A stretch of DNA of 64,000 bases from Actinospineispora eucalypti (lineage in GTDB: Bacteria > Actinomycetota > Actinomycetes > Mycobacteriales > Pseudonocardiaceae), in NCBI GenBank assembly GCA_014208095.1, contig JACHMT010000004.1, positions 744,001 through 808,000 on the forward strand. The letters are read 5' to 3'. Position numbers and translations under genes: made by a program. Shown in pieces: positions 1-64,000 of the stretch (positions are counted from its first letter, which is position 1; the number at the start of each line of letters is the position of its first letter). The notes under the pieces were generated by a model. It had not been told where the DNA came from and did not search any database. It was given only the letters and a program-made list of their open reading frames with translations.

Positions 1-758
1 CCCGGCGTCTCGTCGCGCAGCGCCACCAGAGGCAGGTAGAACCCGGTGAGCAGCGCGTCCAGCACCGCGTCCTCGCGGTCGGCGAGCGCGCGGAAAAAAC
101 GGTGGGCGATCTCAGGGGCAAAGCAGTGTACCGCCGAGGAGTAGCGCGCCACACCGATCGCCGAGTACGCCCGCGCGGACACCTCGGCGGTGGGCAGCCC
201 GTTGAAGAACAGGAACTCGGACGAGCGGGCCCGCACCGTGGCGACGATCTTGCTGAGCAGCTCGATGTCGCCGAGGCCGTCCTTGAAGCCGACCACGTTC
301 GGGACGTCCAGCAGGGCGGCGGCGGTCTCCGGCCGGAACACCGCCGCGCCCCGCTGGTAGACGATGACCGGCAGGTCGCCGCCGCCCACCGAGTACCGGA
401 CGTGCTCGAGCAGCCCGTGCTGCGGGCCGTTCACCAGGTAGGGCGGCAGCAGCAGCGCGCCGTCGGCGCCCCCGGAGGCGGCGGCCGCGATGCCCGCCCG
501 GGCGGAGGCCGCCCCGCCGCCGGCGCCGATCCACACCGGCACCCGGCCGCCGGCCACCTCGCGGGCGGTGCGCAGCAGCGAAGCCACCTCGGCCGGGGCC
601 AGCGCACTGAACTCGCCGGTGCCGCAGGCCACGAACAGCGCCCCGGCCCCGGCGGCCAGGTGCTCCTCGACCTGGTCGGCGAACGCGTCCAGGTTCACCT
701 CGAGGTCCTCGGTGAACGGGGTGAGCGGGAACGCCAGCAGGCCGTTCAGTTCTGCCAC
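1..758 (-). CDS. kdgD: 5-dehydro-4-deoxyglucarate dehydratase, 3' end cut off by window
   Basis: DapA-superfamily TIM-barrel lyase predicted to dehydrate and decarboxylate 5-dehydro-4-deoxy-glucarate to 2-oxoglutarate semialdehyde in the cytoplasm. The 252 visible codons begin VAELNGLLAFPLTPF and include the family block FVACGTGEFSAL (about residues 42-53), Tyr134 (VIVYQR) and the Schiff-base lysine in VVGFKDG (Lys159). These fit KdgD better than DapA or NanA. The full protein should be about 300 residues, so the C-terminus lies outside the window. The GTG start at 758 is 16 nt after the symporter stop, so the two genes form an operon. Family call is firm; substrate is inferred from the family and from the neighbouring uronate dehydrogenase. 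Confidence 0.85.
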   Translation of the reverse strand, partial: MAELNGLLAFPLTPFTEDLEVNLDAFADQVEEHLAAGAGALFVACGTGEFSALAPAEVASLLRTAREVAGGRVPVWIGAGGGAASARAGIAAAASGGADGALLLPPYLVNGPQHGLLEHVRYSVGGGDLPVIVYQRGAAVFRPETAAALLDVPNVVGFKDGLGDIELLSKIVATVRARSSEFLFFNGLPTAEVSARAYSAIGVARYSSAVHCFAPEIAHRFFRALADREDAVLDALLTGFYLPLVALRDETP

Positions 759-774
759 CAAGGAAAACTCGCTT

Positions 775-2271
775 TCAGGACAGGGCCGGGGTCTTGGCCG
801 GTTCAGACTCTTCGCGGCCGATCTCTTCGATCATCTGGTCGGTGTCCTCGTTGGGCTCCGGGGCGAGCAGGCCGAGCCCGACGTAGAGCGCGAGGGACAC
901 CAGGATCGGGGTGGCCACCGTGGTCGCCTGGCTGGCGTGCAACCCGTAGTACACGATGGCGTAGGCGATCAGTCCACCGGCCCAGGAGACCAACGCGGCG
1001 CGCGGGCCGCACCGGCGGAACGCGGGCAGCATGCCCAGCAGCAGCGGCACCGAGATCGGACCCATCAGCGCGGCCACCCAGGACACCACGATGCCCAGCA
1101 CGTTGCCCAGCTTGGGCACCTGGGTGGCGACCGCCATGGTGAGCACGATGAACAGGAAGGTGGAGATGCGCGCCGTCCGCAGCCCCTCGACGGTGGTGAA
1201 CGAGCGGGCCTTCCGCCACAGCACCGGCAGCATGTCCCGGGTGATCACCGCCGAGATGGCGTTGGCGTCGGACGACACCATGGCCATGGTGTGGGAGAAG
1301 ATCCCGGCCAGCACCAGGCCGATCAGCCCGGCCGGCAGGAAGGTCAGCGTCATCACTGCATAGGACTTGGTCTCGTCCTCGATGCCCGGGATGAGCAGCG
1401 GCGCGGCGAACATCGGGAACATCATCACCAGCGGCCAGAGCAGGTACAGCGCCGCGGACAGCCGGGCCCCGCGCACGGCGGCGTGGGTGTTCGGCGCGGC
1501 CATGTAGCGCTGCGCCAGGTTCCACATGCCGCCGTTGTACTCCAGTGTCTTCACCAACACGTAGACCAGCAGCAGCACGGTGGTGAACTTCGGCGTGGTC
1601 GGGCTCAGGTGGCTGGGCGGCAGCTGGCCCCACAGCGTCCACAGCCCGGAGATGCCGCCCAGCTTGTCCAGCACCACCCACAGCATGACGATCGCGGCCA
1701 CCGCCTGGATGACGAACTGGCCGAAGTCGGTGAGGGCGTCGGCCCACAGGCCGCCGACGGTGCAGTAGATGAGGGTGACCGTGCCGGTGATCACGATGCC
1801 CCAGACGTAGGCCATGCCGGTGAACACGTTCAGCAGGGTGGCCACCGCGTACCACTTGGCCGCGATGTCGAAGACCTTCAGCAGGCTGCCGCTCCAGGCC
1901 AGCGCCTGCTGGGTGGGCACGTTGTAGCGCCGTGCCAGGTACTCCAGCGGGGAGGCCACGCCGAGGTGCGAGCGCAGCCGGTTCCACCGGGCGGCGAACA
2001 GCCAGGAGCCGATGCCCACGCCGATGCCGATGCTGGCGAAGCCCCAGAAGTAGACGGTGACGCCGTCGGTGTACGCCACGCCGGCGTAGGCCACGAACAG
2101 CACCGCGCTGTAGCCGGACATGTGGTGCGAGATGCCGGCCAGCCACCAGGGCATTCGGCCGCCGGCGGTGAAGAAGTCGGTGACGTTGCTGATCCGGTTG
2201 TGCGACCACCAGCCGATGACCAGCATCAGGGCGAAATAGGCGCAGACCATGCCCCAGTCGAGTGCGTGCAT
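775..2271 (-). CDS. sodium:solute symporter (SSS family), probable sugar-acid uptake
   Basis: 498-residue polytopic membrane protein of the SSS family. It starts MHALDWGMVCAYFALMLVIG and has about 13 hydrophobic segments. Family signatures include WWLAGISHHMSGYSAVLF near residues 42-59 and the GIFSHTMAMVSSDANA region in the middle helices. The C-terminal tail is hydrophilic and acidic. It would couple sodium entry to uptake of a small organic solute. The operon with kdgD and the divergent IclR/uronate dehydrogenase pair suggest a hexuronate or aldarate as substrate; this is inference. The palindromic IclR/symporter intergenic region probably controls it. Confidence 0.85.
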   Translation of the reverse strand: MHALDWGMVCAYFALMLVIGWWSHNRISNVTDFFTAGGRMPWWLAGISHHMSGYSAVLFVAYAGVAYTDGVTVYFWGFASIGIGVGIGSWLFAARWNRLRSHLGVASPLEYLARRYNVPTQQALAWSGSLLKVFDIAAKWYAVATLLNVFTGMAYVWGIVITGTVTLIYCTVGGLWADALTDFGQFVIQAVAAIVMLWVVLDKLGGISGLWTLWGQLPPSHLSPTTPKFTTVLLLVYVLVKTLEYNGGMWNLAQRYMAAPNTHAAVRGARLSAALYLLWPLVMMFPMFAAPLLIPGIEDETKSYAVMTLTFLPAGLIGLVLAGIFSHTMAMVSSDANAISAVITRDMLPVLWRKARSFTTVEGLRTARISTFLFIVLTMAVATQVPKLGNVLGIVVSWVAALMGPISVPLLLGMLPAFRRCGPRAALVSWAGGLIAYAIVYYGLHASQATTVATPILVSLALYVGLGLLAPEPNEDTDQMIEEIGREESEPAKTPALS

Positions 2272-2377
2272 CGCGTTCCCCTACCGTTCACATATGTGAC
2301 TGTGTTCCCCCACGCGAAAACGTTCACGTCACGGTAATATGGTGCCGGTCACAAGGCAAGGGAGCTTAGGGAGTCAG
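2272..2377. promoter_or_regulatory. divergent promoter region with candidate IclR operator
   Basis: The gap between the symporter and the IclR gene holds a perfect 12-bp palindrome TCACATATGTGA (2288-2299), a second CGTTCAC copy at 2321-2327 and inverted TACCGT/ACGGTA arms at 2282-2287 and 2331-2336. A TAATAT hexamer at 2335-2340 could be the -10 box of the IclR gene. The arrangement fits an operator bound by the adjacent IclR protein to control both directions. Confidence 0.5.
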
Positions 2378-3157
2378 ATGGTCGGGGTGTCGTCCGAGGT
2401 GGGCGGGGTCAAGAGCGCTCGGCGGGCCGTTGAGCTGGTCGAGGCCTTCGCCGAGACCGGCGCCTGGCTGTCGTTGGCCGAGCTGCACGAGCGCACCGGT
2501 TTTCCCCGGTCCAGCCTGCACGGCCTGGTGCGCACGCTGCTCGAGGCGGGCTGGCTGGAGATCGACGAGGCCGGCACCCGGTACCGGCTGGGGGTGCGCG
2601 CGCTGATCTGCGGTACCGCGTACCTGGACCGGGACCCGGTGATCCCGTTCGCCACCGAGGCGCTGGAACGGCTGCGTTCGGCGAGCGGGTTCACCACGCA
2701 TTTCGCCCGCCGCAACGGCGCGCAGGTGGTCTACCTGGAGACCCGCGAGTCCCGGCACTCGGTGCACCTGGTGTCGCGGGTGGGCCGCACTCTGCCGGCG
2801 TACGCCACCGCGCTGGGCAAGGCGCTGCTGGCCGAGCTGACCGCCGACGAGGTGGCCCGGCTGGTCCCGGAGAAGCTGCCGCCGCTGACCGAGCACACCC
2901 TGCCGACCAGGTCGGTGCTGGTCGCGGAGTGTGCGCTGATCCGGGAGTCGGGGTTCGCCGCCGAGGTGGGCGAGGGCACACCGGGCATCCGCTGCGTGGC
3001 CGCGGTGGTCCCCTACCGTATTCCGGCGACCGACGCGATTAGTTGCTCGATGCCCGTGGACCGGGTGGACGAGGCCGGCGTCGCCCGGGTGTCGGAGCTG
3101 TTGCTGGAGACGACCGCCGAACTGGGCCGGCGGTTGCGAGGGGCGGGAGTGCGATGA
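2378..3157 (+). CDS. IclR-family transcriptional regulator
   Basis: 259 residues from the ATG at 2378, which is preceded by TTAGGGAG; an upstream in-frame ATG at 2339 lacks a comparable ribosome site. N-terminal winged helix (about residues 12-75, KSARRAVELVEAFAETGAWLS) is followed by the IclR effector-binding domain, with the typical ATALGKALLAEL and the late GIRCVAAVV segment. The stop overlaps the start of the uronate dehydrogenase gene (ATGA), so the two are co-transcribed. It probably senses a uronate-pathway intermediate and represses the divergent symporter-kdgD operon; the ligand is inferred. Confidence 0.9.
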   Translation: MVGVSSEVGGVKSARRAVELVEAFAETGAWLSLAELHERTGFPRSSLHGLVRTLLEAGWLEIDEAGTRYRLGVRALICGTAYLDRDPVIPFATEALERLRSASGFTTHFARRNGAQVVYLETRESRHSVHLVSRVGRTLPAYATALGKALLAELTADEVARLVPEKLPPLTEHTLPTRSVLVAECALIRESGFAAEVGEGTPGIRCVAAVVPYRIPATDAISCSMPVDRVDEAGVARVSELLLETTAELGRRLRGAGVR

Positions 3158-3987
3158 GCGAGACGATCCTGATCACCGGGGCGGCCGGCGGCGTCGGCAC
3201 GCTGATGCGGCCCCGACTGCGGCGCGAAGGGCGGGTACTGCGGCTGCTGGACGTGGTCACCCCGCCGGCCGTCGGTGCGGGGGAGGAGGTGCTGACCGGT
3301 TCGGTCACCGACCCGGAAGCCATGGCAAAGGCCTGCGCGGGGGCGGACGCGGTGATCCACCTCGGCGGGCACAGCCGCGAGCACACCTGGGCGGAGACGC
3401 TCGAGGTGAACATCAACGGCACGCGGACGGTGCTGGCGGCCGCACAGGCCGCCGGGGTGAGCCGGGTGCTGCTCGCGTCCAGCAACCACGCGGTGGGCTT
3501 CCGGCCGGTGTCCGAGGCGGCGCTCGGCGAACGGGACGGGCTCGATGGGCTGCCCGCCGACTCGTCGCCGCGTCCGGACACGTACTACGGGGTGAGCAAG
3601 GTGGCGATGGAGGCGCTGGGCAGCCTCTACCACTCCCGGTTCGGCATGGACGTCATCGCCATCCGGATCGGCTCCTGCTTCGAGACGCCGCACGTGCTGG
3701 GTCCGCGCGGCCTGGTCACCTGGCTCTCCCCCGACGACTGCGCCCGGCTGTTCGAGGCTTGCCTGAGTGCGCCGTCCCCCGGGTACCGGCTGATCTGGGG
3801 CGTCTCGGACAACACCCGCCGGGTGTACTCGCTCACCGAGGCCCGCGCGCTGGGTTATGCGCCGAAGGACGACGCGGAGCGGTTCGCCGCCGAGATCCTG
3901 GCCGCCGGTGAACCCGACCCCGCCGTGATGGCCCTGGTCGGCGGCGGTTTCTGCACCCTTCCCCTGGGCGAACCCGACTCGTTGTAA
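3154..3987 (+). CDS. udh: uronate dehydrogenase (NAD-dependent epimerase/dehydratase fold)
   Basis: 277-residue short-chain dehydrogenase of the extended type. The Rossmann motif GAAGGVG sits at residues 9-15 and the catalytic YxxxK at Tyr145-Lys149 (YYGVSK). The blocks LLASSNHAVGF, IRIGSCFE and IWGVSDN match uronate dehydrogenases that oxidise D-galacturonate or D-glucuronate to the aldarolactone with NAD+. The start overlaps the IclR stop by 4 nt. With kdgD and the symporter this makes most of an oxidative uronate route; a lactonase and an aldarate dehydratase are not seen here and may lie left of the window. Confidence 0.85.
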   Translation: MSETILITGAAGGVGTLMRPRLRREGRVLRLLDVVTPPAVGAGEEVLTGSVTDPEAMAKACAGADAVIHLGGHSREHTWAETLEVNINGTRTVLAAAQAAGVSRVLLASSNHAVGFRPVSEAALGERDGLDGLPADSSPRPDTYYGVSKVAMEALGSLYHSRFGMDVIAIRIGSCFETPHVLGPRGLVTWLSPDDCARLFEACLSAPSPGYRLIWGVSDNTRRVYSLTEARALGYAPKDDAERFAAEILAAGEPDPAVMALVGGGFCTLPLGEPDSL

Positions 3988-4000
3988 GGCCCAGCCCGGG

Positions 4001-4031
4001 GTGATCGTCATCTCTGGCGGTTGGCGATCAC
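4001..4031. repeat. REP-like palindrome, GTGATCG family copy 1
   Basis: Inverted arms GTGATCG (4001-4007) and CGATCAC (4025-4031) with TCTCTGGCGG between them, directly after udh in the gap 3988-4214 where udh and the next gene converge. The left 20 nt recur with a few changes at 16928, so this is a dispersed element rather than a private terminator. It may still end transcription. Nothing else is evident in this gap. Confidence 0.45.
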
Positions 4032-4214
4032 GCCCATTGGGCCGCCCGGAGAACGCGCCTCCCCGCGCCTCCTTGTGCCCCCGCCCCCGCATCGAGGTAG
4101 CGGTTAGAGACGTTTCTCCATGATCGAACGTCTCCCGTCGCGACCTCGGCGTGAGCCGCCTCTCCGCGGGCAGTCCGAAGGCTGTTGCGTATTTGTGCGC
4201 AGAGCCAAGGGGGG

Positions 4215-5375
4215 TTACCGCAGGGCGGCGGCGAAGCGGTCGCGCAGGGTGGCCAGTCGGTGCGCCGGCTCGTTGGCGAACACGAACCGCAGGTATTGCT
4301 CGCCCGCCGGACCCCAGCCGGACATCGGCGTGGCGGCCACCTTCGCCCGCCGAAACAGGCGCGAGCTCAGCTCGTCCGGGGTGAGGCCGAGCGGGCGGGT
4401 GTCCAGCAGCAGCGACCACCCGCCGTCCGGCCGGACCACCGGGTAGCCGGCCAGTTGGTCCAGCACGGTGTCCCGGCGGCGGCGCCACTCGGCGGTCGCG
4501 GCCGCCACGTCGGCGTCGGCGTCCGGGGCGGCCAGCGCGGCGGCCACGGCCCGCTGCGCGATGCCCACCGGACAGACCACGTTGGTCAGCCCGACCAGCC
4601 GGATGTCGTTCAGGATGCCCGCCGGGCCGACCACCCAGCCCACCCGCCAGCCGATCATCCGCAGCTCCTTGCTGGCCGAACCGACGGTGATCACTCGCTC
4701 GGCCAGCTCGGGGTGAGCGGCCGGGTGATGCGGCGGTGCGTCGTCGAACCGGATCCGCTCCATCGCCGCGTCGTAGATCAGCCAGGCGTTGTGCCGCCGG
4801 CAGGCGGGGGCCAGGGCCGACCAGTGGGAACCGTCGAGCACCAGCCCGGTGGGCATCAACGGGCTCATCGCCAGCACCGCCGCCGTGCGCGGCCCGACCG
4901 CGCCGGCCAGCCGCTCCGGGTCCACCGCCCATCCGCCGTCCACCACCTCGGCCGGCACGTAGCGGGGCACGCCGCCGGCCAGCAGTACCCGGTTCACCAG
5001 GCCGGCGTAGACCGGGTCGCAGAGCACCACCTCGTCGCCCGGCTCCACCGTGGCGAGCAGCGTGTTCAGCACGCCGTTCAGCCCGCCGGCCACGCTCACG
5101 CACTCGGTGTCCGGGTGGTACTCCCGGCCGGCCAGCCGGCCGACGTGCGCGGCGGCGGCCGCGCGCAGCTCGGGGTGGCCCTGGAACGGCAGGTAGCTGT
5201 TGGCCGCGTCGTCGTCCACGGCGGCGCGGGTGGCGGCCAGCGCGGCGGCCGGCGGGCGCAGGTCGGTGTCCAGGTTCTCCAGGCGCAGGAACTCCGGGTC
5301 GTCCGCCGCGTCCGCCGCGTCGCCCACCCGGTCCACGCCGATGCCCGGGATCTGCCGCAGCCGCGTCACCGTCAT
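4215..5375 (-). CDS. PLP-dependent aminotransferase, class I/II
   Basis: 386-residue fold-type I aminotransferase. PLP-binding features are visible: GGLNGVLNTLLATV and DPVYAG in the large domain, LIYDAAMERI with the ring-nitrogen aspartate, and the Schiff-base lysine in SASKELRMIGWRVGW, followed by the substrate arginine in YLRFVFAN. The substrate cannot be read from sequence. It is divergent from an XRE-cupin regulator gene with only about 47 nt between starts and a direct repeat in the gap, so that regulator probably controls it. Confidence 0.85.
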   Translation of the reverse strand: MTVTRLRQIPGIGVDRVGDAADAADDPEFLRLENLDTDLRPPAAALAATRAAVDDDAANSYLPFQGHPELRAAAAAHVGRLAGREYHPDTECVSVAGGLNGVLNTLLATVEPGDEVVLCDPVYAGLVNRVLLAGGVPRYVPAEVVDGGWAVDPERLAGAVGPRTAAVLAMSPLMPTGLVLDGSHWSALAPACRRHNAWLIYDAAMERIRFDDAPPHHPAAHPELAERVITVGSASKELRMIGWRVGWVVGPAGILNDIRLVGLTNVVCPVGIAQRAVAAALAAPDADADVAAATAEWRRRRDTVLDQLAGYPVVRPDGGWSLLLDTRPLGLTPDELSSRLFRRAKVAATPMSGWGPAGEQYLRFVFANEPAHRLATLRDRFAAALR

Positions 5376-5391
5376 GCTCGCCTCCAGTTTT

Positions 5392-5421
5392 CTGATACGT
5401 GAATACCACTATGCTGATACG
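5392..5421. promoter_or_regulatory. tandem CTGATACG operator between aminotransferase and XRE-cupin genes
   Basis: CTGATACG occurs at 5392-5399 and again at 5414-5421, exactly 22 bp (two helical turns) apart, inside the short divergent promoter region. The second copy sits in ATGCTGATACGCAT with matching ATGC/GCAT ends. This is the expected geometry for a dimeric XRE repressor controlling both genes. Confidence 0.5.
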
Positions 5422-5422
5422 C

Positions 5423-5965
5423 ATGGAACTCGCGCAAGTGGTCGGCCGGAACGTGCGGCGGTTGCGGGCGGCCGCCGGAATCTCGCTGGCCGACCTGGCC
5501 GAGGCCGGCGACATCAGCAAGACCACGCTGCACGGGATCGAGCTCGGCCAGGCCAACCCCACGCTGAGCACGCTGTGGGCGCTGGCCACCGCGCTGGCCG
5601 TGCCGCTGGGCGAGCTGCTGGATGCGGGGGAGCCGTCGGTCGAGGTGGTGCGCGGTGCCGATGAACGGCCGGTCGTGGCCGGGGACGCGGTCACCGCCCG
5701 GCTGCTGCACCGCATCCGGCTGCGCGGCACCGTCGAGGTGTACGACATCGAGGTGGCCGGTGGCCCGCAGCGTTCGACGGCGCACCTGCCCGGAGTGCAG
5801 GAGTGCCTGGTGCTCACCGGGGGCCGGGTCAGCGCCGGGCCGGAGGACGCGCCGGTCTCGCTGGCCGGAGGCGACTCGATCCGGTTCGACGCCTCCGTGC
5901 CGCACGTCTATTCGGCCGAGTCGGGTACCGGCCGGGCGGTGCTGCTGATGCTCCATCCGGACTAA
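5423..5965 (+). CDS. XRE-family regulator with C-terminal cupin domain
   Basis: About 180 residues from the ATG at 5423 (start MELAQVVGRNVRRL, normal for the family); in-frame ATGs at 5411 and 5399 lie inside the repeat-containing promoter and have no clear ribosome site, so a leaderless or short-leader transcript is possible. Residues 3-62 form a helix-turn-helix (GISLADLAEAGDISKTTLHG) and about 100-178 a cupin sensor with the GGRVSAGPED and GDSIRFDASVPH strands. Such proteins usually regulate an adjacent amino-acid or amine metabolism gene, which fits the divergent aminotransferase. Confidence 0.85.
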   Translation: MELAQVVGRNVRRLRAAAGISLADLAEAGDISKTTLHGIELGQANPTLSTLWALATALAVPLGELLDAGEPSVEVVRGADERPVVAGDAVTARLLHRIRLRGTVEVYDIEVAGGPQRSTAHLPGVQECLVLTGGRVSAGPEDAPVSLAGGDSIRFDASVPHVYSAESGTGRAVLLMLHPD

Positions 5966-5985
5966 ACGGCATTAGAATCGGTCGC

Positions 5986-6654
5986 GTGGCTCACGTGAAG
6001 GCGCCCGACCTGCTGACCGACCCGGTGGGCGGTCGGTCGGTGCTGCCGCACCTGATCAGGTCCGGCATCTTCCTGCTGGTGCTGCTGTTCTTCGCCGCGC
6101 TGTGGGCGGCCGGGCTCAGCTTCACCGTGCTGAGCAGCTCGCCGGTGCTCAGCGCCAGCTCGCTCGGGGTGAACCCGCAGACCGGTCCGCTACTGTCCGT
6201 GGTCGGCCTCGCCGGCATGCTGGTGGTGGTGTTCGTCTGGCTGTTCACCCTGTTCCTGCCGGTGCGCGAGTACCTGGCCGAGGGCGGGGCGCTGCTCCCC
6301 GGGCAGGCCGGCCGGGCCGATGCGGCGCGGCAGCGGGTGCTGGCCGGCACGGTGGATCGCTGGCAGCGGTTCCCCGCCGAGGAGCACCGGCTGGCCGACG
6401 GTCACGCGGTGACCGTGTCCGCCGGCAGCGCACAGGCGACCCTGACCATCCGCGCGCTGGGCGACGACCTGTTCGTCGGCTGGGTGATGTGGCGCAGCCG
6501 GTCCACGCTGCGGCTGCTGTTGCAGATCTTCGGCGAGCTGCTGGACGGCGTGGGCGGGGACGCCGACGTCCGGGTCACCGGCGCGACCTCCAACCTGGCG
6601 CTGCGCGACCTGCTGCGCGCACTGGTCGACGCGGAGGCGGCGGTCACGCCCTGA
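5986..6654 (+). CDS. membrane protein of unknown function
   Basis: About 222 residues from a GTG at 5986, 20 nt after the XRE-cupin gene. Two strong hydrophobic segments are visible at about residues 22-47 (SGIFLLVLLFFAALWAAGLS) and 63-85 (LLSVVGLAGMLVVVFVWLFT), followed by a soluble domain of about 135 residues with beta-rich stretches (HAVTVSAGSAQATLTIRALG). I do not recognise the family. Codon use is typical of the surrounding genes. The start is uncertain because no clear ribosome site is seen; GTG at 5998 is an alternative. Confidence 0.7.
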   Translation: MAHVKAPDLLTDPVGGRSVLPHLIRSGIFLLVLLFFAALWAAGLSFTVLSSSPVLSASSLGVNPQTGPLLSVVGLAGMLVVVFVWLFTLFLPVREYLAEGGALLPGQAGRADAARQRVLAGTVDRWQRFPAEEHRLADGHAVTVSAGSAQATLTIRALGDDLFVGWVMWRSRSTLRLLLQIFGELLDGVGGDADVRVTGATSNLALRDLLRALVDAEAAVTP

Positions 6655-6746
6655 TCGCTTCGGCCTGGGAAACTCAAGGCATGTCTCGCGGATCATCCAG
6701 CCGGCTGCGCGGCGCCCAGACGGCGCCTCGCCGCGTTGTCCTCCTC

Positions 6747-6767
6747 ATCGATAGTTCCACTATCGAT
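6747..6767. promoter_or_regulatory. perfect palindrome upstream of the MocR gene
   Basis: ATCGATAGT (6747-6755) and ACTATCGAT (6759-6767) are exact 9-nt inverted arms around TCC, about 80 nt before the GTG of the MocR-type regulator. TGGATC and GATCCA form a looser inverted pair slightly downstream. In the otherwise gene-free stretch 6655-6843 this looks like a regulator operator, probably for the adjacent gene. Confidence 0.45.
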
Positions 6768-6843
6768 TCGTCGTCCGCCTTGCGATGCATCCGTCTGGAT
6801 CGCCGCTCGCTCGGCATAGATCCACGACACACGCCTTAGGCCG

Positions 6844-8331
6844 GTGAGCGTCGTGGGGAGCGAGGACGGCACGACCGGCGCCGACTTCCTCCAGCTGAAC
6901 GCCGAGGACGCGCCGGTCGGCGGGCTGTCCGACTGGCTGGCCGAACGGCTGCGCGAGGCCATTTCCGACGGCCGGCTGCCGGTGGGCAGCCGGCTGCCCG
7001 CGACCCGGCTGCTGGCCAGTGACCTGCGGGTTTCCCGGGGCGTGGTGACCGAGGCGTACCGCAGGCTGGTGGAGGACGGGCACGTGGCCGGCCGGGGCCG
7101 GGCGGGCACCGTGGTGGTCGCGGCTCCGCTCGCGGTCTCTCCCGGGACTGATTCCGCCGCCGAGGGTGCGTCCGGCCCCGGTCTCGCCGGGGTGTTCGCC
7201 GGGGAGCCCGAAATGGGGGTCTTCGACGCGCTGCGCGGCATCCCCGCGCGCATCGACCTCTCGCCGGGGCTGCCGGATCTGGCGGCGTTCCCGCGCACCG
7301 CATGGTTGCGCGCGGAGCGGCAGGTGCTGACCCGGCTGGCGGCGGCGGACTTCGGCTACGGCGACCCGGCCGGCACCCCGGTGCTGCGCCGCGCGGTGGT
7401 CAACTGGCTGGCCCGCAACCGGGGCATCCGGGCCGACCCGGCCGAGGTGATCATCGTGGCCGGGGTGGCCCAGGCGATCGGGCTGGTGGCCAAGGTGCTG
7501 CGGGAGGAGGGCATCACCGAGGTCGCCATGGAGGACCCGTCCTCGCTGGGCATCCGCCAGCACCTGCACAACTCGGGCATGAGCACGCCGCCGGTGCCGG
7601 TGGACGAGCAGGGGTTGCGGGTGGACGCGCTGCGTGAGTGCGGTGCCCGGGTGGCCATGCTGACCCCGGCGCACCAGTTCCCCACCGGGGTCGTGCTGGA
7701 GGGGGAGCGGCGCCGCGAGCTGATCGGCTGGGCCGGCGAGGGCGGCCTGGTGATCGAGGACGACTACGACGCGGAACACCGCTACGACCGCCCACCGGTG
7801 CCCGCGCTGCGCTCCATGCTGGCCGAGCAGGTCTGCTACGCGGGCAGCTCCTCCAAGTGGCTGGCGCCCGCGCTGCGGGTGGGCTGGTTGATGGTGCCCC
7901 GCCGGATGCACGCCGACGTGGTGGCGGCCAAACGGCACGCCGACCTGGGCAACCCGGTGCTCACCCAGCTGGTGCTGGCCGAGCTGATGGAGTCGGGGGA
8001 GATGGAGCGCCAGCTGCGCATGGTTCGCCGCCGGCACCGCCGGCGGCGGGACGCGATGATCAGCGCGATCCGGGCCAACCTGCCCGGTGCGGTCGTGCAC
8101 GGCGCCGCCGCCGGCCTGCACCTGATGATCAGCTTCTCCGACGAGTTCTCGGACGCCGACCTGGCGGGGGCGGCGCTGCGGCTCGGCGTGAAGACGCAGC
8201 CGCTGAGCTGGCACAGCCAGCTGCCCCACGCGCCGGGCCTGGTCCTCGGCTACGCCGCCCGCACCCCCACCGAGATCGCCGAAGGCGTAGCCACCATCGC
8301 CGAAGCCTTACGCGCCCTCTCACCCCGCTGA
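6844..8331 (+). CDS. MocR/PdxR-type GntR regulator with aminotransferase-like domain
   Basis: 495 residues from a GTG start. Residues about 28-95 are a GntR winged helix (DWLAERLREAISDGRLPVGS, then VVTEAYRRLVEDGHV). Residues about 130-490 form a fold-type I aminotransferase-like effector domain with the PLP lysine in YAGSSSKWLAPALRVGW and the aspartate motif IEDDYDAEHRYDR. Members sense PLP or a substrate aldimine; PdxR paralogues control vitamin B6 synthesis, but no pdxST genes are adjacent, so the target is unknown. Length and motif order are normal. Confidence 0.9.
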   Translation: MSVVGSEDGTTGADFLQLNAEDAPVGGLSDWLAERLREAISDGRLPVGSRLPATRLLASDLRVSRGVVTEAYRRLVEDGHVAGRGRAGTVVVAAPLAVSPGTDSAAEGASGPGLAGVFAGEPEMGVFDALRGIPARIDLSPGLPDLAAFPRTAWLRAERQVLTRLAAADFGYGDPAGTPVLRRAVVNWLARNRGIRADPAEVIIVAGVAQAIGLVAKVLREEGITEVAMEDPSSLGIRQHLHNSGMSTPPVPVDEQGLRVDALRECGARVAMLTPAHQFPTGVVLEGERRRELIGWAGEGGLVIEDDYDAEHRYDRPPVPALRSMLAEQVCYAGSSSKWLAPALRVGWLMVPRRMHADVVAAKRHADLGNPVLTQLVLAELMESGEMERQLRMVRRRHRRRRDAMISAIRANLPGAVVHGAAAGLHLMISFSDEFSDADLAGAALRLGVKTQPLSWHSQLPHAPGLVLGYAARTPTEIAEGVATIAEALRALSPR

Positions 8332-8709
8332 CCCGACCCACCCGCGCCCCGTCTCGACCACCCCCGCGCTCCCCACCTCACCGCCCGCTTCGCGGTGCTC
8401 CGCTGACCCGCGCTGCCCGCTTCTGTTGCGCTGCCCGCTTCTCCCGGTCCGGTCCGCTTGGTCCCGTCCTACCCGGCTTTGGTCGCGCCCCCTTTTCCGT
8501 CTCGCGCCGCACCTTCCCGCGTTCGGCGCTCGCCTCCCGGCAGCCGCGCGCTGCCTCGAAGATCATCAGGTACTCAGGGCTCTTTCGGGCCGCCAAGAAC
8601 AGCCCTGAGTGCCTGATGATCACCGATTTCGCCGTTCCCGCCCGCGTGGGCGGGGTGGGCGGCATCCTGCTAAGGGTGCTGACGGGGCCGTTTCGGGGGA
8701 GCGAGGTGC
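8332..8709. other. gene-free, C/T-rich intergenic stretch
   Basis: After the MocR stop the plus strand is pyrimidine-rich with cytosine runs (CACCCGCGCCCCGTCTCGACC and similar), with no believable gene on either strand. It contains one strong palindrome at 8561-8621, listed separately. Reading frames that span it have no recognisable domains and poor codon bias. Confidence 0.5.
8561..8621. repeat. long intergenic hairpin with 21-bp arms
   Basis: The arm at 8561-8581 (GATCATCAGGTACTCAGGGC plus T) matches the reverse complement of 8601-8621 with a single T/C difference, which would be a G-U pair in RNA; the loop is 19 nt. It could be a terminator, but the long arms and the absence of a U-tract make a REP-like element or regulatory RNA hairpin equally possible. 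Confidence 0.5.
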
Positions 8710-8727
8710 TGAGCGGCCGCCGGTCTG

Positions 8728-9294
8728 TTGCCGCGCCAGGACGAGTTGGCCGCCGATGAGGTGCGGTTGGTGCGCGGGATGGAAGTGACAACGGGCGAGC
8801 GCACCGCTTACGACCTGGCTCGCCGAGAGCCACTCACCGAGGCGGTGGTGGCGGTGGATGCGCTGTGCGCCCGGTTCGGGTTCCCGCCGGCCGAGTTGCT
8901 CGAGTTCGCCCGCCGCTACCCGGGGGCAAGGGGCGTCCGTCGGCTGCCGGAGGTGGTCGCGCTCGCCGATCCGAGGGCCGAGTCGCCGATGGAGACGCGG
9001 CCGCGCCTGTTGCTGGTGCTGGCGGGGTTGCCGCACCCGTGCGTGCAGTACCCGGTGCGCGACCGGTCCGGGCGGGTGGTGGCGACCGTTGACCAGGCCT
9101 ATCCGGCCGAGCGCATCGCCGTCGAGTACGAGGGCGGCGAGCACTTCACCCCGGACCGCGGCTCGCGGGACGTCTACCGCTACCCGCGCCGGACCGACCT
9201 GGGCTGGCGGGTCTTCCGCTACGCCGCCGCCGATGTGTACCGCCGGCCGACCGAGGTGGTCGCCGAAGTGGCCCGGGCGCCGCGGCCGCCGTGA
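8728..9294 (+). pseudogene. N-terminally truncated AbiEi/DUF559-type (Vsr-like fold) protein
   Basis: The frame from a TTG at 8728 encodes 188 residues. The C-terminal part (VDQAYPAERIAVEYEGGEHF, then TDLGWRVFRYAAADVYRRPT) matches DUF559-like endonuclease-fold domains common in actinobacteria, and the N-terminal part (VTTGERTAYDLARREPLTE) matches the middle of the usual protein of about 300 residues. An in-frame TGA at 8710-8712 blocks extension, and the missing N-terminal winged-helix region is not found upstream in any frame. I read it as a 5'-truncated remnant, although re-initiation at the TTG cannot be excluded. Confidence 0.5.
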
Positions 9295-9866
9295 CCATCA
9301 GTGCTTGTTGATCACGAATGGGGGGTGTGATTGTGGGGTCGGTGGGGTACGCGGGAACACAGAGGCGTTGTGCGTGCGGGAGCTAGCACAGCGCGGCCTG
9401 GTTTGTATAGCTGCGGTTGGGGCGCTTCCGTGAGCAAGCGCTGAGTAACCGGTAACGATTCGGCGACGAACGAACCTAACCGCCCGGCGCGGTGGGTGGT
9501 CCGTTGGCCCGAGTCGACCGGGCTACACGTGGCGATCAGGCGTCGGGGGCGGTGAAACTAAAGATCCGTCCGCTCCCCAGCTGGCGCGAACTTCCCGCCA
9601 GGGCGGGAGAAAAGAAAGCGGCCGGAGTCACCATCCCCCGAGACGGCGACTCCGGCCGGGCAACCATCCGTCCGCTCCCCAGTGGCGGATGGCTAGCTTC
9701 ACTTTCCCACTGTGCTGTGTGGAACCGTGCGGGCCGAAACCTCTTGCCCCCATTGTTGAGTGTGTGGGCCCTCCCGTACGTGGATTAAGCGTAAAACCAC
9801 ACGAAAGGAGGCCTTAGTTCGCTCAGTGTGAGCGGATGACCACGGGTTGGCCCCTTCCGGGCAGGC
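9295..9866. other. gene-poor intergenic region with paired repeats
   Basis: No convincing gene. It contains a hairpin TCCCGCC/GGCGGGA (9593-9608), an 11-bp inverted repeat CGGCCGGAGTC/GACTCCGGCCG (9619-9629 and 9648-9658) and a 17-nt direct repeat ATCCGTCCGCTCCCCAG at 9564-9580 and 9666-9682. An isolated strong ribosome-binding-like GAAAGGAGG follows near 9800 but leads to no coding frame. A 98-codon frame at 9492-9788 owes its repeated IRPLPS motif to the direct repeat and is not supported. The structured core could be an untranslated RNA. Confidence 0.35.
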
Positions 9867-11081
9867 CTACTGGAAGCGTAGTGCCTCGATCGGGCGCAGC
9901 GTCGAGGCCCGCAGGGCCGGGTATCCGCCGGCGACCACCCCGATCACCAGGCTGAACAGGAACGAGATGCCGACGGCCGTCCAGGAGACGGTCGGCGTGC
10001 CGAACCGCGGGGACAGCTGGGGAATGATCTGCGCGGCCACCAGTGTCATGCCGACCCCCACCGCCATGCCCACCATTCCGCCCAGCCCGGAAAGCACGGT
10101 CGACTCGATCAGGAACTGCTTCATGATCGCGCTGCGCCGGGCGCCGATGGCCTTGCGGATACCGATTTCCCGGGTTCGTTCGGTCACCGAGACCAGCATG
10201 ATGTTGGCGACCCCGATGCCGCCGACGATCAGCGAGATGCACGCGATCGCCACGGTGAAGATGGTCAGGAAGCCCAGCGTCTCGGTCATCCGGTCCAGCT
10301 GGTTCTGCATGACGTTGACCTTGAAGTCGCGCTTCTCCGGATCGTGGATGCTGTGCCGGGCGTCCAGCACGCTGGTGATCTGGTCCTGGGCCGCGCGCAC
10401 CGCCTGTGGGCTGGTCGCCTTCACGATGATCTGGTTCACCTCGTCCGTGCCGCCGGTCAGGTAGGCGCGCGCGGTACCCAGCGGCACCACGACCGCGTCG
10501 TCGTTCTGCCCGTTGGTGGCCAGCACCCCGATCACCGTGAAGGTGGAGTTGCCCAGCCGCACCTCCTTGCCCATGGCGTCCCCGGCGTTTCCGCCGAACA
10601 GGCTGACCACCGAGTTCGCCCCGAGCACCACCACCTTCGCGTTGCTGCGCGCCTGGGCGGCGGTGAACATGTTGCCCACCGCCAGGTCCCGGTCGGTGAT
10701 CTCCAGGTAGTCCGGCGTGGAGCCGAGCACCGAGGCCTGGAACTTGAGCTGGTTGTAGGTGGCCACGGCGGAGCCGGTGACCGTGGGCGTGACGCTGGCT
10801 ACCGCCGGGGCCTTCGAACGGTCCCGCAGCGCGGTGACGTCCCGGTCGGTGAGGTTCTGGATCTGGCCGCCGAGCGTACTGCCGGTGACCTTGGAGACGG
10901 TGAGCTGGTTGGCCAGCTTGCCGAACGAGTCGTTGAACCCGGCCTTGATGCCGTTGCCCAGTCCGACCAGCATGATCACCGCGGCAACGCCGATGATGAT
11001 GCCGAGCGTGGTGAGCACCGCGCGCAGTTTGTTCGCCTCGAGTCCTCGGGAGGCGATAACGATTGCTTCACGGAAGTTCAT
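9867..11081 (-). CDS. MacB/FtsX-type ABC transporter permease
   Basis: 404 residues. N-terminal transmembrane helix (RAVLTTLGIIIGVAAVIMLV, about 19-38), a large extracytoplasmic MacB periplasmic-core-like domain (about 50-260), then three helices at about 280-305, 330-355 and 365-390 with the FtsX signature TERTREIGIRKAIGARR. Such proteins work with a LolD-type ATPase in efflux or cell-envelope lipid/peptide handling. No ATPase gene is adjacent. It lies downstream of the kinase gene on the same strand, and a CTGAAAATGCG box like those before the response regulator precedes it, so it probably belongs to that regulon. Confidence 0.9.
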   Translation of the reverse strand: MNFREAIVIASRGLEANKLRAVLTTLGIIIGVAAVIMLVGLGNGIKAGFNDSFGKLANQLTVSKVTGSTLGGQIQNLTDRDVTALRDRSKAPAVASVTPTVTGSAVATYNQLKFQASVLGSTPDYLEITDRDLAVGNMFTAAQARSNAKVVVLGANSVVSLFGGNAGDAMGKEVRLGNSTFTVIGVLATNGQNDDAVVVPLGTARAYLTGGTDEVNQIIVKATSPQAVRAAQDQITSVLDARHSIHDPEKRDFKVNVMQNQLDRMTETLGFLTIFTVAIACISLIVGGIGVANIMLVSVTERTREIGIRKAIGARRSAIMKQFLIESTVLSGLGGMVGMAVGVGMTLVAAQIIPQLSPRFGTPTVSWTAVGISFLFSLVIGVVAGGYPALRASTLRPIEALRFQ

Positions 11082-11178
11082 TCGGGGCCGCCAAATCGTT
11101 TCACTCAGCCGTTCATGCCGTCGGTGACCACGTTCCCAGCCATTCCTGAAGGCCAGCTGAAAATGCGCTCTGAGGGGG
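11082..11178. promoter_or_regulatory. promoter gap of permease with response-regulator-like box
   Basis: CTGAAAATGCG at 11157-11167 followed by CTCTGA 11 bp on copies the first half of the double boxes found upstream of the response regulator gene (13421-13439 and 13458-13475). The spacing of half-sites by 11 bp fits an OmpR-family dimer. The second half-site is degenerate. Confidence 0.45.
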
Positions 11179-12660
11179 CTATTCGGACGCCAGCGGCAGT
11201 AGTACCCGGAATGTCGCCCCGCCGCCCGGTGTCGGGTGGTGGCGAACCGTGCCCTGGTGCGCCCCGACCACCCCGGCGACGATGGAAAGGCCCAGCCCGA
11301 CCCCCGTCTCGCCGCCCACCCGCGACCGCGCCGGGTCCACCCGGTAGAACCGCTCGAACACCCGCTCCGCGTCCGCCGCCGCCAGGCCCGGGCCGTGGTC
11401 GACCACCTCGAACAGCGCCCGTTCTTCGCCCGAGACCCCGACCCGGACCTCGACCGGGCTGTCCGCCGGCGTGTAGCGCAGCGCGTTGCCGATCAGGTTG
11501 GTGATCACCTGGCGGAGCGCCACCTCATCGCCGAGCACGATCGGCGCCGGGCCCTCGGGCTCCTCGCGCTCGGGCACGAACTCCAGCTTCACCGGCCGGT
11601 CCGGGGCGATCGCGCGAGCCGCCTCCACCGCGTCCGCCGCGAGCGGGATCAGGTCCACCGGCTCGGCCTCCAGCGGCCGCCGCTGGTCCAGCCGGGCCAG
11701 CAGGAGCAGGTCCTCCACCAGCAGGCCCATCCGGGTGGCCTCGGCCTCGATGCGGGCGAACAGCCGGGCGACCTCGTCCGGGTCCCTGGTCACCCCGTGC
11801 CGGTACAGCTCGGCGAACCCCCGGATGCTGGCGGTGGGGGTGCGCAGCTCGTGGCTGGCGTCCGCGACGAACTGGCGCAGCCGGTTCTCCGACTCGGTGC
11901 GCTGCGCAAACGCCGCCTCCAGCCGTTCCAGCATGCCGTTCAGGGTGACCGCCAGCCGGCCGATCTCGGTGCGCGCATCGGCCTGCTCGGGCACCCGCCG
12001 GGAGAGGTCACCGGAGGCCACGATGGCCTCGGCGGTGGACTCCACGTCGTTCAGCGGGCGCAGCCCGAGCCGCACCACCACCCGACCGAGCACCCCGATC
12101 AGCGTCAGCACCACCACGGTGACCACCAGCGCGATCAGCTGCAGCCGTCGCCGGGTCTCGGCCATGCCGGCCGTGTCCATCGCCACCGCCGTGCTGCCCG
12201 CGCCCGGCCGTTCCCAGACCAGTACCCGGAAGCGCCGTGAGCCGTCCGCGTCCGGCACCACCAGGTCGAACGGCCGCCCCACCTCACCCCGCGCGCGCAG
12301 GTCCTCCAGCGGCGGGATGGGCGGCAGCAGCGCCTGCTCATCCGGCGAGCGGACCAGCACGTGGCCGCCGCCGTCCCTGGTCTCGACCACCACGTCCCCG
12401 CCGACGCCGGCCAGCACCCCCGGCGGCGGTGGCCGGGGCGGCCCTTCCGGCGGCGGCCCGGGCGGCGGGCCCCGGCGGGCCTCGATGTACCGGATCCGGC
12501 TCTGGATCAGGGTCAGCTGGGCGTCCGTGCGGGTGTCCAGGTAGCGGGAGAGCAGCACCACGGTGGCCAGGTCGGTGGCCACCAGCCCCACCGCGGCCAG
12601 CAGGAGCACGCCGACGACCAGCCGGGTGCGCAGCGAGGCGCCCCGGATCCACCCGATCAC
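11179..12660 (-). CDS. sensor histidine kinase
   Basis: 493 residues from a GTG at 12660 that overlaps the response regulator stop (GTGA). Transmembrane helix at about residues 12-32, an extracellular proline-rich linker (RRGPPPGPPPEGPPRPPPPG) and sensor segment, a second helix near 155-180, HAMP, HisKA with the phospho-accepting histidine in DASHELRTPTASIRG (about His268), and HATPase_c with N, G1 and G2 boxes (NLIGNALRYTP, DHGPGLA, GVGLGLSIV). Overall it resembles the MprB/TcrY group of actinobacterial kinases; the signal is unknown. Confidence 0.93.
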   Translation of the reverse strand: MIGWIRGASLRTRLVVGVLLLAAVGLVATDLATVVLLSRYLDTRTDAQLTLIQSRIRYIEARRGPPPGPPPEGPPRPPPPGVLAGVGGDVVVETRDGGGHVLVRSPDEQALLPPIPPLEDLRARGEVGRPFDLVVPDADGSRRFRVLVWERPGAGSTAVAMDTAGMAETRRRLQLIALVVTVVVLTLIGVLGRVVVRLGLRPLNDVESTAEAIVASGDLSRRVPEQADARTEIGRLAVTLNGMLERLEAAFAQRTESENRLRQFVADASHELRTPTASIRGFAELYRHGVTRDPDEVARLFARIEAEATRMGLLVEDLLLLARLDQRRPLEAEPVDLIPLAADAVEAARAIAPDRPVKLEFVPEREEPEGPAPIVLGDEVALRQVITNLIGNALRYTPADSPVEVRVGVSGEERALFEVVDHGPGLAAADAERVFERFYRVDPARSRVGGETGVGLGLSIVAGVVGAHQGTVRHHPTPGGGATFRVLLPLASE

Positions 12661-13376
12661 GTGCGGGGCAGCCGCAGGCTGTAGCCGACCCCGCGCAGGG
12701 TGTGGATGAGCGGCGGGTCCACCCGGTCGACCTTCCGGCGCAGCATGCTGATGTACGACTCCACGATCCGGCCGTCGCCGGCGAAGTCGTAGCGCCACAC
12801 GTGGTCCAGGATCTGCGCCTTGGAGAGCACCTTGTCCGCGTTGTGCATCAGGTAGCGCAGCAGCTTGAACTCGGTGGGGGAGAGCTGGATGAGCGCGCCG
12901 GCCCGGCGCACGTCGTGGGTGTCCTCGGCCAGCTCCAGGTCAGCGAAGCGCAGGACGCCGTCGGCCGGCTGGCCGCCGGGGTCGGACCGGGTGCGGCGCA
13001 GCACGGTGCGGATGCGGGCGATCAGCTCCTCCAGGCTGAACGGCTTGGTGATGTAGTCGTCGCCGCCGATGGTCAGGCCGGTCAGCTTGTCCGGCATCTG
13101 GTCCCGGGCGGTGAGGAAGATCACCGGCACGGCCGCGCCACCGCCGCGCAGCTGCTTGGTGACCTCGAAGCCGTCCAGGTCGGGCAGCATCACGTCCAAC
13201 ACCACCAGGTGCGGCGCCCACTGCCGGGCCGCGCGCAGGGCCTCGCTGCCGGAGCTCGCGGTGCGCACCTGGTAGCCGACGAACCGCAGCGCCGCACTCA
13301 GCAGCTCGACGATGTTGGCGTCGTCGTCCACCACCAGCAGCCGGACACCCTCCGCGTCCGCGGGTCTCTCACTCAT
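12657..13376 (-). CDS. OmpR-family response regulator
   Basis: 239 residues from the ATG at 13376 (a GTG three codons earlier is possible). Receiver domain at about residues 10-125 with the phosphorylation aspartate in VVLDVMLPDLDG, the switch threonine in FLTARD and the lysine in ITKPFSLEEL. Winged-helix DNA-binding domain at about 140-238 (LSPTEFKLLRYLM, DGRIVESYISMLRRKVD). The stop overlaps the kinase start. Two tandem-repeat boxes lie just upstream, between this gene and a divergent secreted-peptide gene, suggesting autoregulation. Confidence 0.95.
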   Translation of the reverse strand: MSERPADAEGVRLLVVDDDANIVELLSAALRFVGYQVRTASSGSEALRAARQWAPHLVVLDVMLPDLDGFEVTKQLRGGGAAVPVIFLTARDQMPDKLTGLTIGGDDYITKPFSLEELIARIRTVLRRTRSDPGGQPADGVLRFADLELAEDTHDVRRAGALIQLSPTEFKLLRYLMHNADKVLSKAQILDHVWRYDFAGDGRIVESYISMLRRKVDRVDPPLIHTLRGVGYSLRLPRT

Positions 13377-13420
13377 TGCCGACACTATGACCTGCGCACC
13401 TATAGTCCAGCCACAAATTG

Positions 13421-13475
13421 GCTGAAAATAAGCTGAAAGTCCACCCGGTCGAGCAATCTGAAAATGAGCTGAAAG
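13421..13475. promoter_or_regulatory. two copies of a CTGAAA direct-repeat box
   Basis: GCTGAAAATAAGCTGAAAG (13421-13439) and CTGAAAATGAGCTGAAAG (13458-13475) each hold two CTGAAA half-sites 11 bp apart. They lie in the divergent promoter between the response regulator gene and the secreted peptide gene. This is typical OmpR-family operator geometry, and a related box precedes the permease at 11157. Confidence 0.6.
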
Positions 13476-13578
13476 GTCGTTAGGAAGTCGATGAAGAGGG
13501 CGGATCTCGGCGATGATCTAAGCTACTGTCGCGGCTCGTTCGGACCATTCAATAGTCCGACGGAACCGGGAGTAAAAC

Positions 13579-13869
13579 GTGACGCGATTTGTCAGAGGCG
13601 CAATTGTGGGCCTGGTGGTTGCGGGAATCGGCGCGTTCGGGTCGGTGGGTGTCGCGCAGGCCGCGACCCCGGCGATGTCCGGCGCCGTGCTCTCCCCCGC
13701 GAACCCCCCGCACCCCGGGCCGCCCCCGCCGCGCAAGTTCCGGGCCAAGTTCAAGTCGAGGGAGGACTGCGAGCGGCGCGGTGGCCATGACTTCCCCGGC
13801 CACCGGGACCGCTGGGAGTGCCGCCAGGGACCGGACCGCAACAACCCGTGGGAGATCTGGAACAACTGA
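13579..13869 (+). CDS. small secreted protein
   Basis: 96 residues, GTG start after a GGGAG ribosome site. A clear signal peptide (residues 1-29: MTRFVRG, hydrophobic core, cleavage after AQA) precedes a proline-rich linker (NPPHPGPPPP) and a charged domain with two cysteines (REDCERRGG, WECRQG) that could form one disulfide. No family recognised. It shares a control region containing CTGAAA boxes with the adjacent two-component system, so it may be an exported target or effector of that envelope response. Confidence 0.8.
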   Translation: MTRFVRGAIVGLVVAGIGAFGSVGVAQAATPAMSGAVLSPANPPHPGPPPPRKFRAKFKSREDCERRGGHDFPGHRDRWECRQGPDRNNPWEIWNN

Positions 13870-13885
13870 CTTCCTGATCGAGGAG

Positions 13886-13924
13886 GACGCGGCGCCGTGC
13901 ATCCCCCACGCACGGCGCCGCGTC
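13886..13924 (+). terminator. hairpin terminator after the secreted protein gene
   Basis: GACGCGGCGCCGTGC (13886-13900) and GCACGGCGCCGCGTC (13910-13924) are perfect 15-nt arms with a 9-nt loop, 16 nt after the stop codon, followed by CTTTCC. A very stable stem of the kind common after actinobacterial genes. Confidence 0.75.
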
Positions 13925-14034
13925 CTTTCCGGGGGCGCGGGGACCCCGTTCCCACCCTCACCGAACGGAACCGACGCGTGGTTGTGCTCCGTGCCCGGTA
14001 CCCGGTCACGTGTGCGCTGTTCCGGGCCTGCGCT

Positions 14035-14138
14035 GTAGCTGGGGGAGTTGAACCCCCGGTGCTGCCCGCCGCACTCCAGCAAGTCGCCGGCCTTGCCCCG
14101 CCGGCGGTGGGGTTTGCGTCCGCTTCCCGTTCGGCTAC
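14035..14138 (-). ncRNA. tRNA-like sequence downstream of DIP1984-family gene
   Basis: Read on the minus strand, 14040-14057 give a perfect T-arm (GGGGGTTCAACTCCCCC: 5-bp stem, 7-nt loop TTCAACT). It is closed by GCTAC (14039-14035) pairing with GTAGC (14138-14134). CCG AACGGGAAG CGG after the 5' arm resembles a D-arm, and a GCCGGC stem plus other GC-rich arms fill the middle. No normal anticodon arm and no encoded CCA were found, and only 5 closing pairs form, so it is not a regular tRNA. It starts about 20 nt after the upstream gene's stop on the same strand. Confidence 0.45.
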
Positions 14139-14157
14139 CTGCTCCCGCGCCTCGGCC

Positions 14158-14622
14158 TCAGTCCAGCAGCTCCACCGTCCAGTTCGCCTGCTGGATCCGT
14201 CCGTCCAGCTCGCGGATCTCCCTGGCCACCTGGTCGGCCCGCTGGCGCAGCTCGGTCACCGGCAGCGCGGTCAGCTGGCGCAGCTCGGAGCGCAGCTGCC
14301 GGTACCCGCCACCCTGCACCGCCGCCGCGTCGGCGGAGTTGATCAGCACCGCGTGCCGCAGCCGCAGCGCGTCCCGGCGGGCCAGAGCGTCGGTCATGGT
14401 GCCGTCCCCGCCGAGGTCGGTCGCCGAGTTGGTGCGGTTGATCCGCCTGATCAGCACCTCCAGCTGGTCGATCAGGCCGTCCGCCTCGGTGAGCAGGGCT
14501 CCGGCGTCCTCGGCCGGCTCGGTGCCCTCCTGGTACTGCGCGTTCGCGGCGATCCGGGCGCGCAGCTGCTCCACCCGGCGCCGCGAGTCCGCGCGCAGCG
14601 CCAACGCCTTGGCAAGCTTCAT
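14158..14622 (-). CDS. DIP1984-family (septicolysin-like) protein
   Basis: 154 residues from the ATG at 14622 (MKLAKALALRADSRRRVEQL), which gives the family's usual length; a longer frame upstream is unsupported. Highly helical: coiled-coil-like N-terminus, EGTEPAEDAGALL, then LIRRINRTNSATDL and the C-terminal REIRELDGRIQQANWTVELL, all family hallmarks. The biochemical function is unknown. A tRNA-like sequence follows directly on the same strand, which I consider the most informative context. Confidence 0.85.
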   Translation of the reverse strand: MKLAKALALRADSRRRVEQLRARIAANAQYQEGTEPAEDAGALLTEADGLIDQLEVLIRRINRTNSATDLGGDGTMTDALARRDALRLRHAVLINSADAAAVQGGGYRQLRSELRQLTALPVTELRQRADQVAREIRELDGRIQQANWTVELLD

Positions 14623-14789
14623 CGGGCGATCATGGCGCACCGCCGGTCCGGGCGCAGCCGCTTTTCGGGACCGCTCCCACAGCTGACACATAGGCTGCTG
14701 GTTGACCCGTCGGGTAACGGATTTCTCGTTACTCGCCGGTTTCGTGCACCCTATTCCGTGGATGCTACGGATCGCACTGGAGAGCGCAC

Positions 14790-15281
14790 ATGACGGAGCC
14801 CACTACCCGGATCGCGTATCTGGTGCGCATGCTGTCCAACAGCCTCAGCCAGCAGGTCGAACGGGCGTTGCGCCCTCTGGCCCTGACCCAGGCCCAACTG
14901 GCCGCTCTGGCCCAGCTGGAGATCGGTCCGGAGGAGGGCCTCTCCGGCGCCGAGCTCGGACGGCGGGCCGGCGTCACCGCCCAGTCCATGTCCACCTCGC
15001 TGGCCGGGCTGGAGCGGCGGGGGCTGGTGCTGCGCGCCCCGCACCCGACCCACGGCCGGGTGATCCAGGTGCAGATCACCGAGGACGGCAGCCGGCTGCT
15101 CGAGCGGGCGCAGCAGCTGACCCGGCCGGTGGACGCGCGCGCGCTGGCGCTGCTCGACGACAAGGAGCGTGAGCAGCTGCGTGAGCTGCTGTTGCGCACC
15201 ATGACCGCCGTCGGCCTGCCGGCGCCGGCCGACCCGCTGGAGTCGGACGGGCGCCCCCGGGTCGAGGTGCCCAGAATCTGA
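14790..15281 (+). CDS. MarR-family transcriptional regulator
   Basis: 163 residues, ATG at 14790. Winged helix-turn-helix typical of MarR: LTQAQLAALAQLEIG, then GAELGRRAGVTAQSMSTSLA (recognition region about 62-82) and the wing (APHPTHGRVIQVQIT). Dimerisation helices lie at both ends. It converges with the MFS transporter gene (5 nt between stops), so co-regulation is plausible but not shown by shared promoters. Confidence 0.9.
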   Translation: MTEPTTRIAYLVRMLSNSLSQQVERALRPLALTQAQLAALAQLEIGPEEGLSGAELGRRAGVTAQSMSTSLAGLERRGLVLRAPHPTHGRVIQVQITEDGSRLLERAQQLTRPVDARALALLDDKEREQLRELLLRTMTAVGLPAPADPLESDGRPRVEVPRI

Positions 15282-15285
15282 GGCA

Positions 15286-16449
15286 CTAGGCCACGGGATC
15301 GCGGCTGGCCGCGGTGGCCAACCGGAAGACCGCCAGCGCGAGCAGCCCGAGCAGCGCGGACGCCGGGGCCAGCCCGCCGACCCCGGAGCCGGCCAGCACC
15401 ACCCCGCCCAGCCCGCCGGCCAGGGCAACGCCCAGGTAGGTGGACGTGGTGTTGAGCACGAGCGCCTGGGTGCCCACCGGGCCGGCCAGCCGCAGCAGCC
15501 GCGCCTGGATGGCCGGGGCGTTGAAGAAGGCCGCCCCGCCCCAGACCAGCGAGACCGGCCCGAGCAGCCACAGCGGCACCGGCCGGGCCAGCCAGAACAG
15601 CCCCAGCACGGCGATCGACCCGACCAGCGTGGCCATCCCGACGGACAGCGCGCGGTCCGGCCCCCACCGGTCGGTGGCCCGGCCGCCGGCCCAGATGCAC
15701 ACCACGCCGGCGATGCCGGCCAGCGCGAACAGCAGCGCGCGGGCGCTCTGGCCCGCACCGGCCACCTCCCGGGTGAACGGGCCGAAGTAGGTCAGCATCA
15801 TCATGCTGCCGGTGATGGTGACCGCGTTGGCCACCAGGCCGAGGCTGACCGGCCGGCGGCTCAGCGTGCGCAGCTGCTCGCGCAGGGGCGGCGGGGCCGG
15901 CGGGCGCTGCTCCGGCACGCTGGCCAGCACGGCGACCAACGCTGTGGCGCCGCCCACGGCGACCGCCGCGAACGTGGCCCGCCAGCCGAACACCCCGCCG
16001 ATCCAGGTGCCCAGCGGCACCCCGGCGGCGATCGACCCGGTCACCCCGACCGAGACGAGGCCCAGGTAGCGGCCCAGCTTCTCCGGCGGGGCGAGCGTGG
16101 CGGCCAGCGCGAACATCGCCGGCGTGGCCATCGCCGCCGCCAGCGCGGCGAGCACCCGCAGCCCCATCAGTACCTCGAACCCCGGGGTCACCGCGGCCGC
16201 CGCGTTGGCCCCGACGAACAGCACCAGCGCGGTGGTGAGCAGCCGGCGTCGCCGCCACGGCGCGGTGCCGACCGCGGCGAGCGGCGCGGCCAGCGCCACG
16301 ACCAGGGAGAACACGGTCACCAGCTGGCCGGCCGCCGCCTCGCTCACCGCCAGGTCCCGGGCAATCTCGGGCAGCACGCCGGCCACCACGTAGTCGTCGG
16401 TGTAGAACGTGAACACCGCGAACGTGAGGACGAGCAACCAGCCGGGCAT
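15286..16449 (-). CDS. MFS transporter, DHA1-like drug/metabolite efflux
   Basis: 387 residues with 12 predicted membrane helices. Start MPGWLLVLTFAVFTFYTDDY; the loop after helix 2 carries the shortened APWRRRRL version of motif A, and the motif-C-like region is GLVSVGVTGSIAAGVPLGTW. Resembles the AraJ/CmlA-type DHA1 exporters. Substrate unknown. It faces the MarR regulator gene; such pairs are often drug or phenolic responsive. Confidence 0.88.
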   Translation of the reverse strand: MPGWLLVLTFAVFTFYTDDYVVAGVLPEIARDLAVSEAAAGQLVTVFSLVVALAAPLAAVGTAPWRRRRLLTTALVLFVGANAAAAVTPGFEVLMGLRVLAALAAAMATPAMFALAATLAPPEKLGRYLGLVSVGVTGSIAAGVPLGTWIGGVFGWRATFAAVAVGGATALVAVLASVPEQRPPAPPPLREQLRTLSRRPVSLGLVANAVTITGSMMMLTYFGPFTREVAGAGQSARALLFALAGIAGVVCIWAGGRATDRWGPDRALSVGMATLVGSIAVLGLFWLARPVPLWLLGPVSLVWGGAAFFNAPAIQARLLRLAGPVGTQALVLNTTSTYLGVALAGGLGGVVLAGSGVGGLAPASALLGLLALAVFRLATAASRDPVA

Positions 16450-16510
16450 GATCGGAAACCTAGGGCTCGCCGGGTTGGGTAGCGAGCGGGTTTCGCGGTG
16501 CCGGTTAGCG

Positions 16511-16564
16511 TGCTGGTGCTGGTGCTGGTGCTGGTGCTGGTGCTGGTGCCGGTGCCGGTGCCGG
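16511..16564. repeat. hexanucleotide tandem repeat
   Basis: TGCTGG repeated six times (16511-16546) followed by TGCCGG three times (16547-16564), nine 6-bp units in all. Lies about 60 bp upstream of the MFS gene start, so copy-number change could affect that promoter. Confidence 0.85.
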
Positions 16565-16708
16565 TTCGGGTGCGGTGCCGGTTCTAAAGATCGGCTTGGA
16601 CGGCCGCGGCTGCGTTGGTCTGCCGCGGCTTCGGCGCGGCCGTTGCGCCGGGCTCGGTCTGTCGGCTACGGAACGTAGCCTTGCCCGGCCGGGTTCGGCG
16701 GGCATTCG

Positions 16709-16773
16709 TTCACGAGATCCACGTCAGCGGGGTTTGATCTTCGGTTTCACCCCGGTCAGGTGGATCTCGTGAA
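16709..16773. repeat. palindromic element with 14-bp perfect arms
   Basis: TTCACGAGATCCAC (16709-16722) and GTGGATCTCGTGAA (16760-16773) are exact inverted arms; the 37-nt spacer contains a second inverted pair GGGGT/ACCCC around a TGATCTTCGG core. Looks like a mobile palindromic element rather than a terminator, since it follows no gene. Confidence 0.6.
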
Positions 16774-16927
16774 CTGAGCTGGCCCGCGCGGCCGAATGAA
16801 TGCCTCCAGGTCGTCACGATGCGTAGCCGGCAGCGGCGATGCGGCGGCCAATGGGTATGCGGCGGTGCGATGCTGGCGATGGTTGAAATGGCTCCGTCCG
16901 GCCCACGCTCACCTGGTCGCCGAAGAG

Positions 16928-16992
16928 GTGATCGCCGTTTCTGGCGGCTGAGCGTCGATTTTCGACGCTGAATCGCCACAGCTGGCGATCAC
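16928..16992. repeat. nested REP-like palindrome, GTGATCG family copy 2
   Basis: Outer arms GTGATCGCC (16928-16936) and GGCGATCAC (16984-16992), inner arms AGCGTCGA/TCGACGCT around TTT, with GGCG/CGCC pairs between them. The left 20 nt match the element at 4001 in most positions. Confidence 0.6.
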
Positions 16993-17144
16993 CCCCGATC
17001 ACCGCCCCCGAAGCGGGCTCGGACCGCCCAAGGAACGGCCGCCCCCGACCGCCCAGCCCCGCACCTAACGCAACGGCCCAGACCAAAGCCGCGGCAGACC
17101 TCCCCAGCCGCGGCCGTCCGGGCCGATCTTTAACCGGCACCGCA

Positions 17145-17459
17145 CCTGAGCTGCGGCTGTCCGAGCCGGCCTCGAGAACCGGCATTCCGCCTGAGCTGTG
17201 GCTGTCCGAGCCGGTTTCGAGAGCCGGCACCGCACCTGAGCTGCGGCTGTCCGAGCCGGTCTCGGGAGCCGGCATTGCGTCTGAGCTGTGGCTGTCCGGG
17301 CCGGTTTCGAGAGCTGGCATTTTGCCTGAGCTGCGGTTGTCCGGGCCGGTTTCGAGAGCTGGCATTTTGCCTGAGCTGCGGTTGTCCGGGCCGGTTTCGA
17401 GAACCGGCACCGCGCCTGAGCCGCGGCTGTCCGAGCCGATCTCTAGACCGCCGCTGGCT
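17145..17459. repeat. 45-bp tandem repeat, seven units
   Basis: Units begin CCTGAGCTG(C/T)GG at 17145, 17190, 17235, 17280, 17325, 17370 and 17415; the last is diverged at its end. The unit sequence contains TGTCCGAGCCGG and TCGAGA. Units 5 and 6 are nearly identical, suggesting recent duplication. All frames remain open through it as 15-residue repeats, but no start, ribosome site or recognisable domain supports translation. It ends 3 bp from the oxidoreductase stop. Confidence 0.85.
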
Positions 17460-17462
17460 CAC

Positions 17463-18458
17463 CTACCGGACCCGGAGCACGGGCTTCCCCGGAGCCCGAT
17501 CCGGCGAGTCCAGGTAAACGTGCGCCTCCGCCACGTCGTCGAACTCGAAGACCCGGTCGATGTGTGGCGCGAACGCCCCGCTGGCCAGGCCGGCCCGCAC
17601 GAAGCACTCACCACGCCGCAGCGCCTCCCGGTTGCCGGTGATCTCGAAGACCGTGTAGCGGCGCATCCACACCGGGGCGTACCGGCCGGCCGGCAGCGGC
17701 GTCGGCTGGCCGGAGAGCCCGCCGTGCACGATCACCGCCCCGCCGGGCGCGGTGGCCCGGACCAGCGCTTCCACGTTCGGTCCGCCGATCGCGTCGAGTA
17801 CCAGATCGGCGCCGCGGCCGCCGGTGGCGTCACGCACCGAGGAGACCAGGTCGTCGCCGGCGGTCTCGTCGGCCAGCGCGACCGCGGCGCCGGCGTCCAG
17901 CAGCGCCCGGCACTGCGCCGCGCCCGGCGCGGTGACCAGCGGGATCGCGCCGAGGTGGCGGACCACCTGGATCGCGGCCATGCCGATGCTGTTGCTGGCC
18001 CCGGTGAGCAGCACGTGGTCGCCGGGGCGGACCCGGGCGACCTCCTGAACCATGCCGTACACGGTGAGGTACGGCATCCAGGTGGCCGCGCCGGTGACCG
18101 CGTCCATCCCGGCCGGCCGGGCCAGCAGCGCGGCGGCCGGCACCACGGCTTCCTCGGCGTACACCGGGTAGTCGTTCTGGGAGAACACCGGGACCACGCT
18201 CACCTGGTCGCCCGGGCGCCAGGCGGTCACCCCGTCGCCGGTCTCCAGCACCTCCCCGGCGGCCTCGCTGCCCAGGCCGGCGGGCAGCCGGGGCGCTTCC
18301 AGGTAGGTGCCCCGGCGGAAGTTCACCTCCGCCCGGTTCAGCCCGATCGCGTCCACCCGCAGCCGCACCTCGCCGGCCCCCGGCGCGCGCACCGGCAGCT
18401 CCTCGATGCGCAGCACTTCCGGACCACCCAACTGGTGAAACCTGATCGCCCTGGCCAC
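17463..18458 (-). CDS. zinc-independent quinone oxidoreductase-like MDR protein
   Basis: 331 residues of the medium-chain dehydrogenase/reductase superfamily. N-terminal GroES-like domain (FHQLGGPEVLRIEELPVRAP, then GLGSEAAGEVLETGDGV) lacks the usual zinc-site cysteines; the Rossmann domain is at about 125-260 (VLLTGASNSIGMAAIQVVRH). Probably an NADPH-dependent quinone or enal reductase; substrate not predictable. Its 3' end abuts the 45-bp tandem array. Divergent from the HAD gene across 79 bp. Confidence 0.88.
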   Translation of the reverse strand: MARAIRFHQLGGPEVLRIEELPVRAPGAGEVRLRVDAIGLNRAEVNFRRGTYLEAPRLPAGLGSEAAGEVLETGDGVTAWRPGDQVSVVPVFSQNDYPVYAEEAVVPAAALLARPAGMDAVTGAATWMPYLTVYGMVQEVARVRPGDHVLLTGASNSIGMAAIQVVRHLGAIPLVTAPGAAQCRALLDAGAAVALADETAGDDLVSSVRDATGGRGADLVLDAIGGPNVEALVRATAPGGAVIVHGGLSGQPTPLPAGRYAPVWMRRYTVFEITGNREALRRGECFVRAGLASGAFAPHIDRVFEFDDVAEAHVYLDSPDRAPGKPVLRVR

Positions 18459-18515
18459 GCCGCCAACCTAACCAACCCACGCCGAGTCAGCCGGTTGGCG
18501 GTTCGCAACTGTATG

Positions 18516-18528
18516 TCTGTCTGACAGA
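18516..18528. promoter_or_regulatory. candidate GntR operator before HAD gene
   Basis: TCTGTC-T-GACAGA is a perfect 6-1-6 palindrome 10 nt before the HAD start codon. The HAD gene is followed by an overlapping FadR-type GntR gene, so an autoregulatory operator is plausible. Confidence 0.4.
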
Positions 18529-18537
18529 GTTACTGAT

Positions 18538-19191
18538 ATGCGCTGGGTTACGTTTGATTGTTTCGGCACACTGGTGGACTGGCGACATGGCATCGCCAAC
18601 GGGGCTGACCTGTTGTTTCCCGGGCGCGGGGCCGATCTGCTGGAGCGGTACAACCAGCATGAGGGCGCCGTGCAGGAGCAGTCGCCGACGCTGCGCTACC
18701 GGTACGTGATGGCCGAGGCGCTGCGCCGGGCGGCGGCCGATCTCGGGCTGACCGTGCGGGACGACGATGCCTCGGTGCTCGCGGCCGGCATCCCGTACTG
18801 GCCGACCTTCCCGGACACCCGCGCCGCGCTGGCCGAGCTGCGGGCGGCCGGTTGGCGGCTGGCGCTGCTGACCAACTGCGACCGGGACATCATCGGGCAC
18901 ACCCAGCGGCGCCTCGAGGTGCCGGTGGACGCGATCGTCACCGCCGAGGACGTCGGCGCCTACAAACCGGCGCTCGAACACTTCCACAGGTTCCGGGACA
19001 GCTTCGCCCCGGAGCACTGGGTGCACGTGGCCCAGAGCCACCGGCACGACATGGTGCCCGCGCGGGAGTTGGGCCTCACCCGGGTGTGGATCAACCGGAC
19101 GGGCGAGCCGGACGACGGCATCGCGCACGCGGTCCGGCCGGACCTGCGGGACCTGCTCGCCACGGTGCGCCTGGTCAGCGGCCTGGAATGA
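18538..19191 (+). CDS. HAD-superfamily hydrolase (haloacid dehalogenase-like)
   Basis: 217 residues. HAD motif I at residues 5-13 (TFDCFGTLVDW, nucleophile Asp6 or 7), motif II in ALLTNCDRD, motif III lysine in GAYKPALEHF, and motif IV in HVAQSHRHDM. The helical cap between motifs I and II fits the subclass-I cap of type II haloacid dehalogenases and phosphoglycolate-phosphatase-like proteins. Substrate unknown. Its stop overlaps the start of the GntR gene (ATGA), so they form a two-gene operon. Confidence 0.88.
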   Translation: MRWVTFDCFGTLVDWRHGIANGADLLFPGRGADLLERYNQHEGAVQEQSPTLRYRYVMAEALRRAAADLGLTVRDDDASVLAAGIPYWPTFPDTRAALAELRAAGWRLALLTNCDRDIIGHTQRRLEVPVDAIVTAEDVGAYKPALEHFHRFRDSFAPEHWVHVAQSHRHDMVPARELGLTRVWINRTGEPDDGIAHAVRPDLRDLLATVRLVSGLE

Positions 19192-19826
19192 CCCGGCTGC
19201 AGACCACCTCCACCCGGGACGCGCTGGTCACCGAGCTGCGCCGGCGGATCCTGTCCGCCGAGCTGGCACCGGGCACCGCGCTCACCGAGGTCGGGCTGGC
19301 CGACGAGTACGGCGTGGCGCGGCCGACGGTCCGCTCGGCGTTGCAGGACCTGTCCGGGCTGCGGCTGGTCCGCTACGGCGAGGCGCGCTCACCGACCGTG
19401 CCCGCGCTGACCGAGGCGGACGCCCGCGACCTGCTGTTCGTGCGGGAACCACTGGAGCTGGCGGCGGTCACCGAGATTGTCACCCGGCGCCTGCCCACCC
19501 CGGAGGCCGCACGGCGGCTGGACGAGCTGGCCGCGTTGCCCGCCGGTGCGAGCTGGGCCGAGCGGGTGAGCGCGCACACCCGCTTCCACCAGGCGCTGGT
19601 CGACGCGGCGGGCAGTCCCCGGCTGACCCGGATGTACCCGCCGCTGCAGGACGAGATGCAGCTCTGCCTGGCGCAGCTGCAGCCGGCGTACCCGGACCCG
19701 GCGGCGCTGGCCGCCGAGCACCGGGTACTGCTGGACGCGGTCAACTCCGGCGACCCGGAACGCGCCCGCCGCACCATGCGCGCCCACCTGGTGGCCGCGG
19801 TCGAGGCGTTCGCGCAGGTTACTTAG
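19188..19826 (+). CDS. GntR-family regulator, FadR/FCD subfamily
   Basis: 212 residues from the ATG at 19188. Winged helix at about residues 8-72 ([20 protein letters not shown], then [19 protein letters not shown]) and an all-helical FCD effector domain (about 85-205) with the metal-ligand-like histidines ([34 protein letters not shown]). The gene overlaps its upstream HAD partner by 4 nt and runs 8 nt into the end of the convergent nitroreductase gene. Confidence 0.9.
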
Positions 19827-20250
19827 GGTCGAGCACGAAGACCGGGATCTGCCGGTCGGTCTTGGTCTGGTACTCGGCGTAGGAGGGGAAGGCCGCGACG
19901 GCCCGCTCCCACCACTCGGCCCGCTCGGCGCCCTCGACCTCGCGCGCCACGTAGTCCTTCTTCACGTCCTTGTCCTGGAGCGGGAACTCCGGGTGCGCCT
20001 TGATGTTGTGGTACCAGGTGGGGTGCTCCGGGGCACCGCCCTTGGAGGCCACGACCGCGTAGCTGCCGTTGTGCTCCACCCGCATCACCGGGGTGTAGCG
20101 CAGCTTGCCGGACTTCGCGCCGCGCAGGGTGAGCAGCACGATCGGCGACCCGAGGATCTCGATCCCCTCGGTGGTCCCGGTTTCCATGATCTGCTTGGTC
20201 TGGTTCTGCACCCACTCGGTGGGGCTCAGCTCAACTGTGTCGTCTGCCAC
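19819..20250 (-). CDS. deazaflavin (F420)-dependent nitroreductase family protein
   Basis: 143 residues from a GTG at 20250. The split-beta-barrel Ddn-like fold is recognisable from [54 protein letters not shown] and the C-terminal [11 protein letters not shown]. Members use F420H2 to reduce quinones or nitro compounds, consistent with an F420-making actinomycete. No strong ribosome site precedes the GTG; a longer start at about 20283 is possible. Confidence 0.88.
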
Positions 20251-20458
20251 GTGGGGGACCAACGCGGGTCGCGCCGCCCTCATTCCCCACGGGCGGGTGA
20301 CCTCCAGACCCGGCCGGTCAGTTCGCCGGTGGGGTACTGCGCGCCGTCCATCACCTGCACCCGCCAAGGGCTCCAGCCGGAGCGGGGTGAAGATCGGGTT
20401 GCGCCAGCGGTCGGGGCCGAAGCCGGCCATTCAAGCAGGCGGGCGACCGGGCAAGGGG

Positions 20459-21190
20459 TCAGGTGCGGGCCTGGGCGGCGGTTATGCCTCGGGTGACGGT
20501 TTCGGTCCAGCCGGCGGGGGGCGGGGTGTCGGTGTACTCGTCGTGCCAGTTCCACCAGGCGTAGGGCGGGGTCTGGGGGTAGCCCTCGGGGGAGTCCTCC
20601 CATTCCTCCTGGCGGCCCAGGGCGGTCATGTCCAGGTAGCCCCAGGTGCCGCCGAGGGCCTCGACGCCCCGCCCGTCGATGAAGTAGGTGAGGAAGATCT
20701 GCTCGCCCTCCCGGATGAACGAGAACGTGTGGTGCCACTCGTGCGCGTCGAAGTCGCGGTCGAAGTCGTCGGTGATGGTGAACCAGGGCATGGTCCAGCC
20801 CATCCGCTCCTTCAGCCGCGCGATCTCCGGTTGCGGTGCGCGCGAGGCGAAGGCCAGCGAGGTGTCGCGCGCGTGCAGGTGGGCCGGGTGGGCGACCTGG
20901 TCGGCCACCATGGAGCAGCCCCGGCAGGCGTGGTCCGGCCAGCCGAACACGCCGGGCTCGTAGAAGGCCCGGTAGAGGATCAGCTGCCGGCGGCCCTCGA
21001 ACAGGTCCAGCAGGCTGACCCGCCCCTCCGGGCCTTCGAACTCGTACCGCTTCTCCACCGGCCGCCAGGGCATCCGGCGGCGCTCGGCGGAAAGCGCGTC
21101 CCGCGACTTGGTGAGCTCCTTCTCCTTGACCAGCAGGCGCTTGCGCGCGGCTTCCCACTCCTCGGCCGAGACGATCGTTGGGGTCTGCAT
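20459..21190 (-). CDS. DUF899 family thioredoxin-fold protein
   Basis: 243 residues from the ATG at 21190, which follows AAAGGAG; upstream in-frame codons are less likely. N-terminal SAEEWEAARKRLLVKEKELT, the conserved MPWRPVEKRYEFEGPEG, LYRAFYEPG and ACRGCSMVADQV (a CxxC-like site) and the C-terminal WHHTFSFIREGEQIFLTYF are DUF899 hallmarks. Function unknown, assumed redox. A strong operator-like palindrome lies in its promoter and an AraC-type gene lies just upstream on the same strand. Confidence 0.88.
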   Translation of the reverse strand: MQTPTIVSAEEWEAARKRLLVKEKELTKSRDALSAERRRMPWRPVEKRYEFEGPEGRVSLLDLFEGRRQLILYRAFYEPGVFGWPDHACRGCSMVADQVAHPAHLHARDTSLAFASRAPQPEIARLKERMGWTMPWFTITDDFDRDFDAHEWHHTFSFIREGEQIFLTYFIDGRGVEALGGTWGYLDMTALGRQEEWEDSPEGYPQTPPYAWWNWHDEYTDTPPPAGWTETVTRGITAAQART

Positions 21191-21212
21191 CTCGTGCTCC
21201 TTTCGGCAACTT

Positions 21213-21239
21213 AATGGTTGCGACATTATGGCAACCATT
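21213..21239. promoter_or_regulatory. palindromic operator before DUF899 gene
   Basis: AATGGTTGC (21213-21221) and GCAACCATT (21231-21239) are perfect 9-nt inverted arms with a 9-nt spacer, flanked by further GCAAC/GTTGC copies, inside the 57-bp gap between the AraC-type gene and the DUF899 gene. Dyads of this length suit a dimeric repressor such as ArsR or TetR. Confidence 0.55.
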
Positions 21240-21247
21240 GAGTTGCG

Positions 21248-22207
21248 TCAAGGGCGGCGGAAGCTGCGCCGGTAGCTGGTCGGGGACACCCGCAGGGCCA
21301 GCTGGAACTCCCGGCGCAGTGCCTGCGGCGAGCCGAAGCCGACGCTGTCCGCGACCTCCTCGATGCCCAGGTCGGTGGTCTCCAGCAGGTTGCGGGCCAG
21401 CTGTATCCGCTGGTCGATCAGCCAGGACCGGGGCGAGCAGCCGAGACGGTCGCGGAACAGCCGCTCCAGCGAGCGGCGGCTCATCGCGGACCGGGTGACC
21501 AGGTCGCCCACCGACCGGACCGCGCGCAGGTCGGCCAGTGCATCGCACAGCAGACCGCCCAGCCAGTCGTCGGCGGTCCCGAGAGGCGCGACGGCGGCGA
21601 ACTGGGACTGCCCGCCGGACCGGTGCGGCGCGGTCACCAGTGAACGGGCCACCAGTGCGGCCGCCTCGGCGCCGTGGTCGGTGCGCACCAGGTGCAGGCA
21701 GCAGTCCAGCGCGGCGGCGCTGCCGGCCGAGGTGACCACCGAGCCGAGGTCCACGTACAGCGGGTCCCGGTCCCACAGCACCGAGGGGAAGCGCCGGGTG
21801 AAGTCCTCGGCGTAGCGCCAGTGGGTCACCGCGCGCCGCCCGTCCAGCAGGCCGGCGGCGGCCAGCACGAAGGCGCCCAGGCACAGCCCGACGATCCGTG
21901 CGCCCCGGTCGTGCGCCGCGCGCAGGTCGCCGACCAGTTCATCCGGCACCGGGGTGTGGTCCACCGGCCAGGTCGGCACGATGATCATGTCGGCGTCGCG
22001 GGCGTGCGCGGTGAGGTCCGCGAGGCCGGCCAGGGACAGCGGGGGGAGCGCGGTCCCGGCCGTCGAAGCGGTGTCGGCCGCGCACGCGACCAGCTCGGAG
22101 ACCGGCCAGTCCGGCTCGCCCGGATCCCGGCCCCACACCCGCAGCGGGGTGGCGATCTCGAACAGGCTGCCCCCGTCCGGCACCGCGACGACCACCTTCT
22201 GACGCAT
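21248..22207 (-). CDS. GlxA-type AraC regulator with DJ-1/PfpI domain
   Basis: 319 residues. N-terminal DJ-1/PfpI domain (about 1-190) with the cysteine elbow RIVGLCLGAFVLAAAGLLDG and the following THWRYAEDF and VTSAGSAAALDCCLHL; C-terminal double helix-turn-helix of the AraC type (about 215-315: SVGDLVTRSAMSRRSLERLF, then EEVADSVGFGSPQALRREF). Likely activator or repressor of neighbouring genes such as the downstream DUF899 gene, 57 bp away on the same strand. Confidence 0.92.
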   Translation of the reverse strand: MRQKVVVAVPDGGSLFEIATPLRVWGRDPGEPDWPVSELVACAADTASTAGTALPPLSLAGLADLTAHARDADMIIVPTWPVDHTPVPDELVGDLRAAHDRGARIVGLCLGAFVLAAAGLLDGRRAVTHWRYAEDFTRRFPSVLWDRDPLYVDLGSVVTSAGSAAALDCCLHLVRTDHGAEAAALVARSLVTAPHRSGGQSQFAAVAPLGTADDWLGGLLCDALADLRAVRSVGDLVTRSAMSRRSLERLFRDRLGCSPRSWLIDQRIQLARNLLETTDLGIEEVADSVGFGSPQALRREFQLALRVSPTSYRRSFRRP

Positions 22208-22270
22208 AGCGGTCGATAGTAGGCGTTTACGTCACTGGTGGGCGCCGGGCGGGAGGAGAATCATGCAGCC

Positions 22271-22816
22271 ATGCTGACCGCCCCCGTCACCCACGCCCAC
22301 CAGGTGGCCGACGAGCTGCTCTCCCACCACGCCCAGGCCTTCGGCACCGACCTGCCCGTCTACTCCGGACACGTGCACCGGGTGATCGGCCTGGTCGGGC
22401 TGCAGGTGGACGTCCCCGAGGAGCTCGCCGGACCGCTCGGCCTCGCCGCCTTCTTCCACGACTCGGCCATCTGGCTGGACGGCACCTGGGACTACCTGGA
22501 GCCGTCCGCCCGCCGGGCGGTTGCCGCGTTGCCGGCCGACCAGGCCGAGCACGCCGACCTGGTCACCGCGCTGATCGACGAACACCACCGGCTGCGCCCC
22601 GCGCGGCACGCCCACCCGCTGGTGGAGGCGTTGCGCCGGGCGGACCTGACCGACGTGTCGGCCGGGCTGGTCGGCTCGCCGGGAGTGAGCCGGGCGCAGT
22701 ACCGCGAGCTGGCCGAGCGGTACCCGGCCCAGGGGTTCCGGCCGATGCTGATGCGCGCGTTCCGCGCCGGGCTGCGCGAGTCGCCGCTGCGTCCGATGCC
22801 GATGATGAAGTTCTGA
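22271..22816 (+). CDS. HD-domain protein
   Basis: 181 residues from the ATG at 22271. Predicted metal-binding HD phosphohydrolase fold: His in YSGHVHRVIGL, the HD pair in LAAFFHDSAIW (residues about 63-64), and LIDEHHRLRP. Substrate unknown; such proteins hydrolyse nucleotides or phosphoesters. A GGAGG site lies about 13 nt before this ATG; a closer ATG at 22263 is out of frame and stops at once. One base separates its stop from the next gene's start, so translation is probably coupled. Confidence 0.75.
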   Translation: MLTAPVTHAHQVADELLSHHAQAFGTDLPVYSGHVHRVIGLVGLQVDVPEELAGPLGLAAFFHDSAIWLDGTWDYLEPSARRAVAALPADQAEHADLVTALIDEHHRLRPARHAHPLVEALRRADLTDVSAGLVGSPGVSRAQYRELAERYPAQGFRPMLMRAFRAGLRESPLRPMPMMKF

Positions 22817-22817
22817 G

Positions 22818-23780
22818 ATGTCTCTGCTGGTCAACGCCGCCGACCAGCCTCCCGCCGACCGCGTGGAATTCTGGCGCGGGGCGTTGTCCCAGACGTTCGT
22901 GCCCCTGGAACCCACCCCGGGTGAAGGGCCGCTGCGCGGCCGCCTGCGCGCCGCCGACCTGGGCGGGGTGCAGCTCGCCGAGGTGACCGGCAGCGCGCAG
23001 CGGGTGCAGCGGAACCGGGCGATGATCCGCCGGGCCGACCCGGAGTACTGCAAGATCGGCCTGCAGCTGCGCGGCCGGGGCCTGGTGGTGCAGGACGACC
23101 GGGAGGCGGTGCTGCACCCCGGCGACCTCACCGTTTACCACACCTCGCGGCCGTACCGGCTGGCGTTCGCCGAGGACTTCCAGATGCTGGTGCTGATGTG
23201 TCCGCGCGCCTCGCTGCCGGTGCCGGAGCGGGTGCTGACCCGGATGACGGCGGTGACGGTGAGCGGCCGGGACGGCGTCGGCGCACTGGTCGCCCCGTTC
23301 CTGGCCGGGCTGGCCGGGCACCTGGCCGCCGGGCCGGGCCTCGCCTCGCCGGCGCTCTCCCCGTCCGCCGCCAGCCATCTCGGCAACGCGGTGCTGGACA
23401 TGCTCGCGGCCGCCGTCACCGCCGACGAGCCCGACCCGGCGACCGGCGCCGAGCTGCTCGCGGACCAGGTCCGGCGCTACATCGACAGCCATCTCCCGGA
23501 CGTGGGCCTGAACCCGGAGTCGATCGCCCGCGCGCACCACATCTCCACGCGCTACCTGCACAAACTCTTCGAGAGGGACGGGGAGACGGTGGCCGGCTGG
23601 ATCCGCGCCCGGCGCCTCGAGCACTGCCGCCGGGACCTGGCCGCGCAACCCCTGGACCGCCCGGTGAGCGCCATCGCGGCCAGTTGGGGCCTGCCCGACG
23701 CCGCCCACTTCAGCAAGGCTTTCCGCGCCGCCTACGGCCTCCCACCCCGCGACTACCGCCGCCACCTCCACCCCACCTGA
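22818..23780 (+). CDS. AraC-family regulator (AraC-binding-like domain)
   Basis: 320 residues. N-terminal AraC-binding-like domain (about 15-185) with KIGLQLRGRGLVVQDDREA, then an HTH_18 domain (about 225-318: NPESIARAHHISTRYLHKLF and SAIAASWGLPDAAHFSKAFR). Similar in layout to regulators that sense aromatic or amine substrates. It forms an operon with the HD gene and is followed, after a repeat block, by a copper amine oxidase gene, a plausible target. Confidence 0.92.
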   Translation: MSLLVNAADQPPADRVEFWRGALSQTFVPLEPTPGEGPLRGRLRAADLGGVQLAEVTGSAQRVQRNRAMIRRADPEYCKIGLQLRGRGLVVQDDREAVLHPGDLTVYHTSRPYRLAFAEDFQMLVLMCPRASLPVPERVLTRMTAVTVSGRDGVGALVAPFLAGLAGHLAAGPGLASPALSPSAASHLGNAVLDMLAAAVTADEPDPATGAELLADQVRRYIDSHLPDVGLNPESIARAHHISTRYLHKLFERDGETVAGWIRARRLEHCRRDLAAQPLDRPVSAIAASWGLPDAAHFSKAFRAAYGLPPRDYRRHLHPT

Positions 23781-23800
23781 CCCACTCGCCCCACCAGCCC

Positions 23801-24040
23801 GATTCAGTGCCTTCAGCATGCTGGTTCAGTCGGTTCAGCACGCTGGTTCAGTGCCTTCAGCATGCTGGTTCAGTCATTTCTGCAGGCACAGCCCAGATGG
23901 CAAGCCGCGGTTGGCGCGTTGCGGGAGCCGTGAGACGGGCCGAGTGCCGGAAGCGACTGAACCATTCTGCTAAATGCACTGAACCAGCCTGCTAGACCGA
24001 CTGAATCACGCTGCTGAAGGCACTGAACCAGCCTGCGGAA
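23801..24040. repeat. TTCAG/CTGAA dispersed repeat, long imperfect hairpin
   Basis: The left half (23801-23875) contains an exact 27-nt direct repeat at 23805-23831 and 23849-23875, beginning CAGTGCCTTCAGCATGCTGG. The right half (about 23949-24040) carries the same motif inverted (CACTGAACCAGCCTGC, CACTGAACCAGCCTGCGG, GACTGAATCACGCTGCTGAA). The halves can pair across about 75 nt. This fills most of the gap 23781-24124, which contains no gene. A relative lies at 28684. Confidence 0.7.
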
Positions 24041-24124
24041 GTGGCTGGCGCAGGGGGCGCTGGGGGACAAGGGGCGAGCGGGGAGGGACAAGACCCGGGG
24101 TCGCGCGCGAAGGAGGGTGGGCGG

Positions 24125-26019
24125 ATGACCGAGCTACCGCGTCAGCTGATGAACCACCCGTTGGATCCGGTGACCGCGCGGGAGATCGCCGAGGTGCGGC
24201 GGATCGTGGACCGCGCCGGGCTGGTCACCGAGCACACCCGGTTCGTCTACGTCGGGCTGGACGAACCGTCCAAGCAGGAGGTCCTCGGCGGAACGGACGC
24301 GCGCCGTTTCCGGGTGCTGCTGCTGGATCTGGCCACCCAGGTCTCCCGGGACGTGCTGGTCGACCTGGCCGGCGGCGAGGTGGCCCGCAACGACGTGCTG
24401 GACACCGTCACCGGCGGCCAGCTGCCGGTGCTGGACGAGGAGTTCGAGCTGGTCGAGCAGCTGCTGGCCAAGGATGAGCGCTGGTTGGCGGCACTGGCCG
24501 AGCGGGGCCTGGACGTGGCCGACGTGCGGGTGGCCCCGCTGTCCGCCGGGGTCTATGCCGACGAGTACCCGGACGAGGCCGGCCGGCGGCTGCTGCGCGG
24601 GCTGGCCTTCCGCCAGGACCACCCGGCCGACCCGGCCTGGGCGCACCCGATCGACGGGCTGGTCGCCTACGTGGACACCATCAACCGGGCGGTGGACCGG
24701 GTGATCGACACCGGCCCGGTGCCGATCCCGGCGGCGTCCGGCAACTACGAGGACCCCGAGGTGTCCGGCCCGCCCCGCAGGACCTTGAGGCCGATCGAGA
24801 TCAGCCAGCCCGAGGGCGTCAGCTTCCAGCTGGACGGGAACCTGCTGACCTGGGAGAACTGGTCGGTGCGGGTGGGCTTCGACGCCCGCGAGGGGCTGCT
24901 GTTGCACCAGCTGGGGTTCGCCGGCCGGCCGATCATCTACCGGGCGTCCATCGCTGAGATGGTGGTGCCCTACGCCGACCCGTCGCCGGTGCGGTCCTGG
25001 CAGAACTACTTCGACACCGGCGAGTACCTGGTCGGCCGGTACGCCAACTCGCTCGAACGAGGATGCGACTGCCTGGGCGAGATCACCTATCTGGAGGCGG
25101 TGATCGCCGACGAGGCGGGCAACCCCGCACGCTGCGCAACGCGGTGTGCATCCACGAGGAGGACTTCGGCATCCTGTGGAAGCACACCGACCTGTGGACC
25201 GGTTCGTCGCAGACCCGCCGCCAGCGCCGGCTGGTGATCTCCTTCTTCACCACGGTGGGGAACTACGACTACGGCTTCTACTGGTACCTCTACCTGGACG
25301 GCACCATCGGTTTCGAGGCCAAGGCCACCGGCGTGGTGTTCACCTCCGGGCGCAGCACAGAGCAAGGCTCGGACTACCCGTACGCCGCGCCGGTGGCGCC
25401 CGGCCTGGGCGCGCCGCTGCACCAGCACCTGTTCTCCGCCCGGCTGGACATGACCGTGGACGGCGTGGGCAACCGCGTCGAGGAGGTGGACGTCGCACGG
25501 GTACCCATGGGGCCGGACAACCCCAGGGGCAACGCGTTCACCTTCACCCGCACCCCGCTGCGGCGCGAGTCCTCCCGGGACGCCGACCAGGCGCGCAACC
25601 GGACCTGGCACGTGGTCAACCCGGACCGGCGCAACCACGTCGGCCAGCCGGTCGGCTACGCGCTGCTGCCGCAGGGACTGCCCACGCTGCTCGCCGACCC
25701 GGCGTCGTCCATCGCCAAGCGGGCCGCGTTCGCCACCCGGCACCTGTGGGTCACCCGGTACGACCCGGCGGAGCGGTACTCGGCCGGTGACTTCGTGAAC
25801 CAGCACCCGGGCGGGGCCGGCCTGCCGGCGTATGTGGCGGCGGACCGGGAGATCGACGGCGAGGACCTCGTCCTCTGGCACACCTTCGGGCTCACCCACG
25901 CGCCGCGCCCGGAGGACTGGCCGATCATGCCGGTGGACTACTGCGGGTTCACCCTGAAGCCGGTCGGCTTCTTCGACCGCAACCCCACGCTGGACGTGCC
26001 GGGACCGTGTGATGGCTGA
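24125..26019 (+). pseudogene. copper-containing amine oxidase, split by a frameshift
   Basis: The ATG at 24125 follows AAGGAGG at 24110-24116. The first frame runs through [19 protein letters not shown] and then loses homology; the protein continues one frame away with [20 protein letters not shown]. The break is at a CCCC run (25123-25126), where one missing C would explain it. All catalytic features are present: [11 protein letters not shown] (TPQ tyrosine), [12 protein letters not shown] (copper HxH) and [14 protein letters not shown] (third histidine). Rejoined length is about 630, normal for the family. It would oxidise primary amines such as phenylethylamine to aldehydes. A recent mutation or a sequencing error are both possible. 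Confidence 0.85.
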
Positions 26020-27313
26020 GCTGACCGAACTGCTGGACGTGTCGGAGCGGATGTCGATCGACGAGCTGCGCGAGCTGCAGCTGACCCGGTTGCGCTGGTC
26101 GCTGGCCCACGCGTACCGGAACGTGCCGTTCTACCGCGCCTCCTTCGACGCCGCCGGGGTGCGCCCGGAGGACTGTCGCTCGCTGGCCGACCTGGCGCAT
26201 TTCCCCACCACCGGCAAGGCGGACCTGCGGGCCAACTACCCGTTCGGCATGTTCGCCGTGCCCCGGGCGCGGGTGCGCCGGATCCACGCGTCCTCCGGCA
26301 CCACCGGTGCGCCGACCGTGGTCGGCTACACGGAGAAGGACCTGGCCGACTGGGCTCGCCTGGTCGCCCGGTCGCTGCGCGCGGCCGGGGTGCGGCCCGG
26401 CGACCTGGTGCACAACGCGTACGGGTACGGGCTGTTCACCGGCGGGTTGGGCGCGCACGCCGGCGCCGAGGCGCTGGGCGCGACGGTGGTGCCGATCTCC
26501 GGCGGGATGACCCCGCGCCAGGTGCGGCTGATCCAGGACTTCCGCCCGGACGCGGTGCTGGCCACGCCGTCCTACCTGTTGACCATCATCGACGAGTTCG
26601 AGCGCTCCGGCCTCGACCCGCGCGGGTGTTCGCTGCGCGTGGGTGTGCTGGGCGCCGAGCCGTGGACCGAGCGGATGCGCGCGGAGATCGAGGAACGGCT
26701 GGGCATCGACGCGGTGGACATCTACGGGCTGTCCGAGGTGATGGGGCCGGGCGTGGCCTGCGAGTCCGTGGCCACCAAGGACGGCCCGCACATCTGGGAG
26801 GACCACTTCTACCCGGAGGTCATCGATCCTTCCTCCGGCGCCCCCCGGCCGGACGGGGAATCCGGTGAGCTGGTTTTCACCTCGCTCACCAAGGAGGCTT
26901 TCCCGATCATCCGGTATCGCACGCGGGACCTCACCACATTGCGCCCGGGAACCGCCCGGCCGGGTATGCGGCGGATGGAAAGAATTACCGGGCGTAGCGA
27001 TGACATGATTATTCTGCGCGGCGTGAACGTGTTCCCGACGCAGCTCGAGGAAATTGTGCTGCGGACCGCCGGTCTGGCCCCGCACTTCGAACTCGTGCTC
27101 ACCACTACGGGCCGGCTGGACGCTATGGCGGTGCGGGTGGAGGCGCGTGCGGGACTGTCCCCGGAGGCGCGCTCGGCGGCCGGCGCGGCGCTGGTGCATG
27201 CCGTGAAGGAGACCGTCGGCGTGTCGGTGACCTGCGAAATCCTCGATCCGGCCGCTCTGGAGCGGTCGGCGGGCAAGATCCAGCGCGTGATCGACCGGCG
27301 CGAGCGGCTATAA
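26012..27313 (+). CDS. paaK: phenylacetate-CoA ligase family protein
   Basis: 433 residues from ATG 26012 (GTG 26009 possible), overlapping the amine oxidase end by 8 nt. Adenylate-forming enzyme: phosphate-binding loop [35 protein letters not shown], the aspartate in [10 protein letters not shown], and the hinge [20 protein letters not shown]. These are characteristic of PaaK, which makes phenylacetyl-CoA from phenylacetate, CoA and ATP. With an amine oxidase it suggests phenylethylamine or tyramine breakdown; the intermediate aldehyde dehydrogenase is not here. The precise acid is inferred. Confidence 0.85.
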
Positions 27314-27340
27314 CGGTCACATAACGTGACCGGCTATAGC
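27307..27340. promoter_or_regulatory. hairpin or operator after paaK
   Basis: CGGTCAC (27314-27320) and GTGACCG (27326-27332) pair around ATAAC, and the outer GCTATA/TATAGC extend the dyad. It overlaps the last codons of paaK and lies 84 nt before the secreted hydrolase gene. No U-tract, so it could be either a terminator or a regulator site. Confidence 0.4.
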
Positions 27341-27423
27341 AATAACGGCCCATCGTTACCCAGAAGCCACTGAAATAGGCGCACTCCATTCGTTGTACCG
27401 GTAAAGCGGAGGAATGGAGTTGA

Positions 27424-28668
27424 GTGGTGAAAATTGTAGGCGTGGTCGCCGCCGTGGCGGTCGCAATTGCGGTCGCGGTGGTCGTCCCCGGTTCGGCCAC
27501 CGCGACCGGTAAGGGCTCGGACTGTGAGTCGCTGGATGTCCAGGTGCCCGGTTCGGTGGTGGAGAAGCAGATCGTGCCGGCGCCCGGTGCGGGTACCGCC
27601 GCGGCGCTGCTGAGCGGTTCGGCCAAGCCGGGCTTCACCATCCACGGCAAGCTCTGCCTGCCCGAGGGTGGCGCGCCGAAGACGGTCATGCTGGCGATGC
27701 ACGGCATCCTCTACACCAACGGCTACTGGAACGTCGAGTACAAGCCCGACACGTACAACTTCTCCCAGTACATGAACGAGGCCGGCTACGCGGTTTTCGC
27801 CATCGACCGGCTGGGCTACGGCGGAAGCTCCAAGCCGCCGGCCGCACTGGTCACGCTGGACGCGCAGGCCGAGGTGGTGCACGAGATCATCGGCAAGCTG
27901 CGCCGGGGTGAGATCGGTGGGCAGAAGTTCCAGCGGGTGATGCTGGTCGGCTACTCGTACGGCACCGCCACGTCCTGGCGGGAGACCTCGAAGTACAACG
28001 ACGCGGACGCCATCCTGACCACGGCGTGGGGCAGCACCTTCCAGAACATCCCGTTGCTGCGGGTGTTCACCTCGTTCCGGCCGGCGCAGCTCGACCCGAG
28101 GTTCCGCGACCGTCCGGCCGGCTACCTGTACAGCCCGGAGGGGCGCAACCAGAACTACTTCTACGACCTGAGCAACGTCGACCCGGAGATCATCAAGTAC
28201 TCCAACGAGGTGCTGCAGGACACCATCACGGCCGGCGAGATCGCCAGCTTCTACCCGCGTTACGGCGGCATCCCGCTGGCCAACGCGCCGTCCGGCAAGG
28301 AGATCACCCTGCCGCTGTCGAACCAGACGAAGTCGATCAAGGTGCCCACGTTCCTGGTCAACGGCACCGGCGAGCTGTTCTTCTGCGGCATCGACCAGCA
28401 GCACTGCACGAGCAGCCAGGAGCTGCAGAAGCAGGAGTCCAAGTACTTCTCCGAAGCGGCCTGCTTCCGGGCGGCGGTCATCCCGAACGCCGGCCACAAC
28501 CTGAACCTTCAGCGCAACGCCCCGTTCGCCTACGAAACCATGCGCACCTTCGCCGACCAGGTCCTAGGCCCCGACGGCGACAACCTGGAAAACTACAAAC
28601 GCGACTGCGCGGCCTTCTCCGGCTCCAACGTACCCGGCGGCCAACCCCGCTTCGGCGCCCTCAAGTAG
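27424..28668 (+). CDS. secreted alpha/beta hydrolase
   Basis: About 414 residues from GTG at 27424 (GTG 27427 equally possible), with GGAGG upstream. Signal peptide at residues 1-28 (VVGVVAAVAVAIAVAVVVPG-like core, ATA cleavage region). Hydrolase fold: VMLAMHGILYTNGYW (oxyanion region), nucleophile elbow VGYSYGTATSW, late aspartate near FLVNGTGELFFCG and catalytic histidine in IPNAGHNLNL. Extracellular esterase or lipase-like enzyme; substrate unknown. A single-gene unit followed by a repeat block. Confidence 0.85.
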   Translation: MVKIVGVVAAVAVAIAVAVVVPGSATATGKGSDCESLDVQVPGSVVEKQIVPAPGAGTAAALLSGSAKPGFTIHGKLCLPEGGAPKTVMLAMHGILYTNGYWNVEYKPDTYNFSQYMNEAGYAVFAIDRLGYGGSSKPPAALVTLDAQAEVVHEIIGKLRRGEIGGQKFQRVMLVGYSYGTATSWRETSKYNDADAILTTAWGSTFQNIPLLRVFTSFRPAQLDPRFRDRPAGYLYSPEGRNQNYFYDLSNVDPEIIKYSNEVLQDTITAGEIASFYPRYGGIPLANAPSGKEITLPLSNQTKSIKVPTFLVNGTGELFFCGIDQQHCTSSQELQKQESKYFSEAACFRAAVIPNAGHNLNLQRNAPFAYETMRTFADQVLGPDGDNLENYKRDCAAFSGSNVPGGQPRFGALK

Positions 28669-28683
28669 GGCCCCCTGAAGCCG

Positions 28684-28786
28684 ATTCAGTGCCTTCAGCA
28701 CAGTGATTCAGTCACTTCGGCGGCCAGAAGTGACTGAATCAGTCGCCAGAACTCACTGAATCAGGCGCCGGAAGTGACTGAATCAG
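28684..28786. repeat. TTCAG/CTGAA dispersed repeat, second locus
   Basis: Perfect inverted arms TGATTCAGTCACTTC (28704-28718) and GAAGTGACTGAATCA (28727-28741) with an 8-nt loop, preceded by GATTCAGTGCCTTCAGCA, which also starts the block at 23801, and followed by further CTGAATCA copies. Sits between two co-directional genes. Confidence 0.7.
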
Positions 28787-28861
28787 GTGGGGTGGGGGGC
28801 GGGCAAGGGGTGTGCGGGGAGGGACAAGACCGCGGGTGGGTCGGGCGTCTTGGGTGGGGGG

Positions 28862-29518
28862 ATGGGCAGGGGCGGCGACGAGTCGGTGGCGGACGTGGTC
28901 GCGGACCGGATCCGCGACGCGATCGTGTCCGGCCAGCTGGCACCGGGCTCCGGGTTCTCCACCCGCGCGGTCGGGGAGTGGCTGGGGGTGAGCTTCATCC
29001 CGGTCCGCGAGGCGCTGCGGGACCTGCGCGCGGAGGGACTGATCGTGCACCGGGTCGGCCGCCGGCCCGCCGTGGCGCCGCTGGACACCGACGAGCTGTT
29101 CGGCGTGCACCGGCTGCGCCGGCTGATCGAGCCGGAACTGGCCGCGCAGGCCGCCGAGCTGTGCCAACCCGCCGACCTGAGCCAAGCCGAGGAACTGCTG
29201 GCCGGGCTGGCCGACCCGGCGCGCTCCCCGGACGAACGGCACGCCGCGCACCACCGTTTCCACGCCGTCCTGCTCCGCCCGGCCAGCACCCCGGCCGACC
29301 GGCGGGTGCTGCGCACCGCGTGGCGGGTCACCGAGCGGTGCATGCGGGTGGGCCTTTCCGACGCCGACCGGGACCGGCTGGAGTGCGAGCTGGCCGAGCA
29401 GCACCGGGCGCTGCTCGAACCGTTCCGCGCGGAGGACGCGGCCGGGGTCCGCGCGGCGATGCGCGAGCACCTGAGGGACAGCCTGCGCCTGGCGCTGCGC
29501 GGCATCGCGCCCGGCTGA
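28862..29518 (+). CDS. GntR-family regulator, FCD subfamily
   Basis: 218 residues from the ATG at 28862; upstream frame extension runs through repeat DNA and is unlikely. Winged helix at about residues 5-70 (ADRIRDAIVSGQLAPGSGFS, SFIPVREALRDLRAEGLI), then the FCD helical sensor domain (RLRRLIEPELAAQAAEL, HHRFHAVLLRP, AAMREHLRDSLR). No metabolic partner is adjacent; the target is unknown. Confidence 0.9.
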   Translation: MGRGGDESVADVVADRIRDAIVSGQLAPGSGFSTRAVGEWLGVSFIPVREALRDLRAEGLIVHRVGRRPAVAPLDTDELFGVHRLRRLIEPELAAQAAELCQPADLSQAEELLAGLADPARSPDERHAAHHRFHAVLLRPASTPADRRVLRTAWRVTERCMRVGLSDADRDRLECELAEQHRALLEPFRAEDAAGVRAAMREHLRDSLRLALRGIAPG

Positions 29519-29527
29519 GCGCCGCGA

Positions 29528-30562
29528 CTACATCCAGTCGTGGTACCTGAACACCAGGTAGAGCACCAGCGCGAGCGCCAGCATCAGGCCGATGGCGAAC
29601 GGGTAGCCGAGCATCCAGTTCAGCTCCGGCATGTGGGTGAAGTTCATGCCGTAGATGCCGGCGATCAGGGTAGGCGCGAAGAGGATGGCGGCGACCGAGG
29701 AGACCCGCTTCATCTGCTGGTTCTGCTGGAAGCTGGCCTCGGTCAGCCGGGTCATCTCGTCGTTCTGCCGCTGGGCCACCAGCGCGGCGTTCACCTGGAG
29801 GATGTTGGCCAGCAGCTGGCGGAAGCCTTCGGTGCGCTCCACCACGTTGGCCTGGTGGTCGGCCACGTCGCGCAGCATCCGGCGCAGCTCCAGGTCGGCC
29901 TCGCCGGCCCGGTCCTTGAGCAGGTCGCGCAGCTGGTTCAGCAGCTCGGTGAGCGGGCCGACCGCGCGCTGGAACTCGATCACCTCGCGGGACAGCTGGT
30001 AGATCCGCCGGGAGGCCTGAGGGTCACCGTCGTAGACCTGCACCTCGATCTCGTCGATGTCGTTCTGCAGCCCGGCCAGCACCGGCAGGTAGTCGTCGAC
30101 CACCTTGTCCAGGATGGCGTAGAACACCGCGAACGGGCCGAGTTTCAGCAGCTCGGGGGCCGCCTCCAGGCGTTCGCGCACCTCGACCAGCCGGGGCTCC
30201 TCGGCGTGCCGCAGCACCACCACGAAGTCCGGGCCGAGGAACAGGTGCACCTCGCCCAGCTCCACGACCTCGACCGGGTCCACGTACCGCGCCGGGCGGA
30301 GCACCGCGAAGAAGAGGTTCCCGTAGCGCTCCAGCTTGGGCCGCTGGTGGGCGTCGATCGCGTCCTCGACCGCCAACGGGTGCAGGTCGAACTCGGAGGC
30401 GACCGAGCGCAGCTCCTCCTCGGTCGGCCGCAGCAGGCCGATCCAGCAGAAGCTCTTCCCCGCGTCCGGGCAGCGGCGCAGCTCCTCGAAGGTGTGGTCC
30501 AGCGAGGCGGGTTTGACCGCTTTCTTGCCGTCGATGTAGATCGCGTTGTTGATCAGCGACAT
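29528..30562 (-). CDS. corA: CorA-type magnesium/cobalt channel
   Basis: 344 residues from ATG 30562, which follows GGGAG; the longer frame adds no homologous sequence. Large cytoplasmic alpha/beta and coiled-helix domain, then two C-terminal membrane helices (VSSVAAILFAPTLIAGIYG and YPFAIGLMLALALVLYLVF) with the pore signature YGMNF followed by the acidic-aromatic loop THMPELNW. Forms a pentameric divalent-cation channel. Ends RYHDWM with a basic tail. Convergent with the GntR gene. Confidence 0.93.
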   Translation of the reverse strand: MSLINNAIYIDGKKAVKPASLDHTFEELRRCPDAGKSFCWIGLLRPTEEELRSVASEFDLHPLAVEDAIDAHQRPKLERYGNLFFAVLRPARYVDPVEVVELGEVHLFLGPDFVVVLRHAEEPRLVEVRERLEAAPELLKLGPFAVFYAILDKVVDDYLPVLAGLQNDIDEIEVQVYDGDPQASRRIYQLSREVIEFQRAVGPLTELLNQLRDLLKDRAGEADLELRRMLRDVADHQANVVERTEGFRQLLANILQVNAALVAQRQNDEMTRLTEASFQQNQQMKRVSSVAAILFAPTLIAGIYGMNFTHMPELNWMLGYPFAIGLMLALALVLYLVFRYHDWM

Positions 30563-30638
30563 TGCGGCTCCCGGCGGGCGTGTTCGGTCCGTCGCCGCCG
30601 AGCTTGGCACAGCCGGCCGGCCGCTGCTGATACGCCGC

Positions 30639-31418
30639 TCAGGAAGCCTCGACGACGGTTCCCACCGGCTCGTCGTTCAGCGCCTTGGTCAGGTTGCCCG
30701 GTTTCCGGCCGTTGATCACCTGGACCCGCTTGACGTGCTTGGCCCGTGACATCAGCGGCAGCACCAGCGGGTCGATCGGGAGCTCCCGGCCGGCCAGTTC
30801 GGCGGTGCTCGCCCGATCCACCGGCCGGCCGTCCACCAGCACCCCGTCCACGTCCTTGACGAAGATCGTCCGGGCCGCGCCGAACGCGTCGGCCAGCAGG
30901 AAGGCGCCGACGTCGGCCTGGTGCGGCGGGATCTTCCCCAGCTGGGGCGGGAACTCGTAGAGCCCGTACGGCGGGTAGCCGTTGGAGACCACGGCGGGGC
31001 TGGCCGCCAGGTGCACGGCGAGCTGCCGGGCGACCATACTGTGCGGCAGGTAGGAAACCCCGTGCTCGGCCAGCAGCGCGGCCACCAGGTGACCGTTCTG
31101 CTCCGCCTCGGTGCTGGCCAGCGCGGCGAGCGCGCCGGTGGGCAGCCCGAGGTCCAGGCCGACACCGAGCACGTGCCGGGCGCGCACCCCGGGGCCGGTC
31201 AGGATCAGCATCTTGTGTTCGCCGGCGGTGACCAGCGTGCGCAGCTCCTCGACCAGTGGGCCGAGTGCCTCGGCGCCCCGGTCGATGATCGACCGGCCGC
31301 CCAGGGCCACCACGTTCAGCCAGGGCAGCATGCGGATGACCGGGCGGTCGATGGGGCGAACCAGCTCGCGGTCCAGCAGCGTCTGGCGCATCAGCGCGGA
31401 CGGAACGTCTTTCAGCAT
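30639..31418 (-). CDS. mosA: molybdenum storage protein subunit alpha
   Basis: 259 residues of the amino-acid-kinase (UMP kinase) fold. Similarity to MosA of the Azotobacter storage protein is clear from MRQTLLDRELVRPI, MLPWLNVVALGGRSIIDRG, LTGPGVRARHVLGVGLDLGL, AEQNGHLVAALLAEHGVSY and VQVINGRKPGNLTKAL. Alpha and beta form a cage that packs polyoxomolybdate or tungstate using ATP. The gene lies 9 nt after mosB on the same strand. Slightly shorter than the Azotobacter subunit. No nitrogenase or Mo-uptake genes lie in the window, so it probably serves molybdoenzyme supply. Confidence 0.88.
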   Translation of the reverse strand: MLKDVPSALMRQTLLDRELVRPIDRPVIRMLPWLNVVALGGRSIIDRGAEALGPLVEELRTLVTAGEHKMLILTGPGVRARHVLGVGLDLGLPTGALAALASTEAEQNGHLVAALLAEHGVSYLPHSMVARQLAVHLAASPAVVSNGYPPYGLYEFPPQLGKIPPHQADVGAFLLADAFGAARTIFVKDVDGVLVDGRPVDRASTAELAGRELPIDPLVLPLMSRAKHVKRVQVINGRKPGNLTKALNDEPVGTVVEAS

Positions 31419-31427
31419 CTCTCGACC

Positions 31428-32246
31428 TCAGTTCGCGGTGATGATGGTGCCGACGTGTTCGCCGTTCAGCGCCCTGGTGATCAGGCCGGGCTTCAGGCCG
31501 TTGATCACCTGCACCGAGCGGGCGTGCCGGGCGTGCCGCATCAGCTCGAACAGCGGCCGCTCCAGCACCACGTCCGGCAGGTCCAGCTCGATCAGCTCGT
31601 CCACGGTGATGCGCGGGATGAGCGTGGCGGACCGGTCGGTCTTCGGGTTGGCCGTGTACAGGCCGTCCTCGTCCTTGACGAAGATCATGTCCCGGCAGCC
31701 GTAGACCTCGGCGACCAGGTAGCAGCCCGCGTCCGTGCGGTAGGGCGGGATCACGCCCTCGGCCGGCACCCGCTGCCACAGGTCGTAGGGCGGCATGCCG
31801 GCGAAGATCACCGCGTGCGCCTCGGCCAGGTACAGCGGCAGCGCGCCGAACGCGTCGTGCCCGGCCACCGGCACCCCGTGCCGGGCCATCAGGTAGCCGA
31901 GCATGGTGGCGTTCTGGCCGGCCACGGCGGCGCCGACGTCGGTGAGCACACCGGTGGGCAGCCCCAGCTCGGCGGCCACCGAGTAGACGTGCCGGGCCCG
32001 GGTGCCACCGCCGGTGCCGATCAGCAGCTGGTGCTCGCGCTTGGCCTGCACCAGCTCGTCCACCACCGGAAGCACGGCCGCGCGGCCCCGGTCCATCAGG
32101 CTCTGCCCGCCGATCTTGAGCACCGCCGCGTCCGGCAGCACCCGGTAGTCCGGTACCCGCTCGGTGGCCTCGGCCAGCTCGGCGTCCGTGTAGGACCGGC
32201 TCATCAGCAGCGATTCCAGGGCCGCCCGATCTTCTGTCACGCTCAC
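31428..32246 (-). CDS. mosB: molybdenum storage protein subunit beta
   Basis: 272 residues, GTG start at 32246 (GTG at 32240 possible). Close to MosB through most of its length: LPDAAVLKIGGQSLMDRG, LIGTGGGTRARHVYSVAAEL, MPPYDLWQRVPAEGVIPPY, RTDAGCYLVAEVYGC, IFVKDEDGLYTANPKT and NGEHVGTIITAN. First gene of the mosBA operon. A structured GC-rich leader sits 29-71 nt upstream of the start. The divergent gene is a GntR regulator that may or may not control it. Confidence 0.9.
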   Translation of the reverse strand: MSVTEDRAALESLLMSRSYTDAELAEATERVPDYRVLPDAAVLKIGGQSLMDRGRAAVLPVVDELVQAKREHQLLIGTGGGTRARHVYSVAAELGLPTGVLTDVGAAVAGQNATMLGYLMARHGVPVAGHDAFGALPLYLAEAHAVIFAGMPPYDLWQRVPAEGVIPPYRTDAGCYLVAEVYGCRDMIFVKDEDGLYTANPKTDRSATLIPRITVDELIELDLPDVVLERPLFELMRHARHARSVQVINGLKPGLITRALNGEHVGTIITAN

Positions 32247-32274
32247 GGCGGCAGGCTATTGCGCCGCGCGCGGG

Positions 32275-32317
32275 CGCCGCCGCGTCGGCAAACCCGGTGC
32301 TTCGGGTTCCGGCGGCG
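32275..32317 (-). promoter_or_regulatory. structured leader upstream of mosBA
   Basis: CGCCGCC (32275-32281) pairs with GGCGGCG (32311-32317), and inside it AACCCG (32291-32296) pairs with CGGGTT (32303-32308), leaving an asymmetric bulge. The element lies in the presumed 5' leader of mosBA. I cannot match it to a known molybdenum-cofactor riboswitch. Confidence 0.3.
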
Positions 32318-32432
32318 TCCGCGGACGCGATCGCGGCCGGTCCCCGGCGCCGGTGCCGCGACAGCGGTCCCGCGGCGACCGGGGGAATTCACCCTAAAGG
32401 CCCCGGGCGCCCGCCTCGATCGGGTTACCATT

Positions 32433-32447
32433 TACCGGTAACCGGTA
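32433..32447. promoter_or_regulatory. operator palindrome before GntR gene
   Basis: TACCGGT-A-ACCGGTA is a perfect 7-1-7 palindrome ending 17 nt before the GntR start codon and overlapping where its promoter must be. Probably the autoregulatory site. Confidence 0.55.
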
Positions 32448-32464
32448 GGTTTGCGGGAGGGCCG

Positions 32465-33121
32465 ATGCCACTGGACACGTTGTCCGACCGGCCGGGCCGG
32501 CTGACCGACGCGGTGCACCGCGAGCTGCGCGCCGCCGTGCTGAGCGGTGACCCGGCGCCGGGGCAGCAGCTGTCCGTGCCCGAGCTGGCCCGCCGGCTGG
32601 GGGTGTCCCGGGGGTCGGTGCGGGAAGCGGTGCTCGGGCTGGTCGCGGACGGGCTGGCCGAGGAACGCCCGCGCCGGGGCGTGGTCGTGGCCACCATCGG
32701 CCCGGCCGAGCTGCGGCAGATCCACCAGATCCGGGAGGCGCTGGAGGGGCAGGCGGCCCGGCTGGGCGCGGCGTCGGCCACCCCGGAGGCGCTGGCCGAG
32801 CTGGCCGAGCTGCTGGCGCACCAGCGCCGGGCCATCGCCGCCGGGGACGGCCCCGGCTACGCGCACGCCGATGAGCGGTTCCACGCCCGGCTGGCCGAGG
32901 CCGGCGGCAACCCCATGCTGGCCGCGCTGGTCGAGCGGCTGCGCCGCCAGATGGCACTGGCGCTGCACCGGCTGGCGCACGACAGCGAGGAGCACCGGGA
33001 GCGCGGGTGCGCGGAGCTGGCCGAGGTGCTCGCCGCCGTGCGCGCCGGCGACCCGGACGCCGCCGAGGCGGCGATGCGCGCGCACATCCGACGCACCATG
33101 ACCCGGCCGGAGGGCAACTGA
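32465..33121 (+). CDS. GntR-family regulator, FCD subfamily
   Basis: 218 residues from ATG 32465 after GGGAGG. Winged helix at about residues 10-72 (AVHRELRAAVLSGDPAPGQQ, GVSRGSVREAVLGLVADGL) and FCD domain (IHQIREALEGQAARL, HADERFHARLAEAGGNPML, AAMRAHIRRTMTR). Its stop overlaps the ATG of a HAD-like remnant by one base (TGATG), so it once formed a regulator-enzyme operon similar to the HAD/GntR pair at 18.5-19.8 kb. Confidence 0.9.
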   Translation: MPLDTLSDRPGRLTDAVHRELRAAVLSGDPAPGQQLSVPELARRLGVSRGSVREAVLGLVADGLAEERPRRGVVVATIGPAELRQIHQIREALEGQAARLGAASATPEALAELAELLAHQRRAIAAGDGPGYAHADERFHARLAEAGGNPMLAALVERLRRQMALALHRLAHDSEEHRERGCAELAEVLAAVRAGDPDAAEAAMRAHIRRTMTRPEGN

Positions 33122-33318
33122 TGATCACGCCCGCGCGCTGGGACGCGGTGCTGTTCGACCTGCGCTTCGACCTGCCCGGCGCGGCGGGCGTCGGCATGCC
33201 GGTCTGGTGGCACAACCGGGCGCGCGCCGACCGGGGTGAACTGCCCGCCCCACTGGCCGAACACGACCGGTTGACCCCGTTGCCCCGGGACGTGCTTATG
33301 GCGCCGACGGAAATTTGA
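33121..33318 (+). pseudogene. HAD-like hydrolase remnant with internal deletion
   Basis: 65 residues. MITPARWDAVLFDL matches a HAD N-terminus up to the nucleophile motif, then the sequence jumps to a C-terminal-like stretch (GVGMPVWWHNRARADRGELP, LTPLP) of the kind that follows motif IV. Motifs II and III and the cap are absent, so a deletion of roughly 130-150 codons fused the two ends in frame. The start is translationally coupled to the GntR gene. It cannot be an active hydrolase. Confidence 0.6.
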
Positions 33319-33588
33319 TTTTCCGTTATCGGGTATTGCGCAAAGGATACTCTCAGTTGTGTCGTCCGTTCGGGCGTACTTGGTTTCACTCGTTTGTACG
33401 GATGACGTGGATCTTAATAGCGACAACCATACCCGATGTTATGGATGATGCTGGAGTGACCGGGTGACGGTGGCCGTAGGCCGCTTGGCCAGCGAGTTCG
33501 TCCTCGAACATGGACAATGCTGTTCGATCGGATATCGAGCGAATGCGTTCTTGGCCGAGAAATGGACATCTCGCGAGGAGAGCTGTAG
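33319..33588. promoter_or_regulatory. AT-richer promoter region before polyprenyl synthase
   Basis: No gene seen. The 9-nt sequence ATCGGGTAT (33328-33336) recurs inverted as ATACCCGAT (33429-33437) and may be paired regulator half-sites or a distant dyad. The region is clearly less GC-rich than its neighbours. Confidence 0.3.
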
Positions 33589-34683
33589 ATGGTGCCGATG
33601 AATGGTGCGGAAAATGCGCTGGCCGAAGCGGTAGTCCCGACACCCCGTGCCGTACCCGGGGCCGGGGTGCCGGCGGAGCGCATCCTCGCCGAGACGCGGG
33701 AGCTGACCAGGCCGGCGTTGCGCCAGGCGGTGGCGGACTGCCCGGAGAGCTGCGCGCGGCCGGTCGGCCTGGCGGTGGGCCTGCTGGACGGCGACGGCAA
33801 CCCGGTGGACGGCGGCGGCAAGATGTTCCGCGCCGCGCTGGCCCTGGCCGCCGCGCTGGGTTATCGCGACGACCCCCGGCCGGGGGTGGCCGGCGCGGTC
33901 GCGGTGGAGCTGCTGCACGCGTACACGCTGACCCACGACGACGTGATGGACGGCGACCGGTGGCGCCGGGGGCAGCCGTCGGTCTGGGCGGCGCACGGGC
34001 TCAACGTGGCGATCCTGACCGGTGATGTCCTCTACGCCCTGGCCCAGCACACCCTGGCCCAGCACACCCTGGCCCGGCGCGACGCGGCCGGCGGCGCGGC
34101 GGCGGCCCGCTACCTGAGCCGGGCGGCGGTGGACGTGACCTACGGCCAGGCCCAGGACCTGGCCATGGAGCCCCGCCCGTTCCTCGGCCCGGAGGCCGTC
34201 TCGGTGGATGAGTACCGGGAGATGACCGCGAACAAGACCGGCTCGGTGATCGGGGCGGCGCTGGCCATCGGCGGTGCGCTCGGCGGTGCGGGCGCCGAGC
34301 AGACCGACGCGCTGTGGCAGGCCGGGCGGCACCTGGGCGTCGCGTTCCAGGCGGTGGACGACCAGTTGGGCATCTGGGGCGAGCCGTCGGTGACCGGCAA
34401 GCCGGTGGACTCCGACCTGGCCCGGCGGAAGAAGACCATTCCGGTGCTGGCCGCCGTGGGGAGCCGGCCCGAGCTGGCCGAGGCCATCGAGCGGTTCCAG
34501 CCGGCCGGCCTGCCCGAGCTGGCCCGCGCCCTGGCCGACGCCGGCGGCCACGCGGCGGCCCGCGATGAGGCGGCCGCGCAGCTGGACCAGGCCCGCCGGA
34601 TGCTGGACCGGGCCGCCCCGCGGCCGGCCGCGCGGGCCCGGCTGGACGCGCTGATCGACTTCACCGCCGCCCGCACCGCCTGA
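33589..34683 (+). CDS. polyprenyl diphosphate synthase family protein
   Basis: 364 residues, ATG 33589 after GAGGAG. Trans-prenyltransferase fold with the first aspartate motif in LTHDDVMDGDRWRRG and KMFRAALALAAAL earlier. The second region reads FQAVDDQLGIWGE, so the third aspartate of the usual DDxxD is Gly; this DDxLG form is seen in part of the family. Substrate and chain length unknown. An exact 15-bp tandem duplication (34039-34068) gives LAQHTLAQHTLA, an in-frame insertion in a helix. It is followed 25 nt later by an AraC gene. Confidence 0.85.
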   Translation: MVPMNGAENALAEAVVPTPRAVPGAGVPAERILAETRELTRPALRQAVADCPESCARPVGLAVGLLDGDGNPVDGGGKMFRAALALAAALGYRDDPRPGVAGAVAVELLHAYTLTHDDVMDGDRWRRGQPSVWAAHGLNVAILTGDVLYALAQHTLAQHTLARRDAAGGAAAARYLSRAAVDVTYGQAQDLAMEPRPFLGPEAVSVDEYREMTANKTGSVIGAALAIGGALGGAGAEQTDALWQAGRHLGVAFQAVDDQLGIWGEPSVTGKPVDSDLARRKKTIPVLAAVGSRPELAEAIERFQPAGLPELARALADAGGHAAARDEAAAQLDQARRMLDRAAPRPAARARLDALIDFTAARTA

Positions 34684-34708
34684 ACGCGTCCGCGCATACC
34701 CTGGCGGC

Positions 34709-35647
34709 ATGAGGCGTGGGGGCGGCTGGGACGGCCCGCCGGTGCGCTCGGCCATGGACTGGCCGGAGATGCGCACCCGGTACGCCTGGCTGCCCCCGCA
34801 CCGGGGCACCACGGCGACCGGCGCGCACCAGATCGGGGTGTCCTTCTCCGCGCACGGGTCGGTGGTCCGGCAGGTCGGCCGCCGGACCACCCGAGGGGCC
34901 ATCCGCGCCGGCACCACCTTCGTCACCGGGCCGGAGCCGATCTACTGGACGGACGTGGCCGAACCGACCGAGGCGCTGGAGATCTACCCCGGCCCGTCGT
35001 TGCTGGCCGGCCTGGCGGACCGCGAGCCCAGGGTGGACCCGGCCGCCGGCGGCCGGGACTGGGTGACCTTCGGCCTGGCCTCGATCATCAAGCGGGTGCA
35101 CGTCGCGGACCGCCCGCTGACCGATATCGAGGCCAGCACGCTGGTCCACCGGCTGGTCGAGCACCTCGGTGACCGGTACTACGGGACCACCGAACCGGAG
35201 CGGGCCGGCCGGCTCGCGCCCCGGGCGGTCGACCGGGTCGGGCGGTACGTGGACGCGCACCTGGCCGGGCCGATCACCCTGTCCGGGCTGGCCGCGCAGG
35301 CCTCTCTGAGCCCGTACCACTTCGCCCGGGCGTTCAAGGCCACCACCGGCCTGCCGCCGCACCGGTTCGTCAACACCTGCCGGCTGGAGCGGGCCAAGAA
35401 CGCGCTGCTGCACTCGCCGGCGACCGTGGCCGAGGTGGCCTACGCGGTCGGGTTCATCAACGTCAGCCACTTCCGCCGGCTGTTCCGCCGCGAGCTGGGC
35501 GTGCTGCCCGGGCAGCTGCGGCGGGACCGCAACAACGGACCCTCCCCGGGCCGCCCCGGGCTGTCAGGATCGCCGCATGACGCCGCGCCCGTTCCAGTTC
35601 TTCAGCGGGGACACCCCGCTGGCCGTCACCGTCCACCGGGCGGCTGA
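34709..35647 (+). CDS. AraC-family transcriptional regulator
   Basis: 312 residues. A divergent N-terminal sensor region (about 1-160) and a C-terminal AraC double HTH (about 170-272: ITLSGLAAQASLSPYHFARAF, then VAEVAYAVGFINVSHFRRLF). The conserved domain ends near GVLPGQLRRD; the last 35 or so residues run out of frame over the start of the next gene (71-nt overlap) and look non-conserved, so a short 3' extension by loss of an earlier stop is possible. Confidence 0.85.
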   Translation: MRRGGGWDGPPVRSAMDWPEMRTRYAWLPPHRGTTATGAHQIGVSFSAHGSVVRQVGRRTTRGAIRAGTTFVTGPEPIYWTDVAEPTEALEIYPGPSLLAGLADREPRVDPAAGGRDWVTFGLASIIKRVHVADRPLTDIEASTLVHRLVEHLGDRYYGTTEPERAGRLAPRAVDRVGRYVDAHLAGPITLSGLAAQASLSPYHFARAFKATTGLPPHRFVNTCRLERAKNALLHSPATVAEVAYAVGFINVSHFRRLFRRELGVLPGQLRRDRNNGPSPGRPGLSGSPHDAAPVPVLQRGHPAGRHRPPGG

Positions 35648-36470
35648 GCAACTGATGGAGCCGGGACCCACCGTGCTCGTCACCGGGTCCTGGCTGACGG
35701 TCAGGGAGCAGATGCCGGACCGGTACGCCGCCGCGCTGGCCGAGCGCGGGTACACCGCGATCACCTTCGACTTCGCCGGGTTCGGCGGCTCCGGCGGCTC
35801 GCCGCGCCAGGCGGAGGTGTGCGCGCGCAAGGTGGCGGACATCGCGGCGGCGGCCCGCGCGGTGCGCGGCCTCTCGTTCGTGCGGCCGGGGGCGGTCGGT
35901 CACCTGGCGGTCTGTGCCAGCGCCCAGTACGCCCTGCGCGCCATCGCCGAGGGCGCGCCGATCGACTCGTTCGCCGCCGTGGCCGGCTGGTTCCACGATG
36001 CGGCCACCGTCGCTCCGTTCTACGGCGGCGGGGCCGGGGTGGGGGAGCGGTTGCGGCGGGCCGGGGAGGCGCTCGAGACCTACCAGCGCACCGGCGAGGT
36101 GGTCACCGTGCCGGCGTACCAGGCCGGCAACGACCGGGCCGGGATGTTCCTCGAGATGGACTACTACGCCAACCCGTCCCGGGGCGCGGTTGCGACCTGG
36201 ACCAACCAGATGGCCGAACTAAGCTGGCTGCACTGGTTGACCTTCGACGGGCTGACCCCGGCGGCCGGGGTCTCCGTGCCGACGCTGCTGGTGCACGCCG
36301 ACGACTGCGTGCTGCCGGACAACGCGCGCGAGGTGGCCCGGCGGATGGGCGGGCAGTGCGAGCTGGTGTGGGCGGAAGGCGGCCAGACCGACTTCTACGA
36401 CCAGGAGAAACAGGTGACCATGGCAATTGATGCGGTGGACCGGCACTTTCGCGCCACCCTGGCCCGATGA
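35577..36470 (+). CDS. alpha/beta hydrolase
   Basis: 297 residues, start overlapping the AraC end. VLVTGSWLTVREQMPDRYA (strand and oxyanion region), FDFAGFGGSGGSPRQAE, nucleophile elbow LAVCASAQYALRA (Ser in CASA), LLVHADDCVLPDNA with the late acid, and EKQVTMAIDAVDRHF. Similar in layout to YcjY/DltE-like dienelactone-hydrolase-family proteins. The expected late histidine is not evident (region reads EGGQTDFYDQ), so activity is uncertain. Overlaps the next gene by 4 nt. Confidence 0.8.
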   Translation: MTPRPFQFFSGDTPLAVTVHRAAEQLMEPGPTVLVTGSWLTVREQMPDRYAAALAERGYTAITFDFAGFGGSGGSPRQAEVCARKVADIAAAARAVRGLSFVRPGAVGHLAVCASAQYALRAIAEGAPIDSFAAVAGWFHDAATVAPFYGGGAGVGERLRRAGEALETYQRTGEVVTVPAYQAGNDRAGMFLEMDYYANPSRGAVATWTNQMAELSWLHWLTFDGLTPAAGVSVPTLLVHADDCVLPDNAREVARRMGGQCELVWAEGGQTDFYDQEKQVTMAIDAVDRHFRATLAR

Positions 36471-36919
36471 GCGGCGGCGAAGTCCTCACCCGGCTGCTGC
36501 ACGCGATCGACGTGCTCGACTGGCCGGTGGTGCGCGACTGCCTGGCCGACCGGCTGCGGGTGGACTACACCGAACTGTTCGGCGGCGAGGCCGAGGAGCT
36601 CAGCGGTGACCAGCTGGTCACCAACTGGCGGGGGCTGCTGCCCGGGTTCGACGCCACCCAGCACGTGACCGGGCCGGTGCTGGTCACCGGGGACGGCGCG
36701 GGCCCCTGGCTGGACACGCACGTGCGCGGCTACCACCGGATCGCCGACGCCCCGGACGGACCGATCTGGGCGGTACACGGCCACTACCGGGCCCGGCTGG
36801 ACGGCGCCGGGCGCATCGCCGACCTGACCCTGCAGGTGTTCTACCAGGAGGGCAACGCCGGGCTGGTCGAGCTGGCCGGCCGGCGCGCCACCGAGTCTCC
36901 CCGGGCCGCCCGCACCTAA
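36467..36919 (+). CDS. SnoaL-like (NTF2-fold) protein
   Basis: 150 residues starting with ATGA coupling to the hydrolase. SnoaL_4-type alpha+beta barrel pattern: LLHAIDVLDWPVVRDCLADR, VDYTELFGG, QHVTGPVLVTGDGAG, VRGYHRIADAPDGPIWAVHG, YRARLDGAGRIADLTLQVFY. Such proteins are often isomerases, cyclases or dehydratases for polyketide-like substrates, or ligand binders. Probably works with the co-translated hydrolase. Confidence 0.8.
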   Translation: MSGGEVLTRLLHAIDVLDWPVVRDCLADRLRVDYTELFGGEAEELSGDQLVTNWRGLLPGFDATQHVTGPVLVTGDGAGPWLDTHVRGYHRIADAPDGPIWAVHGHYRARLDGAGRIADLTLQVFYQEGNAGLVELAGRRATESPRAART

Positions 36920-36928
36920 CTCGGTAGT

Positions 36929-36944
36929 CAATCGCATGCGATTG
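36929..36944. promoter_or_regulatory. perfect 16-bp palindrome before thioesterase gene
   Basis: CAATCGCATGCGATTG reads the same on both strands and ends 15 nt before the thioesterase start. TetR-family regulators bind such sites, but none is adjacent. Confidence 0.5.
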
Positions 36945-36959
36945 CGTTACGATTTCGGC

Positions 36960-37382
36960 ATGGCAGAAGAGTTCACCGTTCGGATCGCCGCACGGGACTA
37001 CGAGGTGGACACGAACGGACACGTGTCGTCGGCCGTGCTGCTGCGGTACGGGCACCACGCGCGCTGGTCCTGCCTGCGCGCCGCCGGGTTCGACCACGTC
37101 GCGCTGGCCGGACGCGGCCTCGGGCCGGTCAGCCTGGAGGAGCGCATCCGCTTCCACCGGGAGGTCTTCGCGGGCGACGAATTGGACGTGACCTGCGAGT
37201 TCCACTGGGGCGAAGGCAAGACGTTCACCGTGGAGCAGCGATTGTGCCGCGACGACGGCACGCTGCTCGCGGAGATCACCAACGTGGGAGGGCTGCTCGA
37301 CCTCTCGCGGCGCCGGCTGGTCGAGCGACCCGGCGAGCACTGGCGGGAGCTGGCCGCCACGCCCGAGCTGCTGGGCCTGTAG
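36960..37382 (+). CDS. hot-dog fold acyl-CoA thioesterase
   Basis: 140 residues from ATG 36960. FTVRIAARDYEVDTNGHVSSAVLLRYGHHARW matches the 4-hydroxybenzoyl-CoA/YbgC thioesterase motif, with the catalytic aspartate position (VDTNGHV) and the long central helix. Then VSLEERIRFHREVFAGDELDV and TVEQRLCRDDGTLLAEI. Substrate not predictable. Possibly controlled through the palindrome just upstream. Confidence 0.85.
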   Translation: MAEEFTVRIAARDYEVDTNGHVSSAVLLRYGHHARWSCLRAAGFDHVALAGRGLGPVSLEERIRFHREVFAGDELDVTCEFHWGEGKTFTVEQRLCRDDGTLLAEITNVGGLLDLSRRRLVERPGEHWRELAATPELLGL

Positions 37383-37419
37383 AGCCGGTAAACGGTAGCG
37401 TTTGCAGTACGTTTCGACC

Positions 37420-37725
37420 GTGGAGAACCGGACCGAGGTGGCCGCCGCGCTGCGCCAGATCGCTCGCGGCTTCGAAGCGTTGGCCGACGCGGTCGCCGGC
37501 GAGACGCCGCCGGAGGGCGAGCGGGAGTACGCGGTGCTGCGCGAGTGGTCCGGCCGGGGGCTCACCCGCGCCGAGGCCAGCGCGCTGTTCCGCAAGCACG
37601 GCCTCGCGCCGCAGGCGGCCGGCGGCTGGGTGCGCGCCGACTGGATCGAGGTGCGCCCGGACGGGCTGCGCTACGTCACCGAGGAGTCCCGCCGGTGGAT
37701 GGCCGAGCGCGCCGCCCCGGGATGA
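37420..37725 (+). CDS. small hypothetical protein
   Basis: 101 residues from GTG 37420 (a TTG at 37402 would extend it). N-terminal helix (VAAALRQIARGFEALADAVAG), then GLTRAEASALFRKHGLAPQA and GWVRADWIEVRPDGLRYVTE, which read like a small winged-helix or replication-associated fold. Good codon bias. No family recognised. A short inverted repeat AAACG/CGTTT lies just upstream. Confidence 0.6.
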   Translation: MENRTEVAAALRQIARGFEALADAVAGETPPEGEREYAVLREWSGRGLTRAEASALFRKHGLAPQAAGGWVRADWIEVRPDGLRYVTEESRRWMAERAAPG

Positions 37726-37837
37726 CACCGAGGCAACTTAAGCAGCTCGCCGGGTCGTCCCGGTGCGACCAAAGCCGCGCACACGCCAACCCCGCGAAGG
37801 ACGCGCCGGCCGCCGCCCGGCGGCGACGATCTTCCGC

Positions 37838-38248
37838 ATGAGCGATCACAACCAGCCCACCGCGGCGGGCAAGTACATCGGCGCGACCACCCGGGAACTG
37901 GCCGGCAAGACCGGTGCCGACAAGGCGGCCGCCGGCGTGAGCCAGAAGGTGCTGTTCCAGCGGCGCGGCGAGGTGCTGCTGTTCCCGGATCGGTTGGTGC
38001 TCGGCGGCTGGGGCGAATCGGGCGACCTGGTGTTGCGCCGGGAGGACATCAGGTCGGTCGAGGCCCGGTTCACCGAGCTGTACGGCCGGTTCATCGGCGG
38101 GCTGCTCAATGCGGGCAAGCCGCTGGTCGTCGACACCGTGCCGGCGGGTGAGTTCTACCTGCTGGTCAACCGCAAGGAGGTCATGGAGACCACCGACGAC
38201 CTGAAGTGGGAGAAGCTGCTCCGCGCCTGGCTGGCCGAGGACGACTGA
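37838..38248 (+). CDS. hypothetical protein, possibly PH-like
   Basis: 136 residues from ATG 37838. Strand-rich middle (VLFQRRGEVLLFPDRLVLGGWGE, LVLRREDIRSVEARFTELYG) and PAGEFYLLVNRKEVMETTDD followed by a C-terminal helix ending WLAEDD. The pattern of a beta-sandwich plus C-terminal helix recalls PH-like domains, but this is only a guess. Good codon bias; convergent with the GNAT gene. Confidence 0.65.
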   Translation: MSDHNQPTAAGKYIGATTRELAGKTGADKAAAGVSQKVLFQRRGEVLLFPDRLVLGGWGESGDLVLRREDIRSVEARFTELYGRFIGGLLNAGKPLVVDTVPAGEFYLLVNRKEVMETTDDLKWEKLLRAWLAEDD

Positions 38249-38252
38249 AAGA

Positions 38253-38744
38253 TCATGCCAGTTCCTTGCCGTACCAGGCCTCCGCGTACGGCCCGCCGCT
38301 GAACGCCGGAATCTCCCGGTACCCGTGTCGGGCGTACAGGGCGCGCGCCTCGACCAGGTCGAGGCGGGTGTCCAGCACGATCCGCCGGACGCCGAGCGAG
38401 CGCGCCTCGGACTCGGCCTCGGCCAGCAGCCGCGCGCCGCCGCCCGTGCCACGCCGGCCGGGCCACACGTACACCCGGGTGAGCTCCAGGGTCTCGGCGT
38501 CCCGTACCCGCAGACCGGCGCAGGACCGCGGCTCGCCGAGGTAGTGGCCGACCAGGAACAGGCCGTTGGGTTCGGCGAGGTCGTCGCTCGGCCACTCGGC
38601 CAGGATGGTTTCGACCTCCTCGCGGGTGACGTCCCGCTGGTGGTGGAGCCGGCAGTAACGGTTCGCCACCTCGGTGAAGTACTCGCGCAGCAGCGCCTTC
38701 GCTTCCTCACAGCGCACGTCCCCCCGCGCGACGGCCCAGGTCAT
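38253..38744 (-). CDS. GNAT-family N-acetyltransferase
   Basis: 163 residues from ATG 38744. Acetyl-CoA site motif in RVYVWPGRRGTGGGARLLAEAESEA (R/QxxGxG/A form), preceded by AGLRVRDAETLELT and followed by IVLDTRLDLVEARALYARHGYRE, the usual final GNAT strand and helix. Substrate unknown. Convergent with the preceding gene (4 nt between stops). Confidence 0.9.
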   Translation of the reverse strand: MTWAVARGDVRCEEAKALLREYFTEVANRYCRLHHQRDVTREEVETILAEWPSDDLAEPNGLFLVGHYLGEPRSCAGLRVRDAETLELTRVYVWPGRRGTGGGARLLAEAESEARSLGVRRIVLDTRLDLVEARALYARHGYREIPAFSGGPYAEAWYGKELA

Positions 38745-38821
38745 GCGGGAATTCTCGGCCCCCGACGGCCGCACGGGCGAACGGGTTTTCCCGGGTGTAG
38801 GCCCGTGCTAGGTTCCCGACC

Positions 38822-39202
38822 GTGCCGAGCCGGCCCGAGGAGCTGCATCCCGCGCTCGCCGCCGCGTACAACGCCGGCGACCTCGACGGCATGCTGGCGC
38901 TCTACGACCCCAGGGCCGCCTTCGTGGTCAAACCGGGCCACGTCACCGACGGCCCCTCGGAACTGCGTGAGGCGTTGCGGCGCCTGGTCGGGATCCGCGG
39001 CCACCTTGCGGTGCACCCGGACTCGTTCGTCCGCTCGGACGACGTCATCCTCGCGCTCGGCGGCTACACGCTCTCCGGCCGCCGCCGCGACGGCACCCCG
39101 TTCGAGGTCGGGTCACGTTTCGCCGACATCCTGCGGCGGCAGCCCGACGGGCGATGGCTCCTCGCCGTCGACAACGGCTTCAACTCGCCCTGGCCGGCTT
39201 GA
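38822..39202 (+). CDS. SnoaL/DUF4440-like NTF2-fold protein
   Basis: 126 residues from GTG 38822. N-terminal helix LHPALAAAYNAGDLDGMLALYDPRAAFVVKPG and the strands ILALGGYTLSGRRRDGTP, GSRFADILRRQPDGRWLLAVDNGF. This is a typical ketosteroid-isomerase-like small protein; function unknown. Divergent from the GNAT gene across about 77 bp. Confidence 0.85.
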   Translation: MPSRPEELHPALAAAYNAGDLDGMLALYDPRAAFVVKPGHVTDGPSELREALRRLVGIRGHLAVHPDSFVRSDDVILALGGYTLSGRRRDGTPFEVGSRFADILRRQPDGRWLLAVDNGFNSPWPA

Positions 39203-39228
39203 GACGCGTGCCGGCAGAGGAGGCCCCC

Positions 39229-39501
39229 GTGCGACGGCACATCGTCCTCGCGGTGAGTCTCCTCGCCGTTCTCACCGGCTGCGACAGCTCGATCACCGGG
39301 CACCCCGGGAGCACACCAAGGGGAACCTACGTGGCGCCGCCCGCGAGCGACATCCCGATCCCGCTGGACACCGGCTGCTACCGGGACACGGTCCCGGATC
39401 CCCGGCTCACCCCTCGCCAGGGTCCCCCGCGCGAGACCGTAGCCGCGAGACCGTCCCCCTGCGCAACGCCGCAACCCACACTCCCCGAAAACAACGGCTG
39501 A
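39229..39501 (+). CDS. small lipoprotein
   Basis: 90 residues from GTG 39229, 5 nt after a GAGGAGG site. Type II signal peptide: VRRHIVLAVSLLAVLTGC with the lipobox LTGC (Cys18), then a proline-rich, probably disordered mature part (GSTPRGTYVAPPASDIPIPL) with two further cysteines. Anchored to the outer face of the membrane. No recognised domain. It is the last gene before the apparent mobile element. Confidence 0.75.
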   Translation: MRRHIVLAVSLLAVLTGCDSSITGHPGSTPRGTYVAPPASDIPIPLDTGCYRDTVPDPRLTPRQGPPRETVAARPSPCATPQPTLPENNG

Positions 39502-39667
39502 GGCGACGTTATTCGTCGGAGTTCAACGGCCGATTCGACGAGTAAGGATTTTGTGCCCCCGGGGCGATTCGTACAGCATCCACACAGTGTCACCAGCGTC
39601 CTGAGCTGCGGGTTTCCGCAACGCTGACGATCGAGCGGCGCCGCCGGCCGGACGCTGGCGGTGCACG
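39502..39667. other. probable left border region of the integrative element
   Basis: Gene-free. TCGTCG and CGACGA arms (about 39513-39538) can form a weak hairpin after the lipoprotein gene. Gene content changes here from housekeeping metabolism to mobile-element and defence genes, so an attachment site of the serine recombinase may lie in or near this gap. No repeat of it can be checked because the right end is outside the window. Confidence 0.3.
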
Positions 39668-40456
39668 ATGAGCGCCAACGCCGGCCGGGCAAGCCGCGGC
39701 TGCGGATTGTGGGTGCAGTGTGCGTGCACCCTGCTCGTCGCGGCCGGGGCCGCGTACGCGTCCTATCGGCATGGCCAGGCGTTCGCGCTGCGGTTCGGCG
39801 CGGATGCGACGACGGCCGCCATCTGGCCACTGATCGTGGACGGTTTGCTGACGACGGCGACTGTTGAACTGTGGAAGCCGGGCCGGGCCGGGAAGTGGCG
39901 GGCGTGGCTGGCCTTCTTGTTCGGGGTGGCGCTGTCGATGTGCGCGAACATCGCCTCAGCGCCCGAGCTGAGCGCGTTCGCCATCGCGGTAGCGGCTTGT
40001 CCACCGCTGGCGCTGCTGCTTGCTGTCGAGTTGCTGAACCGCGCACTCAAGCGCCACGGCGCCGAGACCATCGCCACCGAGACCAAGACTGACCGGCACG
40101 AGACGGCCGAACCGGAGGCCAAGACCGAACCCGAGGCTGCCGGGACCGGAAACGAGACGGGACGAGTGGTGCCTCTCGTGGCTCTCTCGGCTGGTCTCGG
40201 CCGGCGGGCAATGACCGCCGAGCGGCGGATGTGGGACTACTACCAGGCTCAACTCGCTCAGGGCCGAACCCCGACCGGCGCTGAACTCGATCGGATGGCC
40301 AAGACCAATAACTACGGCCGCCGAGTCCTTCGGCGCTGGCGTACCGAAGGGCGCCTGCACAATGACCAACGCAGTCCACCTCGAGTTACGCACTTAGGAA
40401 GAGGCGCTCGGCCAGCCTGTGCGGACGATCATGGTGGTCCGGCCGCAGGTAGCTGA
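39668..40456 (+). CDS. DUF2637 membrane protein (SpdB-like)
   Basis: 262 residues. Four hydrophobic segments in the first 125 residues (VQCACTLLVAAGAAYASYRH, ATTAAIWPLIVDGLLTTATVE, AWLAFLFGVALSMCANIASA, AFAIAVAACPPLALLLAVEL) match DUF2637, a family found on Streptomyces-type plasmids and integrative elements and related to SpdB spread proteins. A Glu/Thr-rich linker (about 135-170) leads to a helical, HTH-like tail (GRTPTGAELDRMAKTNNYGR). Likely role in intramycelial spread or maintenance of the element. Confidence 0.8.
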   Translation: MSANAGRASRGCGLWVQCACTLLVAAGAAYASYRHGQAFALRFGADATTAAIWPLIVDGLLTTATVELWKPGRAGKWRAWLAFLFGVALSMCANIASAPELSAFAIAVAACPPLALLLAVELLNRALKRHGAETIATETKTDRHETAEPEAKTEPEAAGTGNETGRVVPLVALSAGLGRRAMTAERRMWDYYQAQLAQGRTPTGAELDRMAKTNNYGRRVLRRWRTEGRLHNDQRSPPRVTHLGRGARPACADDHGGPAAGS

Positions 40457-40622
40457 ACGTAGCTGAAGCGCGGACAACCTCACGCACACGGCCGATGGGC
40501 TGTTCGGCCGCACACAACAGTCCGGCGCCAGCCTTGGCGAGCAGGCAGCGCCGGCCAGTTCCGGTTCCGACTCGGCGCCGTCCGCTTCTGGGCTCGGCCA
40601 TCGTATCCATCGGCGTTGACGA

Positions 40623-42727
40623 TTAGCCGGACGTCGCACTACGGGAGCTAAGGAACTGATCTCGGAGGCTGGACAGGCTGAAGTATCCATCCGCGAGATC
40701 GGCAACCCAGTAGGTCCACCCGTTGCGCGCACCACCGCTGGCGCTGAGGGCGGCCGCAGACGGACTGCCATAAGTCTCAGAACCAAACAAGATCCGCCCG
40801 TCGTTGAGCACGGTGGCCGTGCTCTCTGCGTCCACTGCGGCCAAGAGCGTGGAGCCTGCCGGGAGGAGATCGGCGTCAACGAGGTCCGCCACCGCAACAT
40901 CGTGGGTTGTCCAGCTCGACAGGCCCGGGGCTGGCGATACGGCGGGGTAGGTCGGCTGATACGCCTCGTCCGCGAGCTTGGCGAATGCGTCCCGCACGAC
41001 GGTTCCCAAAGGCGCCTGCGGGCGTCGAGGAACTCTTCGTAGCCGAGCCTCTCCCAGCCGTCCGGGAGGGCGTGCCAGTACCGCTGCCGGGCCAGGCGGC
41101 GGTTGCTAATGCCCTTTTGCGTGACCTGGGCAGGCCAGTACGCCATGGGTGCCTTGTCAGAGATATCGATGTTGTCGCTCCAGTCGACCAAGGCCATGTT
41201 GGCGATCTGGTTGATCCGCTTGGTCTCGCTGATGCCCCGACTCTTGAGGAATGCCCGAGGGAACAGGTGGTGGCGCTCGATCCCTTTGCGCGCGGTGACG
41301 GCGGGGTCGAGCCGGGCACGGACCCTGCCGGTGGAGAGCAGCGGCTCGGCGTCGAGAATGTTCAACGCGGCGAAGTCGCCATCAGCACCGGCGATTTGGC
41401 TGCGGAGGTGGCCAGCTCGTTGGGCAGCGTGGTGGTCCAGTAGTCGTCGCCGAGGGTGTCGGTGACGATGCGATCCAACGTCCGGCAAAAGCCGTCGGCG
41501 TCGCCAGCCTTGACTTCGGTGATCTTGGATGCGTCCTGCTCGAACTGGGATTCGAGCGAGCCGGTATAGCGGCTGGTGGTATGAGCCATGAAGAACTAGC
41601 GGGCGAGCACTTCCCGGAGCCGGTCGAGCGGCACGGCGTAGTCGGTGCGGCCGATCAGCCACAGTGCATAGGAGAAGATCACCGTGTTCTCACTCGTGAT
41701 CATCTTGGCGCCGCGGAAGCCGGCGCGTTCTAGGCATTGCAGGTATTCATGCCAGTTGGTCAAGTCGAGTACGCGTTCCTGAGCTGCCTGTAGGCGCGCG
41801 AACTGTGCTTGGCGCCGGGCGGGGTCGATTCGGCCGGTCTCCAAGTCCTTGCCGCGCAGGAGTGAATACGCCAGGCGCAGCACTGCCCGTCGGAACGCGA
41901 CAGCGACCGAAACCCGCAGCAGCTGGGCAGGGATGGCTGGATGTACCAGTTGAAGGGTGATGCTCCGGACAGCGACGGGATCTTGCAGGCCCGGGAGAAC
42001 TCTTCGAGTTGCTCGCGGCCCTTCTCCCAGAAGACGCTCATCAGGGTCAAGATGAAGTCTGCCTGGTTGAGCGTGACGCCTTCGGAGTTGATCCGGACGA
42101 AGACCTCGGCGACCTGCTCCTCATCGACTCCCGGGGACAGTTCGACGATCTTGAATGGGTAGTTACGAAGGTCGTAGAGCCGGTCAATGGCCTCTTCGAG
42201 CCGGTCCTCCTCGTCCTGGCTCAGCTCACTGCGCTTCTCGGCGACGGCCTTGAGGTACCGCCTTTCCACGCGCTTGCGCCCGCCGCCGGGCGCCCACAGC
42301 TCGGAGATGTCCGGGATAAACTCGGAGTCCCGCTCGACGGCCGCGTCAGCGACAGCGAAGGTGGCATCGGTCGGACGGAAGGCGATCCTGATGCGGGTGA
42401 GTGAATAGTCCGACTTCATCACCTCGCGGCCGGTCATTACCGCGAAGAGGCTGGTCAGACGCTGCTGACCGTCAACGATGAGCAGGCGGGGAACCGCGTC
42501 TCTGTTCCCGCCGCCGATCTGGCGCGCTCCCGGTTCGGCCCCGGTCTCCCAGAACAACAGGTACCCGACCGGAAAGCCCTTGTACATCGAGTCCAATAGG
42601 TCACGCACCTTGCTGGCCTGGCAGACGAAGGGCCGCTGGATGTCGGGCAAGGCAACTTCGCCGCGCCCGATGGACTCCATGAGCAGCGAACCGAGTAGGT
42701 GGTGTCCTTGAACAGCGTGATAGCCAT
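40623..42727 (-). pseudogene. DUF262-DUF1524-RAMA protein, multiply disrupted
   Basis: Starts MAITLFKDTTYSV at 42727 (GAGG upstream), 17 nt after the methyltransferase stop. Pieces in successive frames rebuild one protein: DUF262 (VALPDIQRPFVCQASKVRDL, IVDGQQRLTSLFAVMTG), a helical middle, DUF1524 with the HNH-like ERHHLFPRAFLKSRG and MALVDWSDNIDISDKAP, and a C-terminal RAMA-like domain (LLPAGSTLLAAVDAE, YGSPSAAALSASGG). Frameshifts are needed near 42690, 41930, 41385 and 41012, and TAG at 41596-41598 replaces a residue that is usually Trp. Intact relatives resemble GmrSD-type modification-dependent nucleases; this copy cannot be functional as read. Confidence 0.85.
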
Positions 42728-42744
42728 GGCGTCCTCGCTGTTGG

Positions 42745-45700
42745 TCAGGCTTGGGCTGGGTGGCGCGGGCCGTGGCCTGCGGGGAGGTCGGCTAGCGGTG
42801 ACCAGCCGGTGCCGCCTCGGGCCGAAGCGGCGGCCATCCGGTCGTAGGCGTCGAGCACAAGCCGGCGGGTGCGGTAGTCGCCGTGGTCACGTTCTTCGTA
42901 CTTGCGGAGCACTAAGAACGAGTCGAGCACATGCTCGGCCTCGGGCCGGGTCAGGCCAAATACATGTAGGAACGCGGCGTCGAGGTCGGCGCGCAGCAGC
43001 GCTCTGCGCTCCGGGTCCCACCGGAACGGTGGCCCGTCCAGGCTCATCTCGCGGGCATAGGGCCGGATCCGCCACGAGGTGTAAGACAGCTCCAGCACGT
43101 AGGGGGTTACCCACTCGGCCAGGGTACGGTCGGGCTCCCATGGCGCCGGCCCGGCGAAGATGGCTGGGGTGGGGCACGCGAGCTGCTTGGTCAGGAAGTA
43201 CTTCATGCCGGTGCCGCTGATCTTTTGCCGGGCGATATAATCGAAAGCCAGCGTCGACCACATGGCATGCAGTAGTGGCCCGTGCGCGGGTGCACCGGGA
43301 AACGCGAGCAGGAACTTGTCTCCGATGGCGCTGGTCGGGAGTACCGACGGCACGAACGTTCGTAGGAGGGCGCCGCCCGTGATGTCTCGCCATCCGAGCA
43401 TCCACCCGTGCTCCCACTTTCCAAGGAGGCGCTTCTTAACCTCGGATTCCTGTACCCAGTAGCGCGGGCCGGCTTCCGTGTGCGGGTCGTTGTGCATCTC
43501 GTCGGTCAGGCGCGGCAGCTCGGTATCGCGACTTCCCGGGGCACGTAGCGCGTACGAGCTTAGTCGGTGATCGAAATGCCATAACAACTTTGCTTCGTAC
43601 AGTGGGAGGTACTCACGAGCGTCATCCCGATAGGACCAACCATTGAAGCGAGCGCCAGCAAGGTCTTCTGCCGTCCGGAAGAGTCCCGAGTCGTTGGCCA
43701 TGTGGAACAGTGTTCCGAACGAGAGCCCCCACGGGTTGCCGTCTGCTGTACCGTCGCGGATGAGTACTGGGTGGCGGTGGTAGATGCCGAGTGTGATCTC
43801 GGCGTCTCTCCTCGTGAGGAATGTTGGACAGTTACTTGTATTCGGATTAACGATGGAGATCTCCTGCGGCGAGACCGTGAAGACTCGGTCGTGTGTAATC
43901 TCCGATGGATGCTTACTGAAAAAGGACATCCGGATCTTCTCGACTCGAGAGTCTCGACCTCGGATTGTGGTAACTGCGAAACGAAACTTTCGATTACCAA
44001 CATCTGTCCATATTCGTGGGTTGGTCACGAAGTCATGTAGTGCAGACAGATTATTCCTGGCGACTAGGTCCGCAAAGAACTGGGAGGTGGTCTTGTCGGT
44101 CGCCAGCCCAGTTGGGGTGACAATTCCGGCCGTGCCGGTTGGCTCCAGGAGCGCGCGGAACGTCTCGGCGAACACGCTGTACGTGTTCACGTCGCCCTGG
44201 CCGGTGAACGGGTATCGGCCGCTGTCCCGTAGCAGGTGGGCGATGCCGGCTGACCTGCGCAGCGCGGAGCAGTAGGCATCATGTAGCGCAGGGTCCTCCT
44301 CGCGTAGCTGGTCGATCATTGCGCCACGGATAGCGGCGGTCTTGGCGTCGACGATGTCATTACGGCCGACAGCGGCGAAGAACTCCTTGTCTTGGATCTT
44401 GACTCGGTCCCAGGGCGGGTTGCCGATCACGCAGGAGAAGCCACCTTGCCACCAGGTTTCCGGGTTGACGTCGGCGGTGCCGGGCTCGGGCACGGTGAAG
44501 ATGGTCGGGAACTCCAGGTGCCAGTGGAAGAAACGGTATTGGCGCGCAAGATCGCGCACAGTCGTGATCAGGTCGGAGGGCACATCGGTCGGGTTGTCGA
44601 CGATCCTGCGCAGCGTGTCGTGGGTGATGCCGAAGCCACGGGCTGGGGTATTGGATTGGACAAACGCGGCACACCAAGCGTCGGCAGCCAGCTTGCGGGC
44701 TTCGAGGTCGGGATCGCGCTCGAACCGTTGCCATGCCTCCGCTTGCTCCCGTATATCAGCCGGGGTGCCGGTTGGCTGTCGTTCGAGCTCGCGGGCCTTC
44801 TTCGCGAGCGAGGTTGTCTCGACGTCGAGGACATCGCTGTCGGAGATCGGCAGGCGCCGGGCGACGCTGTCGAAGACGGTGTGCTGCCCGGCGGCGCGTT
44901 TGCGTTCGGCCTTATTACGGGCCTTGAGCTTACTGGTCCGGGTCGTGTCGTCCCCGTTGAGGGCGACAAAGGCGGCGTCCGGGATGTTTCCGGCAAGCAG
45001 TTTCGGCGTGGCGCCAAGCAGCGAGTTGCCGACCTTGAAGTGGGTGTCCAGGAATGGCAGTGGGCGGGAGCCGTCAAAGGATTCCAGCCACAATGCGACC
45101 TTGGTGATCTCGATAGCCAAGTCGTTCAAGTCGACGCCGTAGACGCAGCGGGCCACGACATCGGCCATCGCCGCCCGCATCGCCTGTGGTGTCGGCTCGG
45201 CATCGCTTGTACGGACCGCCGCGAGTGCGGCGGCGATGCGTCGGGCTGCGGCGACCACGAAGTGGCCGCTGCCGACAGCCGGGTCGACGATGGTGAGAGT
45301 GAGCAGCGCGGTTTCTGGGTCTGCGGCGCGCCGGGCGTCGGCGATGAGGGGGTCGAGCGCCTCGTCGAGCATGAGCGCGATGAGCTCGGATGGGGTGTAG
45401 TAGGAGCCGGACTTCTTGCGGGTGTTGCCGTTGGCTTGCTCCAGGGTGAAGGTCCGGGCGGCGGCGTCGTAGCGGGGGACATAGGCGAGCAGACCTTCGT
45501 ACACGCCGCCGAGTTCCTCGCTGTCCAGGTTGCGGTAGTCGACCGGGCGGCGGGCTCCGGTGACGGGGTCGGTGATCTCGGCCAGCTCCTTGACTGCGGC
45601 GAGCAGGTTTCGGTTGGGCAGCTGTGCACCGTCGAGCACTCCGAGGCTGTCACGGGAGAACAGGGATGCGGCGAGCCCGGGTAGCGCGAGGGCGTCCAGT

Positions 45701-46857
45701 CCGTCGTCGGCGAGGGCGTCGGTGACGATGAGGTGGGCGTCCCACAGGTCGGTGTGTCGGGTACCGGTGCGGGTGGCGGCCAGGCGCCGCAGCCGAGCGG
45801 TGGAGAAGTAGGCGGCGTAGTGGGCCTGGCCGTCTGTGTTGGTGCTGGCGATGTGCAGCAGTTCGCGGTCCTCGGCGACGAAGAGCACGATGAGCCGGTA
45901 GGCGACCCGCAGCAGTGCTCGGTGCAGCAGCGCGCACGCATCCGGCACAACGGCAAGCTCCGCTCGGAGTTCGACGTTGGTCGGATGCGACACAAAGCCC
46001 GTGCCGAGGTGCTTGAGCGCTCGGGCCACTCCCTCGCGCAGTGTCATGAGTGCGCGGGTTCCGTCGGCGATCGCCACGTTGCGCCATCGCTCGAGCCAGC
46101 AATCCGCTGCGGAGAAGGCTGGGGTTTCGGTGTCGTCGGCTTCGGGTTCGGTCTCGGCAGCCAACGGTGCGAATCGGCTTGCATGCACGGCCAGGAAGAA
46201 CAGCCGGAACTCGGCGTAGCGCTGGTTGCCGAAGACATCGTCGAGGTCGAACTCGACGTAGGACTGCCGGGTCAGGCTGGACGCGTCACGCAGCACCCGC
46301 AAGATGTGCCCGTTCGAGACAACCGCCCACAGGTAGTGCGGGCTGCGGTTGAGCGCGTCCTGCACCAGCGACTGCGGGGCGCGGGCTGTGACGCCGTGGG
46401 TGGGGGCATCGAGGCCCACTCCGCCGCCGACGAGGTGCAGGAGCACTCCCACCGCCGGATCGGTGGCCCCGGCCGGCCACGCAAGGCGATGTGAGATCGG
46501 GAAGTGGACGGGCTCGGTCTCGCCGAGGGTTGGCGGGAGGTCGATTCCGGCGGTGAGCCGCTCCGGCCGGCCGAAGCCCAGCTCGTAAAGCAGCGGGAGC
46601 AGCCACTTGTCGCGTGTCAGGCCGACTGCGGGGTCGCCCGGGGGAAGTCGCTCAAGCGCGGCGTGCCACGCGCGGTGTGCGCCGAGGCATGCCTCCCACG
46701 CCCGGGCGGCTGCCGCGTTGATCGTCATGCCTGGGGTGAGTTGGTAGTCCTCGGCGCGCTGGCCCGGCATCCGCAGGTCTACCGCCCTGGCCAGCGCGTC
46801 ACTCGGTAGGACTGTGCCGACCGCGCGGACGGAGCGGAATGCGGTCAGCGTGGTCAC
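42745..46857 (-). CDS. Eco57I-type N6-adenine DNA methyltransferase (DISARM/BREX-like)
   Basis: 1370 residues from a GTG at 46857, which overlaps the SNF2 helicase stop (GTGA). Long N-terminal helical region, then methyltransferase motif I IVDPAVGSGHFVVAAARRIAA (about residue 527), VDLNDLAIEITKVALWLESF, and catalytic NPPW in CVIGNPPWDRVKIQDKEFF (about residue 812), typical of gamma-class adenine methylases such as PglX and DrmMI. The C-terminal half resembles target-recognition and spacer regions (LTKQLACPTPAIF). Third gene of the operon. Methylates host DNA or acts as a modification/restriction module; activity is inferred. Confidence 0.9.
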   Translation of the reverse strand: MTTLTAFRSVRAVGTVLPSDALARAVDLRMPGQRAEDYQLTPGMTINAAAARAWEACLGAHRAWHAALERLPPGDPAVGLTRDKWLLPLLYELGFGRPERLTAGIDLPPTLGETEPVHFPISHRLAWPAGATDPAVGVLLHLVGGGVGLDAPTHGVTARAPQSLVQDALNRSPHYLWAVVSNGHILRVLRDASSLTRQSYVEFDLDDVFGNQRYAEFRLFFLAVHASRFAPLAAETEPEADDTETPAFSAADCWLERWRNVAIADGTRALMTLREGVARALKHLGTGFVSHPTNVELRAELAVVPDACALLHRALLRVAYRLIVLFVAEDRELLHIASTNTDGQAHYAAYFSTARLRRLAATRTGTRHTDLWDAHLIVTDALADDGLDALALPGLAASLFSRDSLGVLDGAQLPNRNLLAAVKELAEITDPVTGARRPVDYRNLDSEELGGVYEGLLAYVPRYDAAARTFTLEQANGNTRKKSGSYYTPSELIALMLDEALDPLIADARRAADPETALLTLTIVDPAVGSGHFVVAAARRIAAALAAVRTSDAEPTPQAMRAAMADVVARCVYGVDLNDLAIEITKVALWLESFDGSRPLPFLDTHFKVGNSLLGATPKLLAGNIPDAAFVALNGDDTTRTSKLKARNKAERKRAAGQHTVFDSVARRLPISDSDVLDVETTSLAKKARELERQPTGTPADIREQAEAWQRFERDPDLEARKLAADAWCAAFVQSNTPARGFGITHDTLRRIVDNPTDVPSDLITTVRDLARQYRFFHWHLEFPTIFTVPEPGTADVNPETWWQGGFSCVIGNPPWDRVKIQDKEFFAAVGRNDIVDAKTAAIRGAMIDQLREEDPALHDAYCSALRRSAGIAHLLRDSGRYPFTGQGDVNTYSVFAETFRALLEPTGTAGIVTPTGLATDKTTSQFFADLVARNNLSALHDFVTNPRIWTDVGNRKFRFAVTTIRGRDSRVEKIRMSFFSKHPSEITHDRVFTVSPQEISIVNPNTSNCPTFLTRRDAEITLGIYHRHPVLIRDGTADGNPWGLSFGTLFHMANDSGLFRTAEDLAGARFNGWSYRDDAREYLPLYEAKLLWHFDHRLSSYALRAPGSRDTELPRLTDEMHNDPHTEAGPRYWVQESEVKKRLLGKWEHGWMLGWRDITGGALLRTFVPSVLPTSAIGDKFLLAFPGAPAHGPLLHAMWSTLAFDYIARQKISGTGMKYFLTKQLACPTPAIFAGPAPWEPDRTLAEWVTPYVLELSYTSWRIRPYAREMSLDGPPFRWDPERRALLRADLDAAFLHVFGLTRPEAEHVLDSFLVLRKYEERDHGDYRTRRLVLDAYDRMAAASARGGTGWSPLADLPAGHGPRHPAQA

Positions 46858-49721
46858 GGCCCGCTCCGATCGGGCAGGTACACGTAGACGCCGAGGATGT
46901 CGGGCGGAGGCAGCAGCCGAGCCTGCAGTCCCCGTCGTGATACCCGGCTGCCACGGCGCACTGCCCGGTGTGCGTGCACCGCGTCGGCGGCCACCTGCTC
47001 CCCGAGTCGCGTCAGGTGCCCTTGCAGGTGGGGAAGGCGGTCCAGCGCGCGCTGAAGCTGGTAACGGGCGAGGTCGTCGTGGACGTTGCCGCTCGGGGTG
47101 GCGTCCAGCAAATGGCCGGTGCTGTCGGTGTCCAGCCAGCAGGTCTCGCCGCCGACCACCGTGAAGCCGAGGAACTGGGCGTCCTCGGCGACCTGGGTGA
47201 CGGTGCGCCGTGAGCCGGGCACGACGAGCTCGACCCGAAACCGCGCTACCACCAGCGTCGTCACCGTGCCGACCGCTCTGGTGCGAATGACCGCCGCTCG
47301 TCGCGCCGGACGCGCGGCCTCGGGTAGCAACGGGTCGAGTGCGCCATCCAGGACATAGCGGGCGATCGCCTCGACGGTGTGATCGGTCCGGTTGAGCAAT
47401 GGCTCCCCGGGTGGAGCCGGCAGCGACCGATGGAACCGCATCGACGGGGTCTTGGCGGGTGGAAGTTGATCCAGGAGCGCGTGTGGAAGCGTGTCGGTGC
47501 GTACGGTGAAACCGTCGGCGGTGTTGCTGATCTGGCCAGACAGCAGGGCGAGTGCGTCGCGGGTGAACCGTTCGGCATCGGCTGGGCCGCCGAGACCGCG
47601 ACGGACTTCGGCGAGCGTCTCGGCGACGTCGTCTGGGCGCAGGGTGGCCTGCCGGAACCGTGACCGGGAGGCCTTCTCCCGTTCGGCCGCATCGACCCAC
47701 CGTGTGAGCACCGCGTCGGCGGTCTCGCTGGAGGTCACCGAACCGAGGTCGAGCATGAGCTGCTCGGGTTGAGTACCGCGCAGCAGCAGGGACTCCCAGA
47801 TAGCCTTCATTACGGTGGTCGAGTCGGCCGGCACGGCAACCGAGACTCCGGTGCTGCGTTTGATCGCCTCGTGGCGGCGGATGAGCACGTCGAGGACCAC
47901 GCCGTCGATCTTGTTATCGGCGCCGTAGTAGGTGACCGTTCGCACGGTGGGGGCGAGTTGTCCGAATCGGTCTACCCGGCCTTCGCGCTGTTCGTGGCGG
48001 GTGGGGTTCCAGGCGAGGTCGTAATGCACCACCGCGGTGAAGCCGTCCTGCAGGTTGACCCCCTCGGACAGGCAGTCGGTCGCGACCAGCACTCGCACGC
48101 CATCGTGGGCGATTAGCTCGTTGACCCTGGACTCGCGTTCCTCCGGCGGCAACGTCCCGGTGACGGCTTCCACCCGGGCAGCGGAATGGGTCTTCGCCAA
48201 GGCAGCGTGCAGGTGTTCGGCCACGTACTCTGCGGTTGCGATGTAGCGGCAGAACACAATGGGGTGGAAGCCGTCGGTGATGAGCGAGTTGAGGATGGTC
48301 GCCAGGCGTGCGAGCTTGGCATCGCCTTTGGGCCCGCACAGTGCTTCGGCCTCGGCGGCGAATCCGCGCAGTCTGCGCCGGGTGGTTGCGTCAGGATGAT
48401 CGTTGGCGGAGGTGTCCGCGCCGAGTCCGGTGTCGTCGCCCTCCGCGAGCTCGTCGATGTCCACGTCGAGAACTTGTGGGGAGGCGAGTGCGTCGGCGGT
48501 CTCGACGGTCTCGGCGCTGGTGAGCTCCGAGCGGTTGCGTAGCGTTTGCACCGCTGCGGCGGGGCTGGACGCGAGCGAACGCAGCAGCGCGATCGCCGAC
48601 CACCACCGGACTCGCTGGTGCACATGGCTGAGCGAGGGGTCGGTGACCCGCTGCCGTGCGAATGCGAGGATTCGATCGAACAGCTTCTGGTATTCGGGTC
48701 GGAGTCGGTAGCTCTCCTCGGCGCACTCCCTGTTCGGAAAGGGGGTGTCCTCGGCAAGGTATTCGCGAATGTCCGCGCGCTGTCGCTGGATAAGGTAGCT
48801 AGCGAGTAGCTTCCGATCGTTCTCGCGTGCCGGTCCGGACAGATCCGCCGGCAGTTCGCCGAGGCGGTTATCCAGTAGCCCGACCAGGGCTTGCCACGCG
48901 CCATCGTCGCCGTTGTGCGGGGTGGCGGTGAGCAGCAGCAGATGCCGGGCAGGGTCGTCTGCGAGTCTGCGCAGCAGGGTGTAGCGCTGGTGAGCCTGTG
49001 ATGAGGCGGTGGTGGACGGTGCGATGCAGGTGTGCGCTTCGTCGACGATGACCAGTTCTGGGCACAGCAGGGCGAACTCGTCGCGGCGGCTGCGTTGCTT
49101 GATGTAGTCGGTGGAGACGATGAGGTGCGGGTAGTGCTGGTAGACGTTCGACCCGAAGGGCACCAAGCGGGCCAACCGGTTCGCCGTCGATGGCAGCAGC
49201 AGCTCGGCGTTGATTCCGAACTTGGTGCGCAGCTCGGATTGCCACTGCGGGGCAAGCTGGGGTGAGCAGAGCACTGCCAGGCGTTGGGCGTCTCCGCTGG
49301 CTAGCAGTTCGGCGGCGATGAGACCGGCTTCGATGGTTTTGCCGACGCCTACGCCGTCCGCGATGAGCAGGCGGGTGGTGTCCTGGGCGGTGGCCATCAT
49401 GAGCGGCACGAGCTGGTAGTTGCGCGGTGTGACCGCTAGCTGCGCGAACGATCGGAACGGTCCGGTGGTGTCCCGGAAGGAGAGGCGCAGCGCGTCGCGT
49501 AGCAGCCGGGCGCGGGCGGCGTCGCCGCGATCGTCCACGCTGGGAGCGTCAAACGTTGCCACTGCCGGGTGGTCGATACCCGGCAGCAGGAGCGTGGTCT
49601 CGTCGTCGCGGCCGCCGAGTGGCCGCACCAGCACCGTGCCAGCGGGGGAGGCGGGCAGCACCAGCCACTCGCGGCCGCGCGCGGTCACCAAGGTGCCAGG
49701 GCGGAAGTCGGTGGTCGTCAC
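46854..49721 (-). CDS. SNF2-family helicase, DrmD-like
   Basis: 955 residues from ATG 49721, overlapping the upstream stop by 4 nt. Walker A LLIADGVGVGKTIEAGL (residues about 118-134), DEAH box VIVDEAHTC (227-230), motif III LLLTATPHNGDD, motif V VLVATDCLSEGVNLQDG and motif VI EQREGRVDRFGQ (about 575). The C-terminal 350 residues are helical with no known domain. Together with an adjacent adenine methylase this matches the DrmD/DrmMI pair of class 1 DISARM. Expected to be an ATP-driven DNA translocase. Confidence 0.9.
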   Translation of the reverse strand: MTTTDFRPGTLVTARGREWLVLPASPAGTVLVRPLGGRDDETTLLLPGIDHPAVATFDAPSVDDRGDAARARLLRDALRLSFRDTTGPFRSFAQLAVTPRNYQLVPLMMATAQDTTRLLIADGVGVGKTIEAGLIAAELLASGDAQRLAVLCSPQLAPQWQSELRTKFGINAELLLPSTANRLARLVPFGSNVYQHYPHLIVSTDYIKQRSRRDEFALLCPELVIVDEAHTCIAPSTTASSQAHQRYTLLRRLADDPARHLLLLTATPHNGDDGAWQALVGLLDNRLGELPADLSGPARENDRKLLASYLIQRQRADIREYLAEDTPFPNRECAEESYRLRPEYQKLFDRILAFARQRVTDPSLSHVHQRVRWWSAIALLRSLASSPAAAVQTLRNRSELTSAETVETADALASPQVLDVDIDELAEGDDTGLGADTSANDHPDATTRRRLRGFAAEAEALCGPKGDAKLARLATILNSLITDGFHPIVFCRYIATAEYVAEHLHAALAKTHSAARVEAVTGTLPPEERESRVNELIAHDGVRVLVATDCLSEGVNLQDGFTAVVHYDLAWNPTRHEQREGRVDRFGQLAPTVRTVTYYGADNKIDGVVLDVLIRRHEAIKRSTGVSVAVPADSTTVMKAIWESLLLRGTQPEQLMLDLGSVTSSETADAVLTRWVDAAEREKASRSRFRQATLRPDDVAETLAEVRRGLGGPADAERFTRDALALLSGQISNTADGFTVRTDTLPHALLDQLPPAKTPSMRFHRSLPAPPGEPLLNRTDHTVEAIARYVLDGALDPLLPEAARPARRAAVIRTRAVGTVTTLVVARFRVELVVPGSRRTVTQVAEDAQFLGFTVVGGETCWLDTDSTGHLLDATPSGNVHDDLARYQLQRALDRLPHLQGHLTRLGEQVAADAVHAHRAVRRGSRVSRRGLQARLLPPPDILGVYVYLPDRSGP

Positions 49722-52700
49722 ACGTGCTCCCTGCCGGGGCCAAAGACACTGGGATTGGCTGTCACGAGTTCACGCCAGCTCGGCTGCTCACCGCAGGCTG
49801 GGCTACGGTCGTCTTCGTGGTGGAACCTGAGCACCAACCAGCCGGCCTCGTCTTCAAGGCGAGACTGCGCCGCCCGATCCTTCTCGGTCTGGTGGTTGTA
49901 ATCGTGCACCGGGCCGTCGACGAAGATCGCGACGTCACGCGCTGAGGTGCGGTAGGCGAAATCGGGCCGGACATAGAAGCCGTCGATGAGTTCTTGTGAC
50001 TCGTCTGGCAGTCGGTAGCCACCTTCGTTGAGGTAGTGCAGGAAACGCTGCTCCAACCACGTGCAGCCCTTCTCCAACCGGGCCAGCAGCTCGGCGCGGT
50101 CCTCTCCTCGAACACCTCCCAGCTTCACACTGGCGGTGGACAGCTCCTGAAGCAGACCGATGACGCAGTGGCGGTCGAGCGCCTGGTGGTCCCACTGGTT
50201 GCTGTAGGACAACAGGCAGTCGTAGCAGGCTTGGGCGCACAGCTCAGTTGCGTGCTCGGCCTTTCCGAGGTCGTTGCCGGTGTCCGCGTCGTAGTGCAGC
50301 AGCCTGATGGCGCGCCGGGCCACGCGGCGCATCGGGCCGTCCTCGGTGGCGAGTCGACGCAGGACGCCCGCGCCGCCTTCGGCGGCCTCATACATCAACA
50401 GCACCGACCAGGCGTGCGGACGGATGCGCCCGGGCATTGGCTCGACCGCGAGCTCGTTGCTCTCCAGCTGGAACTCGGCTTCGACGGCGCGCTTGAGCGC
50501 GTACATCGCGGCCATTCGCTGCTCAACGGGAACGCGTGCGGCCAGCTTGATCAGCAGCGCGTTGCGGTGGTCCTGGACGTAGGGAACGACCCGCTGGATG
50601 CGTCCATCGCTATCGCTTGCGGTGTTCTGGTCGACGGCGCGAGCCCATTTGCCCTCGACCGTGTCGAGCAGGTAGCCGTGTTCGGCTTTGTCTTTGCGGC
50701 GGCGCAGGCCCACGTTCATGCGGCGGATGAGCGCGGTGTCGCCGTAGTTCAGCTCGGCGAGTGTGCGACCGTCGGCATCGACGAGTGTGCTGGTGAGCTT
50801 GCTGCTGCGTTCGCCGTGCGGTTCGAAGCGGATCGCGGTGGTGATCTCGTGTCCGGCGCGTTGGCGTTCTTCCTCGTCCGCGCTGATCCGGTCCCGGCGG
50901 CGGGTCTTGACGGCCAACAAGCGCATCATTGCGGTCATCTTCGCCAGTTCGGTCGATCCGCAGTGCTCACACTCGCCATACCCGGTCGGCCCGTTACCCT
51001 CGTTGAGATATCCGCAGGCCTCGCAGCGGTCTATCTCAGTCAGGTTGACTCCGGTGCCGTCTTCGCGGGCTGGCAAACTGACCCGATTTACTTCGTAACG
51101 TGCGCCCTCGTGGTAGATGAAGGCGCCTGGGCCGAATTCGCTGATCGCCAGGAAGCGCGGGCGCTGCACGTAGTCGCCCTGCCCGTGTGCTGTCCGGCGT
51201 TCGGCTGGGATGAATGCCGCGAGGGGCAGCCGGGGGAAGGAGTACCCGGGCAGAAATCCTTCGGAGGCGAAGTACCGGTAGGGATAGAAGTCGCCTTGGT
51301 TGACGTCATCGATCTCGCCGCGCAAGAGGTCCAGGGCGGCCCGGGCCTCGGATATCTGTCCCCGTGCACGCCGCTTGGCGGGCTCGGATGCCCCAATGGT
51401 CTTCAGTACTTCGTTGGCGGAGTCGAGCTCGTTGCGTGCCTCCTGGTACAGGCCGCGCCAACGATCAAGCGCCTGTTGGAACCGGCTTGGCGCCTGGCTG
51501 ATCGTCTCCTCGATCCAGCGGTCGCGCCACCACGGCGCGGCTACCACCTCGGGCGTGGCACGCAGTACCGTTCGAACAGCCGAGGTGGCCCGCGTTGTGG
51601 CCGCCTGGTTGAAGATCTTCGAGGTCACCTCGTCATGTAACGGCTGACCGGGCAGCTCCACATCGATTAGCTCGACCATGCTCGATTTGAGGTCCAGTCC
51701 CGTCTGCACCAGCCAGATCGCGTGGGCATGAGCGCGCACGAGGTCCTGATTGCCCAGTTCGAGCCGAGGTGGTGCGACCGCGCCGGCGACCATGTCCTGG
51801 CTGCGTCCGAAGTAGTAATTGTCGTGGGCGCTGCCTGTAGCGCAGTACGTCAGTACCACAGCCGGCTGCCCCGAGCGGCCGGCTCGGCCGGAGCGCTGCG
51901 CATAGTTCGCTGGGGTTGGCGGGACGTTGCGCATTCCGACTACGTTGAGGCTTCTGATGTCGACGCCGAGCTCCATCGTCGGCGAGCAATACAGGACGGG
52001 CAGGTCAGCTGTGCTGAACCGTCGCTCACGCTCCTGGCGTACCTCAGGGGCGACCTGAGCGGTGTGTTCGTGTGCTTCGAGGCCAGCCAGCCCACCCGCG
52101 GTCTCGGCGTAGAACCGACGGAAGTAGGGGTTGACCCGGCCCTCGGTGTTGTTGCCACGCATCAGGTCAGGGGCACGGTGTTGCCCCTCGCCAGCCCACC
52201 ATTCGATCATCCCGGCCTGGATGCGGTAGCCCACACGCCGATGCCGCTCCTCAACCCTGGCGAGCAGCCCGACCTTGGCCATCGTGGTGAGCAAGGAGCC
52301 GATGATGGTGTCCGCGTCCGCCACTGCCACAGGGTGCGGGTGCAAGGGGAAACGGTCAGGCCGGCGCAGCCAACGTCCGTATAGACCGAGGCCGGAGAGG
52401 TAGAGGTCGCGGCCTATCCCGGGAAGCCCTTTGGGCCGGGTGCCTGGGTAGCAGGTCGCCGCGTAGACGCCTTGCTCGTCGGTCAACGTCCATGGTGCGC
52501 GTAGCCACTCTTGACTTGCTCGCCTGATGGCCTCGTACCGCTCCTCGGTGAGGTACTCAGACTCGATGCAAATATGCCGGCGCATTTCGTCGAGTAGCGT
52601 CTGCATGATGAGCTGACGAGTCTCTGGGTCGGCTCCCGCCAATGGCTGCCCCGCGCTTGCCCATTTATCTTCGTCAACGGCGAGCCGGTTGAGGCTCGCG

Positions 52701-54883
52701 TAGGCAAGCTTCAGCTGGCCCGTCTGCTCCAGGTTGGGCATCGTGATCCGCCAGCCCCGCCGCAGGTCCGCCCACACCCGGTAGGCCACCGATTCCCGTA
52801 GCGCCTTTGCTACTCTTTGTTCAGCTGCGTACTCCACATCCGGGTTGCGGGCGTAATCAGCGAGCGAGACGTTGAGGCATTCGATCACCCGCCGGCCGAG
52901 TTCGTCGTCGGTTAGCGGTTCGTCCGGGAATCGCTCCTGCTGTCGGGCCACGGCCCGATAGACGGCCGAGCGAATCAGGCCGACCAATACGAAGTCGTTG
53001 AAATGGCCGGCCTGCAGGCTGGCGTCCTGGCGGTTGTCGGAGAAAGCCAGGAACTTGCGGGCGTCCTCATCGAGGTCAGTGGCGCCGCGTAATGTCCGCA
53101 TCACGGCCTGGGACAACACTGAGACTGCGCTCGCCCTGCCCTCGGTACCCAGACTCGCCACGCGAGAGAATTCCGATTGCCCCGTGCTCTCATAGCTAGT
53201 CTTGCAGCACGGGCAGAAATGCAGAGTCTCAAAGAACGCGACCGGAATCCCCTCGGCGGTGCGTGCCCCGGAGTTGTTGACCCGCATCCCCTCCGGCAGC
53301 CGCGATCGACGAGGCTTATCGAGTTCCCGGCTGCCACCGAACTCAACCACCCAGTCGTCCGGCACGAGATCCAGAAGCTCAACCGAGGATGTGTCAGGCC
53401 AATCCGAGCTGAGGATCAGCAATAAGCCTGTGGCATGCGCCGGGTCGCCCGCGCCACCGCTCAGCAGCCGCGGAGTGAACAGCTCACCGCCCTGCTCCCG
53501 ATTCACCACCAGGAAGTCCTGTCCACACTCGCGGCAGAACGCGAGCGGAAACAGGGGCTGTCCGGGCGGCTCGACCGGGGCGCTGCGCTGATAGCGGGTC
53601 GTCAGGTAGCGCCGGTCCGGTCGATCAAGGGTCACATAGGCGGTGTCCCCCTTACCGATGAACTGATGGAGCTTGAATGCGAACAGCGCACGACCATCGG
53701 CACCGCGTGCCCGCGACCCAGCCAGCAGTGTGTCTCGCAACGCCTTCTCACACACCGCGTGGTCTAAGCCGGTGTCTGTCGCGAGCGTGACTGCTGCGTC
53801 CCGTAGCCGTGTAGGTGATTGGCGAGCAAGGTGGCCTTCGCCATCCTCACGCAGCCCGAAAACCCGCTCGATCCAGATGGCGAGATCGTCGTGCCGCAAG
53901 GCTGCGTGAGCTGCCGGAGGCACGCTCGTTACCCGTCTGGCGAGTCGGGTGAGATCGGCCTCACCAACGGTGGCGCGCCGGAGCGACTCGCCGATGACGC
54001 TGGCGGCCGCAATCGGCGTCCCGAACAGTCGAGTGGCCAGAGCGGCTACCTCCGTGCGTTGCTCGGCCGGGCTTCCTGGCCCGGCAAGCGTGGCGCTGGT
54101 TCCGATGCACTGGAGCTGATCACCCCGCACGGCTGCGCGTAGCCGGCGCACCAGCATGGCGACATCGGCACCTTGACGGCCTCGATATGTGTGCAACTCA
54201 TCGAGCACGAGGAACGAGAGGTTCTCCGCGCTCGTGATCAGTCGTTGGCGCTCCCTGGGACGGGTGAGCATGAGTTCCAACATCATGTAGTTAGTCAGCA
54301 AGATGTCCGGCGGGCTATCGAGGATCACGTCTCGCTCTGCGCGGCTCTCCTGACCGGTGTACCGCTTGAAACTGACCCTCGGCCTGTCCTTGCTGAGGAA
54401 CTTTTCCAACTCGCCGCGCTGGCTGTTGGCCAGCGCATTCATCGGGTAGACGATGATCGCGCGTACTCCGCGTCCTGGGCCGTCATGGAGCACGCGATCC
54501 ACGATCGGCACGATGTAGGACAGTGACTTGCCCGAGCCAGTGCCTGTGGTGAGCACGTACGACTCTCGGCGTGTGGCAACACGGATTGCGTCAGCCTGAT
54601 GCTTATGGAATCTGAGCTCGCTACCGACCGGATCGGTGTCCGTCCGCTGTCGGAAGATCTCAGAACATGCCGGGTGGAGCAGACCAGCATCAACCAGGTC
54701 GCCGACCGAACCGCCGGACTCGAAGGCCGGATTGAGCGCTAGCCAAGGCTCGGGCCACAGCAGCCCGTTCTCGATTTCACGCTCGACCGTTTTGAAGACG
54801 TCTGGGTCGCGGATGTTCAGGAACCCACGCACGAACGACTCGTAGTCGTCGAGCACTTCCCCGAGCACACCGAACGCATCCAC
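49718..54883 (-). CDS. giant DEAD/DEAH helicase with DUF1998 and nuclease-like C-terminus
   Basis: 1721 residues from GTG 54883 (GGAGG, 5-nt spacing; a longer frame to 55078 lacks homology). Walker A LTTGTGSGKSLSY (113-120), motif II VLDELHTYRGRQGAD (DELH 228-231), helicase C motifs SPTMELGVDIRSLNVVGM and NYAQRSGRAGRSGQP near residue 1000, so the two RecA lobes are separated by a large insert. Then a zinc ribbon (CEACGYLN, CEHCGS, about 1294), the DUF1998 signature CYDCLLSYSNQWDHQALDR (about 1558), and a PD-(D/E)XK/DUF559-like end (FYVRPDFAYR, DVAIFVDGPVHDYNHQTEK, GWLVLRF). First gene of the operon. Domain set corresponds to DrmA plus DrmB fused, or to DruE. Confidence 0.88.
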   Translation of the reverse strand: MDAFGVLGEVLDDYESFVRGFLNIRDPDVFKTVEREIENGLLWPEPWLALNPAFESGGSVGDLVDAGLLHPACSEIFRQRTDTDPVGSELRFHKHQADAIRVATRRESYVLTTGTGSGKSLSYIVPIVDRVLHDGPGRGVRAIIVYPMNALANSQRGELEKFLSKDRPRVSFKRYTGQESRAERDVILDSPPDILLTNYMMLELMLTRPRERQRLITSAENLSFLVLDELHTYRGRQGADVAMLVRRLRAAVRGDQLQCIGTSATLAGPGSPAEQRTEVAALATRLFGTPIAAASVIGESLRRATVGEADLTRLARRVTSVPPAAHAALRHDDLAIWIERVFGLREDGEGHLARQSPTRLRDAAVTLATDTGLDHAVCEKALRDTLLAGSRARGADGRALFAFKLHQFIGKGDTAYVTLDRPDRRYLTTRYQRSAPVEPPGQPLFPLAFCRECGQDFLVVNREQGGELFTPRLLSGGAGDPAHATGLLLILSSDWPDTSSVELLDLVPDDWVVEFGGSRELDKPRRSRLPEGMRVNNSGARTAEGIPVAFFETLHFCPCCKTSYESTGQSEFSRVASLGTEGRASAVSVLSQAVMRTLRGATDLDEDARKFLAFSDNRQDASLQAGHFNDFVLVGLIRSAVYRAVARQQERFPDEPLTDDELGRRVIECLNVSLADYARNPDVEYAAEQRVAKALRESVAYRVWADLRRGWRITMPNLEQTGQLKLAYASLNRLAVDEDKWASAGQPLAGADPETRQLIMQTLLDEMRRHICIESEYLTEERYEAIRRASQEWLRAPWTLTDEQGVYAATCYPGTRPKGLPGIGRDLYLSGLGLYGRWLRRPDRFPLHPHPVAVADADTIIGSLLTTMAKVGLLARVEERHRRVGYRIQAGMIEWWAGEGQHRAPDLMRGNNTEGRVNPYFRRFYAETAGGLAGLEAHEHTAQVAPEVRQERERRFSTADLPVLYCSPTMELGVDIRSLNVVGMRNVPPTPANYAQRSGRAGRSGQPAVVLTYCATGSAHDNYYFGRSQDMVAGAVAPPRLELGNQDLVRAHAHAIWLVQTGLDLKSSMVELIDVELPGQPLHDEVTSKIFNQAATTRATSAVRTVLRATPEVVAAPWWRDRWIEETISQAPSRFQQALDRWRGLYQEARNELDSANEVLKTIGASEPAKRRARGQISEARAALDLLRGEIDDVNQGDFYPYRYFASEGFLPGYSFPRLPLAAFIPAERRTAHGQGDYVQRPRFLAISEFGPGAFIYHEGARYEVNRVSLPAREDGTGVNLTEIDRCEACGYLNEGNGPTGYGECEHCGSTELAKMTAMMRLLAVKTRRRDRISADEEERQRAGHEITTAIRFEPHGERSSKLTSTLVDADGRTLAELNYGDTALIRRMNVGLRRRKDKAEHGYLLDTVEGKWARAVDQNTASDSDGRIQRVVPYVQDHRNALLIKLAARVPVEQRMAAMYALKRAVEAEFQLESNELAVEPMPGRIRPHAWSVLLMYEAAEGGAGVLRRLATEDGPMRRVARRAIRLLHYDADTGNDLGKAEHATELCAQACYDCLLSYSNQWDHQALDRHCVIGLLQELSTASVKLGGVRGEDRAELLARLEKGCTWLEQRFLHYLNEGGYRLPDESQELIDGFYVRPDFAYRTSARDVAIFVDGPVHDYNHQTEKDRAAQSRLEDEAGWLVLRFHHEDDRSPACGEQPSWRELVTANPSVFGPGREHV

Positions 54884-55324
54884 TGTGCCTCCAGGCCACC
54901 TGACCGACGCAGTATGTGTCGACCCCCTGATCGACCGCGATCTCCAGAGTGCTATGTTCCGAGGTTTGGCATGTACAAGTCTGCATCCTACGACGGCGTC
55001 ACTCGATCGTGTGATTACTGCCCTGTGGGATTCTCGGGGGCTGTCGGAGCTGCGGGCTAGGTGACGATCTGTGCTCACTGCACGCCTGTGGCGGCAAGGG
55101 GAGGGCGCAGGCCGCTCGTCGCATGAATCTTTCGTAACTATGTGTTACGTCGGGCCAGGAGAAGTCCAGACTGGATCTAGTCGACGACGGAATGGGTCAC
55201 CAACGGAGGCAGACGCTTGCCGGCTCAGCGGGTGCCGGGCTGTTCGAGGCGGTTGACGTGCTGGACGCGGTGGGCCCAGTATTGCTAGAACGGTTCTCAA
55301 TGTTTCTCATTTCGGAGGCAGGGT
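54884..55324. promoter_or_regulatory. divergent promoter region between the two accessory operons
   Basis: 441 bp without a supported gene and lower in GC. Contains the dyad CGTAAC-TATGT-GTTACG (55133-55149) and AT-rich stretches suited to promoters. The regulator encoded at 56030 is the natural candidate to bind here and control both the helicase operon and the radical SAM operon. Confidence 0.45.
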
Positions 55325-55558
55325 ATGCGCGCTCGGTTCCTCGGCAAGGACCCCGAATCGCAAGTGGACAACTCACCTACGCTGTTCGCCACCGACCGAA
55401 CAGACCGGACGACCTACATCGCGCAGGGTTGGAAGGTGACGGACCCGCAGGTGTTGGCGGACGTCGGGCCGGTACCCGATCACGAGACATTGATCGAGAT
55501 CCCGGAAGAGGTCCTGAAGTTTTATGTGCGCAGATACCGGGAGGAGGGGGAGCGCTGA
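55325..55558 (+). CDS. small hypothetical protein of DUF6879/Scr1 module
   Basis: 77 residues, ATG 55325, 6 nt after GGAGG. MRARFLGKDPESQVDNSPTL then RTTYIAQGWKVTDPQVLADV and IEIPEEVLKFYVRRYREEGER. Small acidic-ended proteins of this kind commonly precede DUF6879 and Scr1-type regulator genes in actinobacteria. No biochemical function known. Overlaps the next gene by 4 nt. Confidence 0.7.
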   Translation: MRARFLGKDPESQVDNSPTLFATDRTDRTTYIAQGWKVTDPQVLADVGPVPDHETLIEIPEEVLKFYVRRYREEGER

Positions 55559-56106
55559 GTCGGTTCATCGAGCCTGGTCCTGAGTTCAGGAAGCTGTTCC
55601 ACACTTTCGAGCACACGGCGTTCCGGTTGGAGGCGCGCGATACCTACGACGCGTCATATGAGAACGAGTCGTTGCGGAAGTTCCTTGCCGGTGAGCCGGA
55701 CGATCTGCCGTGGTTGCAGACCTGGCTGGACATGATCCGTGAGGCGGCGTCCGAGGGCCGTCGTTTCGCCCGTGTCCGGGTGGTGACGGTGCCGCTGACT
55801 GACTACAGCCGGTTCGGGGCGTGGTGCGCGCAGTTCACTAACGGCGCGGGGGAGGACATCCGCTACCTGGAACGGGAACGGGCGCGCGCCGCGCAGGTTC
55901 CGGAGCATGACTACTGGCTGTTCGATTCACGCAAGTTGGTGCGGATGCACTTCGATGACCAGGATGCCTTCCTGGGCGGGGAGATCATCGAGGATCCGAC
56001 GGTGATCGTGCAGCACAACTATTGGCGTGATGCCGCCTGGCATCACGCAGTTCGACGGGACGATTTTGCCAACGAACAGGGCGTCGGACGTCTCGAACGT
56101 CCTTGA
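55555..56106 (+). CDS. DUF6879 family protein
   Basis: 183 residues if translation starts at CTG 55555 (LSRFIEPGPEFRKLF), which overlaps the preceding stop and follows a GGGAGGAGGGGG purine run at good spacing; no ATG, GTG or TTG start fits better. Family hallmark FHTFEHTAFRLEARDTYD near the N-terminus, then DMIREAASEGRRFARVRVVT and HDYWLFDSRKLVRMHFDD. Usually next to a DUF5753 regulator and thought to be part of a toxin-antitoxin-like or signalling pair. Function unproven. Confidence 0.75.
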   Translation: MSRFIEPGPEFRKLFHTFEHTAFRLEARDTYDASYENESLRKFLAGEPDDLPWLQTWLDMIREAASEGRRFARVRVVTVPLTDYSRFGAWCAQFTNGAGEDIRYLERERARAAQVPEHDYWLFDSRKLVRMHFDDQDAFLGGEIIEDPTVIVQHNYWRDAAWHHAVRRDDFANEQGVGRLERP

Positions 56107-56947
56107 AGCACGCAACACGCTCGGCAAACGACTCCGCGAGCTGCGCCTCCGCGCTGGTCTGAGCGGTAGGGAGCTGGCGGAGTCGTTGTCGTGGGCGCGG
56201 TCCAAGGTGTCCAAGCTGGAGAACGGACAGCAGACCCCCACCGACAACGACATCAGAGCCTGGACCGGGGCGACGGGCAGCGGCAACGAGGCAGAGTCTC
56301 TGCTGGTCTCGTTGCACACCCTGGAAGTGCAGCACGCCGACTGGCAGCGGATCCTGCGCACGGGGATCCGGCCTCGGCAGAACAAGCTGGCCGAGTTGGA
56401 CCAGCAGACGAAGCTGTTCCGCGCCTTCGAGGTGACCGTCATCCCCGGCCTGCTCCAGACGCCGGGGTACGCACGCGCCCGGTTCGCCGAAAGCATCCGC
56501 TGGCTCAAGGTCCCGAACGACATCGACGAGGCCGTGCAGGGCCGCATCGCTCGACAGGAGATCCTGCATCGGCCGGACAAACGATTCCATTTCGTGCTGA
56601 CCGAGGCGGCGTTGCGTTACCGGCTGTGCCCGCCGGACGTGACGCTCAGTCAGCTCGGCCACCTGATCTCGCTCACCGCCTTGCCGAACGTCCGGCTCGG
56701 CGTCATCGGCTTCGACACCCAGTACGTCACGTCCCCGTGGCACGGTTTCTGGATCTACGACAACGACAGGGTGCTCGTCGAAACCATGTCCGCCGCGCTC
56801 GACCTGCGCCAGCCAGCCGAGATCGAGCTCTACAGCGGGGCCTTCGAGCAGCTCGCCGCCGTGGCCAGCTACGGCCGCTCCGCGCGCGCCATCATCAACC
56901 GCGCCATCGACGACCTTGAGCCTGAGGTGGCGGACGGTAGCGATTAA
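56030..56947 (+). CDS. Scr1-type XRE regulator with DUF5753
   Basis: 305 residues from ATG 56030 (GTG 56027 possible); its first 77 nt overlap the DUF6879 gene. HTH at about residues 27-80 (LGKRLRELRLRAGLSGRELA, WARSKVSKLENGQQTPTDND) and DUF5753 at about 100-295 (LFRAFEVTVIPGLLQTPGYA, FHFVLTEAALRY, LISLTALPNVRLGVIGFDTQ, WIYDNDRVLVETMSAALDL). The ASDVSNVLEARNTLG lead-in is typical. Probably the master repressor of the flanking operons. Confidence 0.9.
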   Translation: MPPGITQFDGTILPTNRASDVSNVLEARNTLGKRLRELRLRAGLSGRELAESLSWARSKVSKLENGQQTPTDNDIRAWTGATGSGNEAESLLVSLHTLEVQHADWQRILRTGIRPRQNKLAELDQQTKLFRAFEVTVIPGLLQTPGYARARFAESIRWLKVPNDIDEAVQGRIARQEILHRPDKRFHFVLTEAALRYRLCPPDVTLSQLGHLISLTALPNVRLGVIGFDTQYVTSPWHGFWIYDNDRVLVETMSAALDLRQPAEIELYSGAFEQLAAVASYGRSARAIINRAIDDLEPEVADGSD

Positions 56948-56974
56948 TTTCGCGCCGGGCCGTGCGGACAGCTT

Positions 56975-57001
56975 GTTTCGAGAAACTTTGGGAACGTTTC
57001 T
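56975..57001. promoter_or_regulatory. overlapping GTTTC/GAAAC dyads before radical SAM gene
   Basis: GTTTC-GA-GAAAC (56975-56986) overlaps a second dyad AGAAAC/GTTTCT (56981-57001, 9-nt spacer), immediately before the radical SAM start at 57008. TAGATT at 57001 could be a -10 box if the true start is the GTG at 57020 on a leaderless transcript. Likely operator for the upstream XRE protein. Confidence 0.4.
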
Positions 57002-57007
57002 AGATTC

Positions 57008-58231
57008 GTGAGTTGGCACGTGTTTACGCTGCCCGGGCACGTCGCGATTGGCGGCATCGTCCGGGGAGATCTGGTGACACCATCCGTGCCATTGCTGGCG
57101 AAAGAGCAGGTCGAACGGCTACCCGAGCGCGCGCGTGAGGTGGTGGAGTATCGCAAGAGCGGGTTGAGCCTGAACCACATTCAGGGGTGTCCGCTGGATT
57201 GTGCGTACTGCATCCGGCATACCTACGGGTTGTGGGATCAGCGGCAGCCGCGCGCGCTGATGCCGGATGCCGAGGCGGTGCGCCAGCTGGTGCAGCACCG
57301 GTACTTCCAGCCGCACGTGACGCCGGTGCAGGTGTTCAACCGCGCCACGGACCCGTTTCTGCCGGCTGTCCGGGCGCACACCTTCGCGGTGTTGGAGGAT
57401 CTCGATCGGCGCGGCCTCACCAATCACCTCTTGGTCATCACCCGCTATCAGATGATCCCGGCCGACGTCGAGCGGCTGAACCAGCTCCTGCATCTCAAGG
57501 TGACGCTGTTGTTCACGTACTCGGGTATCGAGAACACCCGGATCGAGCCGTACCCGTCGCGGGTCGCGGCCGGGTCGTTGAAGCTGATGAGCGCGCCGAG
57601 CCGGCGCCGGTATCGCACGGTGCTGTACTGGCGTCCCCTGGTGCCTGGGCTCAACGACTCCGACGAGCACCTTCACCGAGCCTGTGAACTGGCCCGGTAC
57701 GCGGACGCGACCGTGTTCACCGGGCTGTTCTATCGGGACGAGATCGCCGCCTATTACCGGGCGAACCACCTGCCTGAGCCGTATGACGAGACCGCGCGCC
57801 GCAAGATCGTCCCGGAAACGTTGGAGCAGCGGGTGCTCGCGGTGTTCGGCATGTCGGTGCCGTTGTTCCGCAAGACCTCGTGCGCGGTGTCCTACGTACA
57901 CGGGATGCCGGACTACAACGGCCACTACGGCATCCGGGAGATGTGTGACATCTGCCCACTGAGCCAACTCGCGCGCTGCGCCGGCGCGCACCGCGCCCCG
58001 ACGCGTAAGTGCCTGGAGCAGGTGGCGGCGGTGCTACCAGAGGGCCATCAGATGGAGGTCGTAGAGATCGATGAGCGGGCGGCGGTGGTGTCCGGGTTGG
58101 ACACGGAGCAGCCGCGCTACTACTTGCAGCACGCGCTCGGGTTCCAGGTCCACGATGTCGCACACCCACACCGGACGCGGCGGCATGGGCGCGCGGACAT
58201 CGGCTGGAAGGACACCACCGACGATGACTGA
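57008..58231 (+). CDS. radical SAM enzyme of unknown substrate
   Basis: 407 residues from GTG 57008 (57020 possible). Iron-sulfur motif Cx3Cx2C in IQGCPLDCAYCIRH (Cys61, 65, 68), then FNRATDPFLPAVRAHT and HLLVITRYQM, as in the DNA-repair-photolyase (SplB)-like radical SAM group. A C-terminal cysteine cluster (CDICPLSQLARCAG and RAPTRKC, from about residue 312) suggests an auxiliary cluster. Neighbours are a DEDDh exonuclease and a thymidylate kinase-like gene, so a nucleotide or nucleic-acid substrate is plausible. It overlaps the next gene by 8 nt. Confidence 0.85.
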   Translation: MSWHVFTLPGHVAIGGIVRGDLVTPSVPLLAKEQVERLPERAREVVEYRKSGLSLNHIQGCPLDCAYCIRHTYGLWDQRQPRALMPDAEAVRQLVQHRYFQPHVTPVQVFNRATDPFLPAVRAHTFAVLEDLDRRGLTNHLLVITRYQMIPADVERLNQLLHLKVTLLFTYSGIENTRIEPYPSRVAAGSLKLMSAPSRRRYRTVLYWRPLVPGLNDSDEHLHRACELARYADATVFTGLFYRDEIAAYYRANHLPEPYDETARRKIVPETLEQRVLAVFGMSVPLFRKTSCAVSYVHGMPDYNGHYGIREMCDICPLSQLARCAGAHRAPTRKCLEQVAAVLPEGHQMEVVEIDERAAVVSGLDTEQPRYYLQHALGFQVHDVAHPHRTRRHGRADIGWKDTTDDD

Positions 58232-58817
58232 CTGGACGAGCCTGACCTACGTGGTCGTCGACGTGGAAGGCAACGGCCAGCAGCCACCCGACCTCGTGGA
58301 ACTGGCCGCCGTGCCCATCGTGGGCGGGGTCATCGGTGAGCCGGCGTGCTGGTTGGTGAAGCCCGAGACGCCGATCTCGCCGATCGCCCGCCGCATCCAC
58401 GGCATCACCAACGGCGCGGTCGCCACCGCGCCCACGTTCGCCGACATCGAGGCCGAGGTGCGAGAAACGCTCTCTGCGGACGCGGTTGTGGCTCATAACG
58501 CCCACGTGGATCTCGGAGTCCTGCGGCGCAAGCTCTGCGGGTGGGACTGCCCGGAAATCTTCGACACCCTGCAACTCGCTCGCCGCCTGCTGTCTGGTGC
58601 CGACAGCTACAAGCTCGGTGCGCTCGTTGACCGGCTGCGGTTAGCGGAGGGGCTTCCGGATGGGCTTGCGCCGCACCGTGCCACGTATGACGCCCTGGTC
58701 ACCGCGCGGCTGTTCGTCCACCTCGCCACGCCGCCGGACGCGTGGGCGCGGTCGTTGGACCAGCTCCGCGACAGATCGGGGAGAGGAGGCGATGGTGGTA
58801 CTGAGGCCCTTTTCTGA
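58224..58817 (+). CDS. DEDDh 3'-5' exonuclease (DnaQ-like)
   Basis: 197 residues from ATG 58224. Exo I motif YVVVDVEGNGQQPPDLVELA (DxE), IHGITNGAVATAP, Exo II VVAHNAHVDLGVLRRKL (HNxxxD), and Exo III GLAPHRATYDALVTARLF (HxxxxD). These complete the DEDDh set. Relatives include the PolC/DnaQ proofreading domain and RNase T. Co-translated with the radical SAM gene and overlapping the kinase gene by 26 nt. Confidence 0.88.
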   Translation: MTDWTSLTYVVVDVEGNGQQPPDLVELAAVPIVGGVIGEPACWLVKPETPISPIARRIHGITNGAVATAPTFADIEAEVRETLSADAVVAHNAHVDLGVLRRKLCGWDCPEIFDTLQLARRLLSGADSYKLGALVDRLRLAEGLPDGLAPHRATYDALVTARLFVHLATPPDAWARSLDQLRDRSGRGGDGGTEALF

Positions 58818-59442
58818 CCAGCAACGCGGCCTGTTTTTGTCCGTCGATGGGCCGAGTGGCGCCGGGAAATCGACCATCGTCGGGCACCTCGCGCAAATGC
58901 TGGTGACCGCCGGCGAAACCGTCCACGTCACCGCCGAGCCCTCCACCGGCCCGATCGGCACGTTGGCCCGGGAACTGACTGAAACGGTCACCGGGCCCGC
59001 GCTGGCCTGCCTGTACGCGGCCGACCGCTACCACCACATCGACACCGAGATCTGGCCGTACCTCGAACGCGGTGACACGGTGATCGTCGACCGCTACGTC
59101 CCCTCTGGGCTGGTGATCCAGCGCTTCGATGGCGTCGACCCGGCGTTCCTGTGGAAGCTCAACTCCGACGCCCGGCGGACCGACCTCGCGGTGATCCTGG
59201 AAGCAGACCCGACCGTGATCGCGCAACGGCTCGACGAACGCGGACCCCACAACCGGTACCAGCTCCAACCTGGCAGTAGCCACGCCGAGATCTACTTTTA
59301 CGAGCAGGCCACCGAGCGACTGATCCAGGCGGGGTTCGACGTGCTGCGCGTGGACTGCAACCGCCAGGCCGCGCACCAGGTCGCAGCGCACATCCTCGAT
59401 CACCTCATGACCTTCTTCGCGCCCGCGAAGGAGCCCGCGTGA
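58792..59442 (+). CDS. thymidylate kinase-like P-loop kinase
   Basis: 216 residues from ATG 58792 after [10 protein letters not shown]-loop LSVDGPSGAGKSTIVGHLA (about 16-34), DRY motif TVIVDRYVPSGLVIQRF, and VILEADPTVIAQRLDERGPH (LID-like). Domain order matches dTMP kinase (Tmk), but the LID is short and the context is an accessory operon, so it may phosphorylate a modified or alternative nucleotide. Overlaps the next gene by 4 nt. Confidence 0.85.
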   Translation: MVVLRPFSDQQRGLFLSVDGPSGAGKSTIVGHLAQMLVTAGETVHVTAEPSTGPIGTLARELTETVTGPALACLYAADRYHHIDTEIWPYLERGDTVIVDRYVPSGLVIQRFDGVDPAFLWKLNSDARRTDLAVILEADPTVIAQRLDERGPHNRYQLQPGSSHAEIYFYEQATERLIQAGFDVLRVDCNRQAAHQVAAHILDHLMTFFAPAKEPA

Positions 59443-59801
59443 ACACGATCCGCATCGATCGCATCCGCGCGGAGATCCGGTCCGGCCTGGACGGGTGTGA
59501 GGGGCCGCAGCTGGTGGTTCCGATGACCTGCATGCTGGATGGCCGGGAGCATGCGGTCACCGAGCTGGGGTTCGAGCGCCGGACACACGGCCGCTATCGG
59601 GCATTGTGCGGCGCGTGGGTGTGCCCGGGCTCGTTGTTCAGCCCGCCCGGCCAGCCTTGCATGGCCTGTGTCGCCGTTGTGGCGTCTAAGCCAGTTGGGC
59701 GGGCCGTGGCATCGCGCCAGTGGCCGGTGGGCACGCTGAGGACTCGTCTGGTCGTTGCGCACGTCCGTGGCGGTCGGCGAGGAAGGAACTGGAAACCGTG
59801 A
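59439..59801 (+). CDS. small cysteine-containing hypothetical protein
   Basis: 120 residues, GTG 59439 overlapping the kinase stop (GTGA). MNTIRIDRIRAEIRSGLDGC, then RYRALCGAWVCPGSLFSPPG and PCMACVAVVASK; the spaced cysteines could bind zinc. The C-terminal third is basic (RGGRRGRNWKP). No family name recognised, but translational coupling to both neighbours supports expression. Confidence 0.65.
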   Translation: MNTIRIDRIRAEIRSGLDGCEGPQLVVPMTCMLDGREHAVTELGFERRTHGRYRALCGAWVCPGSLFSPPGQPCMACVAVVASKPVGRAVASRQWPVGTLRTRLVVAHVRGGRRGRNWKP

Positions 59802-60001
59802 ACTTGATCAGCCACCCGGCCCTCGAACAGGCGCTTCTGGCGTTTCACGTCGCACTGGAACGGCACGCGCCCGACGACACCCATTCACGGTTCGGCGACT
59901 GGGTGGACGGCAGCGGCACCCGCATCGTCGAAGCGTTGTTGAAGGACGGCTGGCAACCGCCGGTGCCGTCCTGGATGGAGGACTCAGATGGGATGGGCTG
60001 A
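59798..60001 (+). CDS. small hypothetical protein
   Basis: 67 residues, GTG 59798 overlapping the upstream stop by 4 nt. MNLISHPALEQALLAFHVAL then RFGDWVDGSGTRIVEALLKD and WQPPVPSWMEDSDGMG. Acidic, helical; unknown function. Overlaps the next gene by 14 nt. Confidence 0.6.
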   Translation: MNLISHPALEQALLAFHVALERHAPDDTHSRFGDWVDGSGTRIVEALLKDGWQPPVPSWMEDSDGMG

Positions 60002-60224
60002 TCTTCGAATGGTGCACAGCTTGGTGCGCGGCCAGGGGATCGAGCTCGTCATCGAGGACACCGACACTGGCGCACGAGCCGAGGTGACCGGCACCGTGAC
60101 CCAGGTGATCGGAAACGGCACCGCGAACATGGTCGGCCGAGCCCATGTCCGGGGCCGTGCCCGGCGTCTGCCCTTACCCGGTGCTGCGGCGTTGCGCGCG
60201 GTAGATGGCAGCGAGACGCCGTGA
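59988..60224 (+). CDS. small hypothetical protein
   Basis: 78 residues, ATG 59988. MGWADLRMVHSLVRGQGIEL, then the strand-like VTGTVTQVIGNGTANMVGRA. Could be a small beta-barrel. Overlapped at both ends by co-directional frames, continuing the operon. No family recognised. Confidence 0.55.
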   Translation: MGWADLRMVHSLVRGQGIELVIEDTDTGARAEVTGTVTQVIGNGTANMVGRAHVRGRARRLPLPGAAALRAVDGSETP

Positions 60225-60535
60225 CCGGGCACGTTCCTGGTTTCGCCTCGGGATGCGCCTGTGGTTTCGGACAGGGCTTCGCGTTTAGGGCGAACCCCTA
60301 CGCCAGTGCGGTCGTCCTGGTCAGCGGTCACCCGGAAGCTTCGCGTGGTGGCCCCGACAAATGGTTACTTCCGCGGGTCGCCATGTCCTGGGTGGGTAGG
60401 CCTGACACGTTGCCGTTGCTGCTGGGCCGCTGTGCTCAGTGGGCTCCACTAAGCTTAGTGACTAAGCTTAGTGTGTTTATGCTGGTCAAGGTCGAAGTGG
60501 AAGCGCTGGCTGATGTCGGCGTAGTGGTTGCTTAG
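60221..60535 (+). CDS. possible small protein ending the operon
   Basis: 104 residues from GTG 60221, overlapping the upstream stop by 4 nt like its predecessors. SGCACGFGQGFAFRANPYAS and VVLVSGHPEASRGGPDKW look coding, but the last third runs through the 27-bp palindrome at 60446 and looks random. The true 3' end may be damaged or the frame may be accidental. Confidence 0.35.
   Translation: MTGHVPGFASGCACGFGQGFAFRANPYASAVVLVSGHPEASRGGPDKWLLPRVAMSWVGRPDTLPLLLGRCAQWAPLSLVTKLSVFMLVKVEVEALADVGVVVA
60446..60472. promoter_or_regulatory. perfect 27-bp palindrome
   Basis: CACTAAGCTTAGT (60446-60458), a central G, and the exact reverse complement ACTAAGCTTAGTG (60460-60472). It is also two tandem 13-bp palindromic units. 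It resembles tandem operators of GntR-type KorSA/TraR repressors of Streptomyces elements. The only GntR genes in view are chromosomal, so the cognate regulator may lie to the right of the window. Confidence 0.6.
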
Positions 60536-61598
60536 CGGAGGCGACGCGGCTCGGCGCTACTGACGCGACGCTGACGTTGGCCCGGCGCGGCGCTCGCGCT
60601 GTTGCCACTTTGCGGCTCTTGACCAGCGCAAATGGTAGAATCGGTGCATGTTCAGGCCGTCCGGGAAGATTCATAGTCATGGCCGGCGAATTTCCAGGGT
60701 TCGTTTCCCTGCTCTGATCCGTGGTCGTTTCCCAGGTCGTTTCGGTGCTCGTTTCGCGACGTTGCCCACACGGGCGTCCTAAGGGTGTTTAGCCAGGTCA
60801 GCGTGGGTAGTGCCGCCCGTTTGGTCAGGCCCGACAAAGATGGTTGGGGGTGTGGGGGCGGTGCGCGTAGATGTTGACTTGTTCATCCGGTGCGGTGGAT
60901 AGGGCAGGGGACGGTGCCAGCGACCCCGCCAGAGGTTCCGCCAGAGGTTCCGCCAGCGAGTGCGCCAGTCACCCAGCCACCTAGAGTGGCGGACCCTCGC
61001 GGCGTCAAAGTCGCTGCTCACAGCTACGTGATGTAGCTTCGGCGGGCCCCGACTGACCCTTCAAGGGTCACAAGACGCGTCGGCGACGCATGGCCCGCGT
61101 TGGCCCACCCCGGAGGGGTGGGCGGGCAGGTCGCGTTGTGCGGCCTGCTGTGTATCCGCTCCGGCCGAGCTGGCGGGGCTGCTCCGTCCGGGCTCCGACC
61201 GTCCGTGCTGTCCAGATTCCGCCAGCGCGGCGCGCCTTGTACCAGGTGTGGAGCACAGCAAGCACTCGATCGACTGCCAGGTACCCGCGTCGCTCGCGCG
61301 CCGGGGACGGCCGGCCCTTGGCCGGGTCGTTCGAAATTGGGTTGTCCGGTTTCGGCGGTGTCGACCCGTCTCTTACCCGTGAAGGGCATTGCACGGCCGG
61401 ATCCGGGTGTGGGAGGGCGATGAGCGGCAGGACGGCGCAAACGGCTGGTCCGTTGGAGTGGACGTCTCGGGTGGGGTGTCCCCAAACCGGCGGAAAACCG
61501 GAGTTAGGGGCTGGACGGCCCGCGGGGCTGTCGATCGGGAATCGCTGCTGTTTCCTGCGATGGCCCGGCTCGTGGGCCGGGCCAGTCGGAGAACAAGC
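60536..61598. other. non-coding region with hairpin cluster
   Basis: About 1.06 kb without a supported gene. Contains repeated TTTCC-type words (60690-60760), a doubled GCCAGAGGTTCC near 60930-60955, and three hairpins in 100 bp at 61022-61123. Frames across it have poor bias. Candidate control, replication or transfer-origin region of the element. Confidence 0.45.
61022..61123. repeat. cluster of three short hairpins
   Basis: AGCTAC/GTAGCT with GTGAT loop (61022-61038), TGACCCTT-C-AAGGGTCA (61054-61070) and GCCCACCCC-GGA-GGGGTGGGC (61103-61123). Each pair of arms is exact. Clusters of hairpins like this are common near plasmid origins, oriT sites and attachment sites. Confidence 0.5.
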
Positions 61599-61832
61599 AT
61601 GAACAAGCGGCGTCCACGGCGGCGCGTCGTGGAGTACTCCGGTCAGATCCAGCGAGTGGGCGGTTCGGAGGGGCGGCGGCTCCAAGCTGAGCTTGCAGCG
61701 GTGGTGCGTGAGCTGCTGGTCTGGGCCGCCGAGGACCGGGAGGACCGCCTGGCGGATGGGCGCGGTGAGGCTCAGCGGGATCGCGTGGTGGACCCGCGCG
61801 GCACCGGCGGCGATGAGCGGGCCGCGGCGTGA
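61599..61832 (+). CDS. small basic hypothetical protein
   Basis: 77 residues from ATG 61599, GGAG about 9 nt upstream. MNKRRPRRRVVEYSGQIQRV then RRLQAELAAVVRELLVWAAEDREDR and an acidic/basic tail. Helical middle. It might be a small DNA-binding or accessory protein of the element, but no family is recognised. Confidence 0.4.
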   Translation: MNKRRPRRRVVEYSGQIQRVGGSEGRRLQAELAAVVRELLVWAAEDREDRLADGRGEAQRDRVVDPRGTGGDERAAA

Positions 61833-62704
61833 GACACCGGTCGGGAAGGGGTCTCAGGAGATGCGGTAGCTCAGGAAGGCGACGGGCCTTCCGCCCGGAC
61901 CGGCGTTGTGCCCGGTGGTCGCTGCAGCCGGCTCAGCGGCCCCCACGTGGCCTCCACGGCGTCACCGCCGGCATATCCCACTCGGGCGTCGTGCCAGAGG
62001 CACGTTGTCCGTTCGGGTGCCCTTGTGCGCGGCGCCGTTGGCTCGTAGTGGTCGCGGCCACCAGCGCGTGGGCACCACCGCGGCCGCCCCGGCGGTGACC
62101 GAGGTGCAAGCCGGCGGCGCCGATCGTGGCGGGGAAGTGCGCGGAACCGATGCCGCTCTATGCCCCCGTGGTCGCGTGAGGAGTTCGCCGATGCCGCCGC
62201 CTGGCCCGCGACGTGCACCAGTTGCACGTACCGGCGGCGCTCACGCACGGGGCGGCTTGTGATGCGGGACCGCCACGAGACTTCCGAATTTCCAAACGTG
62301 ACTAGTCGCGAGACCGATCTCGCGATCGATCACGGGGGAGATGAGTGGCGAGACCAAGTGTCTCGATTCTCCCGAGACGTTCGAGAAACTCAATCTCGCG
62401 AGATTGTCTCTCGCGAGCCTATCTCGTCTCCCTCGCAACTGGCCCGGGACAAATCTGAACGAAGGGTGCAGGACCTGCTAGAAACTCCGTGTCGACGGTG
62501 ACTGGAGCCGTGGCGTAGTGCTGTTGACCAGTAGAAATAGTGTTAGAATTGATTGCTGGATGCGAGCCGCTGACCACGGTCAGAACTATTTAGATGGCGC
62601 GCGGTTCGGGATGCTGTGTTTTGTGGCTGCAAGATGCCTCGAAATGGTCAATCGAACGCTTGACGTGACCGTCGGGGCGCGCGCCAAGGACGAAAGGAAT
62701 TCAC
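61833..62704. other. non-coding region upstream of recombinase
   Basis: No gene I can support; frames on both strands are Arg/Pro-rich translations of GC-rich DNA, and a 113-codon frame at 62160-62501 has a plausible start (WSREEFADAAAWP) but runs through the CGAGA array. The last 200 bp are AT-rich, with TTGACC at 62524 and TAGAAT slightly downstream as possible promoter boxes for the recombinase (spacing short). Confidence 0.4.
62276..62426. repeat. array of CGAGA/TCTCG motifs
   Basis: CGAGA or its complement TCTCG starts at 62276, 62309, 62318, 62349, 62361, 62373, 62382, 62394, 62399, 62409 and 62422, eleven copies in about 150 bp. Within it CAATCTCGCGAGATTG (62391-62406) is a perfect 16-bp palindrome. 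Looks like a multi-site regulator, iteron or transfer-protein binding region. Confidence 0.65.
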
Positions 62705-64000
62705 GTGGCTAACCAGCCAGTCAACCCGCCGAGACCGAGAAATCGGGACCGGCCAGGGTTGCCGAGCGGGTCTCGCCGCCCGGCGGGTGTGGTGTCCGCG
62801 CGGGTGCCGGTGTCGGGGCCGTCCGGGTTGTCGGACTACGCGGTCTCGCCGATGGGTGCGCCGACCCGGTTGTTGGGTGGTGAGGTGCGGGTGGCGTTCG
62901 TGGGGCGCTGCTCGACCGAGGACCAGCAAGACCCGCGCCAGTCGATGATCCGGCAGCTGGAGAACAGTCGGCGGGCGTTGCCGGAGGCGTGGGTGATCGT
63001 GGCCCATTTCTTCGATGTCGAGTCGGGCCGGATGGAGCTGGAGCAGCGCGGACAGGGCGTCGACTACGAGCGGTTCGATATCCCGATCTCCCGCGACGGC
63101 GGGATCGCGGACCTGTTGGCCGAGGCCAAGCATCCGGGGCGGCGGTTCGACGTGGTGATTTGTGAGAGCGTGTCGCGCATCGCGCGGCGCACGTTCGAGA
63201 GCTTGGAGATCGAGCGTGAGTTGGAGCGGGCTGAGGTGCCGCTGTTCGCGTCGAACGAGCCGATCACCCTGGACGGCAGCTGGGCGCAGCGTCTGCTGCA
63301 GCGGCGGATCAACCAAAGCGTCGCCGAGTGGGAAGTCGCGAACACCCTCGAACAATCCTGGGGTGGGCTGTGCACCCATGTGCGGGATGGCTGGAACATC
63401 GGCAAACCCTGCTACGGGTACAAGGCGAAAACCTACCGCCACCCCAACCCGGTCAAGGCCGAGCGCGGCCACACCAAAACCCGCCTCGAACCCGACGCCG
63501 CACGCGCGGAGACCGTCACGCAGATCGCGTTGTGGCGCTACCACGAGCGGCTCGGCTACGACACCATCGCTGACCGGCTCAACGCCGACCTGGACAGATA
63601 CCCGCCACCGGAGCCGACCAGCAAAGCCCGCGCACGCGGGGCGTGGGGGAAGACCAGCGTCATGGAGATTCTGCGGAACCCGAAATACACCGGCTACCAG
63701 GTGTTCAACCGGCGCGCGTCCCGGTCGCGGCACGGGAAGGTGAACGACCCGATGAAGTGGGTGTGGTCACCCGAACCCGTGCACGAGCCGCTCATCCCCA
63801 AGTGGATGTATGACGAGCTGGCCGCCCGCCGGGGCGCGAGACGCGGCTCCCGAGACGGCAACGAGCCCAACAACCACACCGGGACCAGGCGGACCTATGT
63901 GCTGCGCGGCATGATCTTCTGTCGGTGCGGGCGGCGGATGACCGGCAACCAACGTCACGGCCGCACCTACTACCTGTGCTGGCCGCGCAACAACAACCGC
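62705..64000 (+). CDS. large serine recombinase (integrase), 3' end outside window
   Basis: 432 codons visible from GTG 62705, which follows AAAGGA. After a roughly 55-residue lead the resolvase domain begins (VRVAFVGRCSTEDQQDPRQS; catalytic Ser in CSTEDQ), with DVVICESVSRIARRTFESLE later. The recombinase domain spans about 240-360 (ETVTQIALWRYHERLGYDTI, MEILRNPKYTGYQVFN) and the zinc ribbon begins at MIFCRCGRRMTGN with YYLCWP at the very edge. Large serine recombinases integrate phages and ICEs at specific att sites. No stop is seen before the window ends. Confidence 0.9.
   Translation, partial: MANQPVNPPRPRNRDRPGLPSGSRRPAGVVSARVPVSGPSGLSDYAVSPMGAPTRLLGGEVRVAFVGRCSTEDQQDPRQSMIRQLENSRRALPEAWVIVAHFFDVESGRMELEQRGQGVDYERFDIPISRDGGIADLLAEAKHPGRRFDVVICESVSRIARRTFESLEIERELERAEVPLFASNEPITLDGSWAQRLLQRRINQSVAEWEVANTLEQSWGGLCTHVRDGWNIGKPCYGYKAKTYRHPNPVKAERGHTKTRLEPDAARAETVTQIALWRYHERLGYDTIADRLNADLDRYPPPEPTSKARARGAWGKTSVMEILRNPKYTGYQVFNRRASRSRHGKVNDPMKWVWSPEPVHEPLIPKWMYDELAARRGARRGSRDGNEPNNHTGTRRTYVLRGMIFCRCGRRMTGNQRHGRTYYLCWPRNNNR

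Follow-up and report, generated by a model that had tools for sequence, protein, structure and literature searches.

Organisation of the operon

The window analysed here is a stretch of 64,000 nucleotides from Actinospineispora eucalypti, bases 744001-808000 of contig 4 in a genome of 9.6 Mb. Three genes follow one another on its minus strand and encode a helicase of the YprA family, an SNF2-type helicase and an adenine methylase (Table 1). The first-pass annotation had described three minus-strand genes with 4-nt overlaps, and this is confirmed: its coordinates and sizes are right, and both junctions read GTGA in the letters of 42745-54883. The helicase is assigned a GTG start at 54883 with GGAGG upstream. 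The longest open reading frame (ORF) reaches 55078, giving 1786 aa, and because the alignments of most relatives begin only near residue 60-66 of that ORF, the start at 54883 is supported; L003, L007, L008, L011, L004 and L017 (L numbers denote surveyed loci) are exceptions with alignments that begin earlier. The mechanically called methylase ORF runs up to 47700, which is an in-frame extension within the SNF2 gene.

Table 1. Features of the operon and of the broken gene behind it, in window positions.
Feature	Position	Strand	Basis
YprA-family SF2 helicase (MZB and C-terminal Vsr-type nuclease), 1721 aa	49718..54883	-	ORF, profiles, tree
RecA1 (DEAD); Walker A GTGSGK at 114, DELH at 228 of the 1721-aa protein	54071..54607	-	Pfam, motifs
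RecA2 (Helicase_C), residues 999-1120 of the 1786-aa ORF	51719..52084	-	Pfam 999-1070, extended by eye
MZB (MrfA Zn-binding, former DUF1998); CxxxCxxC at 1549 of the 1721-aa protein	50213..50506	-	Pfam, motif
Putative C-terminal Vsr-type nuclease domain, 122 residues	49721..50086	-	alignment, model, structure alignment
SNF2/RapA-like helicase (BrxHII/DrmD-like, ArmA-type), 955 aa	46854..49721	-	ORF, profiles, ArmA comparison
PglX/DrmMI-like N6-adenine methylase (Eco57I-type), 1370 aa	42745..46857	-	ORF, profiles, motifs
GmrSD gene with RAMA domain, broken	40623..42727	-	Pfam, reading by eye

A YprA-family helicase closed by a putative Vsr-type nuclease

Pfam places DEAD, Helicase_C and MZB in one chain, in agreement with the earlier description of a 1721-residue helicase with DUF1998; the RecA2 boundary was stretched by eye beyond the Pfam match to cover a QRSGRAGR motif. 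The closest solved relatives by sequence are 9tu7 and 9wae (chains of 2108 and 1970 residues, named helicase) and 6znp (YprA), and the closest named relative is from Amycolatopsis rhizosphaerae (80%). Among PADLOC models, DruE profiles are the best match of the protein: DruE3 scores 341 bits, matched in stretches, the best DrmA profile scores 45.8 bits, and the DrmB profile is absent from the best 25 of the 27 families that match. The DrmA/B-type domains in one chain that had been read here are therefore not a DrmA-DrmB fusion; the one-chain form is typical in the YprA family, in which DISARM is the lineage with the split form (PMC12458937).

The chain closes with a domain that the first-pass annotation had overlooked. 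Six of its residues, E12, D42, D57, G58, H61 and D70 (numbered within the 122 residues), are invariant in 24 sequences from several phyla and again in a set of 21. A model of the domain from 21 sequences (pLDDT 88.8, pTM 0.82) aligned, by VIA-align, with the homing endonuclease I-Bth0305I (Z 9.4); DNA-bound E. coli Vsr (1cw0) gave Z 8.2, with an rmsd of 3.1 over 95 residues and 27% identity, and 1vsr gave Z 7.4. Matches by Foldseek were weak (best E 0.013). The Vsr assignment rests on the VIA-align Z of 8.2, a level at which two mitoribosomal chains also score (8.3), together with the conserved acidic and histidine residues. The first-pass annotation had noted that no PLD gene is present; with a Vsr-type domain at the C-terminus of the helicase, the operon has a predicted nuclease without a separate PLD gene. 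The same arrangement is described for ARMADA, a system defined by a Druantia-side YprA helicase, a BrxHII-like helicase and a PglX-like methylase (Bell et al., bioRxiv, September 2025; PMC12458937), in both types of which the YprA protein ends in a predicted active Vsr nuclease.

The SNF2 protein and the methylase

The second protein matches Helicase_C, DEAD and ResIII in Pfam, with SNF2-rel_dom below its cut-off. The labels given earlier, DrmD-like for this protein and DrmMI-like for the methylase, stand, with 277 bits for DrmD (PADLOC; NCBIfam DrmD reaches 307 against a cut-off of 610) and 171 bits for PADLOC DrmMI. The highest-scoring label of the SNF2 protein is another one: the PADLOC DpdE model PDLC02853 matches over the full length at 831 bits. 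A Dpd identity is nevertheless disfavoured, with NCBIfam DpdE at 171 bits against a cut-off of 500, the other DpdE models listed by PADLOC at 127 bits or less, and PDLC02853 as the lone exception. E. coli ArmA scores only 135 on PDLC02853, which appears to be a model built from Type I-like proteins.

The methylase matches Eco57I, MmeI_Mtase and N6_Mtase in Pfam and carries the motifs DPAVGSG at 525 and NPPW at 813. A search of PDB sequences with it returned no match at E 0.001.

Flanking genes and signs of horizontal transfer

A GmrSD (DUF262) gene, also overlooked in the first-pass annotation, starts 17 nt past the methylase. Read by eye, it falls into six pieces in changing frames (42686-42727, 41925-42689, 41599-41913, 41365-41589, 40997-41389 and 40626-40997), the second of which matches GmrSD_N (PF03235) at 94.7 bits and the last RAMA at 53.3 bits (cut-off 35.2) in Pfam; a piece that looks HNH-like by eye matched no Pfam family. 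The stretch is either a pseudogene or carries sequencing indels, and the gene is probably no longer active.

Twenty flanking ORFs, a subset of those in the window, were scanned with Pfam, seven of them giving no family. The right flank holds, on the plus strand, a DUF6879 protein, a helix-turn-helix DUF5753 protein, an RNase T-type exonuclease and a thymidylate-kinase-like protein; the scanned ORFs of the left flank include amino-acid kinases, a polyprenyl synthetase, an AraC-type regulator and a thioesterase. No PLD family, DpdA or 7-deazaguanine gene was found among these 20 ORFs. ArmD, searched for between 35001 and 57000, gave no match, and a tRNA search of the window with ARAGORN was likewise negative.

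The operon ORFs have a third-position GC of 0.75-0.82, against 0.87-0.98 for ORFs picked from 775-39202 and 0.78-0.89 for ORFs of 56027-60001. Helicase matches above 1000 bits occur in 29 of 200 genomes of the family, the window's own included, and in none of 10 other genomes of the genus. This patchy spread, together with the third-position GC, indicates that the operon was probably gained by horizontal transfer.

Recurrence of the three-gene set

At 52 loci in genome contigs, found by the helicase, both partners were present at least in part in 32, the SNF2 gene in 41 and the methylase in 38, with many of the misses falling at contig or flank ends. Five loci hold neither partner (L028, L029, L033, L034 and L049), four of them on contigs below 10 kb; at L034 neither was found in 6.4 kb downstream, and the contig extends only 1.6 kb upstream of the helicase. 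At L035 and L050 the methylase is absent within 10 kb. The search of the 200 family genomes gave 29 loci, with the SNF2 gene directly after the helicase in 26; the other three (L076, L082 and L083) are partial helicase matches. Of 25 longer stretches, taken from as many genomes of this family, 24 have all three genes in order on one strand, and the remaining one, L122, is cut by the contig end. Plasmids carry the helicase too (88 of 72,556 plasmid records with a match at 1e-20), and an annotated Rhodococcus plasmid has the same three genes, with the SNF2 part annotated as two ORFs. In the cyanobacterial relative L025 the gene order is reversed, as published (PMC12458937). One locus considered as a possible ARMADA, L084, was set aside, resembling by its ORF sizes (1096 and 2114 aa) a Druantia III pair.

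A recurring association of the three genes, the lack of which would have counted against the earlier reading, is seen in 24 of 25 longer family stretches and 32 of 52 loci. Since the three genes occur together elsewhere, their linkage is not chance.

Assignment to ARMADA Type I

The locus is an ARMADA Type I operon. Its gene order (YprA, SNF2, methylase, on one strand), the relatives of its helicase and its fused cutting domain match that type, so that we are dealing with a further member of a known system. Several features of Type I are seen in the window: the order just given; a BrxHII/RapA-like SNF2 helicase and a PglX-like methylase in the operon; a helicase nearer to DruE (341 bits) than to DISARM DrmA (45.8 bits); and a C-terminal Vsr-type nuclease, predicted to be active from the model and the invariant residues. 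What carries the assignment is the gene order, the position in the tree and the signature domains; the Type I reference protein of the preprint, WP_108720193.1, stands outside the comparison.

In a tree of 38 helicases made by a quick method, the window falls in a set of 28 rows with an SH-aLRT of 99, and the Type II set (ArmC and two actinobacterial loci, 100) and the Druantia set (92) both stand apart from it. Several long branches meet near the root of this tree, which includes no published Type I row; because of these branches we draw on nothing but the separate standing of the 28-row set. According to PMC12458937, the Type I helicase has a BrxA-like domain inserted after RecA1, and the OB region carries one Zn-binding insert in Type I and two in Type II. 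The insert after RecA1 of the window protein is helical and winged-helix-like in a fold search, with middling matches, the best to PqqD (Z 6.1); BrxA was not listed, which excludes nothing. One CxxC pair was seen, at 1287 and 1305.

The first-pass annotation had thought of a distinct variant related to DISARM and Druantia. The relation to both holds, but the architecture of the three genes has already been named, as ARMADA Type I, and is not a DISARM variant. This is in substance the outcome that, on the annotation's own terms, counts against a distinct variant, although none of the PADLOC, Pfam and NCBIfam matches is named ARMADA. The name appears in two later papers too; a BREX survey (PMC12839542) contains neither ARMADA nor DISARM nor DUF1998 in its text.

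This has a practical side. A profile search with the 2023 defence library scatters one published system over three labels, DruE, DpdE and DrmMI, and ARMADA operons can therefore end up in counts as unusual leftovers of DISARM, Dpd or Druantia.

Possible exchangeable modules in related loci

What follows the methylase varies among relatives (the numbers below count loci and not independent events). A query with E. coli ArmD was run against 17 close relatives whose sequence includes the end of the methylase and whose helicases are 63-81% identical to that of the window. In 11 of the 17 an ArmD relative (35-37% identity) lies behind the methylase: L005, L007, L008, L009, L010, L011, L012, L017, L018, L022 and L024 have it, and L013, L021, L043, L085, L093 and L123 do not. 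The alignments begin at residues 4-8 and, in loci of sufficient length, reach residue 703; that of L007 is in two frames. A GmrSD gene comes after ArmD in six of these loci (L007, L009, L010, L011, L012 and L024), a gene for a trypsin-like protease lies between methylase and ArmD in L005, L017 and L018, and a SIR2-domain gene takes the place of ArmD in L013 and L021.

At 21 more distant loci of the family (L094-L098 and L105-L120; helicases 43-48% identical), where the stretches end at about 20 kb, a McrB-like gene stands behind the methylase in 13 and ArmD behind the McrB-like gene in four. A link of McrBC with a DISARM-like system has been announced (PMC11090510). In five of six cyanobacterial loci (L025, L026, L027, L032 and L049) an ArmD-like match (26-35%) lies just before the helicase, partial in L025, L032 and L049; the sixth, L028, a 5 kb contig, has none. 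The text of PMC12458937 ties ArmD to Type II, with a legend stating that associations are 'not perfectly confined' to groups; by term, its main text holds no mention of ArmD in Type I, which the supplementary tables may hold.

At the other end of the core, some 300-330 extra residues with a Ser/Thr kinase domain are fused to the N-terminus of the helicase in 12 of the 29 family loci (L062, L065-L070, L072-L074, L078 and L079), or, with three re-fetched copies, in 15 of 100 helicase ORFs. Pkinase scored 150-161 bits in all four that were scanned, and all 15 have the glycine loop and the VAxK-type, HRD and DFG motifs. Eleven kinase-fusion loci have a longer flank, and a McrB-like gene stands behind the methylase in eight of them. 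The window helicase has no N-terminal kinase part. The word 'kinase' is nowhere in the main text of PMC12458937, whose supplementary tables may hold such a fusion, and where PMC11090510 speaks of kinases, it deals with histidine kinases and TerY-P kinases.

These arrangements suggest a reading to which we give even odds, that ARMADA Type I serves as a chassis on which modules are exchanged at either end, with an effector slot behind the core and a kinase in front, and that the window has the core with a decaying GmrSD module. The slot would take ArmD (by itself, together with GmrSD, or preceded by a trypsin-like protease), McrBC, SIR2, DUF3644/DUF2326 proteins, or GmrSD with RAMA. Where the kinase is fused, the result is a kinase-helicase-nuclease protein of about 2080 residues, through which phosphorylation could switch the system in that part of the family. 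If the reading is true, ArmD is a module common to Type I and Type II. The system itself is real, recurring and already named, and the interest lies mostly in the modules of its relatives; the leads from the survey are the kinase-fused helicase and the swappable slot, which raises the question of what the three-gene core does alone.

Proposed mechanism and alternative readings

The gene set and order, the domains and motifs, the Vsr-like fold of the model and the recurrence were all observed here, and taken together we consider it likely that the three genes form an anti-phage operon of ARMADA Type I, probably horizontally gained, in which a self-marking methylase works with two motors and a fused nuclease. 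Methylation specificity, DNA targeting, cleavage and phage range are matters that we infer, and the steps below that go past domain content are drawn from Type II genetics and DruE biochemistry. In E. coli Type II, loss of any of the four genes, ArmD included, abolished defence, as did Walker mutants of ArmA or ArmC and an NPPW mutant of ArmB; a SAM-motif (GxG) mutant of ArmB and one ArmD mutant caused partial loss only, and infected cells stayed intact and survived (PMC12458937). The activity reported in the examined text of that paper is that of Type II, where ArmD is essential, and this text holds no phage test of a Type I system. DruE binds and cuts long DNA that contains single strands, with ATP and Mg and without strong sequence specificity (PMC13192584).

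By analogy, the methylase would mark host DNA at adenines within a short motif. Two motors, the SNF2/BrxHII-type translocase and the YprA helicase, would act on DNA without the mark, or on DNA with single strands exposed during phage entry or replication. The YprA motor may draw in a 3' single strand, which the fused Vsr-type nuclease would nick or cut; phage DNA would be destroyed and the cell would survive. The GmrSD-RAMA gene, when intact, may have added a further nuclease layer, perhaps reading adenine methylation through RAMA.

A second version of the ARMADA reading, which we think rather unlikely but the strongest of the competitors, accepts the descent and puts the methylase into the attack, where it would sense or modify phage DNA; host marking would not be the basis of self-recognition, and the trigger would be exposed single strands or replication intermediates. 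Methylases of the PglX/DrmMI-like family usually protect self DNA, which speaks for the marking role. A parallel to the attack role would be BREX, where defence depends on PglX and no cut is known. The version with the methylase in attack draws on the ArmB mutants, of which the NPPW change lost defence and the GxG change only weakened it, on the need for every Type II gene (PMC12458937), and on the action of DruE on DNA with single strands regardless of strong sequence specificity (PMC13192584).

That the locus instead belongs to Druantia (Type III-B or another type), with the SNF2 and methylase genes as mere neighbours, is very improbable, even with DruE profiles as the top match of the helicase and Vsr domains in some Druantia III-like helicases (PMC12458937). 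On the DruE3 profile PDLC00037 the 341 bits of the window sit in the ARMADA range of 313-363, among E. coli ArmC (348), the actinobacterial Type II locus L089 (313) and the Rhodococcus relative L085 (363), and below the Druantia-side relatives L087 (627), L091 (615) and L090 (587), a Druantia II-type protein, whose highest score is 1816 (with DruE2), and true DruE3 (2179); two Type II helicases likewise score higher with DruE than with DrmA. The SNF2 and methylase genes are, moreover, recurrent partners. DruH gave no match at E 1e-6 within 20 kb, a weak test, as the same query from E. coli gave nothing next to L087, L090 and L091 as well.

Slightly less credible still is a Class 1 DISARM in which drmA and drmB have merged and drmC has been lost. 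It would account for the matches of the SNF2 protein and the methylase to DrmD and DrmMI, but NCBIfam DrmD reaches 307 of the 610 bits set as its curated cut-off, or half, the helicase sides with DruE3 over DrmA and has no DrmB in its best 25 of 27 families, a Vsr-type nuclease stands where the PLD protein is expected, and a distinct clade with its own name is defined by these three protein types (PMC12458937). Least probable of all is a DNA-repair module outside immunity, built from an MrfA-like helicase and a Vsr nuclease of the mismatch type. YprA/MrfA is a helicase of DNA repair (PMC12458937) and the fused domain resembles the Vsr repair nuclease, but the spread is patchy (none of 10 other genus genomes) and extends to plasmids, and McrBC, GmrSD and ArmD are the neighbours in relatives.

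Comparison with known systems

With Class 1 DISARM the window shares DrmD-like and DrmMI-like proteins and a helicase of the YprA family; DISARM has drmA and drmB as separate genes, the PLD nuclease DrmC and a helicase of another branch, whereas the window has one chain. Druantia Type III (DruH-DruE) shares the helicase family, the one-chain form and the closest profile. The window protein lies far below the DruE score, however, an SNF2-methylase pair stands against DruH, and the published Type III DruE has a PLD nuclease.

ARMADA Type II, as in E. coli ATCC 8739 (NC_010468, L104), has the homologous proteins ArmA, ArmB and ArmC, and in the annotated record its operon lies beside Druantia III genes and Zorya II. 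The matches of the window proteins to them are weak yet significant: 24% over residues 1-788 for the SNF2 protein and ArmA, 25% and 24% in two pieces for the methylase and ArmB, and 34% and 26% in two pieces for the helicase and ArmC. Type II has the order ArmA-ArmB-ArmC-ArmD, an ArmC of 2113 aa, an ArmB of 1642 aa and ArmD (RelE-GajB/UvrD) as the last gene, whereas the helicase comes first in the window and ArmD is without a match in the range searched.

From ARMADA Type I the window differs in the broken GmrSD-RAMA gene behind the core, GmrSD and DUF262 having zero occurrences in the main text of PMC12458937. The core itself is shared: a YprA helicase with a C-terminal Vsr domain, then a BrxHII/SNF2 protein, then a PglX-like methylase, all on one strand.

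Variation in the helicase and SNF2 proteins

Twelve distinct loci of the family (L062, L065-L070, L072-L074, L078 and L079) encode an ARMADA Type I-like helicase to which a Ser/Thr protein kinase domain is fused. The kinase part lies at the N-terminus of the helicase ORF, where it spans 300-330 residues, and its catalytic motifs are intact in each of these loci. In two of the nearest relatives the helicase reading is interrupted, before the Vsr part in L093 (genome G057) and by two stops inside the match in L123 (genome G191), so the system may often be in decay, or errors in sequencing may be frequent.

Locus L010 carries a second YprA-family ORF, which matches the Druantia II DruE profile. 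The SNF2 protein of the window is matched over its full length (831 bits) by PDLC02853, a PADLOC model labelled DpdE, and in this fit the model differs from all other DpdE models among the matches listed. PDLC02853 is a possible origin of false Dpd calls.

Coordinates of the RAMA domain in the window and of the second YprA-family ORF in L010
Feature	Position	Strand	Score	Location
RAMA domain	window 40626-40997	-	53.3 bits	final fragment of the disrupted GmrSD gene
Second YprA-family ORF	L010:1003-6276		1816 bits (Druantia II DruE)	same contig, upstream of the ARMADA operon

Genes accompanying the operon

The RAMA domain hints that the GmrSD effector of the window, whose gene lies broken directly behind the methylase, would have read adenine modification. 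Among the more distant family loci, 13 of 21 (L095-L097, L107, L110 and L112-L119) have a McrB-like gene 3' of the methylase. In L013 and L021 the slot 3' of the methylase is filled by a gene for a SIR2-domain protein of >960 residues.

Relatives of ArmD (RelE-GajB/UvrD) are also present in Type I operons, either 3' of the methylase (L005, L007-L012, L017, L018, L022 and L024) or ahead of the helicase (L025-L027, L032 and L049), whereas the text of the ARMADA preprint (PMC12458937) links ArmD to Type II. In L005, L017 and L018 a gene for a trypsin-like protease is placed between the methylase and ArmD, and this gene appears to be unlike the MBL nuclease-protease pair as presented in passages of PMC12799240.
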